DNA of 64,000 nucleotides from contig OU612067.1 of NCBI GenBank assembly GCA_914767715.1, forward strand, positions 9,174,001-9,238,000, given 5' to 3'. Each line of letters opens with the position of its first letter. The stretch's first letter is position 1. Source of the DNA: Membranipora membranacea. Its lineage: Eukaryota > Bryozoa > Gymnolaemata > Cheilostomatida > Membraniporidae. Below are positions 1 through 64,000 of this stretch, in pieces. Below the pieces are notes generated by a model. It made no database searches. It was given only the letters and a program-made list of their open reading frames with translations, and was not told the DNA's origin. The translations under genes were made by a program, and so were the position numbers.

Positions 1-534
1 ACTTGGATCAATATTTTAAATGAAAGTGACATCAAAACACAGGGTCAATGAAATTAGCTTGATAAGATCTCGATCAGTTTTAAATTTTAACTTCCTCCAC
101 ATAGATTCTTACATAACTGGGTAAATAAATTTTACATCAGCAAACTTTGGCCTGCCATCCCATGACAAAAATCTCAATTGTCACCATATATTGAACTTCA
201 TTCATCTCAATTCTTGTATTCCCTTCTTGATGTTCAGGAAGGAAGCACAAATTTTAAACCAAAATATTTGAGCATTGTTTTTGTCTATAAACACAATGGG
301 TATCTTGCTCTGGTACAGCAATAGAGGAATTAAAGGCTATATGGATTTGAGGGACTTAGATCTTGCATAGAAATTTTCCCAATACATTTATATGAAAGCT
401 TGATCTTGCCTCTTTGGTCAAAGATATTAGTTCTGGAAATCTGCAAGAAATGGTTCAAAGAAGTGTAGGTCAGAGCTGTTGCTGCGTGCGTAGAGACAGT
501 GGTTTTGATATATGATAAGCAGTCTGTATTGCAG

Positions 535-3500
535 ATTGTATGATGTTTTTGAGCCAATATGTGTGTGAAGTATATTCCTTCCAAACAGGTACGAAAATAG
601 CATCCATTCTGCAACAAAGAGCTGAGTACAATTTACTAGATAACTAGCTTGAAAGACCTTAACCCCCCCCCCCCCCCCTACAGGTTTGATCACAACCAAC
701 ATCTCTTTATTATCATTGTGAGTTAGAACAGTGTCATTGTAGGGTATGTACAGACAAATGCGCCACACACTAACCCACACACTAACCCACACACTAACCC
801 ACACACTAACCCACAACTAACCCACACACTAACCCAACAAATGCAAGCAGAGAATGATTATCACATCATAATAATCCCAATAAACGAGGAACAGTGATAG
901 TATATACACCCGCGGGTGCTGGGGGGCTAGAAAAAATAATCTTAAGAGCTTCGACTGAGTGGCTCAAACTTGTAACTCCTGTATGGCAGTGAGAGGCAAA
1001 TGTTCTAGATTATATCATCTGACCATCCTCAAGAGCGGTATCGTGTGTGGTTGGTTGAGGGTGGTTGCCTGGTTTACAAAATATATCAATAATTTTCAAT
1101 CGGTGCCATTTTCCTGCCTGAGAAACAAATGTAAGCAAAGCTTGTCAACACGGTATAATTTTAGTTCATTTTCTAAGTTCAGAATCAGTGTGACTATTTA
1201 CATTGCAGTCAAACTGATTCTGAACCCAGAACATGAACTCAAATTATATCGTTTTGACAAGCTTGTTTACATTTGTTGCTCAGGCAGGAAATCGGCACCG
1301 AATGACAAATATTGATCAGGCCATAAACAAAAGATGATGAAATCATGAACACAACCTGCCAGATTTGATATTTGATCAACTGATTTAACAACATCCGATT
1401 CTAGTGCTTGAATATATCACCGTCTGCCAGAGACTTCGACATGTTCTATTCCACAACCAGAAATAAAAATACACCAATTATCCTGATCAATTTGGTAAAT
1501 AAATTCAATACAATCCAGCAACATCAAAGAAACATCATACATCAACATGAATGCAGATATCAAGCTTCCAGCCTGGCTCTCACTGGAACTCTTCACACCT
1601 TCAGTCAAACGATAGAACATTTCTTTGTACTAAGCAAGGAGTCTTTAGCTCCTTGGACTCAGCAAGTGAATTAGCAAAAATGAGACATGCTGAACTTTGT
1701 TTAGATTTAAAATGGCCATCGTCCCACCTCGTCTAAAGTGCTCAGAAGGCTGCAATGAGAGTAAGTGGCAGTATTTTAAATGAGCGGTTAATAACGCCAT
1801 TCACTTGCATTGCAGCAGTCTGAGCTCTTACGCTATGTACCACCATCACCTCGTACCCTCAGAAAGGTTAAATAAGGGCAGTATTTATTTGTTATTTTAT
1901 TAAAATGTGCTATTGATTAAAAAAGCTTGGTCGTAAATACAGCTTCTCCTGCAAATTGAGTCAGATGATGGCTATTAAGAATGTTTCTTGTGCTGACTGT
2001 CTTTTTTTAACAGAACAGCTAATTATGTGTACAGTTATGCAGAAAATAAAGCCCACATTTATGGAGTTTTATCCAACATTACTTCAATCAGAAGACGGTA
2101 ATGGCAATTCAACATAGACAAAAGCAAAAACATATGCCATACTGCTTAGTGTATAATTTAAACTTTGAGTAAGGAAATTTCAAGACCAGTGCGTGTTCAG
2201 GCATGCGATAGGCGACAAATGATGGGTATGGTAGGGAAGTTCACGACATAGGCTTGTACATTTTGATCAGCAATTGAGGTGCATGGCATATATTGTAATA
2301 GCTGAATATGCATTGTACCTTATTTGCCAAATGTCAAAATCTTGTTTGTGGAATGTAGCATTGAATATTCAAATATATACCCATAATCCCTTTTACAGCT
2401 ACTTCAAAGGGAACCTTACATGCATTGTCAGTAATATTGATTTCTATGACACTTGGACAAAAGCAGAAAGTGTCCTTGGAGTTATTTCCTACTACAAGTA
2501 TCGAGAGGGTATGTAACTTTCGCTAAGTCTATCTGCAGAAGGAAGCTGTAGGCAACAGCCTGTGTTACTGGGGGTAGACTTTGACAGAATGCTTTTGGAT
2601 TACGCTAACGATGGGTCTATTTCTTCTCCATAATCTATAAATTCGTATATATGCTGCCATTCGTCAAACATGTCCAAAAGCATCACAGTTATGAAACATA
2701 GCAGCAGCAGCAATTCAAAATGCCATAGTCAATTTCAGTTTGTATGTTTTAAATATTTCTAGGTGCATTGAAGATGGTATACAAGCGTCCAAAGTATGTC
2801 AAAGCTAACCAAACAAATGACGTCACAGGACCATGGCTTGATACAGAGTTTGTCACAGACGCACTACAAAGCAATGACATGTTATCATTGCATGCCAGTT
2901 ACGATGCAATACTGAAGAACTCTCTTATGTTTTTTTGGAATTCTATCTCAATTGACGAAGTGAGTTCAAATATTGATTAAATTTCACTTTCCAGCATTCT
3001 CTAATTTTTCGATTTGATGGCATCAGACAAGATCAATGTGATTGAATGCTACATCGATAAAAGCCACCCATGTATTTTGTAAAATTATGCGCTTCATTGC
3101 TCCATTTTACTTGGTATCTTAAAAATTTCCTATTTGAATTGCAATTTGTATTTGTCACTGATATTGAAATTATAAAGTTTTTTAAATGGAGTTGTCCTCT
3201 TTACATGTAAGGGCAAATAACTTTCCCCAATAATAAAATATAATAAATCTATTGTAGATCAGAGTGAGTATTTATACAAATGGTGAAGAAGTGAAATATA
3301 TGAGGTTCTCTACAGATAACACTGAGAACACAGATGTCAGATCAGACACATGGTACTCAGGCAGCCATCTAATAGACAGTGCCTGGACTGATATGAATGC
3401 ACAAAGTCTTCCGTTTTATTTAGACTGGTGGTGGAGAAATCCGTAAGTCAAACCTAGTAATCATAGTAACTCATCACCGACTAGTAACCAGTGACCACTG

Positions 3501-4671
3501 TCCACTGACCACAAGACCACTAACCACTGGCCTCTGTCTAGAGGGCCATTGACAATTGGTGTAATACCTAAACAGTTTGATCTAACAATTAGCTTTGTTG
3601 ATGGTAAAGTCTCTCAAAGAGAGGAATCAACAAAAGCATATTTTGGTTCCACCAGAGTTAAGATGCAACACTTTTTATTTTATAATCAAATTAATTAAGT
3701 TATTAATTAATCAATTTACAAATACATTTAAATATACTGAACTGGCATTTCTGTACTCTCATAATATTACAGTAATGTGATAACAGCCCGGGCCCTGTAC
3801 ACAGCACATTCACATAACGGCTGTGGTGACGACTGGATATATCTAATCATCATACAGAGTCAGGAGGGAATAGTCTGTACTAACTATGAATCACACCCAG
3901 AGTCTGAAATACCTAAAATACTCTACTCTCCTCAGGATACTGCTGTACAGTCTGATAACTGTAAGACAACGACTCCACTTAATCTCATTATCTATATAGT
4001 CTTAGTTCTGGGACACACTGACATCAAGATTATACTTCTTACATGTGAATATCTGATCGTTAGAGTCAATATAGTAGCAGTACCTAATATGTACCCACCC
4101 TTAATTTATAAGATTGAACACGGGTTGTTACACCGAATCCCTTGTGATGGTACTCTTACTAAGTGAATTAATTCACTCTCTATGGATCAGATATATACAT
4201 GCAATAGTATATCACATGATCTGTGTGGTTCTTAGATACACAGACCCTATCTCAATATCTATATTTCGTTATTTTAAAAGCTACAAATATATTTGTGAGT
4301 GAATTTGCTGGTCTGTACTATCAGGGAGATGCATAAATATCTTATTGAGCAAAATGTATTTATTTTGTTAGAACTGATATGTTTTATCCCATTGGAAATG
4401 GGCAGGTCACTTAAAATTTCAATTACACGAGAAATTATTTATAACATAAGTTTAACAGGCATGCTTGAATAACTTTTATTGGTGTGACAACTTTTGGTTT
4501 AGACAAACAAGCCGATGAAAACCTGCAGACCCATTTGGAACCTTATTTTACCAACAGCAAGATAGGTCATCAAAACGTCTATCAAGGCTATTTATGTGTT
4601 GGTATCACAATAAAACTGATTTCATTGTAGTGGTAGAAGCAGATCTTTTGGTCTTCTGGATAAAAATGTAG
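535..4671 (+). CDS. Second copy of PAN-like Cys-rich protein gene, downstream exons only
   Basis: Seven exons can be placed: 535-588, 2014-2097, 2399-2508, 2763-2959, 3258-3442, 3773-3960 and 4631-4671. All have AG/GT borders. From 2399 onward every junction keeps one frame, and the last exon ends in TAG at 4669-4671. Visible product pieces include GNLTCIVSNIDFY, IDEIRVSIYTNG and AHSHNGCGDDWIY. Exon 3258-3442 is identical to its A' partner and exon 2763-2959 changes one residue, so the reading frame is conserved. The exons for the signal peptide and first Cys-rich part lie in region Y of the other copy and are not present here; they could be upstream of the window. The link from exon 535-588 to 2014-2097 is out of phase, so a small exon may be missing or 2014-2097 may be wrong. 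If the last intron is retained, the frame runs on to 4166. I do not recognise the C-terminal domain. Confidence 0.7.
663..678. repeat. Poly-C tract, 16 C
   Basis: A run of 16 C. The A' counterpart at about 28,498-28,512 has 15 G, so the tract is length-variable between the copies. Confidence 0.9.
753..832. repeat. 12-bp tandem repeat ACACTAACCCAC, 6 units
   Basis: Six 12-bp units, one of them shortened by a base. The A' copy (28,328-28,412) has seven units read as TTAGTGTGTGGG. The unit resembles a telomeric TTAGGG motif only loosely. Open frames such as WVSVWVSV arise from the periodicity and are not genes. Confidence 0.9.
1084..1316. mobile_element. Fold-back MITE-like hairpin (about 233 bp)
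   Basis: The left half, from ATCAATAATTTTCAATCGGT, is the imperfect reverse complement of the right half ending ACCGAATGACAAATATTGAT. Pairing continues through the CCTGCCTGAG / CTCAGGCAGG and AAGCTTGTC / GACAAGCTTG segments and leaves a loop of only about 10-15 bases near 1,195-1,205. It has no coding capacity. It lies in an intron of the PAN-like gene copy. The A' copy is at about 27,890-28,120. Confidence 0.8.
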
Positions 4672-5099
4672 AGAACAAGATCATGGAGTCATCCCGTATC
4701 AACAGAACAATATAGTCTCTGCAATGCTTGATCGGACAAAATGGTATTGGCTAAATTTACTATTATGCTTGATCTGGCACATCATCACCAGATGTAGAGT
4801 ATCGCCACGTGATCACGAGGGAATGCTATTAACTAATGATGCACAGCCGTTTTTTTTGTAAACAAATTATTTTTTCTCATGTCAATTATTGCTACACAAT
4901 CAAATGGCTGCACTTTTACAAATTGCTTTATACTTTTATTTGCGCAATGCGTGAAATAGACTTCAGGTATAAAGAACAAATTTCATTCATGGCAATAAAG
5001 TTTTGGCGAAAAAAAGGACGCCGACGGGTTGGTGAATGCGGATTTACCCCAGCTGTGACCGTTTGAATTTTGGGTGATGGTTAGTCACACGCTCCAAGA
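4672..5099. other. Spacer between gene copy and DIRS-like remains
   Basis: AT-rich sequence after the PAN-like stop codon. I see no coding exon with splice support. Part of it is duplicated in A' (near 23.4-23.6 and 24.03-24.32 kb). Confidence 0.4.
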
Positions 5100-6430
5100 T
5101 TAGTCTCCAAATGCAAGCAGAAATCTCCAGATCGTGAGGATGATCGGTCTAAATCTGTGATACAAGGGCCAGATAAAGGGGAAAAATTTTGCCATAAAAT
5201 CTTTAGGCTGTTTATTGTTTTGCAAATACAAGAAATTGCCGTTGATTTTCCCCAATATCTGTATTAGTTTACATTTGGCTTCACTGTAAAAAGCAGTTGA
5301 TTTCCAGCCTCCTTTGGCACAAAGCCATGCCAATCGAGGAATAGAAACTAGCACCACGACATCAAAAGCCATGGGGCGTCAAATGCTCAGTGGCTCCACA
5401 ATGCAAAAGGCACCGATATAGATAAATTGCGAAGGTGGAGGCAGACAAATCAAATAACTGGTCCTCTGAATTCAATGCATGTTTTTTAAGGTAACTCTTC
5501 AAATTTCGAATGGGGCAGATGGCCTTTTCATTGAAGGCGTAGACTTTCACCAATACAGGAAAGTTTAAAAGATTTAAAATGTATGACCAAAAATTTTGAA
5601 TATACAACTATATTTTTTCTGCTTAACTGATGGGAAGGTGACGAACGCGCATGGCATGCCTCACTAGGTCTCAGAAGTCCAAAAAACTTAGGGTAAACAG
5701 TGCACAGACAGCGGTTGAAATCTTCCCATGCAGTAGATTACAAACGCTGTTACAAATTTTTGTCAAAAGAGACAGACAGAAAGCCATGTTTGGCCTGGTC
5801 CTAGGGGTCTGGGTATTAGACACTCCTCGGAGTATTAATTGTAGCCTCGGTGAGTCAAATTTTAAGGCCACATCATTTGCTTTGCAATAAAACTGAATGG
5901 CGGAGAGGCTAGATCCTAGGGCCTTATATCCCAGGCCAGAGTTTCTCTGCTGTATTACAAATATTTTGATAGTGTGAGAACTAATCTTATCTTGGAAATT
6001 GTCTGCCCAAGACTCTGTTGTAGGCTCGTCTAGTGCTGTCACTAATGGAAGCCATAATCATACAGTCAGCCTCCTGTTCTAGGGCTCGAATTCCTGCAAA
6101 AAAACAGGTACGTACTATATTTTTGACTTGTGAGTCATGAGGATTGAAATGCACAGTTTTAAGAGTTGGTTTATCAACGGGAGTAGAGTGAGTAGAACTT
6201 AGTCAGAATGGACACTAAAGCCATATTGTCAGTTTTTATAAGTAAGCAACTATCACTTATCTGGTGTCTCCAGATGTGTAGGGCCGCGAAGATAGGGTAC
6301 GGCTCCAATAGCACTATGTTCTGAGAGGTCCACCAGGCGTCATCCCAAGTACCATCAAACCATTCAGGCCCCAGTATGGCTCCATAGCCAATCGATCCAG
6401 AGGAGTCTGTTTCCATCAGTGGAATGAAAT
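5100..6430 (-). pseudogene. DIRS-like retroelement remnant (RNase H + tyrosine recombinase)
   Basis: Read on the minus strand, 6,174-6,416 encodes an RNase H-like segment with GSIGYGAILGPEW and a DNM active-site-like motif. It is followed, in other frames, by a tyrosine recombinase with LRPSE-like, HGF and GGWKSTAF motifs (6,042 down to 5,100). RNase H followed directly by a tyrosine recombinase is typical of DIRS-type elements. No reverse transcriptase domain precedes it. The frame is broken several times. About 210 bp between the RNase H end and the recombinase, present in A' (22,19x-22,40x), are missing here. It cannot encode a working element. Confidence 0.75.
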
Positions 6431-7744
6431 TATAAATCAGCTTTATTCCATCTTATTACAAATGTATATCTGCGCTTCTGTCAAATAAACAGGGAAAGCA
6501 GTAATATGCGTACAATACAGTTGTTACCCGGACCAAATTTTATACAATAGGGAGTTCAAATCTGTAGTTGTGTTTTCTTGTAACTGGGAAAATTGAAAAG
6601 ACCGAGTCTGTGCATGAAATCCTATGCTTAGCTTTTCAATCGCATGTAATGAATGCAATCAGATTTCCAAAGCATACACGCACTTAAAAACAATTTGTAA
6701 AATTACTATCCACATTGCTATGATGGTTTCGTAGTGAGGACATCACAAGCTCACTCCTCTGTTTTTATAAAGATGCCAGCGATTCTGACCTTTCACCTTC
6801 ATCCTCATATCAGTTCACTGTTGGAGTGCCTTGCACAATAATTCAGATTTTAAAGTCGATTGTTGAGGCTTGATTAAAATCATGTTACCAGGAAAGGACC
6901 CAATATTTTATGGTCATATGCACTTTACCTGGAATCTGTACTGATCGAAATAACCGGGATTATTCAAATCACCGGCTGTCAAAGTCTAAAACAATATACT
7001 AACATATGGAGTACAATTCAAAAACTTGACAAGTAAAAATTAAGATTTTCCCAGTACACAAAAGCATCCTGTAATTGTGTCTCTCAACACATCTCAACAC
7101 TTAATGCAGTTAGCAAATTTTTTGGATCTGGGGTCCAATGCTATCAGCAATCAACCGGACTCAAAAACATTTATCTGGTTTTTCAGCCTTTGGACTGGTT
7201 TTGTGATGATGACCCATCTTGGCAAAGCAAATATATACGTCCGCATGAAAAACTTAAGCTAAACGCCACAGTTTGCATCAACGGCGAAAATTGTTCACTA
7301 TAGCTGCTATTTGTGCCCAGAATTAGTTAGTCTCAAACTTCATTCCATGCAAAAATTTATTTCATGTACGATTGTTTCTTAATGATGTACTCCTGCAAGG
7401 AATACAAACATCTTGCAATAAGCATATAATTCCACTTATGGGAGCTGGCCAATAACGATAAAATTTTCCTACAGAAGCCCTTTTAAATATACATGGTTAG
7501 TGGCGATTGCATGGTACAAAACCATTTGTGTAGGACATGGAAAACTTTTGCACCATTTTTGCACATGGCAAGCTAAAGTACGTGGCAAGCTATTGTACCT
7601 AGCAAGCTTTCAAACACCATCAATTTTTTCATGTTTTAAAGTATGGCTCAACACTTTATCAGGATAGATGGGAGACATACACAATGAAGCCAATACCAGT
7701 TACATAGGAATAAATCAAGAATTTATGAGCATTCCCCCAGATAT

Positions 7745-8545
7745 TTTTGTAACCAGCGGAAAAAAAGGGAAACAGTGCCATTCCATAGTTCATTTGGTAA
7801 CGAGCAAACCTGTAGGGCTCTGCGAGCTATAACACTAGATTTGTTTGTGAAGGGAATACACAGCACTTATTCTACAGAGATCTTTGCGCCCGCTTCGTAG
7901 CTTTCATGAGTTGTTTTGTTAAGCTTAGGTAATTCTACCTTTGAACCGAAAGCCTTCCAACTCAATTTATTTTAGTGTTTAGCAAGCTATACAGGCCTCA
8001 CTTAACAGTTTAGCTACAAAAATCCAAATTCACCGTCGGTCAATGACTACAACAATTGGACAAAGCTTCCAAATGATTTAAACTTTGTTGGGAAGATCAC
8101 CTAAACGGTGAAACTTGAGCACTCTGCATGCTATAACGCTATGTTCGCTTGTAAAGAGAATAAAATTGCTTATGCTATCGTGGATTTATGTGCTGGCCCC
8201 TAGATATTTTGTAACCAGCGGAAAAAAAGGGGGAATAGTGCCATTCCATAATTCATTTGGTCTGCATGCTATCACACTAGGTTTGCTTATACCGAGAATA
8301 AAAAGTACTTATGCTACAGAGATCTTTGAGCCAACTTCATAGCTTCCATGAGTTGCTCAACAAGCTTTGGTAGTTCTATACCTTTAAACCGAAGGCCTTT
8401 CAACTCAATTTAGCCAACTATACAGGTCTTGCTTAAAAGCTAAGCTACAACCATCCAAGTTCATAGCAGGCCAATGTATGCAACAAATGGACAAAGCTTT
8501 CAAATGATCTAAACTTTGTTGGGAGGATCACTTAAACATGGCTGT
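7745..8545. repeat. Two-unit tandem repeat of about 0.45 kb
   Basis: The unit starts near AACCAGCGGAAAAAAAGGG at about 7,752 and again at about 8,213. Both units share blocks down to CAAATGATNTAAACTTTGTTGG at about 8,068 and 8,497. The mirrored arrangement is present in A' at about 19,775-20,575, so it predates the inverted duplication. Confidence 0.75.
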
Positions 8546-9564
8546 AAAAGTACAGTATATACATGATATATAACTTAGCTTTGTGGTGTTCCTTTGCAAG
8601 TGTTCTTATCTCGCCTCAATCGTCTGTTTGCGGCCTTGTTGCAGCCCCAATTTCCTAGCATATCATATCATACAATTATCATAGCATCTATCACCATATA
8701 CCAGTGCCGTCAAACTCTTGTGTCATCCTGGTTGAATCACACCAAGTCACCGGCTAGTCAATCGCGCTGAAATAAAAACTGGAAAGCAGCAGCATAGCAT
8801 CCAATTTTGGTGATGTCAATAAATTGGAAAAGCTTGAGAAACCGATTATCAGTGCCTGTAACAGATATGGGCATGTAAAACTTTATTTTAACGGAATTGC
8901 GAACCAAACTGGAACAAAAACAAAGGGAGAGGAACCAAAGCACTTTATTTTTGAAGGAAAAACCGAGTTTCTATAAAAATCTCTTGTACTGACTTCTGGA
9001 AAAAAATGTTGTTATCATAATGATGACCGCAGGGGTATTTTTTTTGCCCAGGCATACCGCATATCGTCATGCTTTGTGGAATTAAAAAGCTGGTATCCAC
9101 ACCAATACAGATCACCAAACCACTAACAAAGATAGCATTCCGCTATACCAAATTGCGGCAACTAATTTCAAAGTCCTCACCAATTTTGCTGCTGATAAAA
9201 AAACCCACATTGCAGATCCCCAGTCCATGTGTCCATGGTTGGCCTTCATGTATTAAAAGTGTTGGTCTCCACGCTTTTTAGTCAGGAGGTGGAAGCACCT
9301 ATTAGTTTTGGTCACGGTCAAACAGCTGGAGGAGAGTTACAAAGCTTAGATATGGGTTAGAATGCGTTTGCAGATCCTTATATTATTTTGATAGTCATGT
9401 GCGGTTAACATTTGCTGTTAGTGTGTCAGTCCTCTCCCTTATTAAACTTTTGAGCTGATTAATTCAGATAAAGGATTTGAGGGACACAGAACCCAGTCAT
9501 ATGCATGTACAAAGCAAGCTATTGGAACAGTCTTATTGGTAATGTTTACTTACACTTGCCATGT

Positions 9565-9785
9565 TGTCTCGAGAGTACAGTGCTACCTTGTCTGAGGCAA
9601 AGAAAGGAAAGGAAAGCTAATGACCTTTGCCCAACATTAAATATCCTGATGTTCAGCCAATCAGAATTCAGAGTTGCTTCAACAACCAAGCTGTGAGGAA
9701 AGCCTCATTAACCATGAGAAGCCAACTCATAAATACACAAACAATTTTAATCTAAAAAATCCATTTCTTACAAAATGGTAATTTT
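9565..9785 (-). repeat. Interspersed repeat of about 205 bp, copy 1
   Basis: The reverse complement matches 18,535-18,745 (its A' partner) and also 23,660-23,872, where an extra copy sits inside a local duplication. Shared landmarks are GAAAATTACCATTTTGTAAG at one end and GTAGCACTGTACTC at the other. The extra copy shows the segment is, or was, mobile or prone to duplication. It has no coding frame worth naming. Confidence 0.65.
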
Positions 9786-9997
9786 CCGCATTGTCAAAAG
9801 TTAACCATTCAGCTTCAAGCCATGTGATGAATTTTTGGGCCTGTCCTGCCGTCTGCTTTTCATTGGACAAGTAAATATTTTTCAATACATAAAAAAATTA
9901 CTCAGTTAAAATAAGTGGATTTGTATGTCATGACAATGCCATCTATATTTCCGCACTGTCATAATGTTGGAAAGGTGTATTTAAAACCTGACAATAT

Positions 9998-10000
9998 GAG
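9998..10000. other. A/B junction (3-bp filler)
   Basis: Homology to A' stops after GACAATAT at 9,997. Homology to B' starts at ATGGGA, 10,001. Only GAG lies between. Beyond their ends, A' continues as CACTAAG and B' is preceded by AATTAA (in B direction), so the blocks share no microhomology here. Confidence 0.8.
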
Positions 10001-10802
10001 ATGGGATAACTCATACCTATAATTTCTACTTTCCCCTTATGATATAAAACGTTATGGTAGAAAGTTTAACCATTCTCCCTTGTTGAACATAAATGAAATT
10101 ATTACAAACAGATGGACATGAATACCTTCTGAGAGCTCTCAAATTGATTATTGTGTTTAAGTTTAATCGATGGAAACAACAACCTGTGTTACTTGGCAAT
10201 ATTGTGTGCCATGAGAATATTTTGTCTTATCTGACCTATGAACAGTACAGGGGGAGGGGGAGGTCGCCCATCCACTAAGTATCTGTGTCTGTTGCGATAA
10301 AGTCTCTGTAGAACCCCCAACTGCTTTCTAGTCCTCTTGATGACAGGAACATTGGACCGCTCGATGATCAATTGCTATTGACACAAAATATCATATTCTT
10401 CCCCGCTAAGTGTTTCGATGTTTCAACTTACAAATGCTCTGTGACCAATTATATCGATATTTTTGTTTAGTAGGTGGTCCAGAATCTCACTGAGCCATCT
10501 TGCACACATTTATGTCTTCGCAAATCCCTTATAGTAGTCAGTCAAACCAAGTCTCTAACTCCTATATCAAACATTCAAGGTTACTTTAAATGACATATTG
10601 TATATAGCATAGAATTTAATGCATAACCATATTGCCCTCACTAGCACTAATTTTACTTGCTAGATAATAAAGAGCCGCCAGCTAACAACCAATAAACAAA
10701 TGCATCATGGTGTTTTGGGATCAAACCAGTATTGAAGATAGGGTTTTAGCAGGGTTACCTGTGATATGTAAGGACAGATTAGTTAAGGCTCGCAGTAATA
10801 CT

Positions 10803-11033
10803 TCACAACTGCATAGAACTTGAATCAGTGATAAATAAAATTTGAGTATTTAGGCCCACATAGAAAATCGTGAGATACCATAGAAGGCTCATATTGCTGC
10901 AGTTGAGAAACAGAACAACCAGCATAAAAATGATTGTTGAAGATTGTAAGAAATTTTCAAGCTGTTGATAGCGGGGATCAAATTTTGACTGTAATGGTTC
11001 CAGGCTTCTCATAGGCAGGTGTTGTACACACAC
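10803..11033 (-). CDS. Hypothetical 76-residue ORF conserved in B and B'
   Basis: An ORF beginning MCVQHLPMRSLEPL with one hydrophobic stretch (FMLVVLFLNC). It stays open in B' (48,966-49,196) with about three residue changes. I see no splice support and no recognisable family. In a pair of recently duplicated blocks an open frame of this length can persist by chance, so this is only a candidate. Confidence 0.2.
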   Translation of the reverse strand: MCVQHLPMRSLEPLQSKFDPRYQQLENFLQSSTIIFMLVVLFLNCSNMSLLWYLTIFYVGLNTQILFITDSSSMQL

Positions 11034-11419
11034 ATATATATATCTATATACATGTGATTTAGGCGGTGGCTAGCCATCATGTTAGATTTATTTATCACTA
11101 TGGATAATGAGTAGGCTATGGCTACAGCAGATCTTCCCAGATCTTTCCTTTTTATTCATTGTCCCCTCCCCATAGACCACTGAATAAGTAGTAGGCAGCC
11201 CACTGTATGTTTAGGTAGAATGGATGGATATTGTTTCACTAGCTGGCTAGATAGACGGATAATGGTCTTTGGGTACCCAGGCATAGTTGAGTTACAAATA
11301 ATATCAATTGATTCAATTACTTTACTGAACAAGCAAAGTACAATATCTCAAAAAAATCATCTGCTGGTTGCTTTGCCTGCCTTGACAAGCTTGTTGGAGG
11401 GTTTCCCCCCTCCTATCAG

Positions 11420-11640
11420 CAATGCCTGTCAAATCATAATCACCAATTTGCATCAAATGAGAAGACAATTTTTATTGAGTTGCGACATTTGCGACGTTAG
11501 TGGGTTCGAGCTATTGCGACGTTTTAAAAATTGCGACGTTTGTGGGTTTGCGACGTTATAAAAACCCTTCGTTGCGACGTTTTTGGGATTGCGACGTTAG
11601 TGGAACGCTAGATTGCGACGTTTTGACGTCTTTGGGTTCA
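11420..11640. repeat. GCGACGTT-rich repeat, 7 motif copies
   Basis: Seven GCGACGTT motifs at irregular 15-40 bp spacing in otherwise AT-rich DNA, preceded by a unique-looking leader around AAATCATAATCACCA. A second copy lies at 51,325-51,543. The B' partner (about 48,500-48,620) has lost about 100 bp and keeps two motifs, consistent with recombination between motif copies. Confidence 0.8.
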
Positions 11641-11785
11641 ACAGGGTGCATAAATCATTATTAGTATTTGCTAGTAACAAGCAAGACCACTGTACTCATA
11701 TGACCATATGTACTCAGGGAGAAGAGCTTGATAATGTATAGGTTCATGACTGACTTTCATTGTTTTGTCTCGTTGAATCATACAG

Positions 11786-11806
11786 CCCCCCCCCCCCCCC
11801 CCCCCC
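11786..11806. repeat. Poly-C tract, 21 C
   Basis: 21 C here against 12 G at the B' partner (about 48,351-48,362): a length-variable homopolymer. Confidence 0.9.
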
Positions 11807-11989
11807 AATGTGAACTTCATAAAAGCTTGTGTATAAAATTGTCCTGCCTGTAAGAGTATATAGTATGACATTTATTGCCGATTCTTCTGCCAGGCATGTA
11901 ATTATTGGCGGGTGAAAAGTTCCCATCTCAATCAGTCTGATATTCCATATTTTTTGTCATGGAAACAAGTTCATCTTGACACTCCGTGA

Positions 11990-14857
11990 GTTCTGTTAAC
12001 ATATTCATTATGTTGTTCTATGTTGTTGAAAGCCTTTACTTTTTGATGCTAAATAATGAAAACAGTAATTTTTTTTTCATTTATTACATTGTAGAGGATT
12101 CGAGTTTTTTACGTGTCCATCATGGGGAGGGTTTAGTAACAGTCCCGCAACAAATCTCATGTGTCAAGATAAGAGACACTCTACGGGATTCTGAGCTTGA
12201 AGTTTATCTCAAACTTGTGTGCTGTCAGCACAGATATAAGATAAATAAGATAAATATTTTATTTTGGTAATTTTGTCAAAGACAAATTACAACGTACGGT
12301 GGAAACAAGGCTCTGTCATATGATAAGTAAGGGAAACAAACCAGAAACTGCAACTTTAAGTTACCGCAAATACCACATGACCAGCTAGAAATAAAACGTT
12401 TGGAAAAGACGGAATCGACTCTTTAATATTTTAGAATTAATAGTTGTTATTTGAAGACTGAGATGATTATAGGAAACTGGAAATTCCAGTGTCCTTGAAT
12501 AGAGAAAAACCAATCACAATAATGCTAATTGGCGGTGAAATCGTAAAACAGAGATGACTAATGTTCTAACATTAGATAGAAGCATGATGGCTCAGATACC
12601 AGCAGGTATCAGTACCAGTATGTATAATCCAAAATAGAATCAAGCTAAACGAAACCTAGCGGAAGAATTGATAAGATCTAATAGTAACGTAGCCAGCAAA
12701 GAAACGAAAAAAAAAGATATTCACAGGCTACAAGAAGCAACACCTTAGAACATTCTAGACCACATGCCGCCACCTATATCAAAGGCAAGGACTCTCCACT
12801 CGCACGCACATACACGCAGGCAATCACGCTCTCTTCAACAATTTGATTTTGTATGCAAATTCTTGAATCCTATGAATAACACACTTATTTCTAACAAGGT
12901 TACTAATAAACATTATACCTTGATCATCATCATCATTATCATCATTATTCAATACCGAGAGAAGACTACCTGGAGCAAAGGATTTTGGTAAATACTATTA
13001 AATAATTATTATCCATTTGATTTACTTTAAAAACCATTTTCGATATTTTGATGATCACTTATTTTATCAAAACTTTGAGAAAACAAAATAAAAGCACATA
13101 TTTAACCAGTGTCCCACCATTCATGAAAATTTCCAAATTCTTTTTCAAATCTTTACAAGCAAAGGTATTCAAAACTGCCCTTCCATACGTGAATAAGAAT
13201 CTGACTTTCTTACCAGAAGCACTGATACATGATGTTCAGCATGCCCATGAGATAAATAGCTCTACACTACACGATTTCTGCTAGAATATCACTTAACTTG
13301 TGAAATGTCTTCATGACAACAGAATCATTTGTAAGCATGGTCCTTTCTACACATTGTGTTACGACAGAATTAATGCAAATTCTTGTATCAGTTTACCAAT
13401 GCATTAGTTTGATGGTTTTGTTGGTTGCAATACAATGTTCTCTTGGTCATGTTTGCAAACAAAATAACAGTGTAATAGTATAAAGTATGATATGAAATTA
13501 AATTACTAAAACAATGAAATGTAAAATTTTTGTAAGCCTATCGTATTTGAAAGATTATGTAAGTTCATCATTTGGTGTTGTCTTCTTAACATCAAGGAGA
13601 ACTCAACTCCGATACAAATTATAATATGGCAAATATTGTTAATGGATGGGGATGATTCACAGTATTACCATATCTTATATCAAAATATGTTATAGTGTTT
13701 AGAAAGATTTGTCATTTTTCATTGTTTAGAAAGATTTGTCATTTTTCCCCATACACCTTATTATAGTTTGATAAAGTTTTCTGACAAAACTGTTAAGTAT
13801 GAACATAGTATGGATACTACGTCAACGTGATTTTTAACTTGTTTTCATTGAAAGCTGAAATATTATGAGTTTTAAACAAGTAATGGTGCCGAGAATATTT
13901 CTCTTTCTTTCTCTGTGGTCTTTTGGTGTCCAATTAAATAACATGCTGCTTCACGCAAGGGTCATGACCTTGAATAGTAATTTTGGTAACAACTATTTAT
14001 TAGTTTTTCTGTCCTGATCGCAGCACCTCATGCATTTGTCTGTGAGAATTTGGTTTCAATATAATATATTGCTCAAAATGCTCAAAATACATGATATTAC
14101 TTTGAGCATATGTTACTTTATAAGGTGGGAATATTCCATTTGAACAGTATGAATTGACACCGAGGAAATAACCTGCCGACCAATTATACACTGTACAGAG
14201 ACACAGCTTATTTATGCGATTATTACTAACACAAACTATTGACATTTGATTCAAATGCACATACTATAAATTGAAATACCACCTTAGATCTTATCTTATA
14301 CTATAAATACACCAACATATTTTATTTGAATGATCAGCTTCGTTTCTAGACTATCCTGAAATGTAGACGGTATCATAACGCTGTTCACTTCCACTTTTCA
14401 TTCATATGATGCAGAATATTTGGTAAATTTGTTATCTTAAGTGTCACACAATTTGTTATCAGAAGTGTATCACCCTGAGTTTCTTCATATGAGCATACAT
14501 ATTTTAAGGCCAGGGTACCCCCTCCACTAATAAACACACTCAACCGATAACAATAATTGGATTGATATGATTGGCGAATGAAACAGAAGCAGAGCCAATA
14601 GAATACAGAATGGGTCACATGATCTGATCCGGCAAACTGACGTGATAGCCTGATAACATACTAAGCTACGGTGAGAAAGGGGGCGGTCCAACTCTGCACT
14701 CACTTTTTTGTTAAAAACGGCAGAGTAATTGAAATGGTTGGGCTAAGAAGGATCTAGACTGATTCAAAGATTACTCTTTGCAGACAGGTGTGATACTGTG
14801 GTGTGACTCAGTATTTCTCTCCAAGTTTCGAGTTACATTACTCATACAGTCCTCAAT
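11990..14857. other. Upstream part of block B without a supported gene
   Basis: Contains an ATC-rich microsatellite at about 12,920-12,950, two tandem copies of a segment with AGAAAGATTTGTCATTTTTC near 13,700-13,748, and scattered short ORFs. An ORF at 11,986-12,270 has an AG acceptor before GAGGATTCGAG, but its B' copy is cut by an early stop, so I do not call it. Confidence 0.4.
13048..13284 (+). CDS. Hypothetical 78-residue ORF conserved in B and B'
   Basis: Begins MMITYFIKTLRKQNK and ends SSTLHDFC. The B' partner (46,736-46,972, minus) is open over the same length with about five residue changes. No domain, signal peptide or splice signals are recognised. It could be an exon of a larger gene or a chance frame. 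Confidence 0.25.
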   Translation: MMITYFIKTLRKQNKSTYLTSVPPFMKISKFFFKSLQAKVFKTALPYVNKNLTFLPEALIHDVQHAHEINSSTLHDFC

Positions 14858-15580
14858 ATGGCAGCTAATAATACAGGCAGACTTCAACAAACAACACAAC
14901 AAGTCTCAACAGCAGATATTTCAAGCCTTATTGTTCAACAGAGATTTAGAAAAGTAGAAGAAACTCATACCTCTAAAGGCTGTTGCTATCTTCGAAATGG
15001 GAGGTAAGTTATTTCTTAGTAGATGTTTGATGAAATAAATAAAGCTCTATTTTCATTCCGATGTTGGCATGGTGAGACAAGAGTAGATATTGACTATTTA
15101 AAGAACCTCAAGCTCAATCAACCTCTGAAGTTATATCTGATAGGTATGAAATTGTCTCAGAAAATCCACCTACGATCACAAAATATGACTTCAGTGACCT
15201 GCGAAATTTGGAAAAACTGTAACACGATACACAGTAGCTAGCCCACCAAGGCCATCAGAGCCTCAACAGTTGGCAGAGGTGAAATCTTATACCATAAAGA
15301 TTACTTGACCTCTGCCAATTTTTTTAATCCACGTTGAACTACATAAATGACATATATTAGAGTTGAGGCTTGATTTTCCAAGATGATTTTTATTTATTTT
15401 TTGTTTTCCAGCTTTTTAGTGCGTCGATGTTTGTGTAAAAGATTCCTGAATGGAGCTCAAGAGCAGCATAAGAGCCTCGATTGTCATTACATACAGATGA
15501 CAGATATAAATTCCAACTTTGTCTATCTGATGCTAGAATGCAAGTGTAATACACCAACAAAGGACCTGGTAAAAAAATAG
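14858..15580 (+). CDS. CHY/CxC family gene, copy 1 in block B (104 residues, two exons)
   Basis: Exon 1 is 14,858-15,003 (48 codons plus two bases, then GTAAGT). Exon 2 is 15,412-15,580 (TTTTCCAG acceptor, stop TAG). The join makes NGSFLVRRCLCKRF. The product carries RKVEETHTSKGCCYLRNG in exon 1, and C-L-C, EQHKSLDCHYIQ and ECKC in exon 2. Relatives on the minus strand of B' have the same intron phase and nearly the same exon 1 length, which supports the model. No signal peptide is visible, so an upstream exon or a cytosolic location are both possible. The function is unknown. The Cys/His pattern could be disulfide-bonded or metal-binding. Between this copy and its B' partner every codon difference changes the residue. 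A possible alternative last exon at 15,144-15,222 is listed separately. Confidence 0.65.
15144..15222 (+). CDS. Possible alternative terminal exon of CHY family gene 1
   Basis: Acceptor CTGATAG then G-TAT-GAA. It is in phase with exon 1 (AG+G gives R) and would append YEIVSENPPTITKYDFSD and a few more residues before TAA at 15,220-15,222. The B' frame runs four codons further. Five of the eight B/B' differences in the whole intron fall inside this 79-bp piece, and all five change residues in this frame (and also in the frame that ends at 15,241). That suggests it is translated, but the acceptor is weak. Confidence 0.3.
15257..15373. repeat. Nested hairpin in intron of CHY family gene 1
   Basis: Inner stem: TTGGCAGAGGT at 15,270-15,280 pairs with ACCTCTGCCAA at 15,308-15,318, with further AATCTT/AAGATT pairing around a short loop. 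Outer stem: AGCCTCAAC at 15,259-15,267 pairs with GTTGAGGCT at 15,362-15,370. It is preserved in B' with one loop-region change. The size is compatible with a small MITE or a miRNA-like precursor; neither is proven. Confidence 0.6.
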
Positions 15581-16508
15581 ATATTGTATTTTCTGTTCAA
15601 TTTCATTCAAAAAGACAATCTGTCAGAATTTGATTTAAGAATCAATTTGTCATAGTTTTCTAATGATAAAATAAACTATATCTCCACTATATCAAAAACC
15701 AAAGTACTCCTGTGCTACTGTGATGCTCCACTTATAACATAGTAGTCATTTCTTTGTTGGCTTCACTCAGTTCCTAGCTTACTGCTTTATGACATGAGAA
15801 TTAATAAAGACGATAACATAAATGAAAAACGAATAAAATAGTTCTCGATAGAATTCATGAATAACTTTGTGTGCTGTCTGCTTGTCTGCAGCTGGGTTGT
15901 TGATGATTATCTGAAATCATTTACATACTTTCTGCAAATCACTGAATGATCTTTGCCTCATGTCTCAACAATAATTGATTAAATCTTTCAGAGTTACGTA
16001 TCCATTGATGTTGGTAGCACAACTCCCATTTATCATGCTCATTTATAATTATTGCTATAAGTAATGCTGGAAAAATCAGAATGAAAAATCAGGAGCTAAT
16101 TTTAATTTTTTATTTCTCTTTCAATGTCTGTAACAGTTGAGCTATGAAAAAGGCTAAAGGCTATCCTCCAAAATAATTTGGTTTGATCACGATCAAACAT
16201 TTAAAGCCAAGTTTGGATATTCTAATCATGATGATATCAGACACAGATTTGAGTCCAACCTATATGTACTGTTTTCCAATCTTTGACTTTGATAAATATC
16301 GCTCTGCATAATTGAAGCCAATTCCAAAAACTACCAGTTATCTTAATCATGACAGACTCGAGAGTGTCACTTTATTATCATTTATCAGTGTTTGTTCTTT
16401 GCCCTGCCACAAGGACAAAGGGTCGGGGAAGTCCCCTCATTCAGTCGAGGTTATATGGTATGGTATGACATTGACATGCTATGGTGCAATAACAATCACA
16501 TGATCACA
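15581..16508. other. 3' part of block B: remnant of CHY gene 3 end, then non-coding
   Basis: At about 15,713-15,742 the bases encode CYCDAPLIT followed by TAG. These are exactly the last codons of CHY family gene 3 in B' (33,638-33,664). The rest of that gene is absent from B. Downstream sequence to 16,508 has no supported gene. Confidence 0.6.
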
Positions 16509-18322
16509 CTCTACGCGGAAGCTATCATGCGACCCAAACTTACGTCAAACCTTATAGCTTGCACTGATAAAGAGAAATAATTTTATTAGGTCGGTGTCCA
16601 GTTCCCCCCTCCTTCCTTCTGTTATACATATAAGTGCCAATAGGTGGCTTTTAACTGTTAGTCATTTTTGGGCTGAAGTTCTGACAGCAAAATCTGTTGG
16701 ATTAACAAACGCTGCAATGGCTTATAATGATTCTTAATGAGTTTTTGGGCTTATTCTGAAAAACCTTTTAAACAAATGATATTTATGGCAATTAAAGTAT
16801 ATATATAGCTCATTGACTTGATAGGTGTAATACTCTGCTGATATGCCTCAGTTTTTTTCCTGCTAGCTTCATGAGCTAGATATATGGTTGACATCAAGAC
16901 CCAAATCAAGATTTTTATTTTGATCTGTATAAATCATGTTACCAAAACCATATAACATGAAAATACCCGGAGTTGTTTTTGTTCCCCTTCCAAGTTTCAT
17001 GATGACAATCAATTCTATTAAATGATTTGTAGTGGTCTTCAGAGAGTTTGTGAATGTGGCAGTTTCATAACAAATAGTGTTGAGCCACATACAGACATAA
17101 GATGCCGTTATGTGAAGATCATCGATACCCGCTATAAGTTTCATGCTAGAGCAGCTAGAGTTTTTTCTCAAACTCGTTTGCTGCTGTAATGCAGAATTAA
17201 TTATATAGAAATATATTATTCTTCACTGGAGCAGCCATGATAATGATGATATTTTTTCATAATTCTAGTAATATAATGATAACCCAAGTTCGTTCCTTTT
17301 CATTATTGGGCTCTTTCAGCCCAATCATTATTGATGTATATAAGTTCAGTTATTTCTTATAACTACAAATGAAACTCGCTGATTTTGCTGCAGGCGTAAT
17401 AAGAGTTGTAAACATACATCTTTGGAATTCCCCTAAGACTTTCAAAGTCAAATTTTCTAACTAGTTAACAAGCGCATATTTTAATTTATTTATCTCAAGT
17501 TTGACAGAGGATGGCAGCTCTCTCATTTGTCAAAACCTAACATGGACCAACTCATTGAAATAACTAAGGCTACGAACTCCTCAACATATCAAATAGAAGA
17601 TGAGTACGCCCGTGTTATCAGATAGCCAGAATCAATAGTGTCAGTTGTGTTATCAGATGTCATCCGATGATTTTGAGATTTTAAACCAGTTCTGTTTTTG
17701 GTTAACTCTGTTCGGTGTGCTTCTGTTTTTTTACCTTGAACACAATAGCGGTCAAATGATAAACTCTGCTGTAAGCACTAACTGACATAAACCTGATAGC
17801 ATGCAAAACTATATATACTTGCTCTATGATATGGCTGGCTTCATGTACATGCTAAATTCTCTGATGGCCTGTTTATCTGGTATGATAATGGCAATTCAGA
17901 AAGTTCTAGAGCTTAATAATTGTAGGTAGGGCATTTTGCTGAATGTGAGTTAAGAGTTTGGTTTTACCAAAATGGAGATGGCTTGATGCTAGCAAACACT
18001 AAATTTCAGCTTGTCTGGATTGTAATCTATATATAATGTTGTTGTTAAATAGCTAGATTTAAAATTTAAAAAATTGGTGTACTTTACTCCTCTAGGCCAG
18101 TCGACAATATTTGATCATAGTCCTGGAACGCTTTGCTGAGAATTAATCTCATCATTATATTCAACGAGAAGTATGGGGAGCCATTTCCTAGACTTAATTG
18201 CAGTGAAGGTAAAGCCTTTTGAAGGTACAGACATTATTGGGTCAAGTCTATCAACACAAGCATGCTAGCCTGTAGTTTGTACTTGTAACAAGAAATTTTT
18301 GCATTGAATCTTCTGCTTAGTG
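16509..18322. other. Region X between block B and inverted A'
   Basis: About 1.8 kb of single-copy AT-rich DNA. A 100-residue minus-strand ORF (16,869-17,171) has no splice support, no recognised domain and no second copy to compare. I see no gene that I can defend. Confidence 0.5.
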
Positions 18323-21300
18323 ATATTGTCAGGTTTTAAATACACCTTTCCAACATTATGACAGTGCGGAAATATAGATGGCATTGTCATGACATACAAA
18401 TCCACTTATTTAAACTGAATAATTTTTTTATGTATTGAAAAATATTTACTTGTCCAATGAAAAGCAGACGGCAGGACAGGCCCAAAAATTCATCACATGG
18501 CTTGAAGCTGAATAGTTAACTTTTGACAATGCGGAAAATTACCATTTTGTAAGAAATGGATTTTTTAGATTTAAATTGTTTGTGTATTTATGAGTTGGCT
18601 TCTCATGGTTAATGAGGCTTTCCTCACAGCTTGGTTGTTGAAGCAACTCTGAATTCTGATTGGCTGAACATCAGGATATTTAATGTTGGGCAAAGGTCAT
18701 TAGCTTTCCTTTCCTTTCTTTGCCTCAGACAAGGTAGCACTGTACTCTCGAGACAACATGGCAAGTGTAAGTAAACATTACCAATAAGACTGTGCCAATA
18801 GCTTGCTTTGTACATGCATATGACTGGGTTCTGTGACCCTCAAATCCTTTATCTGAATTAATCAGCTCAAAAGTTAAATAAGGGAGAAGACTGACACACT
18901 AACAGCAAATGTTAACCGCACATGACCATCAAAATAATATAAGGATCTGATAACGCATTCTAACCCATATCTAAGCTTTGTGACTCTCCTCCAGCTGTTT
19001 GACCGTGACTAATAGGTGCTTCCACCTCCTTATTAAAAAGCGTGGAGACCAACACTTTTAATACATGAAGACCAACCATGGACACATGGACTGGGGATCT
19101 GCAATGTGGGTTTTTTTATTAGCAGCAAAATTGGTGAGGACTTTGAAATTAGTTGCCGCAATTTGGTAGAGCGGAATGCTATCTTTGTTAGTGGTTTGGT
19201 GATCTGTATTGGTGTGGATACCAGCTTTTTAATTCCACAAAGCATGACGATATGCGGTATGCCTGGACAAAAAAAATACCCCTGCGGTCATCATTATGAT
19301 AACAACATTTTTTTCCAGAAGTCAGTACAAGAGATTTTTATAGAAACTCGGTTTTTCCTTCAAAAATAAAGTGCTTTGGTTCCTCTCCCTTTGTTTTTGT
19401 TCCAGTTTGGTTCGCAATTCCGTTAAAATAAAGTTTTACATGCCCATATCTGTTACAGGCACTGATAATCGGTTTCTCAAGGTTTTCCAATTTATTGACA
19501 TCACCAAAATTGGATGCTATGCTGCTGCTTTCCAGTTTTTATTTCAGCGCGATTGACTGCCCGGTGACTTGGTGTGATTCAACCAGGATGACACAAGAGT
19601 TTGACGGCACTGGTATATGGTGATAGATGCTATGATAATTGTATGATATGATATGTTTGGTAATTGGGGCTGCAAACAAGGCCGCAAACAGACGATTGAG
19701 GCGAGATAAGAACATTTGCAAAGGAACACCACAAAGCTAAGTTATATATCATGTACTGTACTTTTACAGCCATGTTTAAGTGATCCTCCCAACAAAGTTT
19801 AGATCATTTGAAAGCTTTGTCCATTTGTTGCATACATTGGCCTGCTATGAACTTGGATGGTTGTAGCTTAGCTTTTAAGCAAGACCTGTATAGCTGGCTA
19901 AATTGAGTTGAAAGGCTTTCGGTTTAAAGGTTTGAAACTACCTAAGCTTGTTGAACAACTCATGAAAGCTATGAAGTTGGCTCAAAGACCTCTGTAGCAT
20001 AAGTACTTTTTATTCTCGGTATAAGCAAACCTAGTGTGATAGCATGCAGACCAAATGAATTATGGAATGGCACTATTCCCCCTTTTTTTCCGCTGGTTAC
20101 AAAATATCTAGGGGCCAGCACATAAATCCACGATAGCATAAGCATAAGTGCTGTTTATTCTCTTTACAAGCGAACATAGCGTTATAGCATGCAGAGTGCT
20201 AAAGTTTCACCGTTTAGGTGATCTTCCCAACAAAGTTTAAATCATTTGGAAGCTTTGTCCAATTGTTGTAGTCATTGACCGACGGTGAATTTGGATTTTT
20301 GTAGCTAAACTGTTAAGTGAGGCCTGTATAGCTTGCTAAACACTAAAATAAATTGAGTTGGAAGGCTTTCGGTTCAAAGGTAGAATTACCTAAGCTTAAC
20401 AAAACAACTCATGAAAGCTACGAAGCAGGCGCAAAGATCTCTGTAGAATAAGTGCTGTGTATTCCCTTCACAAACAAATCTAGTGTTATAGCTCGCAGAG
20501 CCCTACAGGTTTGCTCGTTACCAAATGAACTATGGAATGGCACTGTTTCCCTTTTTTTCCGCTGGTTACAAAAATATCTGGGGGAATGCTCATAAATTCT
20601 TGATTTATTCCTATGTAACTGGTATTGGCTTCATTGTGTATGTCTCCCATCTATCCTGATAAAGTGTTGAGCCATACTTTAAAACATGAAAAAATTGATG
20701 GTGTTTGAAAGCTTGCTAGGTACAATAGCTTGCCACGTACTTTAGCTTGCCATGTGCAAAAATGGTGCAAAAGTTTTCCATGTCCTACACAAATGGTTTT
20801 GTACCATGCAATCGCCACTAACCATGTATATTTAAAAGGGCTTCTGTAGGAAAATTGTATCGTTATTGGCCAGCTCACATAAGTGGAATTATATGCTTAT
20901 TGCAAGATGTTTGTATTCCTTGCAGGAGTACATCATTAAGAAACAATCGTACATGAAATAAATTTTTGCATGGAATGAAGTTTGAGACTAACTAATTCTG
21001 GGCACAAATGGCAGCTATAGTGAACAATTTTCGCCGTTGATGCAAACTGTGGCGTTTAGCTTAAGTTTTTCATGCGGACGTATATATTTGCTTTGCCAAG
21101 ATGGGTCATCACCACAAAACCAGTCCAAAGGCTGAAAAACCAGATAAATGTTTTTGAGTCCGGTTGATTGCTGATAGCATTGGACCCCAGATCCAAAAAT
21201 TTTGCTAACTGCATTAAGTGTTGAGATGTATTGAAAGACACAATTACAGGATGCTTTTGTGTACTGGGAAAATCTTAATTTTTACCTGTCAAGTTTTTGA

Positions 21301-21870
21301 ATTGTACTCCATATGTTAGTATATTGTTTTAGACTTTGACAGCCGGTGATTTGAATAATCCCGGTTTTTTGGATCAGTACAGATTCCAAGTAAAGTGCAT
21401 ATGAGCATAAAATACTGAGTCCTTTCCTGGTAACATGATTTTAATCAAGCCTCAACAATCGACTTTAAAATCTGAATTATTGTGCAAGGCACTCCAACAG
21501 TGAACTGATATGAGGATGAAGGTGAAATGTCAGAATCGCTGGTATCTTTATAAAAACAGAGGAGTGAGCTTGTGATGTCCTCACTACAAAACCATCATAG
21601 CAATGTGGATAGTAATTTTACAAATTGTTTTTAAGTGCGTGTATGCTTTTGAAATCTGATTGCATTCATTACATGCGATTGAAAAGCTAGACATAGGATT
21701 TCATGCACAGACTTAGTCTTTTCAATTTTCCCAGTTACAAGGGAACATAACTACAGATTTGAACTCCCTATTGTTTGAAATTTGGTCCGGGTAACAACTG
21801 TATTGTACACATATTACTGCCTTCCCTGTTTATTTGACAGAAGCGCAGATATACATTTGTAATAAGATGG
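18323..21870. other. Non-coding part of A'
   Basis: Mirror image of 6,431-9,997. It has the 205-bp interspersed repeat at 18,535-18,745, the two-unit tandem repeat at about 19,775-20,575, and no supported coding exon. Confidence 0.5.
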
Positions 21871-21871
21871 A

Positions 21872-23460
21872 ATGAAGCTGATTTGTAATTTCATTCCACT
21901 GATGGAAACAGAATCCTCTGGATCGATTGGCTATGGAGCCATACTGGGGCCTGAATGGTTTGATGGTACTTGGAATGACGCCTGGTGGACCTCTCAGAAC
22001 ATAGTGCTATTGGAGCCGTACCCTATCTTCGCGGCCCTACACATCTGGAGACACCAGATAAGTGATAGTTGCTTACTTATAAAAACTGACAATATGGCTT
22101 TAGTGTCCATTCTGACTAAGTTCTACTCGCTCTACTCCCGTTGATAAACCAACTCTTAAAACTGTGCATTTCAATCCTCATGACTCACAATATCGCAGTC
22201 AGGATGGAATACATCCGTAGTGAGGATAACATTATCCCAGATAGACTCTCACGTGGGCAGGACTGCTCAGTTTGGCTTAACACCAACAGACGCCGCTACT
22301 TGCCAGCCACTATATGTCAAAAGCATATCAAAGGAGAGTTGATTAGGTATTTCCCCGAATCATGGTTGAAAAGAATTATTTTTTGTTGGTGTATTAACCA
22401 AGTCAAAAATATGATACGTACCTGGTTTTTTGCAGAAATTCGAGCCCTAGAACAGGATGCTGACTGTATGATTATGGCTTCCATTAGTGACAGCACTAGA
22501 CGAGCCCGCAACAGAGTCATGGGCAGACACAATTCCAAGATAAGTTTAGTTCTCACACTATCAAACTATTTGTAATACAACAGAGAAACTCTGGCCTGGG
22601 AGATAAGGCCCTAAGATCTAGCCTCCTCGCCATTCGGTTTTATTGCAAAGCAAACGATTTGGCTTTAAACTTTGACTTACCGAGGCTACAATTTATACTT
22701 CGAGGAGTATCTAATACCCAGATCCCTAGGACCAGGCCAAACATGGCTTTCTGTCTGTCTCTTTTGACAAAAATTTGTAACAGCGCTCGTAATCTACTGC
22801 ATGGGCAGATTTCAACCGCTGTCTGTACACTGTTTACCCTAAGTTTTTTGGACTTCTGAGACCTAGTGAGGCATGCCATGCGCCTTCGTCACCTTCCCAT
22901 CAGTTAAGCAGAAAAAATATAGCTATATATTCAAAATTTTTGATCATACATTTTAAATCTTTTAAACTTTCCTGGATCGGTGAAAGTCTACGCCTTCAAT
23001 GAAAAGGCCAACTGCCCCGTTCGAAATTTGAAGAGTTACCTTAAAAAACATGCATTGAATTCAGAGGACCAGTTATTTGATTTGTCTGCCTCCACCTTTG
23101 CAAATTATCTATGTCGGTGCCTTTTGCATTGTGGAGCCACTGAGCATTTTACGCCCCATGGCTTTCGATGTGGCGGTGCTAGTTTCTATTCCTCGATTGG
23201 CATGGCTGATGCAACCCTTTGTGCCAAAGGAGGCTGGAAATCAACTGCTTTTTACATTATGTGAAGCCAAATGTAAACTAATACAGTTATTGGGGAAAAT
23301 CAACAGCAATTTCTTGTATTTGCAAAACAATAAACAGCCTTAAGATTTTATGGCGAAATTTTTCCCCTTTATCTGCCCCTTGTATCACGGATTTAGACCG
23401 ACCATCCTCACGATCTGGAGATTTCTGTTCGCGTTTGGAGAGTAATCTTGGAGCGTGTGA
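21872..23460 (+). pseudogene. DIRS-like retroelement remnant, longer copy
   Basis: An RNase H-like segment (21,872-22,144, GYGAILGPEWFDGTW and KTDNMALVS) stops at TGA. The RNase H tail (EDNIIPDRLSRGQ) continues in the next frame. A tyrosine recombinase follows with AFCLSLLTKIC, an LRPSE box (arginine), HGFRCGG (the H-x-x-R box) and GGWKSTAF. Frames change at least three times, and I see no clear catalytic tyrosine after the last box. No reverse transcriptase is found upstream. The domain order identifies DIRS-type ancestry. The element is dead. Confidence 0.75.
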
Positions 23461-24320
23461 CTAACCATCACCCAAAATTCAAACGGTCACAGCTGGGGTG
23501 AGTCGGCATTCACCAACCCGTCGGCGTCCTATTCTTCGCCAAAACTTTTATTGCCATGAATGAAATTTGTCTATTTAACGCATTGTGTAAATAAAAGTAT
23601 AAAAAGCAATTTGTAAAAATGCAGCCATTTGATTGTGTAGCAATAATTGACATGAGAGAAAATTACCATTTTGTAAGAAATGGATTTTTTAGAGTAAAAT
23701 TGTATTTATGAGTTGGCTTCTCACGGTTAATGAGGCTTTCCTCACAGCTTGGTTGTTGAAGCAACTCTGAATTCTGATTGGCTGAACATCAGGATATTTA
23801 ATGTTAGGCAAAGGTCATTAGCTTTCCTTTCCTTTCTTTGCCTCAGAAAAGGTAGCACTGTACTCCCGAGATTTTGAAACCCTCCATCCCCCCCCCCTTC
23901 GATCACCTTGTATTTGTTACTCACATGATGTTCTTTCTAGTTGTAGAACGTGTGAGAAGAGTGCCACAGGATTACCTGCTACAGTAGATCACTCAATTTT
24001 TTGATTTAGAGACCAACTCTTACACAGATTTAGACCGATCATCCTCACAATCTGGAGATTTCTGTTTGCGTTTGGAGAGTAATCTTGGAGCGTGTGACTA
24101 ACCATCACCCAAATTTCAAATGGTCACAGCTGGGGTGAATCGGCATTCACCAACCCGTCGGCGTCCTATTCTTCGCCAAAACTTTTATTGCCATGAATGA
24201 AATTTGTTCTTTATACCTGAAGTCTATTTCACGCATTGCGTAAATAAAAGTATAAAGCAATTTGTAAAAGTGCAGCCATTTGATTGTGTAGCAATAATTG
24301 GCATGAGAAAAAATAATTTG
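23390..24320. repeat. Local duplication in A' with inserted repeat
   Basis: Two copies of a segment containing CTTGGAGCGTGTGACTAACC and CCAACCCGTCGGCG lie at about 23,390-23,660 and 24,030-24,320. Between them sits an extra copy of the 205-bp interspersed repeat (23,660-23,872) and about 150 bp of other sequence. Block A has the segment once, so the rearrangement is specific to A'. Confidence 0.8.
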
Positions 24321-24510
24321 TTTACAAAAGAACGGCTGTGCATCATTAGTTAATAGCATTCCCTCGTGATCACGTGGCGATACTCTACATCTGGTGATGA
24401 TGTGCCAGATCAAGCATAATAGTAAATTTAGCCAATACCATTTTGTCCGATCAAGCATTGCAGAGACTATATTGTTCTGTTGATACGGGATGACTCCATG
24501 ATCTTGTTCT

Positions 24511-27500
24511 CTACAGTTTTATCCAGAAGACCAAAAGATCTGCTTCTACCACTACAATGAAATCTGTTTTATTGTGATACCAACTCATAAATAGCCTTGA
24601 TAGACGTTTTGATGACCTATCTTGCTGATGGTATAATAAGGTTCCAAATGGGTCTGCAGGTTTCATCAGCTTGTTTGTCTAAACCAAAAGTTGTCACACC
24701 AATAAAAGTTATTCAAGCATGCCTGTTAAACTTATGTTATCAATTTCTCGTGCAATTGAAATTTTCCGTGACCTGCCCATTTCCAATGGGATAAAACATA
24801 TCAGTTCTAACAAAATAAATACATTTTGCTCAATAAGATATTTATGCATCTCTCTGATAGTACAGACCAGAAAATCCACTCACAAATATATTTGTAGCTT
24901 TTAAAATAACGAAATATAGATATTGAGATAGGGTCTGTGTATCTAAGAACCACACAGATCATGTGATATACTATTGCATGTATATATCTGATCCATAGAG
25001 AGTGAATTAATTCACTTAGTAAGAGTACCATCACAAGGGATTCGGTGTAACAACCCGTGTTCAATCTTATAAATTAAGGGTGGGTACATATTAGGTACTG
25101 CTACTATATTGACTCTAACGATCAGAGATTCACATGTAAATATTATAATCTCGATGTCAGTGTGTCCTAGAACTAAGACTAAATAGATAATGAGATTAAG
25201 TGGAATCGTTGTCTTACAGTTATCAGACTGTACAGCAGTATCCTGAGGAGAGTAGAGTATTTTAGGTATTTCAGACTCTGGGTGTGATTCATAGTTAGTA
25301 CAGACTATTCCCTCCTGACTCTGTATGATGATTAGATATATCCAGTCGTCACCACAGCCGTTATGTGAATGTGCTGTGTACAGGGCCCGGGCTGTTATCA
25401 CATTACTGTAATATTATGAGAGTACAGAAATGCCAGTTCAGTATATTTAAATGTATTTGTAAATTGATTAATTAATAACTTAATTTATTTGATTATAAAA
25501 TAAAAAGTGTTGCATCTTAACTCTGGTGGAACCAAAATATGCTTTTGTTGATTCCTCACTTTGAGAGACTTTACCATCAACAACGCTAATTGTTAGATCA
25601 ATCTGTTTAGGTATTACACCAATTGTCAATGGCCCCCTAGACAGAGGCAATTGGTTAGTGGTCTTGTGGTCAGTGGACAGTGGTCACTGGTTACGAGTCG
25701 GTGATGAGTTACTATGATTACTAGGTTTGACTTACGGATTTCTCCACCACCAGTCTAAATAAAACGGAAGACTTTGTGCATTCATATCAGTCCAGGCACT
25801 GTCTATTAGATGGCTGCCTGAGTACCATGTGTCTGATCTGACATCTGTGTTCTCAGTGTTATCTGTAGAGAACCTCATATATTTCACTTCTTCACCATTT
25901 GTATAAATACTCACTCTGATCTACAAAAGATTTATTATATTTTATTATTGGGAAAGTTATTTGCCCTTACATGTAAAGAGGACAACTCCATTTAAAAAAA
26001 ACTTTATAATTTCAATATCAGTGACAAATATAAATTGCAATTCAAATAGGAAATTTTTAAGATACCAAGTAAAATGGAGCAATGAAGCGCATAATTTTAC
26101 AAAATACATGGGTGGCTTTTATCGATGTAGCATTCAATCACATTGATCTTGTCTGATGCCATCAAATCGAAAAATGAGAGAATGCTGGAAAGTGAAATTT
26201 AATCAATATTTGAACTCACTTCGTCAATTGCGATAGAATTCCAAAAAAACATAAGAGAGTTCTTCAGTATTGCATCGTAACTGGCATGTAATGATAACAT
26301 GTCATTGCTTTGTAGTGCGTCTGTGACAAACTCTGTATCAAGCCATGGTCCTGTGACGTCATTTGTTTGGTTAGCTTTGACATACTTTGGACGCTTGTAT
26401 ACCATCTTCAATGCACCTAGAAATATTTAAAACATACAAACTGAAATTGACTATGGCATTTTGAATTGCTGCTGCTGCTATGTTTCATAACTGTGATGCT
26501 TTTAGACATGTTTGACGAATGGCAGCACATATACGAATTTATAGATTATATAGAAGAAATAGACCCATCGTTAGCGTAATCCAAAAGCATTCTGTCAAAG
26601 TCTACCCCCAGTAACACAGGCTGTTGCCTACAGCTTCCTTCTGCAGATAGACTTAGCGAAAGTTACATACCCTCTCGATACGTGTAGTAGGAAATAACTC
26701 CAAGGAGACTTTCTGCTTTTGTCCAAGTGTCATAGAAATCAATATTACTGACAATGCATGTAAGGTTCCCTTTGAAGTAGCTGTAAAAGGGATTATGGGT
26801 ATATATTTGAATATTCAATGCTACATTCCACAAAGAAGATTTTGACATTTGGCAAATAAGGTACAATGCATATTCAGCTATTACAATATATGCCATGCAC
26901 CACCATTATCCCTCTATTGCTGATCAAAATGTACAAGCCTATGTCGTGAACTTCCCTACCATACCCATCATTTGTCGCCTATCGCATGCCTGAACATGCA
27001 CTGGTCTTGAAATTTTTGCTTTTCCGATCAACTTCCTTACTCAAAGTTTAAATTATACACTAAGCAGTATGGCATATATTTTTGCTTTTGTCTATGTTGA
27101 ATTGCCATTACCGTCTTCTGGTTGAAGTAATATTGGATAAAACTCCATAAATGTGGGCTTTATTTTCTGCATAACTGTACACATAATTAGCTGTTCTGTT
27201 AAAAAAAGACAGTCAGCACAAGAAACATTCTTAATAGCCATCATCTGACTCAATTTGCAGGAGAAGCTGTATTTACGACCAAGCTTTTTTAATCAATAGC
27301 ACATTTTAATAAAATAACAAATAAAAACTGCCCTTATTTAACCTTTCTGAGGGTACGAGGTGATGGTGGTACATAGCGTAAGTGCTCAGACTGCTGCAAT
27401 GCAAGTGAATGGCGTTATCAACCGCTCATTTAAAATACTGCCACTTACTCTCATTGCAGCCTTCTGAGCACTTTAGACGAGGTGGGACGATGGCCATTTT

Positions 27501-30500
27501 AAATCTAAACAAAGTTAAGCGTGTCTCATTTTTACTAATTCACTTGCTGAGTCCAAGGAGCTAAAGACTCCTTGCTTAGTACAAAGAAATGTTCTATCTT
27601 TTGACTGAAGGTGTGAAGAGTTCCAGTGAGAGCCAGGCTGTAAGCTTGATATCTGCATTCATGTTGATGTATGATGTTTCTTTGATGTTGCTGGATTGTA
27701 TTGAATTTATTTACCAAATTGATCGGGATAATTGGTGTATTTTTATTTCTGGTTGTGGAATAGAACATGTCGAAGTCTCTGGCAGACGGTGATATATGTA
27801 AGCACTAGAATCGGATGTGTTAAATCAGTTGATCAAATATCAAATCTGGCAGGTTGTGTTCATGATTTCATCATCTTTTGTTTATGGCCTGATCAATATT
27901 TGTCATTCGGTGTCGATTTCCTGCCTGAGCAACAAATGTAAACAAGCTTGTCAAAACGATATAATTTGAGTTCATGTTCCGGGTTCAGAATCAGTTTGAC
28001 TGCAATGTAAATAGTCACACTGATTCTGAACTTAGAAAATGAACTAAAATTATACCGTGTTGACAAGCTTTGCTTACATTTGTTTCTCAGGCAGGAAAAT
28101 GGCACCGAATGAAAATTATTGATATATTTTGTAAACCAACCAACCACCCTCAACCAACCACACTCGATACCGCTCTTGAGGATGATCAGATGATATAATC
28201 TAGAACATTTGCCTCTCACTGCCATACAGGAGTTACAAGTTTGAGACACTCAGTGGAAGCTCTTAAGATTGTTCCTGGTTTATTGGGATTATTATGATGT
28301 GAAAATCATTCTCTGCTTGCATTTGTTGGGTTAGTGTGTGGGTTAGTGTGTGGGTTAGTGTGTGGGTTAGTGTGTGGGTTAGTGTGTGGGTTAGTGTGTG
28401 GGTTAGTGTGTGCCGAATTTGTCTGTACATACCCTACAATGACACTGTTCTAACTCACAATGCTAATAAAGAGATGTTGGTTGTGATCAAACCTGTAGGG
28501 GGGGGGGGGGGGAGGTTAAGGTCTTTCAATCTAGTTATCTAGTAAATTGTACTCAGCTCTTTGTTGCAGAATGGATGCTATTTTTGTACCTGTTCGGAAG
28601 GAATATACTTCACATACACATTGGCTCAAAAAAATCATACAATCTGCAATACAGAATGCTTATCATATATCAAAACCACTGCCTCTCCGCACGCAGCAAC
28701 AGCTCTGACCTACACTTCTTTGAACCATTTCTTGCAGATTTCCAGAACTAATATCTTTGACCAAAGAGGCAAGATCAAGCTTTCATAAAAACGTATTGGG
28801 AAAATTTCTATGCAAGATTTAAGTCCCTCAAATCCATATAGCCTTTAATTCCTCTATTGCTGTACCAGTGCAAGATACCCATTGTGTTTATAGACAAAAA
28901 CAATGCTCAAATATTTTGGTTTAAAATTTGTGCTTCCTTCCTGAACATCAAGAAGGGAATACAAGAATTGAGATCAATGAAGTTCAATATATGGTGACAA
29001 TTGAGATTTTTGCCATGGGATGGCAGGCCAAAGTTTGCTGATGTAAAATTTATTTACCCAGTTATGTAAGAATCTATGTGGAGGAAGTTAAAATTTAAAA
29101 CTGATCGAGATCTTATCAAGCTAATTTCATTGACCCTGTGTTTTGATGTCACTTTCATTTAAAATATTGATCCAAGTCATAACTGCATAGCATAACTCCT
29201 GATAAATATTTAATTAGGGATACAAATACTAAGTATTCATGTCCTATGTCAGATTAAAATATGTACGTAGCAGGATAAACCAGTTCATTATTTACCTTCA
29301 CCTACACTATTCTTATAGAGAAAGTAATGTTTGCTTATGATGTAATTCGATCTGCCTTTGGAATCATTTTAACACTAACAAATAAGATGCTTGCTCACCT
29401 ATAAAACTAACAAGCCTACCCTTCATTTCCAGCCCCACATTCTCATGTCACTCATCGAGGGCTTGATGAAACACTCATTAGCGCTCATCAGATATTATAA
29501 CTAACCCTAGGTTATCTGGCGTCAGTTCAGGTTCATGGATAAGCAGCCTTTCTAACAATCACCATTTGTCGATTCATATTAGGAGGGGGTTAGTATGACC
29601 AATCAGTACAGTGAAACATGCCTCCCATAAATTTGTTTATTCCCCAATTCGTTTGTAATTTGATCTCACAACTTTTCAGGGAAACCTCTGCTGGATAAAA
29701 TTTTTATCCTTTATTGAATACAAAAGGAGTGGTTTTAAGGTCTAAGCTTAAATAATTGAAAGAACAGGATGACCCATATCAACGCTTGAATTTGGAAAAA
29801 TCAATTATTATTTACCAAGGTTTCTGGTATACAGAATTTCATTGGGTTTAGTCACTGATATATATTCATTGACATGGGGAACATATATGACCCAGAGCAA
29901 GCATATGGCAATTCATGTATGATTGTTGGAAACAACTTCTCATCTTTGATTGGTCAAAAAATCCAGTAATGTTACAGCCAACCACTTTAGTTTTTAACGG
30001 TTGTTACATACTGGGACGTCAGTCAATGCATAACGTTAAAACTGCCAGAATTTAAGCTAGTTATATACCGATGAAATTTATCCAGAAATAGCCATACTCC
30101 CTTTTTTATCACTAATCATTCATATCGATTGGTTTAGTGGTTCCATAACTTGTTAGATAAATCCTATGTAGTATGTGAGTTCCCAATATAATTAAAGAAA
30201 ATTCCTTGTGTGTGTATTTTGTAGCACAGAATCTGACATTGCTGACAGTGCAACCTTTCCAAAGAACATTTGTAAGCATTTCTAAAACCTTCTATAATAT
30301 TTTGAATAAACTTATGATTTTTTGATGGTTTTTATTGACATATGACTATTAAATAATAATGTGATTAGTGGACTCAACTCTCCACTGAAATCTAAATGGA
30401 CATTTTGTTAATTGAGTACCTTTGGTGAGTGACCACACTGCATACTGCTATGTGGGATGCTAATATTTCAGGATGTGCAGTTTTTAAAACCAATTCAATT

Positions 30501-32372
30501 GAAGATTAATTCATTCATATGAGAATTCTATGATGGGGGGGGGGGGGTCAAGTCTCCGTTCGGCTCAGCCATGTCCATTGATTAGGGTCAAGTTGTAAGT
30601 GATGAATTGAATCTCAATTCCGGCTTAGCTGATCTAACTATAACACTGTGACTTTGCCGTCAAGTTTCAGCTTGTTTAATTCGCCCTTTCATGTCATTGC
30701 TTTCCTGCCTACCTGAAGACTCCACAGTTGCATCATACTTCATGAGACAATAATCATAGCACTCCTCAAGATCTGATATGTCATGATAAGTATTAGATTT
30801 AATTTCCGCGCTGTTGACAATCTCACTTGATATATAGATGTCAGTAATGTTTCTATACTCTGGTATTTCTGTGAAACATTGTGCCTCTACAATCGAACAA
30901 CATGGCTTGGTCCTGCTATTTCATGAAAAAAACACTGAGGTGTAATGTATTAAGGAGAGATTTTGTGATTGTGGTCAGGTCCACTTTTTTAAAGGTTGGA
31001 TTAACAACAGACCAATCGCTCCAAAAAGTGATTAATTTCACACTTTGACTTTAAGAGATGCAAAAAAGTAGAGAGTCGTGCGACAAGTCGGAAATAAAAA
31101 AAACTCCATAAAAAATCTCTAATATTGAGCAGACATGTTGTTTTCAATCCCGACTCTAATGCCCAGTGACAAATATCGCAAAAAATAATAAATAAATTGA
31201 TGATAATGACACTGACCACTAATATTTCTCATCATATAAATCATCGTCACAAAACAGTTAAAATATCGCGATGTTAATTTTTTCTTTAGGGCATCATGTT
31301 CTATTATGATATATTTAGTAAGACCTTTCAGAAATATTCTTTGATATTGATAGCGGAGGCAACAGAAACAAAATATTCATAGACGATGATATTAAAGACT
31401 TGGGAATATGCATTAGAATTTTCATTATGTAGTGGTAATTATAAGTTATGTTTACCTCTGCAGTAAAGTTTAGAGTCAGCATTGATAGCTGGCAGTGTGC
31501 CTGGTGAGCTAGGTGACATGTCATAACTGTAGAGACGACAGGCCCCATCGACATCAAGTATTACTTTGTGACATTGAATCAGAATTGAGCATGCTGTGAG
31601 ACAATTTATCTGAATAGAAAATAAATGTTATACTTAGACATTAAAATAGTTCTTTTATATTACTTTTACTATTATATCATTTGTTGGCGAAAATGTTCCA
31701 ACTCAAACTTCTATCACAGTTACAGTAACAGCATCAGTGGAAATAGAAGATTCTCCCATTATAAGATCTTATATATTTTGGTGGAAATGAGCCTTGTGTT
31801 GTTAATTGGGCCTGTACATTGCCTGATCACTGTCCCCTGCAGGAATCTATAGAGACACCTAGCAAACTTAGCTTGTTAGTAAATGATAATAGTTCTACTA
31901 GGCTAAAAAATCCCTTTCATCGTGTGGCTAGGGCCCTATTTGAATTAATTATTTTGTTTTGTTACGAGGGTTGTATCAAAAATTGATTAATTGAATTGCC
32001 CGATTTAATCTCAGCATAAACACTTACCCCAAACTTTGTTTTCTGATATTCATACAATAAAAATGGGTCTCGGAGGAGAAAGGAGAATTATGTTAAATTT
32101 CTATCAACAATTGTCGAAAAAAAGGCAGTTTCATAATTAGACGTGTTGCAGCCAAGACTCGTATCACTTTGGTTTTAGTTTTTTCTAAAATTATAACTAA
32201 CTCTTACCTGACGAGTCACATTGACAGCGTGTATAAAACGGACAGATAACCAGACAGTATTATTGAGTCTCGTTTGTACAAATCGTCCAGAAGGCTTCAT
32301 GTCATATGTATTTGAGTATGTGATGGTACCAAGCAATACTAGAGCAGCAAAAGCCATCAGTGAAGTGTTCAT
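24511..32372 (-). CDS. PAN/apple-like secreted Cys-rich protein gene, full-length copy
   Basis: Exons in order: 32372-32208, 31609-31456, 30886-30713, 28643-28590, 27195-27112 (tentative), 26780-26671, 26416-26220, 25920-25736, 25405-25218, 24551-24511 (stop). All have GT/AG borders. The first four join in one frame, as do the last five. Exon 1 starts MNTSLMAFAALVLLGTITYS, a clear signal peptide, followed by NNT and NVT glycosylation sites. Exons 2-4 are Cys-rich (NCLTACSILIQCHK, DLEECYDYCLMKYD, SQCVCEVYSF), resembling PAN/apple modules. The C-terminal half (IDEIRVSIYTNG, NGCGDDWIY) is conserved with block A, but I cannot name it. The last exon encodes only VEADLLVFWIKL. The product is most likely extracellular or at the cell surface. 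The phase between exons 28590 and 27195 does not fit, so one small exon is probably missed. Confidence 0.75.
27890..28120. mobile_element. Fold-back MITE-like hairpin, A' copy
   Basis: Inverted copy of 1084-1316 with the same long imperfect stem and TTCGGTGCC / GGCACCGAA termini. It lies in an intron of the full PAN-like gene and would form the same hairpin in its pre-mRNA. Confidence 0.8.
28328..28412. repeat. 12-bp tandem repeat TTAGTGTGTGGG, 7 units
   Basis: Seven regular units; the A copy at 753-832 has six. Nearby poly-G of 15 at 28,498-28,512. Confidence 0.9.
28644..30712. other. Intron of PAN-like gene
   Basis: Between exons 30713 and 28643. It holds the rest of block A' up to 29,176 and single-copy DNA beyond, including a G run at about 30,535-30,547. 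No other exon in phase was found, although a short one could be missed. Confidence 0.5.
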
Positions 32373-33637
32373 TTCTATGATCTGAAATTGCTGCCACAAA
32401 TGCCTCCTTCCTTGCACAACAGACTATTCGAAATAACTGCTGTTGTTTGGGTCAGTAGAGATTTTTTAAAACTTTCATCAATAAATGATTATGAGAATGA
32501 CTAGTGCTGTTCAATCATACAAAATGCAATGGTTATTGATTTCTACGGAAGAGTTACCAGGGAAGGAACAAATGAATTATTTAATTTAAACAGGTCTCAC
32601 AAGTTTAAACTGGACCTATACTTGGGTGAGAATAATCTCATCAAGGCTCAATGAATTTCATGTTGTCAGATGTTCCAATTAAAAAACAGATTGAGGAAGC
32701 TGCTTCCTGAAGCGACTGTGTCCTACTGATACACAGAGAAAGCAAAATAACTACAGGACATCAAAAAAACTATAACATATAAGATAGCATGTATAGGTCA
32801 AAATCAAGAAAAAAATATCAACAAATATCACAATCTTCTATTCTTCTTGTGCTGTATTTTGCCAAGTAATGTGTGTGATCATGTGATTGTTATTGCACCA
32901 TAGCATGTCAATGTCATACCATACCATATAACCTCGACTGAATGAGGGGACTTCCCCGACCCTTTGTCCTTGTGGCAGGGCAAAGAACAAACACTGATAA
33001 ATGATAATAAAGTGACACTCTCGAGTCTGTCATGTTTAAGATAACTGGTAGTTTTTGGAATTGGCTTCAATTATGCAGAGCGATATTTATCAAAGTCAAA
33101 GATTGGAAAACAGTACATATAGGTTGGACTCAAATCTGTGTCTGATATCATCATGATTAGAATATCCAAACTTGGCTTTAAATGTTTGATCGTGATCAAA
33201 CCAAATTATTTTGGAGGATAGCCTTTAGCCTTTTTCATAGCTCAACTGTAACAGACATTGAAAGAGAAATAAAAAATTACAATTAGCTCCTGATTTTTCC
33301 TTCCGATTTTTCCAGCATTACTTAGAGCAATAATTATAAATGAGCATGATTAATGGGAGTTGTGCTACCAACATCAATGGACACGTAACTCTGAAAGATT
33401 TAATCAATTATTGTTGAGACATGGCAAAGATCATTCAGTGATTTGCAGAAACTCTGTAAATGATTTCAGATAATCATCAACAACCCAGCTGCAGACAAGC
33501 AGACAGCATACAAAGTTATTCATGAATTCTATCGAGAACTATTTTATTCGTTTTTCATTTATGTTATCGTCTTTATTAATTCTCATGTCATAAAGCAGTA
33601 AGCTAGGAACTGAGTGAAGCCAACAAAGAAATGACTA

Positions 33638-35765
33638 CTATGTTATAAGTGGAGCATCACAGTAACACTCTAGTTTGAGGAAAACTCTGACTGGTGTGCT
33701 GTATCGAGTGTCCTGTATCTGAATATAATGGCATTTGATGTTTCTGTGTTGCTCAACCATCTCAGTAATAAAGCTTCCACATTTGCAAATTCGAACCAGT
33801 CCCCTAAAATTAAAAAAATTGAATATCTCATTAACTCAAATGTCTGCAAGTATTAAAAACAATGTAGCAGGATTTTACGCTGGGCATGCGGAAATAATTT
33901 TTTTATTCCACCACTATAGACAAAAAGAGCATTAAAGGGCAACCAAGGTTTCGCAGCAATGCATTAATGGGTGGCAAATAATGTGCTGGGCAGCATCAGC
34001 TTTGTGCATTATGCGATGCAAAACTCAAAGTAGTTGCTGACTCTAAGATGGGTAACACTTCAGTTTGGGGGAGGTTCCAAGACTTTGCTGTAATAATTAT
34101 AGAGCACAGGCTAAATAATAACAGGAACAGAAACTGCTATGTGGTATTCTCTTTTAGCTGAGTTTGAGTACCTGATGGAAGAAACGTTTCACAAGAATTC
34201 TGGCTGAATAATCATCCGAATTATACTTTGTCTTTTTCCCCATGCAGAAGGTGCAATCTGCTATTAATCAATGGCCATCAATGAGAAGTTGTTTGAAACC
34301 TTGGTTGCCCTTTAAAAATAGTGGCATCAACTACAAAGATTTTAGTGAAATGCTTTATCTGCTGTGATTCTTTGGAGCATAATTAAACATGAGTAATGAA
34401 GGGAGCTGCTCTGTGAACTCAGCTCAAGCTTGCACATCATGATACTGAACCATGAAATAGTGATGTATCATATTTAATTCAGGCATACACGCATGGTCCC
34501 ATTGTCAGCCTAATAAGTAATCTGACGACATTTTGGCAAGTTTTGATGTCAGAAATTCTTTGTCTTGTTTTTTTCTTCAGAAAATGTGGAATTTTACAAA
34601 TACTTTAGCATTTGAGAAAGTATGGGTGGATAATGGGACCAATCTGATACTCAGTTAAGTTGAGAAAGATCCATGGTTATTGCCAAAATCATGATACTGA
34701 ATGATAAATAACATGAAAGGCACACAAATTTAGACTTGTTGAAGGATCATTAAGAGGCAAATGAAAATGTTCACCCATAAAAATTCATTTTTGTGCTATA
34801 TACCACTATTTTTCTTTAAATTATTCTTTTGTCTGTTGAGTGATTTTATATTGATTTATCATATTTAATTCAAGCCGAGACACAGTACAGTACAGTACCT
34901 AACTGTTTCATAGCCATATGACCCACTGGCACTGGCTGAATGTGTACTATTTATCTCAAAGACTATTAATAGCGACGAAGGGCTCTTTTATCATGATGTT
35001 ATGTTTGATATGATTTTAAAAAATGACAAAGACAGGGCACCTCATGTATAAGATAAAATATAATAGTGTAATATTCTTACACTGAAAAACTCATATGACT
35101 TCTGGGTAAAAATTATGTAAAGTGTTAGCAGATGTACCCCCTGCTCATCTATGAGTCGTTTATGCCTAGTGCTGTTCTATCTACTGTAGCGAAGCGAACT
35201 GTAAAGGTAATGAGTTAAGTTATCTACTATTGCACAATGTCTGCTGACAATGTGGATAAAATCAGTAGTAAAAAGTATTTGAAAGTGGTAGCTTATTGGG
35301 ATGGTACAGCACTAGGTATAAATGCCTGATTGATGGACAGAAGGGAAATTTTAAAAACTATACATAATTATTCTTTCCCTTGCTCTAGTATCTCAGAAGA
35401 CTTTAATAGTGATCTCATCTGAGGTACAAATCATCTCATGGTTACACACTTATATAAATTGTGCTCCGTAGAAACCTGCATAAGATCTCATTTTCTATTA
35501 TACAGCTTAGACTCATCAGCGCAAGACCTGTTTGGTCTGCTCAACTGCTGGATCAATAGTGACCTACTAGAGCAAGTATCTAGGGGGTTTTATTGCAGGA
35601 TCAGACAATTTTAAAAACTTACAATATACCATTTGGATGATAATGGCAGTCTACATTCAAATGCGGTCCTTCTACTTTTCTAGAAGTCTCCCTAGCAAGC
35701 TGATGTTTGTCTGCTACTGAAACATGCTGTACCGTCTTTTTCGTTCTAACTGGGTCAAGATCCAT
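33638..35765 (-). CDS. CHY/CxC family gene 3 (102 residues, two exons)
   Basis: Exon 1 is 35,765-35,623, ending TATATT before GTAAGT. Exon 2 is 33,803-33,638, after a TTTTAG acceptor and ending TAG. The splice is phase 2, as in the other members. Exon 1 gives MDLDPVRTKK through SRKVEGPHLNVDCHYHPNGI. Exon 2 gives GLVRICKCGSF, VEQHRNIKCHYIQIQDT and VFLKLECYCDAPLIT. The two halves each carry H-x4-C-H-Y followed by C-x-C, so the protein looks like an internal duplication. The frame is open upstream to 35,834, but alignment with gene 1 favours the ATG at 35,765. No signal peptide or transmembrane segment is seen. The family is not recognised. The last nine codons plus stop also exist in block B at about 15,713-15,742. 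Confidence 0.65.
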
Positions 35766-35834
35766 TTGGCTGTTACTTATTAGGCGGTAACAGTTGAGCT
35801 TGTAGTACAAGATCCAATTGGCAAACTTCTTCAC

Positions 35835-38149
35835 CCACTTTTAAGGTAAATCGTCGGTAAACAACACTCAGTTGTAGCTGAACACCAACTGACATCTGAC
35901 TGGGTGGATTGTTTATCACAATAATACGGATATGGCGGGTTTATGAATAACATGATCATTGCCAAAACCATGGCTCTTATGTTAAGATGACATATAGATA
36001 CCTGTGATAACAGAGTTAGGCCCCGTCCGTACCCGCATAGCCAGTCGACATATTAAAGGCTAGCTTCATTCGATTTGGTTCCAGTCCAATTCCAATGTTT
36101 TTATAAGAAAATGGTATAATATGATGCCATAATATGCTTCAAGAGTTTTGCATGATTTATCGGAATGCCAGATGTAAAAAGCATCCAATACAGCTGGGAG
36201 GAAAGTGGATGGTTATATCTTAAGTGTTGAGTAATGTAAAAAAATCTGATGACATTTTGGCATGATCTGATATTGTTAGCGATTTGGGAACGCTTGAAAA
36301 TTTCAGAAAGAACCATAGTGGTTGCCAAAACCCTGGATCTTCAGGTAAGATCCCATTTATGATTGGGTAATGGGTCTGCGTCTCACCGAGTTTTGTCTTG
36401 CCAGCAGCTTCATCGAACGCTAAAGCTATTTATGTTTCAATTTCTGTTCCAGTGTAAAAGCTCCTGATGATTTTTTTGGCATGCTAAGTGCTACAAAGAA
36501 TTAATGTTTTATCTGGAATGCTAGATATCAGTTGCATCAATGCTTCCAATCGAACATCTTACAGCAGTTGAGGAAAAATAAATCATATCAAAGTCGAGCT
36601 AAAAGTTTGAAAAATGATTTTGGCGTGTGAAGCTTTCACAAGTGGGTGTAGTGATAATCGACTCGCCCCATGAGAATCACTTGGTTGGACTTCATAGTTC
36701 CTACTATTTGAATGATTCTCGATAAGTGGAAGACGGAACAAGTTGAAAGGCTCAATCAAGGACGATTGTTCTCCTTTGTCATCAATTTTTAACCCCTGTA
36801 TGAAGATGGTAATGAATCTCAATTCTAGCAAGCATAGATTGGCTAATCAATATGGTACCATCATAAACGATACCAGATTGTGATCCTTGTGAGAATTTAG
36901 AATCTCCTTTCAATCAAATTTGGGAGGCTTGCAGTCTCACCAATCTCATGATAGGTCCTGTATTTGAATCTGGTCCTCATGCAGAATTTTGAACCAAGTG
37001 TTGTGTCCTCATATGCAGTGACCACTAATTAAGTCACGTGCTCATTTAGTATGCTGCCGATAGTATAAATAAGGCATGCCATCATAATTATAATCAGTTG
37101 ATGTACAGCTGATATACAGTCATTTATAAGTCATTGACACAATGGTCACATAATAAATGTACACGCTCCAACAACAAATCAAACAGCTTGATTTATATAC
37201 AACCAACAAAACACAAAATAAACACCAAGGTCAAGCATTTGTATGCAGAGATAATGTAATGTTTGAATTCATCTTTGATATTTGAGGTGAATTATGGAAA
37301 CATGAAACATGTGCTTTTATCCAAAACTATTTGCAAACACAATCACCATTTAGACATTCAGTATTCTATATGTAGTATTTGATGTTCAAATAAATTGAGA
37401 CAGTTTTCTTCAATGAATGTCAATCACAATTGAAACGGATTTTGATATTGTTTTGCTCATTTCCCAGCACTGGATTCAAAATCGTTTCTCATTATTCTTT
37501 AACAAAAGGAGTTGTTTAACCAACATCAATGAACAAATAACGCCACAAGACTTCATAATTCACGCGATTCGTACCTAGACCAGGGACCAACTTCCCTGCC
37601 AAGACTAAAAGTCATACGATCCTGTGAATCGCATCGACATCAATGTCCTATTTGCATGTGTACTGCCATGGACAGGAGCTATCCAAAGCCAGCAGTCAAT
37701 TTTAGAAAGTCTCAATTATTTTTTATCTGAAGCCAAGGACCAGGGGAATTAACCAAAGTTCTATAATGTCTAATGACTATAAAGGGGAACAAACACATCA
37801 AAAATAATGACATGTATGAGACAGCCAATGATTTATTCATAAGCTGTGGTTTTCATGCCTGTTTATATATCTAAATGGCTTACAGAGGGAATTTCACCAG
37901 CAGAAACAGGCATTGAATATATTGAACATTAATCATGTTGAGCATGATGCAAGCTGTGGTCGCTGTCAAGTTAGGCTTTGCAGTACTAGATCAGAGGTTA
38001 TGATTCGACAAGCCATAAACATAGTAGTACCAAGTAGGTAGTAAAACAAACATAACAATTGTTGGGTGTGTTTGACTGATTAATTTTATCATAACCGTTC
38101 CTTAAATGGCAACTCCTATCGCTGGATAAATAACTAGGAAATGTCGGTG
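35835..38149. other. Spacer between CHY family loci
   Basis: AT-rich, with several ATT-rich stretches. No exon with matching family motifs or other recognisable coding sequence was found. An 82-residue minus frame at 36,583-36,831 is unsupported. Confidence 0.4.
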
Positions 38150-38195
38150 AGTGAGTTCAAGTTTGATGAAAACTCTATGCAATCTTCAAAAAAAT
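38150..38195 (-). pseudogene. Fragment of a further CHY family exon 2
   Basis: On the minus strand the bases around CATAGAGTTTTCATCAAACT would encode HRVFIKLE. This aligns with RVFLKLE of gene 3 and DRVFLKL of gene 2 and is about 90% identical in nucleotides over this short stretch. The upstream part of the exon is missing, and the 20-bp satellite begins at 38,201. It looks like the stump of a fourth tandem member. Confidence 0.45.
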
Positions 38196-38200
38196 GCAAC

Positions 38201-38580
38201 TGATACTGTTAACTCACTACTGATACCATTAACTCACTTCTGATACCATTAACTCACTACTGATACCATTAACTCACTACTGATACCATTAACTCACTAC
38301 TGATACCATTAACTCACTACTGATACCATTAACTCACTACTGATACCATTAACTCACTACTGATACCATTAACTCACTACTGATACCATTAACTCACTAC
38401 TGATACCATTAACTCACTACTGATACCATTAACTCACTACTGATACCATTAACTCACTACTGATACCATTAACTCACTACTGATACCATTAACTCACTAC
38501 TGATACCATTAACTCACTACTGATACCATTAACTCACTACTGATACCATTAACTCACTACTGATACCATTAACACACTAC
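38201..38580. repeat. 20-bp satellite TGATACCATTAACTCACTAC, 19 units
   Basis: 19 head-to-tail copies, most of them identical; variation is confined to the first two units and the last. Near-perfect identity implies recent expansion or ongoing homogenisation. It abuts the CHY exon fragment. Confidence 0.97.
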
Positions 38581-39149
38581 TGATTCTGACAATACTAGTG
38601 GTGAGAGGTAAGTTCTTCCATCTCACAATTTTGATATCCAGAGGGTTGAAAAGTTAATAGTTGAAACTAACTTATGATTCAGATTATACTGAATAGGGCC
38701 TCAGAGACACCATGTCAGGTTATAGAGAAGATGTTCTGTTCTGCCAAGCGATGTATGAAATTTGAATAGCAAACATTTGGACAGTTTGATTCTCTTCATC
38801 CTATAAGAAGTCTTATCTCTCATGCCCCGCCTAGAATATATTTCAATTAAAAACTAATAGATTGGCTTTTCTGATGTTTAATTACTGCCTGGTATTCTCT
38901 GGTTAGCAATATTCACTGTGAAAGAAGCTTATCTTACAGTGATGATGTCACAGCTATGACCGATACCTGTCTCATTGATTCAAATATAATAATTCAGTTG
39001 CAGATAAATGTGTATGGATCCAATCAAGAAAACAGTTATCGTTTCCAATATCCTTTTATTTAATGGAAATTTAAAGTTATCAGATAGATGACTGTCTCGG
39101 AACATTGTAAAGTTACAGCGTAAATGTTCTTTAGAGGAAAATACTTGCT

Positions 39150-40622
39150 CTAAGTGAGCTTCGCATCACAGAGGCACACTAGTTTGAGGAAAACTCTATC
39201 ACTGCATCGAGTGTCAACTATCTGGACATAATGACAGTTGTATCTTAGATGTTTTTCTTCACCATAACTGTAGCGTCCACACGAGCAATCTCTCACCAGC
39301 AAACTACAATGGTATATGATGAAATACTCTGATCAAATGAATATAAGATCAATGTGCTATTGTACACGCTTGTATATACTTTATATATATATATATACAA
39401 GAAATTTAAACAATCAGCATACTCCTGTACAAAATCATTTCAATTTTTTGCTAGAGAAAGAGAATTTATTTTTAAACATAATCATCAGTTAAATTTCTCA
39501 GTTGATTTCTTTTCCAGTAACATAATGTATGAATTCTTATTTTCTCATGTCCAATAAACACGTGGCTCTAGAAAAGAGCTGGCTCAAGTGGATGCTAGTT
39601 AATTCACTTTCACAGCCTCAATTAGACGCATATAATTTAGTGTACCAATTTAGTTTAGTTAAGATTCGATATTACCATGTGATAACAAAAATGGATCACG
39701 CGTTGCTCTGTTTAAAAATCGTAATACAAATTTTTCAACTTGCATAATAATGTTGTAAACATGTGACATAAAAATTAAAGAAGCTGCAACGTCTCTTCCT
39801 CAGTGCGACATTGCTTTGGTCTTTTTGCCAGTGCGGCCTAATGGGTAATCTTTTGTGGCCTAATTGTGGCCTTATGCCTAAAAAGTTGTAACACATCGGT
39901 TTTAGTTTCGTTATGTGGAGAACCAAGATAGTAGCCATTCTGTGTTATGCATGTAGCAAAGCTTCCCAGCCACTCTACACAAAATCAACATAGGCCTAAC
40001 TGTGGTACTGGTGCCAACGACTTTCTCAAGTTATTTTTTTTTTCGAAATAGCACAGAACAGTGACCATAGTATGTTAAAATTACAAAGTTTTCTAACAAA
40101 ATAGTAATTAATACTTTTTGCAAAAACGTCAATTTGGACGAAAGGCAGATTTGTATCAAAAAGTCTCTTTGTTACAAGAGCTCTTGCAACATACTACAGT
40201 CTTTACACAAATCGGTTTTATTATTCACACAATATAGGGAGTTCCAAAATTGTCACTCCAGTTCCACCTTTATCCCTGAAGGATATGTTGCGGCCTTATG
40301 AGTTGAGCCTGCATAAAATGTGGCCTTTTTCAAAAAAAGGTTGCCCACTTATGGTCTAAAGTATCTGGAAAAGCTTTGGATATATGCTTAAGACTCGTGC
40401 CTCCTGAATGGCACAGTACACTTCCAGAAGCATTTGTATTATCACAGTATCAGCTGAAGAGCTCATGGTAACTTACCCATTACTTTGTCTCTGATAATGA
40501 CAAGCAGTAGACTTATGCGGGCCTTCCACTTTTCTTGATATTTCTGAGACTTGTTCTGGTGTATCTGGATTCTGAACACGTTGCCCAGTTTTAACACACC
40601 TGCCCCTATTCAAACAAGACAT
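39150..40622 (-). CDS. CHY/CxC family gene 2 (99 residues, two exons)
   Basis: Exon 1 is 40,622-40,477 (146 bases, the same length as gene 1) with donor GTAAGT. Exon 2 is 39,303-39,150 with acceptor CATTGTAG and stop TAG. Phase 2 again. Exon 1 begins MSCLNRGRCVKTGQRVQ and contains SRKVEGPHKSTACHYQRQSN. Exon 2 contains LLVRDCSCGRYSYGE, LRYNCHYVQIVDTRC and VFLKLVCLCDAKLT. The residues shared with genes 1 and 3 are mainly the Cys, His-Tyr, VR and VF/LKL positions, while the intervening residues differ widely. The intron (39,304-40,476) contains no other exon I can see. Function unknown. The gene lies between gene 3 and a non-LTR remnant, all in the 10.27-kb segment missing from B. Confidence 0.65.
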
Positions 40623-41045
40623 TTTGAATGTATGTTTTGTTCTACAGTTCGTTAGTGATCTAGCTGTGGGAACTTCAGCTCATAAAGTGCCCAGCATTGA
40701 AGAGGCTGAGAACCTTCCTAGTACCTTGTCTCCTAAATTGAGCCAAAGAAGGAGGGGGAAACTGCCTCCCGAGTTTATTTCTACAATTTCCTTAAGATTG
40801 GAAGCTATTAGTATTGAGGTCATCTGCCGGTTCAGGTCATGTGACTGCTTCCGCATACAAATATCACGCCATACTAAGAGGGAACTTTCCCTGTCATCAA
40901 TTTTTTTGGCACAACATAGCACAGCACATTGCCAAGTGAATTGAGCAATGTTAACTGACATTTCAATTTTGATTACTATTTGTGACACCAAGAATTTGTG
41001 ACTGAGACATATTACAGGGGTCTTTTGTACTATGAACTGTAGCTG

Positions 41046-42720
41046 CAATATTCTTTTGATGTTTGATGTTTGTTTATTTAGACATTTCCGGTATCACTCC
41101 TAAAAAGGTTGACAAAATTGAAATGTTTACATAAAAATTGATGGAAAAATATTGCACTAGTTGAAAAATCTCATATAAAATTCAAAAAAGCTGTTCTGCC
41201 GTTTTACAGTGCGGCATTTGCTGGGTCGGTATTTGTCAATTACTGCTTTACGGGCGGATTTTCTTTGAGTGTTAGGTCTGATTCTATTGTTCAGCGGATG
41301 GGTATTATTGGTTGAAATTTTTAAAAAGTGTTCGCTGCATAGAGACATTAAGAAGTCGGATATATAGGGTAAGGCTAGCTTGGTCAGTCTATCGTCATAG
41401 TGCTCTATGTGTGGCATCATCATGCGTGTAGCGTATCTCTGCACTTTCTCTAGTTTCTCTTTATCGGCTTCGGAGATAGACTGAAACCATACTGGGCAGG
41501 CGTAGGAAAGAACGGGTTTGACATTGGCAGCATAGAATGTTATCAGTCCTGCGGTGTTCATACCCATGGTCTTAAGCTGCTTCATCAGATACAGTCTGCT
41601 ATTGCATTTGCTCACGACAGAGTCTATGTGGTCACTAAAAGACAGTTTAGAGTCTACAGTGACTCCTAATAGTTTAGCAGATTTAGATGGGGAGATAAAA
41701 GTATCATCACTGGGGTTTACATCGAGGTTCATACCAAGTCGGTCAGAAAAAGCAATATTCAATACAACAGTCTTACTTGAGTTGAGAAGCATACTGTTTT
41801 CTAAAGACCAACTATTAGCATTTGATATAGCATCAGAGACATTGTCATCGGTGAGGTTTACTATAGGCTTATTAATGTGGTGTCATCTGCGTACTTCACA
41901 CAATTAAAACCTTCAGCTTTCAAGTCATTAACGTATATCAGCCAGAGAATAGGCCCAAGCTTAGTGCCTTGTGGTGCACCAACATCAATGGGCTTGTATG
42001 TGGAAAATTGTCCAGAAAACTTGACACACTGCTGTCTTGAATTTAGAAAACTTCCTACCAAGTTGATAACATTGGAATTAAATCCTAGCGAGTTCATTTT
42101 AGACAATAAGATCGGGTGTTGCATTCTGTCGAACGCCTTTGAAAAATCTAAAACTGCGACTGGACAAATTTAATGTTTGAGTTCTGATCAAGAGCTGATG
42201 TCCAGTCGTCGAGTAGCTGCAGTAGTGCGTCAGTGGTACTCAGTTTCTGTTGGTAGGCATATTGATTCACATCTATTATATCAGCGAGATGTGTCGTCAT
42301 CTTACTTAGGATCACCTGCTCTAGGAGTTTGCCGAGATGAAATAATAGGCTGATGGGTCGGAAGTCTTTGTAGATGGTGGGAGTTTTGGTCTTCGGTACT
42401 GGAACTACTTGCCCGCGTTTCCACATATCAGGGAATGCGCCAGTGTCGAGTGAGTGGTTGATAATATCATGTAGAGGAATTGATACATCCTCAATGGCTT
42501 CCTTGGACACCCATGTTGGGAAGTCTTCGGTTGATGTAGCCTTTGAGGTGTTCAGCGTTCTCATCAGCATTTTAACTTCACCTATACTAAGGTGTTGTCG
42601 TTTTGTTCTGTTTGTCGTTTGTTGGGCAGGTTGCGGGGTAGCTCGTATTCCCCCGACTTCTATGTAGTAATTATTCAGTTTATGGCAGAATTCAGCGTTA
42701 GGTAGTTTCTTCAACTGCGA
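41046..42720 (-). pseudogene. Truncated non-LTR retrotransposon (reverse transcriptase)
   Basis: Three minus-strand frames together give a reverse transcriptase. 42,714-42,148 has the fingers region (KDFRPISLLFHLGKLLE). 42,124-41,861 has GAPQGTKLGPILW and the YADD catalytic box. 41,792-41,157 has the thumb and C-terminal region (LLGVTVDSKLSFSDHI, LSYACPVWF). At least two frameshifts separate them. The 3' end closes with a short CATCAAA-type tandem tail at about 41,046-41,085, typical of Jockey/CR1/L2-like elements. No endonuclease domain lies upstream, so it is 5' truncated. It separates CHY family genes 1 and 2. Confidence 0.85.
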
Positions 42721-43938
42721 TTATATTTGGCTTAGCTCTTACAATGCGTAGGGTCAGTTTATTCCATAACTGCCCCTCTTTCTACATTGGCTATCTGGAC
42801 ATAATAAATTAATGGCATAATCTGCAAATCTGCAAATCAATAATAGTATCAAAGCTACAACACGATCCACAATTGAATGCCTCATTCTATCTGTATATGA
42901 TGTCCTTTCTATGTTTATTTTAAAACCTATGCTAAGTACCCAAAACAAGAATGGGCATGGGTGGACAATCCAATACAATTGGAGTCAGCAGTTGTGTTCC
43001 CCTTAAAGTTAAGAAGACAACTCCCAAAAGTTGAGGTGCTGTTATTTGATGCAACATAGAAGACGCAATTTTGTATTGTCCAACAATGACATGAATAGCT
43101 GTTACTTACTAACTCCACCTCGATAAAGAACTAAAATAAGTTCTAGTGATTGGCAAAGCATTAAATTATAACCATAGTCTCTAATTTGTATGTTTACAAG
43201 AGCAGCACAACAGCAGCCAGCTTCATCGTACAGCATGAGTTAAGTGTGGACTAATAGGTGACGGTGCAGAACTGCAATCCTTGAGATCAGGGTTAAATTA
43301 ATGACCGGGTTGATACTGGCACATCATTTATCCTACCGGATGTTCACTGTATTTTTACATACCCTGCATGCGGTAAAAAAGAAACCTCTTCTGCCTCTTT
43401 GTAATGAAGAGTAACCCGATACTATTGGGCATCGGTATTAATAACTACAGTCGCAGCACCTGTACCCAAGAGAGGATAATCCCCTCTTTATCAAAGATGA
43501 TTATGATCATCCAGCGATCTCAAAGACTGAGATTATCTGTTTCACAAGTCTAAAACCGTTGCTAGAATTTCTAGTATTAACAAGAATATCTGTCTGGAAT
43601 ACATTAGCTAGGTTCTTGAACATCTATGATGAAGCAGCTGTTATCATTACTCAGAGAAATTAAGCTCTTGCACAATTGCATCAGTTAATGAAAAGACAAG
43701 AGACCTGTTGGTATGATTACACAACATGCCTGTCATGCATTATCATGTCAAATGATCATTCTTGTCACCAAACAGGAATTACACAAAAATGATTTAATAG
43801 TAGTAATATTAAAGTTGTGATCATCCTGTTAACAATATTGATTGCTAAATAAAATTCATTACAGCTTTGTGTTTCCTAATACTGAACTGACTGTGAAAAA
43901 AATTACTGTCATTTTGTGGAAGCTTAGCTCATATACAG
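42721..43938. other. Spacer between non-LTR remnant and end of the 10.27-kb segment
   Basis: Short Cys-containing minus frames occur around 42,754-43,118. A 15-base match to the CHYVQI codons of gene 2 lies near 42,787. These may be decayed family pieces but are too short to call. Confidence 0.3.
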
Positions 43939-44072
43939 AGTACTTTGGTTTTTGATATAGTAGAGATAAAGTTTATTTTAACCTTAGAAAACTATGACAA
44001 ATTGATTCTTAAATCATATTTTGACAGATTGTCTTTTTGAATGAAATTGATCAGAAAATACAATATCTATTT

Positions 44073-44789
44073 TTATACCAGGTCCTTTGCTGGTATATTA
44101 CACTTGCATTCTAGCACCAGATAGACAATCTTGGAATGTATATCTGTCATCTGTATGTAATGACAACCGAGGCTCTTATGCTGCTCTTGAGCTCCATTCA
44201 GGAATCCTCCACACAAACATTGACGCACTAAAAAGCTGGAAAACAAAAAATAAATAAAAATCATCTTGGAAAATCAAGCCTCAACTCTAATATATGTCAT
44301 TTATGTAGTTCAACGTGGATTAAAAAAATTGGCAGAGGTCAAGTAATCTTCATGGTATAAGATTTCACCTCTGCCAACTGTTGAGGCTCTGATGGCCTTG
44401 GTGGGCTAGCTACTGTGTATCGTGTAACAGTTTATCCAATTTTCGCGGGTCACTGAAGTCATATTTTTTGATCGTAGGTGGATTTTCTGAGACAATTTCA
44501 TACCTATCAGATATAACTTCAGAGGTTGATTGAGTTTGAGGTTCTTTAAATAGTCAATATCTACTCTTGTCTCACCATGCCAACATCTGAATGAAAATAG
44601 AGCTTTATTTATTTCATCAAACATCTACTAAGAAATAACTTACCTCCCATTTCGAAGATAGCAACAGCCTTGAGAGATATGACGTTGTTCTACTTTTCTA
44701 AATATCTGTTGAACAATAAGTCTTGAAATATCTGCTGTTGAGACTTGTTGTGTTGATAGTTGAGGTCTGCCATAATTATTATGTGCCAT
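44073..44789 (-). CDS. CHY/CxC family gene 1, B' copy (102 residues, two exons)
   Basis: Exon 1 is 44,789-44,644 (146 bases). Exon 2 is 44,235-44,073, ending TAA two codons earlier than its B partner. The product has STQQVSTADISRLIVQQIF and QGCCYLRNG in exon 1, then SFLVRQCLCGGFLNGAQEQH, GCHYIQMTDI and VLECKCNIPAKDLV. Against the B copy, 11 of 48 exon 1 codons and 10 of 53 exon 2 codons differ, plus the stop shift. I counted no synonymous difference. The 408-bp intron differs at eight bases. All Cys and the HY pairs are unchanged, so the framework is kept while surface residues vary. Confidence 0.7.
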
Positions 44790-44910
44790 ATTGAGGACTG
44801 TATGAGTAATTTAACTCGAAACTTGGAGAGAAATACTGAGTCACACCACATTATCACACCTGTCTGCAAAGAGTAATCTTTGAATCAGTCTAGATCCTTC
44901 TTAGCCCAAC

Positions 44911-45675
44911 CATTTCAATTACTCTGCAGTTTTTAACAAAAAGTGAGTGTAGAGTTGGACCGCCCCCTTTCTCACCGTAGCTTAGTTTGTTATCAGGCTA
45001 TCATGTCAGTTTGCCGGATCAGGTCATGTGACCCATTCTGTATTCTATTGGCTCTGCTTCTGTTTTATTCGCCAATCATATCAATCCAATTTTTGTTATC
45101 GGTTGAGTGTGTTTTTTAGTGGAGGGCGTTCCCGGCCTTTAAATATGTATGCTCATATGAAAAATCTCAGGGTGATACACTTCTGATAACAAATTGTGTG
45201 ACACTTAAGATGACAAATTTACCAAATATTCTGCATCATACGAATGTAAAGTGGAAGTGAACAGTGTTATGATACCGTCTACATACCGTCTTTCATTTCA
45301 ATTACTCTGCAGTTTTTAACAAAAAAGTGAGTGTAGAGTTGGACCGCCCCCTTTCTCACCGTAGCTTAGGTTGTTATCAGGCTATCATGTCAGTTTGCCG
45401 GATCAGGTCATGTGACCCATTCTGTATTCTATTGGCTCTGCTTCTGTTGTATTCGCCAATCATATCAATCCAATTATTGTTATCGGTTGAGTGTGTTTTT
45501 TAGTGGAGGGCGTTCCCGGCCCTTAAATATGTATGCTCATATGAAGAATCTCAGGGTGATACACTTCTGATAACAAATTGAGAGACACTTAAGATAACAA
45601 ATTTACCAAATATTCTGCATCATACGAATGTAAAGTGGAAGTGAACAGCGTTATGATACCGTCTACATTTCAGGA
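44911..45675. repeat. Tandem duplication, unit about 380 bp, B' only
   Basis: The segment starting TTTCAATTACTCTGCAG occurs at about 44,911 and again at about 45,294. Both copies contain GTGAGTGTAGAGTTGGACCG and GAGGGCGTTCCCGGCC. B has it once (about 14,350-14,745). It lies just upstream of CHY gene 1, in its likely promoter region. Confidence 0.85.
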
Positions 45676-48600
45676 TAGTCTAGAAACGAAGCTGATCATT
45701 CAAATAAAATATGTTGGTGTATTTATAGTATAAGAAAAGATCTAAGGTGGTATTTCAATTTATAGTATGTGCATTTGAATCGGATGTCGATAGTTTGTGT
45801 TAGTAATAATCGCATGAATAAGCTGTGTCTCTGTACAGTGTATATTTGGTCGGCAAGTTATTTCCTTGATGTCAATTCATACTGTTCAAATGGAATATTC
45901 CCACCTTAAAAAGTAACATATGCTCAAAGTATTATAATGTATTTTGAGCATTTTGAGCAATATATTATATTGAAACCAAATTCTCACAGACAAATGCATG
46001 AGGTGCTGCGATCAGGACAGAAAAACTTATAAATAGTTGATACCAAAATTACTATTCAAGGTCATGACCCTTGCGTGAAGCAGCATGTTATTTAATTGGA
46101 CACCAAAAGTCCATAGAGAAAGAAAGAGAAATATTCTCGGCATCATTAATTGATTAAAACTCATAATATTTCAGCTTTCAATGAAAACAAGTTGAAAATC
46201 ACGTATCCAGACTATGTTCATACATAACAGTTTTGTCAAAACTCTTTATCAAACTATAATAAGGTGTATGGGGAAAAATGACAAATCTTTCTAAACAATG
46301 AAAAATGACAAATCTTTCTAAACACTATATTATATTTTGATATAAGATATGGTAATACTGTGAATCATCCCCATCCATTAACAATATTTGTCATATTATA
46401 ATTTGTATCGGAGTTGAGTTCTCCTTGATGTTAAGAAGACAACCCCAAATGATGAACTTACATAATCTTTCAAATACGATAGGCCTACAACAATTTTACA
46501 TTTCATTGTTTTAATAATTTAATTTCATATCATACTTTATACTATTACACTGTTATTTTGTTTGCAAACATGACCAAGAGAACATTGTATTGCAACCAAC
46601 AAAACCATCAAACTAATGCATTGGTAAACTGATACAAGAATTTGCATTAATTCTGTTGTAACATGATGTGTAGAAAGGACCATGGTTACAAATGATTCTG
46701 TTGTCAAGAAGACATTTCACAATTTAAGTGATATTCTAGCAGAAATCGTGTAGTGTAGAGCTATTTATCTCATGGGCATGCTGAACATCATGTATCAGTG
46801 CTTCTGGTAAGAAAGTCAGATTCCTATTCGCGTATGGAAGGGCAGTTTTGAATAACTTTGCTTGTAAAGATTTGAAAAAGAATTTGGAAATTTTCATGAA
46901 TGGTGGGACACTGGTTGAATATGTGTTTTTATTTTGTTTTCTCAAAGTTTTGATAAAATAAGTGATCATCAAAATATCGAAAATGGTTTTTAAAGTAAAT
47001 CAAATGTATAATATATTTAATACACTGAATTAGATTCTTCTCTTAGAATGGAAATAATATCATAGCGTTATACGGTTAGGACACTAAACACAGGGACCCA
47101 TCTGACTGTTCTCTGATTGGCTGTCCCTAGTAGCATGAATAATAAGCCTGAGAAATTGTCTTGTTTACAAAATTGCAAACAGTAATTATACCCCATACAG
47201 TGTCGTTGATTAGGGCATTTCTAGATTGCTACTAGGGACTGGCTATTTTTGCAAGCCCTTTGTTTTGCAAAAGAAAGCTAATGATGCTATTCCAGATATG
47301 GAATTCAATGATTTAATAGTATTTACCAAGATCCTTTGCTCCAGGTACTCTTCTCTCGGTATTGAATAATGATGATAATGATGATGATGATCAAGGTATA
47401 ATGTTTTTTAGTAACCTTGTTAGAAATAAGTGTGTTATTTATAAGATTCAAGAATTAGCATACAAAATCAAATTGTTGAAGAGAGCGTGATTGCCTGCGT
47501 GTATGTGCGTGCGAGTGGAGAGTCCTTGCCTTTGATATAGGTGGCGGCATGTGGTCTAGAGTGTTCTAAGGTGTTGCTTCTTGTAGCCTGTGAATTTCTC
47601 TGAATCTCTGTTTTACGATTTCACCGCCAATTAGCATTATTTTGATTGGTTTTTCTCTATTCAAGGACACTGGAATTTCCAGTTTCCTATAATTATCTCA
47701 GTCTTCAAATAACAACTATGAATTCTAAAATAATAAAGATTCGATTCCGTCTTTTCCAAACGTTTTATTTCTAGCTGGTCATGTAGTATATGCGGTAACT
47801 TAAAGTTGCAGTTTCTGGTTTGTTTCCCTTACTTATCATATGACAGCGCCTTGTTTCCACAGTATGTTGTAATTTGTCTTTGACAAAATTACCAAAATAA
47901 AATATTTATCTTATTTATCTTATATCTGTGCTGATCGCACACAAGTTTGAGCTAAACTTCAAGCTCAGAATCCCGTTGCGTGTCTCTTATCTTGACACAT
48001 GAGATTTGTTGCGGGACTGTTACTAAACCCTCCCCATGATGGACACGTAAAAAACTCGAATCCTCTACAATGTAATAAATGAAAAAAAAATTACTGTTTT
48101 CATTATTTAGCATCAAAAAGTAAAGGCTTTCAACAACATAGAACAACATAATGAATATGTTAACAGAACTCACGGAGTGTCAAGATGAACTTGTTTCCAT
48201 GACAAAAAATATGGAATATCAGACTGATTGAGATGGGAACTTTTCACCCGCTAATACTTACATGCCTGGCAGAAGAATCGGCAATAAATGTCATACTATA
48301 CTCTTACAGGCAGGACAATTTTATACACAAGTTTTTATAAAGTTCACATTGGGGGGGGGGGGCTGTATGATTCAATGAGACAAAACAATGAAAGTCAGTC
48401 ATGAACCTATACATTATCAAGCTCTTCCCCCTGAGTACATATGGTCATATGAGTACAGTGGTCTTGCTTGTTACTAGCAAATACTAATAATGATTTATGC
48501 ACCCTGTTGAACCCAATTTTTTAAACGTCGCAATAGCTCGAACCCACTAACGTCGCAAATGTCGCAACTCAATAAAAATTGTCTTCTCATTTGATGCAAA

Positions 48601-49997
48601 TTGGTGATTATGATTTGACAGGCATTGCTGATGATGCTGATTTTTTTGAGATATTGTACTTTGCTTGTTCAGTAAAGTAATTGAATCAATTGATATTATT
48701 TGTAACTCAACTATGCCTGGGTACCCAAAGACCATTATCCGTCTATCTAGCCAACTAGTGAAACAATATCCATCCATTCTACCTAAACATACAGTGGGCT
48801 GCCTACTACTTATTCAGTGGTCTATGGGGAGGGGACAATGAATAAAAAGGAAAGATCTGGGAAGATCTGCTGTAGCCATAGCCTACTCATTATCCATAGT
48901 GATAAATAAATCTAACATGATGGCTAGCCACCGCCTATATCACATGTATATAGATATATATATATGTGTGTGTACAACACCTGCCTATGAGAAGCCTGGA
49001 ACCATTACAGTCAAAATTTGATCCCGGCTATCAACAGCTTGAAAATTTCTTACAATCTTCAACAATCATTTTTATGCTGGTTGTTCTGTTTCTCAACTGC
49101 AGCAATATGAGAATTCTATGGTATCTCACGATTTTCTATGTGGGCCTAAATACTCAAATTTTATTTATCACTGATTCAAGTTCTATGCAGTTGTGAAGTA
49201 TTACTGCAAGCCTTAACTAAGCCGTCCTTACATATCACAGGTAACCCTGCTAAAACCCTATCTTCAATACTGGTTTGATCCCAAAAAACCATGATACATT
49301 TGTTTATTGGTTGTTAGCTGGCGGCTCTTTATTATCTAGCAAGTAAATTTAGAGCTTGTGAGGGCAATATGGTTATGCATTAAATTCTATGCTATATACA
49401 ACATGTCATTTAAAGTAACCTTGAATGTTTGATATAGGAGTTAGAGACTTGGTTTGACTGACTACTATAAGGGATTTGCGAAGACATAAATGTGTGCAAG
49501 ATGGCTCAGTGAGATTCTGGACCACCTACTAAACAAAAATATCGATATAATTGGTCACAGAGCATTTGTAAGTTGAAACATCGAAACACTTAGCGGGGAA
49601 GAATATGATAATTTGTATTAATAGCAATTGATCATCGAGCGGTCCAATGTTCCTGTCATCAAGAGGACTAGAAAGCAGTTGGGGGTTCTACAGAGACTTT
49701 ATCGCAACAGACACAGATACTTAGTGGATGGGCGACCTCCCCCCCCCCTGTACTGTTCATAGGTCAGATAAGACAAAATATTCTCATGGCACACAATATT
49801 GCCAAGTAACACAGGTTGTTGTTTCCATCGATTAAACTTAAACACAATAAACAATTTGAGAGCTCTCAGAAGGTATTCATGTCCATCTGTTTGTAATAAT
49901 TTCATTTATGTTCAACAAGGGAGAATGGTTAAACTTTCTACCATAACGTTTTATATCATAAGGGGAAAGAAGAAATTATAGGTATGAGTTTTCCCAT
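45676..49997. other. Distal part of B' without supported gene
   Basis: Mirror of 10,001-14,350. It includes partners of the two hypothetical ORFs (46,736-46,972 and 48,966-49,196), a poly-G of 12 at 48,351-48,362, and a shortened GCGACGTT repeat at about 48,500-48,620. Confidence 0.5.
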
Positions 49998-50271
49998 TTA
50001 ATTTTATGAGGGAACAACTCCTATTAAAATGAAAATTGAAAAATTGAGACCTTATTCGAGCATCATCAATTGTTACTATGTAACCAAGGAGTTAGAGGGA
50101 CTCCTTGATGTAACAGCTCTAGCTTTTATGGTACATGTGACAAATCAATATAATTGGATTTATCAGGGTGTTATTGCGTCGCAGTGAATTTTGTTACTTT
50201 TTGAGCATTCTTGAAGGTTAGCAGGTCTTCGTTAAATTGCTCATCAACCAACGATTTGGTTTTGCTTACAT

Positions 50272-50676
50272 ATGGTTAAAGAGTTCTTACCAAAAACAAG
50301 CAGGAGAGGGTTACGAAAAGAGCAGATATCTGAGAGAAAATATGCGGAGCATATCCATCAAGACCCTATTGCATACTCCCCTAACAATAAAAAACTATTC
50401 ACGCCAAAGCTGTGTCAATACCTCTTGACGACATCAATTATTGGGGAAATGAAAACATCACGGTACATTACAAATTGGTTTTTCAATATATATGCTAAGA
50501 TGCTGATTAACATCCCTTATATGGCAGCAGTAATGGATTCTGAGATAACAATAAACGACCTAAGAAAGAGAAAAAAAAATGATTCAAATGACATGAAAAA
50601 TACTCAACAATTATCCAAAGCTCAATATATAACATTAATATTCAACTCCCAACAGTTTGTTTGTTTGTTTATTTAA
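50272..50676 (+). CDS. Hypothetical 134-residue ORF
   Basis: Begins MVKEFLPKTSRRGLRKEQIS. It is Lys/Asn/Ile-rich, with no signal peptide, recognisable motif or splice evidence. It is just outside block B' and has no second copy in the window to test conservation. Its 3' end runs into the tail of the adjacent non-LTR remnant. Confidence 0.2.
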   Translation: MVKEFLPKTSRRGLRKEQISERKYAEHIHQDPIAYSPNNKKLFTPKLCQYLLTTSIIGEMKTSRYITNWFFNIYAKMLINIPYMAAVMDSEITINDLRKRKKNDSNDMKNTQQLSKAQYITLIFNSQQFVCLFI

Positions 50677-51228
50677 TTTATGACTTCTCATCCGAGAATG
50701 CTTACATAATAAAAGTAGTGTGCTTTCAAAAAGCCCCTCTAAAATATATGAACAAAAATAAAATAAATCATTTCAAACGGCATAAAACTCAGGATTGGCA
50801 AAAATTCCACATTTTCTCTTCTCAGTTCGACATTTAGGCATATTAATGGTGCCCTCAGGGTTTCGGGTGAGCGTCTGAGTCCGGTTTTAATGAGCGGAAG
50901 TCGATTGTGTAGGGGATGGTTATCGTCAGATAAAATACGATGTACGTATTTGTGGCATATGTCGTTTAGTAGTCTGAATTTTCGATCCAGTAGGTTCTGA
51001 GGTCGGGTGATTACTCTGCTTGAGTATAGAGTCAATATGGCTCCATTCAAATTTGTTGTTCCTTTGTGCAGAGGGATGGATTTTCAGTAGTTGTTCTCTA
51101 GAGTATGTCAGGTGTTGTTTTGCCATTCTGAGTACCGTTGTGAAGCTTGCAGGAAGATCTTTCTGCTGGTGTGACTGGGAACTATAGACTAATACATTAT
51201 AGATGATAAAAATGATAAAATGTCTCAT
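50652..51228 (-). pseudogene. Non-LTR element with apparent internal deletion
   Basis: The 3' part (51,050-50,739, minus) encodes the C-terminal end of a non-LTR polyprotein: LLNDICHKYVHRIL and DNHPLHNRLP. It ends in a GTTT-repeat tail at about 50,655-50,675. The upstream frame (51,228-50,926) includes LTYSREQLLKIHP and FEWSHIDSIL, which look more like the N-terminal start of such ORFs. No reverse transcriptase core lies between, so the two ends appear fused near 51,010. This is inference from motif order. Confidence 0.5.
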
Positions 51229-51324
51229 TTTTGTAGGAGCTGCTTAAAACAAGTCATAAAACTGTAGCCTCAGAACCTGGTGTTTAGTGTTTTGAAGTTT
51301 GTATGCTCCTATCTACTGCTCGCA

Positions 51325-51543
51325 GCAAATCATAATCACCATTATGCATCAAATGAGAAGACAACTCGGCATTTCTGTTGAGTTGCAACATTTGCAATGT
51401 TAGTGGATTTGAGCTATTGCGACGTTTTAAAGATTGCGACGTTTGTGGGTTTGCGACGTTTAAAAAACCCTTCGTTGCGACGTTTCTGGGATTGCGACGT
51501 TAGTGGAACGCTAGATTGCGACGTTTTGACGTTTGTGGGTCCA
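51325..51543. repeat. GCGACGTT-rich repeat, second copy
   Basis: Homologous to 11,420-11,640, including the CAAATCATAATCACCA leader. Six intact GCGACGTT motifs remain, and one has become GCAATGTT, the change expected from methyl-CpG decay. Confidence 0.8.
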
Positions 51544-51829
51544 ACACACCCCCTTCCCGGCGCTCGTCATTAACCAGTAATCATGAAACTGCATGATTGA
51601 ACACTATTATGAAGCGCTTTTGTATTCTTGCCACTGCAGCAAAACTCAATGAAGCCTATCAAGTTACTATGTTGTTTACTGTGCACATCAATACAGTTTA
51701 GGTGGTAGCAATAGTTAGAATAAGTTCAGTACGCCGTTGAGTAAGCAAGTAGTAAACACTTAGGTACTAAAAGCAGCTAGTAAGGCCTACTAGTTTACAT
51801 GACAGGATATTAATTGAGCTACCAGAAAA

Positions 51830-52428
51830 ATGCCACAACGAGGGAACATTGATATTGACTCTGAAAAGCTGGTTGAACTGGTAAAAGAATATGAATGCTT
51901 GTATAACTCCAGAATTCTATTTGACAAGAAAGATTCTGTGAATGCATGGAAGACGATCGCCAAGGAGATGAATTATACAAGACAAGACGCAGGTAAGAAC
52001 TGATGAGATTCTAGAAAGTGCACTTAGTGCAGTAAAGTAGGAATGTCCAAAACAAGACAAAACAGGATCCTTTATGCATTGCTATGAGTTTTTATATCTC
52101 TTCCTGATATTTTCGTAGCTTTCTATTCATTTTGTTGATGATTTAGGTTCAATGATCCAAGTTAATATATTTGGGTTATGATTTTAGGGTAAGGAGACTT
52201 GCAGCTTGTTTTGCATTGCCAGGTGTTCATATACTGCTTTGTCATGCTTTAGTTGACCAGCTGAAAACAAGATGGAGAACCCTAAGAGACATTTTTGTGA
52301 AAAAGAAAAAATACAAACAAACAGAGGCTGGCCGCCGGAGAAGAAGAAGAGACAAGCTGGAAGCACTGGGAGGCCATGCTGTGGATCAGTCCTTACCTCA
52401 GAAGCGCACGGCGAAAACCAGTCGTTGA
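51830..52428 (+). pseudogene. MADF-domain gene, copy 1 (frameshifted)
   Basis: Exon 1 is 51,830-51,992 (54 codons plus one base): MPQRGNIDIDSEKL, then a MADF start KEYECLYNSRI and VNAWKTIAKEM. Exon 2 starts at 52,253: VDQLKTRWRTLRDIF, the MADF core. An extra base in the A-rich run at about 52,305-52,315, relative to copy 2, moves the frame. The conserved ending ([11 protein letters not shown]) is then read out of frame and the shifted frame stops at 52,428. MADF domains bind DNA in transcription factors and in proteins tied to Harbinger-type transposons. A homopolymer sequencing error is an alternative explanation for the break. Confidence 0.6.
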
Positions 52429-52622
52429 ACTGCCAAGCTAGTAACCATCCACAATTGCCAAATTTGGCCTTTCCTCAAACTAGATCATGAACTGAAATCC
52501 AGTTTACATTGAACCTTCTACCAGGCTAAAATAACCACACATGTTTACCAAATTTGGCCCGTCTTCAAACTTGAATTTGTACCGCAATCTGCTAGCAGCA
52601 ATTCTCGGTTTCGTTTTGCAGT

Positions 52623-53423
52623 ATGTATCCTTTGTTACACACTATAATCCTTTCTGCCCTAACTATCATTTTTGATTTACTCCTTCCTATTGTGTTGACT
52701 ACAGCAACAACAGCAAAGAAACACCGATTTGACTTTGGGTTGACTTTGAGTTGCCTAGGATTGACTTTGTCTTTTAGTGCAAGACCTGATCTCCGAGCTA
52801 TTGGTAATCAACTCTCATCAACGGATGTGTCCAATGATGGGGTGCAACTGATAGACTTTTATGCAGATGTTTATGATGGCCTTGGACTTGGAGATACCGC
52901 AGCAAATATCAAACCCGAGCCTCAGAGTGTCCAATATACCTGCGCATCATCACATCACAGTGACACTGTAGAGCGAGATTCAAACGGGGAATCAAACCAG
53001 ATACACACTGAACATTCAGTTGAAAGCGTAGCCTCTTTGACAATCAGCTTACCGCCACCGTCAGAGGTGGACGCACATAACGCACCTCCTAATGGGAGTA
53101 AAAGGCCGCATAATGAAAGTGATTCGAGCCATTATTCTAAGGACAATGAGACCCGTGCACACCAAGCCAGATTTGTCTCTCAGGCTTCTAATTTTGCATA
53201 TGAAGTATGCACAGGTTTGCTTCATATCAAAGGTGAATATGAGAGGGAGTTAGCCAAGCGTGCTATCAGGGATATACTTTTCAGGGCAAGATTTCCTCCA
53301 CACCTATATGGAGAAGCAGCCCGAATAAATTCACAAACTCCCACTATTTCTCAACCTCCCGCAAGTACTCAACCAAATTCTGATATAGATAAGCAAAACC
53401 ACATCCCTAAAGCTCACTCATAG
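52623..53423 (+). CDS. BESS-like 3' ORF of MADF locus, copy 1
   Basis: The conserved part starts at about ATTAKKHRFDFG. It has an acidic, Ser-rich middle (VYDGLGLGDTAAN, SESVASLTI-like segments) and a basic stretch KRPHNESD. It ends in a helical motif FAYEVCTGLLHIKGEY, then [16 protein letters not shown], resembling a BESS protein-interaction motif. It probably joins the MADF exons by splicing after a CTACAG acceptor, but I could not find a donor that keeps phase. The first 30 hydrophobic codons are not conserved in copy 2 and are probably intron. A polyadenylation signal AATAAA lies at 53,484-53,489. Confidence 0.5.
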   Translation: MYPLLHTIILSALTIIFDLLLPIVLTTATTAKKHRFDFGLTLSCLGLTLSFSARPDLRAIGNQLSSTDVSNDGVQLIDFYADVYDGLGLGDTAANIKPEPQSVQYTCASSHHSDTVERDSNGESNQIHTEHSVESVASLTISLPPPSEVDAHNAPPNGSKRPHNESDSSHYSKDNETRAHQARFVSQASNFAYEVCTGLLHIKGEYERELAKRAIRDILFRARFPPHLYGEAARINSQTPTISQPPASTQPNSDIDKQNHIPKAHS

Positions 53424-53540
53424 TTCCACATTTTTATGTTCAACACACACTGTCTAGTAGTTTGACCTTCATTTTTATATGTAAATAAAACCACTAGCTG
53501 CTGATTTTATACTAAATATCAGAACAATGCATTTTTTTAT

Positions 53541-54783
53541 TTTTTCAGGAGTGACAGAATGTGGAATTTTTACAGTTTATTGTTTCTTATCTTGGCTATT
53601 ACTATCACACGAAATGACATTTTTCACATTGGCAACATAACTGTGATGCCCACTATAAGAATGTGAAATATGAAGAGCAGAGAAAAAAGGAAATAAATAC
53701 AAAGCACAAAAATAGTCGCTAAATGCAACGATCATTAAACCATCTCTAGGAATAAATATCATCAGAACGGTAAACAATATATTACTGAGACATGTAAGCA
53801 ATGTAGAATAGGGTCAAAGTTTATATGGGTAATCAATGTGAACATAATTGAGTGAAATTAATTTATGGTGAAAATATTTTGGTGTCGAGAGTTCTCATTT
53901 GTAAGTAAATTTTCTCGTCGTGAGAAAAGCCTGGGTTGCCATGCCATACCATGCAGGGAAAACGGAACGGTTATTTTTTAGAGAGTATGTTTGAAAAGAA
54001 AAGAGTGTTTGAAAAAGTTGTATCGAATTGTAACCCTGTCATGGAAAAAAAAATTTTTGGTTGCAAAGCAAAACGACGTTCACATTGTTGGATTTTCATG
54101 ACGGTTCAAAACTAACTGTGATGACTTTGAAAAAAGGAATTACCCAATAGACAACTAGATCACAGTTCACTTGTTGAATAGTACTGTCAGTTAGCGCTAG
54201 AGATAAATGTATTATCATTTAGGGACAAAAACATCACCAACTTTTTCTAACCAAACTGACAAAACGCAATGACATTTCGTGAGATTAAATGGACCTGCGT
54301 TAAATATATGGCTTGTGTGAAAATAGGAGATCTGAAACACCTGTCGTTGTGAATTCGGACAAAACATCAAAAGGTCCTGTCTCTTCAACAACAGGAAATG
54401 CTCATTATCACACTTTATCATAACATGTGGATCTAAATTTCCTAAGTAGCAAAATAAAAGAGAAACACATTAAAGGAGCTGAGCAAGTTACATAGCACAT
54501 AGGCCTGACCACTGGTCGAGTCCGTACAGAAGAAACACTATCTGAATATAATTCGGTTTGAGTGCTGACATCGACGTGAGTCCTCCTAGTTATCGCCTCG
54601 CTGAGACAGCTTCACTGATACCATTGTCTATCTTGACATCATCAACATGTCATTCAAACACCATACACATATATTGGCGACAGTTTACACAAATATTGAT
54701 GACATCACCAATTCCGTTTGATGGCCTCGTCACCAGCAGCGTTACCTGATGATGTAAGAGGTAGGATGGTATTAGTTAACTCG
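53541..54783. other. Region 3' of the cotransporter gene
   Basis: Probably cotransporter 3' UTR and spacer between two convergent genes. A minus-strand AATAAA is present at about 53,574-53,579. No other coding sequence is supported. Confidence 0.4.
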
Positions 54784-57700
54784 TTATGAGAAGATGGTGA
54801 TGACTTCCCGACCGCTGCCTCTAACTAAAACTGTCCTGTCTAAACCTTCTGTCAGCACTTCTAAATATTCCATATCTGTGATAAAAGTCAAGTCAAGGAA
54901 CATAATTTTTTGCAAATACCTACAGAATTGATCATTTGCATCAATTAAATATCAAACAATTCAAGCATAGAGTGTATATTACAATGAGATGCAGATACCA
55001 GTGGATTTGTTATAAGGTCTTTCTGTCGTAGTCGGAACAAACAGCGTATTGGTTTTGACACAAAATAACAGGCCCACACTAAATCTTATTTGTTTCAATT
55101 TTGAATTTGATTGTTATACCAATACATAAAAGCTGGCAACATTTAGTATAAGTTGTGTGTGGTAAGTAAAAGGATACAGTTTTCATATCCGCTCTCTCGT
55201 TTAGGAGGACCGGGTAGATTGATAAGTATAAGCCTGGCGTCATGTGATCGTTCTACTATCACTTCATTTATCCTTACAGCTGTGTGCATTCTCCTTACAT
55301 TCTTCTTCTCGCTGTCGAATAAAAGAATAAACATGGGTAAGCCACAGGGTGAGATATTAGACGAGATTGCACATGTGTATATCTTTATTTTCCATTTTTA
55401 TTCTGGAGCAGATTAAGTCAGGGTCTTATATCTATCTATATAAACACATATAAATTTCATTTGCCCATCAAGTCACTTGGACATATCGGACCATGCACAG
55501 CAATTATAATAGTAAAACAATCAAGAGAATTTGTTACTATTATTATTATTAAAGAGGGCTATTCTATTGAATATTTGAGCATTAATGTATTATACATGCA
55601 GAGCCAATCGCTGATAATGAGGAGCTTTTCTCACAAATAGATATCAGATTATAAGATTCCCGTTCAAGCTCAGAAAGGCGGAGAGACAGATTAGTAGGGA
55701 TAGATAAAATTGCCAGTCCAGTCTTCAGTGCTGGTGGTTTGAGAGAGAAATGTCTGGCGGAGAAGACTCACGGTTTGAGGTGGAGTAAGCCTTTCATCTT
55801 GTCCATGTCAGATTTGAGTTCGCTGGGGGAGAATGTATAGAGATTAGCTGAAGTAGCATCAGCGGTGAACAGGGAGCCGTTACCCTGGGTGGACTTTGAC
55901 CTTGGGCCAGTTAGATCACCTCCTGGAGTCGCCCCTTCACTCTTAGACTCATAAACTATGTCCTCATTCTCATCAGCCTCTTCTTCTTCGTGTGTCTCGA
56001 GGCGCGCTCTCACCTGTGACCTCACATCAGTCATCGACTACAATATGATGTAAATCTCAGCCTATATTATCGATCATACAGAGCCATATAGTGCTTATCT
56101 GCACAAAATCTTAACCACATGCTCACTCACAATGCAAATGGAAGATGAACCATTTTGTCTTAGTATCAATTTAACTGTGAACATGCTCCATCCATTATTT
56201 GTTTGCCTTGGATTCATTAAATATTGTACCAAGACAGCAAAATGGGTATCCATATCAGTATCGTATAAAGTTATGTAGACAGGGGAAGAGCAGTATTTTC
56301 AAAGTTCCAGGATTTAATAAACCTTTTTTTGATTTGTAGATTGTAGCATTTCAGACTAACACAAAAGCTAAACACCCTTCATACCAAAAATCACACTGTC
56401 AAAGAAGTGTTCGAGTATTTATTAAGTCAAATTAACACATTCATCTAAAATTGAATAGGTTTCTGTATCACAATTCTAATACTGAAACAGCGTATTATGC
56501 ATGAAGCGTCACAAGACTAAGGTTTCTTATCGTCTAGAACTCATATAAATCTATTACTTTTTAACATCATCACTGCACTGGGTTAGAATCTGTCAAACTT
56601 GAAACCACACAAGCATTTGTCATTTCTAGTTGCCATAGAGCTCATGAATACCAACTATGAGCTACGACTTTGAAACAATTCCCTCAAGCAATCACAGAGA
56701 CTGGAAAAGGATGTGTTTCGAGCCTCATGGTTGGTATAGAATTTGTTACTTTCATTCAAACTAACACTTTGCAAGTGTAACAACAATACAGTGTATGGGT
56801 TGGAGAGCTAAAGCCTTACCCCAAAGTCAGTCATTTCCTATCAGTACAAAACAGCATAGTAATTATGAAAAACAATTTTTCACAAAGTGATAAATCCATA
56901 CTCTTTGAAGTTGAGGGAGACCGGAGTTGTCTTCTTCCTGATGTTAAGATGACAACTCCATGACTAATGTATGTTATACGATAAGGCATAGAAAATATCA
57001 ATTTGACAGCCTTAGAACAGAGCAAGCATCTGTTTTCACAACCACAGGCTCCATTATTATTGTTATAGTGTTCCTAGCTTTGATGTCATGCGGCTGGCAG
57101 TGAGATACAGGCTGACGTTGGTGCTGATTTTTCTGACAGTGTTACATGTAGATAGGAAAGACTTATTGTCTGTGAATGGAGAGTAAGAGGTATAAGTGGC
57201 GATAGTCAACACGGTCTAGGAGAGACTAAAACTGGGGAAAACCGGTCTGGGAAAAACCAATCTGGGAAAACCGGTCTGGGATATCCAGTCATACATGAGA
57301 CGGAGGCACAAAAGTGCATCTTATTTGATTAAATATGAGAATTTTTCAAAATGCCGGTGAAAATTTCTAATATTGAAATATCTAGGAAGTAAGATACATT
57401 TTGACAGTTCTCTATCAGGTTCAGGTATCTAATAATACAGTTGACTAGTGAACAAGAAGTGACTTTCGTAGGTTGTATTCATTTTAATATATCTGGGAGG
57501 TGAAAGAAAGAGAACTCAAAAGTTTTACCTGATCCTCGTCTGCTTCATCTTTGGGAGAGGCTTTAGCAGCCTCAGATTTGGCCGACTTTGAGTCATTCAA
57601 TGATGACTCAATCTTTATGACTGGCTCATACATTTGTAACTAATCATTTCAGAAAATGAAAAACATCATAAAGCTTTTTATACTCTAGAGGAAATAATGT

Positions 57701-60700
57701 AGGTAGGAAATTTCAAGCCACAATCAAAACAGTGGGCAATCAAGAGAGTAATCAGAAGGGGTGGGACAAAGCGAAACTGCACTTTATCGGAATCAAATGT
57801 AGGGCATACAAGAAATTTTGGAATATTGAGGAATAACCGTCTTGAAACAGAGCAAGGAAAAGGCATAACAAAACAATTAATCGTTGGAAAAAATTTAATT
57901 AGCTTACCACGACTTCTTTCTCTTTCTTAGATAGATGTAGATCTTTCAGCATCTGGCTTCTCTGTTCCATCATTATAGTTCTACCGTAAGCATATGCAGA
58001 CACATCTGATTCAGCCTGCAATTGAGACGATCAAAACAAATTATTGAACTATACAAGTACTTGTTGAACAGTAGATTTGACACGGGCAGACAGTTTTTTG
58101 TCTGTCTGGCGAAAAAATGTAGGTTGTCTCTATGTTTTTAGCAAGGCATTAGTATATGGCTTCGCAAAGTAAGACCAAGTACAAGTACAAGTACACGTAC
58201 AAGTACACGCACACGCACAAGTACAAGTAAACGTACACGTACAAGTACACGTACAAGAACACGTACAAGTACACGTACAAGTACACGTACAAGTACACGT
58301 ACACGTACAAGTACACGTACAAGTACACGTACAAGTACACGTACAAGTACACGTACAAGTACACGTACACGTACACGTACAAGTACACGTACGAGTACAC
58401 GTACGAGTACACGTACGAGTACAAGTACACATAAAAGTACACGTACAAGTACTAGTACACGTACAAGTACACGTACAAGTACACGTACAAGTACATGTAC
58501 ACGTACAAGTACACGTACAAGTACACGTACGAGTACACGTACGAGTACAAGTACACGTAAAAGTACAAGTACACGTACAAGTACTAGTACACGTACAAGT
58601 ACACGTACAAGTACACGTACATGTACACGTACAAGTACACGTACAAGTGCACGTACACGTACAAGTACAATTACACGTACAAGTACAATTACACGTACAC
58701 GTACAAGTACACGTACGAGTACACGTACGAGTACACGTACGAGTACACGTACAAGTACACGTACGAGTACACGTACAAGTTCAAGTACACGTACAAGTAC
58801 ACGTTCAAGTACACGTACAAGTACAAGTACAAGTACACGTACAAGTACAAATACAAGTACAAGTGTTTAGGTCAGTCCTATAAGGCAGTGCATTGATTAA
58901 ACTTGGTTCTCTTTCTTGCAACGAGTTCCCAATACAGCATCAAAGCTTACATTTATTGTGTTTCATTAGTCCTCTTACCAGTTCTACAACTTGAACATGA
59001 GCATCTATACGTAAGTGATAGAGGAATGTCTCTAAGTCTTTTTTCATCTGTATAGAGTTGTCCTCCATCTGAGCCACAGTGAATATTCTCAGTTTACATT
59101 TAGCCCAAGTTTTACTTTGTCTCAGCAAAAATGGCAGTAACATGAGTAGTCCGCCATCGTGTACAATCCACCAGATGTCTATTGTGCCTATCATTTTATC
59201 GGCATTGGATGGGAAGAGTTGTACGCCCTTCAGCACCATTAGAGCACAGTTGGCGGCTTCTGATTGGACGACAGCTGAAACAAAACTCTTCCAGGTCTGT
59301 TTATCCGTTTCGTGTCTCCAGCCGTATGGCCAACCGATCATGATGGTGTTGTGTTTTAGTCCGCCTAAACCTGCAGACTGCATCCTGAAATCAGGTAAGA
59401 TAAGCAAAAAAACATAAATAATTTATTCATCATTTCATACTGTATCATACCGTATTATAGTGCATAATCCATGCTGTATCATCATTTGTTGGAAGTGTAT
59501 GTGGCAACATATAGTATTGTCTAAAGCTGCCGAATTAAACCATTGTTACAGTTAAAATCAAAACTCAACTATTTAATCACCTAGATGCTGTTTTGTCTAA
59601 TAATAACACCCAGTTCATTTTAACACACTAAATATATACACGATTATCAATGAGGTAGGTCTGAGTTTAAAAAGAAACAATGCTTTAAGCCTCCCCAGAA
59701 GAGCTTGTCTTTTCACCAGCTTTAACATTATAATTACAAAACAAGAATGTTATCTGTGCTGTTAGCCTTTGTACTAACATATATCAACCATTTCTAAGAA
59801 AAATCTTTATAGGAACTCTTAAGAGTATTTATGTACACAAGTCATAATGCCATTGAAGTGAGTGAATCTGCAAATATCTTGTTATGGCTTTCACCTAAGA
59901 TATGTTGAGAACATTAGATTTAAAGCTCTGAAAGTTCAACTTTCCTTGAGAAGGGATCAGTCAAAAAGCTTTTATTGAACATTGATTCAGCGTATTTTGA
60001 TCTATATACAGATATATACTATCTGGCTGTCAGCCGCTAGTATATGTAGATTTGGTGATGATAATTCAGTGTGCTGGCTGCATAATCTTGTCACAGATAG
60101 ACAGTTATAATGATAAGCTTGTATTTTATCCCATAGACTACGCACACTATTGCATATTCATCTGGATTATTTCTAGGTTGTTGAAAAGGAGCACTCCCAT
60201 GACTAATGGGTTGACTGATATCCTCGTGTGATTGATTGACCTAATAAACTTTTACATAAAGTTGTTTGATTGGTTAGAATGCATGCATGCATCGTGTGTT
60301 TGAAAACAAAACCAATTACGGCTGTATACGTGCGTGGTGGCGGTGCAATGTGTTCATCAGCCCGTTACGGATTACTGAGGTACTCTAAGGGGCTATGGGC
60401 TATGGTGTGCTCTCTTACGATAGAGATTATTGATTTTCTTAACCACTAATCATGAGACTGTATGACTAAACACTATAAAGAAGTGCTTATGTGTGAAGTG
60501 TATCTTGCCACTGCAGCAAAACTCAGTGAAGCCAATACAGTATACCTCAGTACACCACTGAGTAGTAAGTAAGCAAGCAGTAAATGCTAAAAGCAGCTAG
60601 TAGGCCTACTAGTTTACATGACAGGATATTAATTGAGCTACCAGAAGAATGGCACAACGAGGGAAAATTGAAATTGACCCTGGAACGTTGATTGAGCTGG

Positions 60701-63700
60701 TAAGAAAAAATGAATGTTTGTACAACACCCGCATTCCAAGTTACAAGAGAGATTCTGTGAATGCATGGAAGATGATCGCCAAGGAAATGAAGTTTCCCCA
60801 ACAAGATGCAGGTAAGAACTGATGAGATTCTAAAAAGTGCAGTAAAGAAGAAAGTCAAGCAATCACAGGTCCACCCACTGTTGAATAGAATTTTATCGCA
60901 GTCACTTATCTGAAAACATACCGGTAGTACCAGTCAATCTAGGCAATCTAGACCCTTCCAGCAGTTAACAAGGTTTAGGGAATCTGCTCTCATTAGCTCA
61001 TTATAAAGTAAAGTTTTTTTTGCGAGTTTCGCCAACAATTTCTGGGACATGATCTCAACATCCACAACATTTATCTCAATTTACTCGAAGAGGGAGGACC
61101 TACAATAATCTTTTGCAGACTCTTAATGCATTGCTATGCGTTTTGATATCTCTTCCTGATATTTTCCTAGCTCTCTATACATATTCCCGCTTGACATTGA
61201 GGGTCAATGATTCAAGTTAGTTTATTTTGATAATGAATATGGGGTAAAAGAGACTCGCATGTTGTTTTTCCTAGCCAGGTGTTTCTATACTGCTTTGTCA
61301 TGGTTTAGTTGACCAACTGAAAAACAAATGGAGACTGATAAGAGACACTTTTGTGAGAAGGAAAAATTTGAACAGACAGAGATTGGCTGCCGGAGATGAA
61401 GAGTTGAGCTGGAGGTACTGGGAGGCCATGCTGTGGATCAGTCCTTACCTAAAAGGCGCACGGCAAAAACCAGCTGTTAAACTGCCAAGCTAGTGCGTAT
61501 TCACGATTGCCAAATTTGGCCCGTAGTCAAACTTGATTTTTCACAGAAATCTACTATATTGAAGATCCTACCATGCTAGTAACCATTTACAACTGCCAAC
61601 CTTGGCCCGCTTTTAAATTTGAATTTTTACCAAAATTCTATAATCCTTTCTGGCCTAACTATTATTCTTGATAATCTACTTCCTATTATGTGTTGACAAC
61701 AGCAACAACAGCAAAGAGACACCAATTTGATTTTGGGTTGAATTTGTCTTTTAGTGCAAGAACTGATCTCCAAGCTATCAGCAATCAACTCTCACCACCG
61801 GATGAGTCCAATGATGGAGATCAGGTGGTGGACTATTATGCAGATGTTTATGATGACCTTGAACTTGGAGATACCGCAGCAAGTATCAAATCCGAGCCTC
61901 ACAGTACCCAATTGACCTATGCATCATCACAACATAGCAACACTGTAGAGCGAGATTCACAGGACAACACAGACCAGATACACACCGGAAATTCGGCTGA
62001 AAGTGTAGCCTCAGTAACAATAAGCTTGCCGCCGTCATCGGAAGTTGGCGCAAATAACGCTCCTCCAAACAGAAGAAAAAGACCGCATAGTGCAAGTGCC
62101 TCTAGCCATAATTCTAAAGACAATGAGACCCGTGCAAACGAAGCCAGATTTGTCTCCCAGTCTTCTAATTTCGCATATGAAATATGCATGGGTTTGCATC
62201 ATATCAAAGGTGAATATGAGAGGGAGTTAGCCAAGCGTGCCATCAGAGACATACTTTTCAGGGCCAGATTTCCTCCACACCTATACGGTGAAGCCGCCCG
62301 AACAGCTCCTCACAATCCCTCTACTTCTCAACCTCCTGTTAGTGCTCAACTAAATTCTGAGATAGATAAATAAAACCACATCCCTGAAGATATAACTAAT
62401 AGTTCCACATTTTCAAGTTTAACACAATCCGAGCATATTCCAGTCCTGAGGTCACTCGGTATCTCACTCTTGTAGAATGAGTTTCTTTTTACATGTGAAT
62501 CTAACCTTTTGCTTCTTTTTTTATTCTAAATATTGCAACAGTGCGATTTTTTATTGATATATAAAATTATGATTTACATGAACCTAGCATTCTTTCTCCT
62601 TCATTCAGTTTGTATGACATTTGGGTAGCATATTTTATATATATCTTTAACCAATTTAATTGAATATTTTTCTGTTAGAGCACCATGCAAGGTCAAATCA
62701 AACAAATGCAAGCACTCTTTATTAGGGCATACGCTTTATTTGTCAGTTTTGACAATTTGGAGTCCTAGTATTCCTACACTAATGCAGTTTATGACAATGA
62801 AAGCTCCCTTTCCACACAAGCAGCAATCATCCTACTTAAACCACTGCTGCCACAGCTGGGCGTTGCCAAGCAGAGCCACCAGTCAAAATTTTAAATAAAG
62901 AGTTGTGGCATCAAAACCACTAGCCAGTAGCTTTGCATGGAGTTATGAGCTCTCAAATAGTAGGGAGTTACTACTTCTCCAGCCATTAAATATGACAAAA
63001 GTTGACACTGACCAATCAGGTGCCTTTAAAATCTAGCTGAGATCCAACACTAGATGAATTGATGCCTCAACTCTCTATTTAAATTTTTGACTGGTGGCTC
63101 TGCTGGGAAAAGGCCAGCTGTGTCAGCAGTGGTTTAACACAGGAACACGTTGAACAAAATACTTACAGGTGTCCCATGCCATCCTCTGTACTCTTTGAAA
63201 TGATGACTTGTGTGAATCCTTTAACTTTGTGTTCTCTAAGTGCTCTCTGTATCTCCTACAATAAATAGATATAAGCAAGTTATTAATGGCAACAAAGTTT
63301 CACGGAAATATAACTCCCTTAAGAAACTCATGTTCAACTATAAGCTCGCTACCCTGTGATTACTTTTTGAGAAACCTTGACGTTACTTGTGTTTCTTTTC
63401 TGTACCGGTACGGGTCTACGGACTGTATACTGTTGTGGGACAGGAGAATTCGAGGTCGAATGCTCTTCCTAGCACCACCGTGATCCGCGCGGAATCAAAC
63501 ACAGGTTTGCTTGATTGAAAGACCAATGGCCTGTTCATTGCACCACGGCCACTCGATTAAAAACTCCCTAAAATACTAGATAAATGCAGATGTAATGTCA
63601 TTATATCAAAGATAATTAATGTGATCCGTGTCAGTCAAAAATCACAAAATAGATCCTAAGGTTAAATATGTAATATTTTTGAGAAAATCTTATGTGGTAT

Positions 63701-63945
63701 GATCAGACGATTCACTCAAATCGGTAAAATTAATTACATATATGAGTTGCTTTTACAGCCCAATAATATATATTACCTGCTTGGCAGCAGCTGCTTCTCC
63801 AGCCTTGTCAGCAAATTTACCCTCTATGATAGAGGCAGCAATTATAAGACCTTTACCAGCCTTCAGCTGACTGGCAAACGCAAACATGTTAGGATATCGA
63901 GGGATCAACTGATCATCTAACTTGGCTAACATCAGAATCTGTGGC
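54784..63945 (-). CDS. kcc: K-Cl cotransporter (SLC12A4-7 class), C-terminal exons
   Basis: Eight exons: 63945-63777, 63255-63167, 59384-58979, 58015-57908, 57639-57529, 56037-55772, 55311-55178 and 54875-54784 (stop TAA). All junctions keep phase and encode about 458 residues. This is the cytoplasmic regulatory domain of the electroneutral K+/Cl- symporter. Family motifs in order: [126 protein letters not shown] and the ending EVITIFS. The two threonines phosphorylated by the WNK/SPAK pathway in vertebrate KCCs (in RTIMMEQRS and MHTAV) are both present, so volume-sensitive control is probably conserved. The transmembrane exons lie beyond the right edge. Confidence 0.97.
56038..57528. other. 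Cotransporter intron
   Basis: About 1.5 kb of AT-rich intron. It holds a short hairpin at about 56,928-56,962 (GGAGTTGTC...GACAACTCC) similar to elements near 13,575, 43,000 and 46,425. No exon seen. Confidence 0.5.
58175..58866. repeat. Hexamer satellite (GTACAC/GTACAA)n in cotransporter intron
   Basis: About 115 hexamers of the GTACRY type with substitutions (ACGAGT, ACAATT, ACTAGT). Two larger blocks (about 58,381-58,470 and 58,520-58,600) share the same variant order, showing higher-order duplication. Six-base periodicity leaves several frames open on both strands. Those frames are artefacts. Confidence 0.95.
60649..61493 (+). CDS. MADF-domain protein, copy 2 (115 residues, two exons)
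   Basis: Exon 1 is 60,649-60,811: [28 protein letters not shown] and [11 protein letters not shown]. Exon 2 is 61,309-61,493 (acceptor GGTTTAG, stop TAG): [19 protein letters not shown], then [18 protein letters not shown] and [12 protein letters not shown]. This is a full MADF fold with the expected Trp positions and no frameshift, in contrast to copy 1. MADF proteins bind DNA through a Myb-related fold; the target here is unknown. It lies within a cotransporter intron in antisense orientation. Alternative splicing to the BESS-like ORF at 61.7 kb could replace the last codons; a GT lies at the stop (TA|GTGCGT) but the phase does not fit. Confidence 0.6.
61690..62373 (+). CDS. BESS-like 3' ORF of MADF locus, copy 2
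   Basis: Open from about 61,675 with no ATG, so it must be an exon. The conserved coding part begins near [12 protein letters not shown]. Acidic/Ser-rich middle ([14 protein letters not shown]), basic RRKRPHSAS, then [20 protein letters not shown] and [20 protein letters not shown], a BESS-like helical end. Conservation with copy 1 is strongest in this last part. Downstream AT-rich DNA follows. The joint with the MADF exons is unresolved. Confidence 0.5.
   Translation: MLTTATTAKRHQFDFGLNLSFSARTDLQAISNQLSPPDESNDGDQVVDYYADVYDDLELGDTAASIKSEPHSTQLTYASSQHSNTVERDSQDNTDQIHTGNSAESVASVTISLPPSSEVGANNAPPNRRKRPHSASASSHNSKDNETRANEARFVSQSSNFAYEICMGLHHIKGEYERELAKRAIRDILFRARFPPHLYGEAARTAPHNPSTSQPPVSAQLNSEIDK
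62561..63166. other. Rest of cotransporter intron
   Basis: Contains an imperfect inverted repeat: CCACTGCTGCCACAGCTGG near 62,840 pairs with AGCTGTGTCAGCAGTGG near 63,115, and AGAGCCACCAGTCAAAATTT (62,872) pairs with AAATTTTTGACTGGTGGCTC (63,080). This suggests a MITE of about 300 bp. No exon. Confidence 0.5.
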
Positions 63946-64000
63946 CTGAAAATATGTAGAAATGACATGTAATTTAGGCGTGGTTTTAAAAGCAGTAGGA

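Follow-up and report, generated by a model that had tools for sequence, protein, structure and literature searches.

Variable genes in marine animals include Alr of Hydractinia and 185/333 of sea urchins. Botryllus fester has likewise been described as a variable marine-animal gene under selection, and in this it resembles the pair of genes reported here. A similar picture is given for SSP-1 and SSP-2, which are treated in a paper together with venom phospholipase A2 genes (PMC1783844). As in the present case, these are arrayed paralogs, with a KA/KS of 1.739 and low intron divergence (KN 0.0649). The inversion of a segment is also discussed there, which is comparable to the inverted arrangement found here.

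The candidate locus lies on chromosome 3 of the bryozoan Membranipora membranacea, at about 9.19-9.22 Mb. It was studied within a window of 64,000 nucleotides, the whole stretch of DNA analysed, whose first letter is position 1. Two copies of a small gene, B and B', are found in this window in inverted orientation. Since their duplication, substitutions that change amino acids have built up at several times the rate of neighbouring non-coding change, while the Cys/His framework of the protein stayed intact. The features of the locus are listed in Table 1.

Table 1. Position and strand of gene B, its inverted copy, their relatives and associated features in the window.
Feature	Position	Strand	Remarks
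Duplicated block B	9987..15709	+	Inverted copy B' in pieces within 50011-43938
Possible older exon-2 relic	12133..12222	+	Weak, E about 0.5-1.6
Gene B exon 1	14858..15003	+	Starts with ATG, ends in phase 2 before GTAAGT; base alignment and splice models
Gene B intron	15004..15411	+	GT...AG, 408 bp; 8 differences from B'
Gene B exon 2	15412..15580	+	Second half of repeat 1, repeat 2, TAG stop
AATAAA, possible polyadenylation signal of B	15670..15675	+	Retained in B'; putative function
Remnant of a C copy directly behind B	15712..16509	+	98.2% identical to 33668-32873
E, broken exon-2-like copy with reading frame shifts	17022..17205	+	Local translated search
Paralog C exon 2	33638..33803	-	Local translated search, splice model
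Paralog C exon 1	35623..35765	-	Local translated search, splice model
Paralog D exon 2	39150..39303	-	Local translated search, splice model
Paralog D exon 1	40477..40622	-	Local translated search, splice model
Gene B' exon 2	44073..44235	-	Stop at codon 103
Gene B' exon 1	44644..44789	-	Alignment to B

Divergence between B and B'

The two copies were aligned base by base and then codon by codon, and the counts given in an earlier note on this DNA were all recovered. Exon 1 differs at 15 bases in 11 codons. Exon 2 differs at 12 bases, with 11 of them in 10 shared codons and one further difference creating the stop of B', which comes two codons earlier than that of B. This leaves 26 differing sites in 102 shared codons, with 21 codons altered. 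None of these 21 changes is synonymous by direct codon comparison, exactly as the note had it. The intron count also stands (8 of 408 bases, all substitutions). As for the control proposed there, the open stretch at 3258-3442, present in both arms of a large inverted repeat, is indeed identical to 25920-25736 over 185/185 bases. The name “PAN-like”, under which this neighbour had been introduced, finds no Pfam match and was dropped.

The wording “intron conserved” did not hold up. Its 8/408 differences compare with 151/5505 elsewhere in the block's non-coding sequence (2.0% versus 2.7%, P=0.43), and the intron is therefore neutral-like, not unusually conserved. With the intron changing at a neutral-like rate, it is the exons that are the fast part. 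An imperfect hairpin is also found within the intron of B (15265-15323), with 19-nt arms that are 84% complementary and one difference from B' in this region.

The coding sequence offers 69.3 silent and 236.7 replacement sites. A pathway count (NG86) assigns 25.25 replacement and 0.75 silent changes, the latter owing to a single codon in which all three bases differ, and yields a dN of 0.115 and a dS of 0.011 (replacement versus silent sites, Fisher P=0.013). Under random mutation the expected silent share is 19-29%, according to the transition rate assumed, and the probability of 0 silent in 26 is 1.6e-4 to 3.8e-3. When changes were simulated from the substitution spectrum seen in non-coding DNA of the block, the absence of silent change among 26 changes had a probability of 0.0029 starting from B and 0.0020 starting from B'. 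These values become 0.0083 and 0.0071 when the 21 changed codons are taken as one event each. With zero silent changes, the two-sided 95% lower bound of dN/dS is 1.9 for 26 events and 1.5 for 21 events.

Replacement sites were also compared with non-coding DNA of the same block (26/237 versus 159/5913), giving odds of 4.5 (P=7e-9). The result is close to this (odds 4.2, P=3e-8; non-coding 147/5117) when 15712-16509 is left out because it is the 3' flank of a copy of paralog C and not partner DNA of B'. Against the intron alone the difference is again clear (dN 0.115 versus 0.020, P=3e-6). Silent sites by themselves, with 0 of about 69 changed, are indistinguishable from the neutral rate (P about 0.15). 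As the pair was originally picked because it looked odd, P values near 0.002-0.013 need some discount, while those of 7e-9 and 3e-8 need none. The excess of replacement change over silent as well as non-coding change supports the diversifying selection that had been proposed for this pair.

In terms of their nature, radical substitutions make up 16 of the 21 replacements, and a change of charge is involved in 10. The replacements are evenly spread along the protein, with 7 in residues 1-30, 7 in residues 31-60 and 7 in residues 61-102.

A passive gathering of replacement changes in one or both copies, as would happen in dying genes, has some appeal in a family with broken copies (E and g3, the latter described below) and with B' two codons short. 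Relaxed constraint predicts a dN/dS of 1, however, and not above it. It agrees poorly with the probability of 0.002-0.008 for finding no silent change and with a divergence of replacement sites 4.5-fold over non-coding DNA. Both reading frames are open and the most conserved positions are kept, including the conserved Cys and His of both repeats. Where at least 75% of nine other members agree, 0/14 positions have changed compared with 21/88 elsewhere (P=0.03). Without the start Met this becomes 0/13 against 21/88 (P=0.04), which argues that the protein is not simply decaying; under three other definitions of “conserved” the sparing is not significant (P 0.66, 0.41, 0.15). We regard decay as very improbable, and diversifying selection is favoured over it.

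A second recent pair of the family, g2 and g3 on chromosome 5, was taken as an independent test. It has 11 replacement and 2 silent differences, and the excess of replacement over silent change is not confirmed in it (P=1.0 by sites). Its replacement sites are more divergent than its own intron, which has 0/257 differences (P=0.0009), and g3 is frameshifted. The evidence for selection rests on one pair, B/B'. The g2/g3 intron (contig 5, 24812635-24812891 versus 24860323-24860579) shows no difference in its 257 bases, against about 3% divergence in the remainder of the duplicate (P=0.0006), possibly through gene conversion or constraint.

This identity is one of the observations that would suit a patchwork origin of the B/B' pattern, in which diverged donors overwrote the exons, or homogenisation affected the intron and flanks, leaving exons and intron with different ages. 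Divergence is uneven along the block, and multi-base changes are clustered in the exons, where 6 adjacencies occur among 27 differences, against 13 among 159 in the non-coding DNA. Given this commoner adjacency, some exon changes may be single multi-base events. A patchwork, however, calls for two tracts bounded by both splice sites, and conversion does not itself remove silent changes. At 17 of the 21 changed positions neither B nor B' matches C or D, and no donor is seen in these paralogs. Nor is the intron rate below that of the other non-coding DNA of the block, as given above. Gene conversion is thus an unlikely source of the pattern, if less so than decay, and selection after duplication is still the preferred reading.

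Family members and the predicted protein

The exons of B appear to be those of a real gene, because the diverged paralogs C and D share the two-exon, phase-2 structure and a predicted protein of Bugula neritina has the same layout. Exon 1 of B (146 nt) encodes an N-terminal tail and the first half of repeat 1. In a DNA search of the whole genome (339,339,785 bases in 18 contigs), B and B' were the only matches listed, where match counts are to be read as at least the number given.

Searches with B, C and a member from contig 11 revealed more clusters, at 24.81-24.88 Mb of C5 and at 5.50-5.53 Mb of C11; contigs C3, C5 and C11 are chromosomes 3, 5 and 11. The C5 cluster includes g1 and g2, with two open exons each, the frameshifted g3, and g4, for which exon 2 only was seen. 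On C11 a stretch of about 27 kb contains 11 matches to the last exon. Some are weak (E 0.01-0.03), and four were spliced into models. The contig-11 query recovers C, B and B' at E values of 0.001, 0.007 and 0.17, which ties the groups together. Further weak places were found on C1, at C5:25.94 Mb and at C11:14.45 Mb. The family totals about 20 loci on three chromosomes, with 18 not seen to be broken. Judged from these sequences, the family exists and its clusters contain broken copies, a pattern of birth and death.

A profile built from four members found one protein, EB796_001959 of Bugula neritina (P0001), at E=2e-7. This protein of 107 aa is a clear homolog, with a similar length, the KVEGPH...C-x-Y segment and two Cys/His repeats. 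It differs in a longer linker in repeat 1 and in a C-x3-C in place of C-x-C at the end of that repeat. Compared with paralog C it has 35% identity over 67% of its own length.

The profile of 11 members, which includes the Bugula protein, found it again together with four metagenome proteins (P0002-P0005, E 0.01 to 1.5). P0002-P0004 have an exon 1 very like that of Bugula, followed by an apparent intron read-through, while P0005 is less alike; all four probably derive from Bugula. Pairwise, P0002-P0004 show 6, 7 and 9 differences in the 46 residues of exon 1 and 2, 4 and 3 in the 27 of the apparent read-through, numbers compatible with little constraint on exon 1.

As for known families, B alone had no match in Pfam, PDB or a search of 5.8 billion proteins. 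The 11 members fit no family in Pfam, NCBIfam or PDB, with 0 matches in the last. Two candidates, each hit by 1/11 members, were taken as chance: D8C_UMOD of Pfam (E 0.077; 13.6 bits, with the cut-off at 27) and a fimbrial chaperone of NCBIfam (E 0.011). A likeness to the C-terminal region of IL-17 is conceivable. No description of this bryozoan family was found in the portions of the literature searched, and it appears so far to be undescribed and restricted to bryozoans.

Family proteins have about 100 aa and contain two repeats of the form H-x4-C-x-[YFW]...C-x-C. The alignment of 11 members comprises B, B', C, D, the Bugula protein, two proteins from C5 and four from C11. In the numbering of C, the residues H35, C40, R52, C54, C56, E65, C72, C94 and C96 are invariant in 11/11 rows, and Y42, H67 and D79 are present in 10/11, with g2 departing at H67 and D79. 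M1 is also found in all rows and was counted as no evidence, because the starts of the ten spliced models were chosen, not observed. Repeat 1 follows H-x4-C-x-[YF]...R-x-C-x-C, where the closing C-x-C is present in 10/11 and is C-x3-C in Bugula. Repeat 2 follows E-x-H-x4-C-x-[YW]...C-x-C across the alignment. Each repeat therefore has one His and three Cys conserved or nearly so.

The first intron is in phase 2 and falls inside repeat 1, after the C-x-Y strand, in all ten spliced models (B, B', C, D, g1, g2 and the four of contig 11), each being the only GT-AG model found that gives its protein. Contig-11 genes have a second phase-2 intron. Pieces of exon 1 were placed by the aligner onto repeat 2, which supports an internal duplication.

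AlphaFold models were obtained with low confidence for the Bugula protein (mean pLDDT 44.3), where paired strands are seen in both repeats, and for exon 2 of B (mean pLDDT 59.1), where they are seen in repeat 2. The paired strands fall where the repeats should form hairpins.

No hydrophobic N-terminus or signal peptide is visible in 11/11 members as modelled with hand-chosen starts, and no membrane span is seen in them. Using simple hydropathy and these starts, the highest 12-residue value in the first 36 residues is at most 1.11 in 11/11. An AG stands just before the ATG of B and of B', and an upstream leader exon is possible. The absence of a signal peptide weighs, although not decisively, against the secreted ones among the putative functions that had been suggested (immune, venom, gamete). 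Without a hydrophobic N-terminus, the protein as modelled would be cytosolic or nuclear. Conserved Cys and His in such a location suggest metal binding rather than disulfides.

Genomic setting of the duplicates

Block B is enclosed by a large inverted repeat and occupies its 8-kb spacer; the arms of about 14 kb extend from about -3742 to 9997 and from 18323 to 32864, with pieces 92-98% identical (in-window parts 1-9997 and 18323-29177). Paralogs C and D and LINE-like reverse-transcriptase frames are found between B' and the second arm. These LINE-type frames, labelled by eye, are at 41157-42720 (-), between D and B'. Just upstream of B' there is a tandem duplicate of 375 bp (44911-45284 and 45294-45668, 97.3% identical).

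A mistaken assembly of haplotypes was also considered, and we hold it unlikely. B and B' are inverted on one scaffold and their order differs relative to arms A and A'; the resulting order, A-B-A'-B', departs from a simple mirror image and would not simply arise from a folded-back haplotype. Furthermore, the genome paper reports that haplotypic duplications were purged (PMC10290214).

Traces of earlier duplications are found around B. The remnant directly behind it consists of the last ~30 bases of C exon 2 and the C 3' flank, which suggests that a second copy of C once stood there. For the broken copy E, no exon 1 was found by local translated search of the window. The putative exon-2 relic of Table 1 has its counterpart in the B' block at 48026-47937, where it carries a stop.

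Both arms contain tyrosine-recombinase-like pieces, at 5100-6452 (-) and 21866-23343 (+), with RNase-H-like and recombinase-like frames, and these pieces resemble a DIRS-like element. A Pfam match to Phage_integrase has E 0.026, below the cut-off. Lastly, an exon of an SLC12 cation-chloride cotransporter is found at 58940-59422 (-) (Pfam PF03522, E 1e-21).

Proposed function and comparison with known systems

Taken together, we favour, with a probability of roughly 0.6, a family so far restricted to bryozoans, probably metal-binding and intracellular, that evolves by birth and death and in which diversifying selection acts on B/B'. Our confidence is moderate for the family and for the selection, and low for the function. 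B and B' are recent inverted duplicates of a small two-exon gene that belongs to a multigene family. Each repeat may form a beta-hairpin stabilised by a metal ion, with zinc the most likely one, and the leaderless protein could serve as an intracellular scaffold, with an exposed surface to which a changing partner binds. Duplication and replacement change would then track this partner. A component of a pathogen or of a selfish element is the candidate, and a gamete or colony-recognition partner is less likely.

In favour of the latter option, reproductive and recognition proteins often evolve like this, and bryozoans live as colonies. Sperm-egg interaction, or the fusion and rejection of colonies, would drive the diversification of an extracellular or membrane-delivered product. 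The lack of a signal peptide or membrane span in 11/11 modelled members, whose starts were hand-chosen, argues against such a product, and we consider this reading rather improbable, though less so than gene conversion.

For the intracellular family preferred here, a more specific and tentative version is an arms race inside bryozoan cells, in which clustered, leaderless double-hairpin zinc proteins would diversify by duplication, inversion and replacement-only substitution. If true, it would offer a route into the innate immunity or genome defence of a phylum for which little has been described.

Exons that diverge by replacement only, on either side of a neutral intron, bear a clean mark of diversifying selection. 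In this case the mark leads to a family that no curated profile covers, in a phylum that has received little study. Should population data confirm it, the locus would be a concrete candidate for conflict or recognition in bryozoans, and its short protein would lend itself to expression and testing.

The products of Botryllus fester, Hydractinia Alr and sea urchin 185/333 are secreted or membrane proteins built from other domains. The SSPs are proteins of snake serum (PMC1783844), and nothing in this analysis connects them with the bryozoan family, itself without a visible signal peptide. Under the arms-race reading, the diversification of the family would be likened to that of vertebrate restriction factors.
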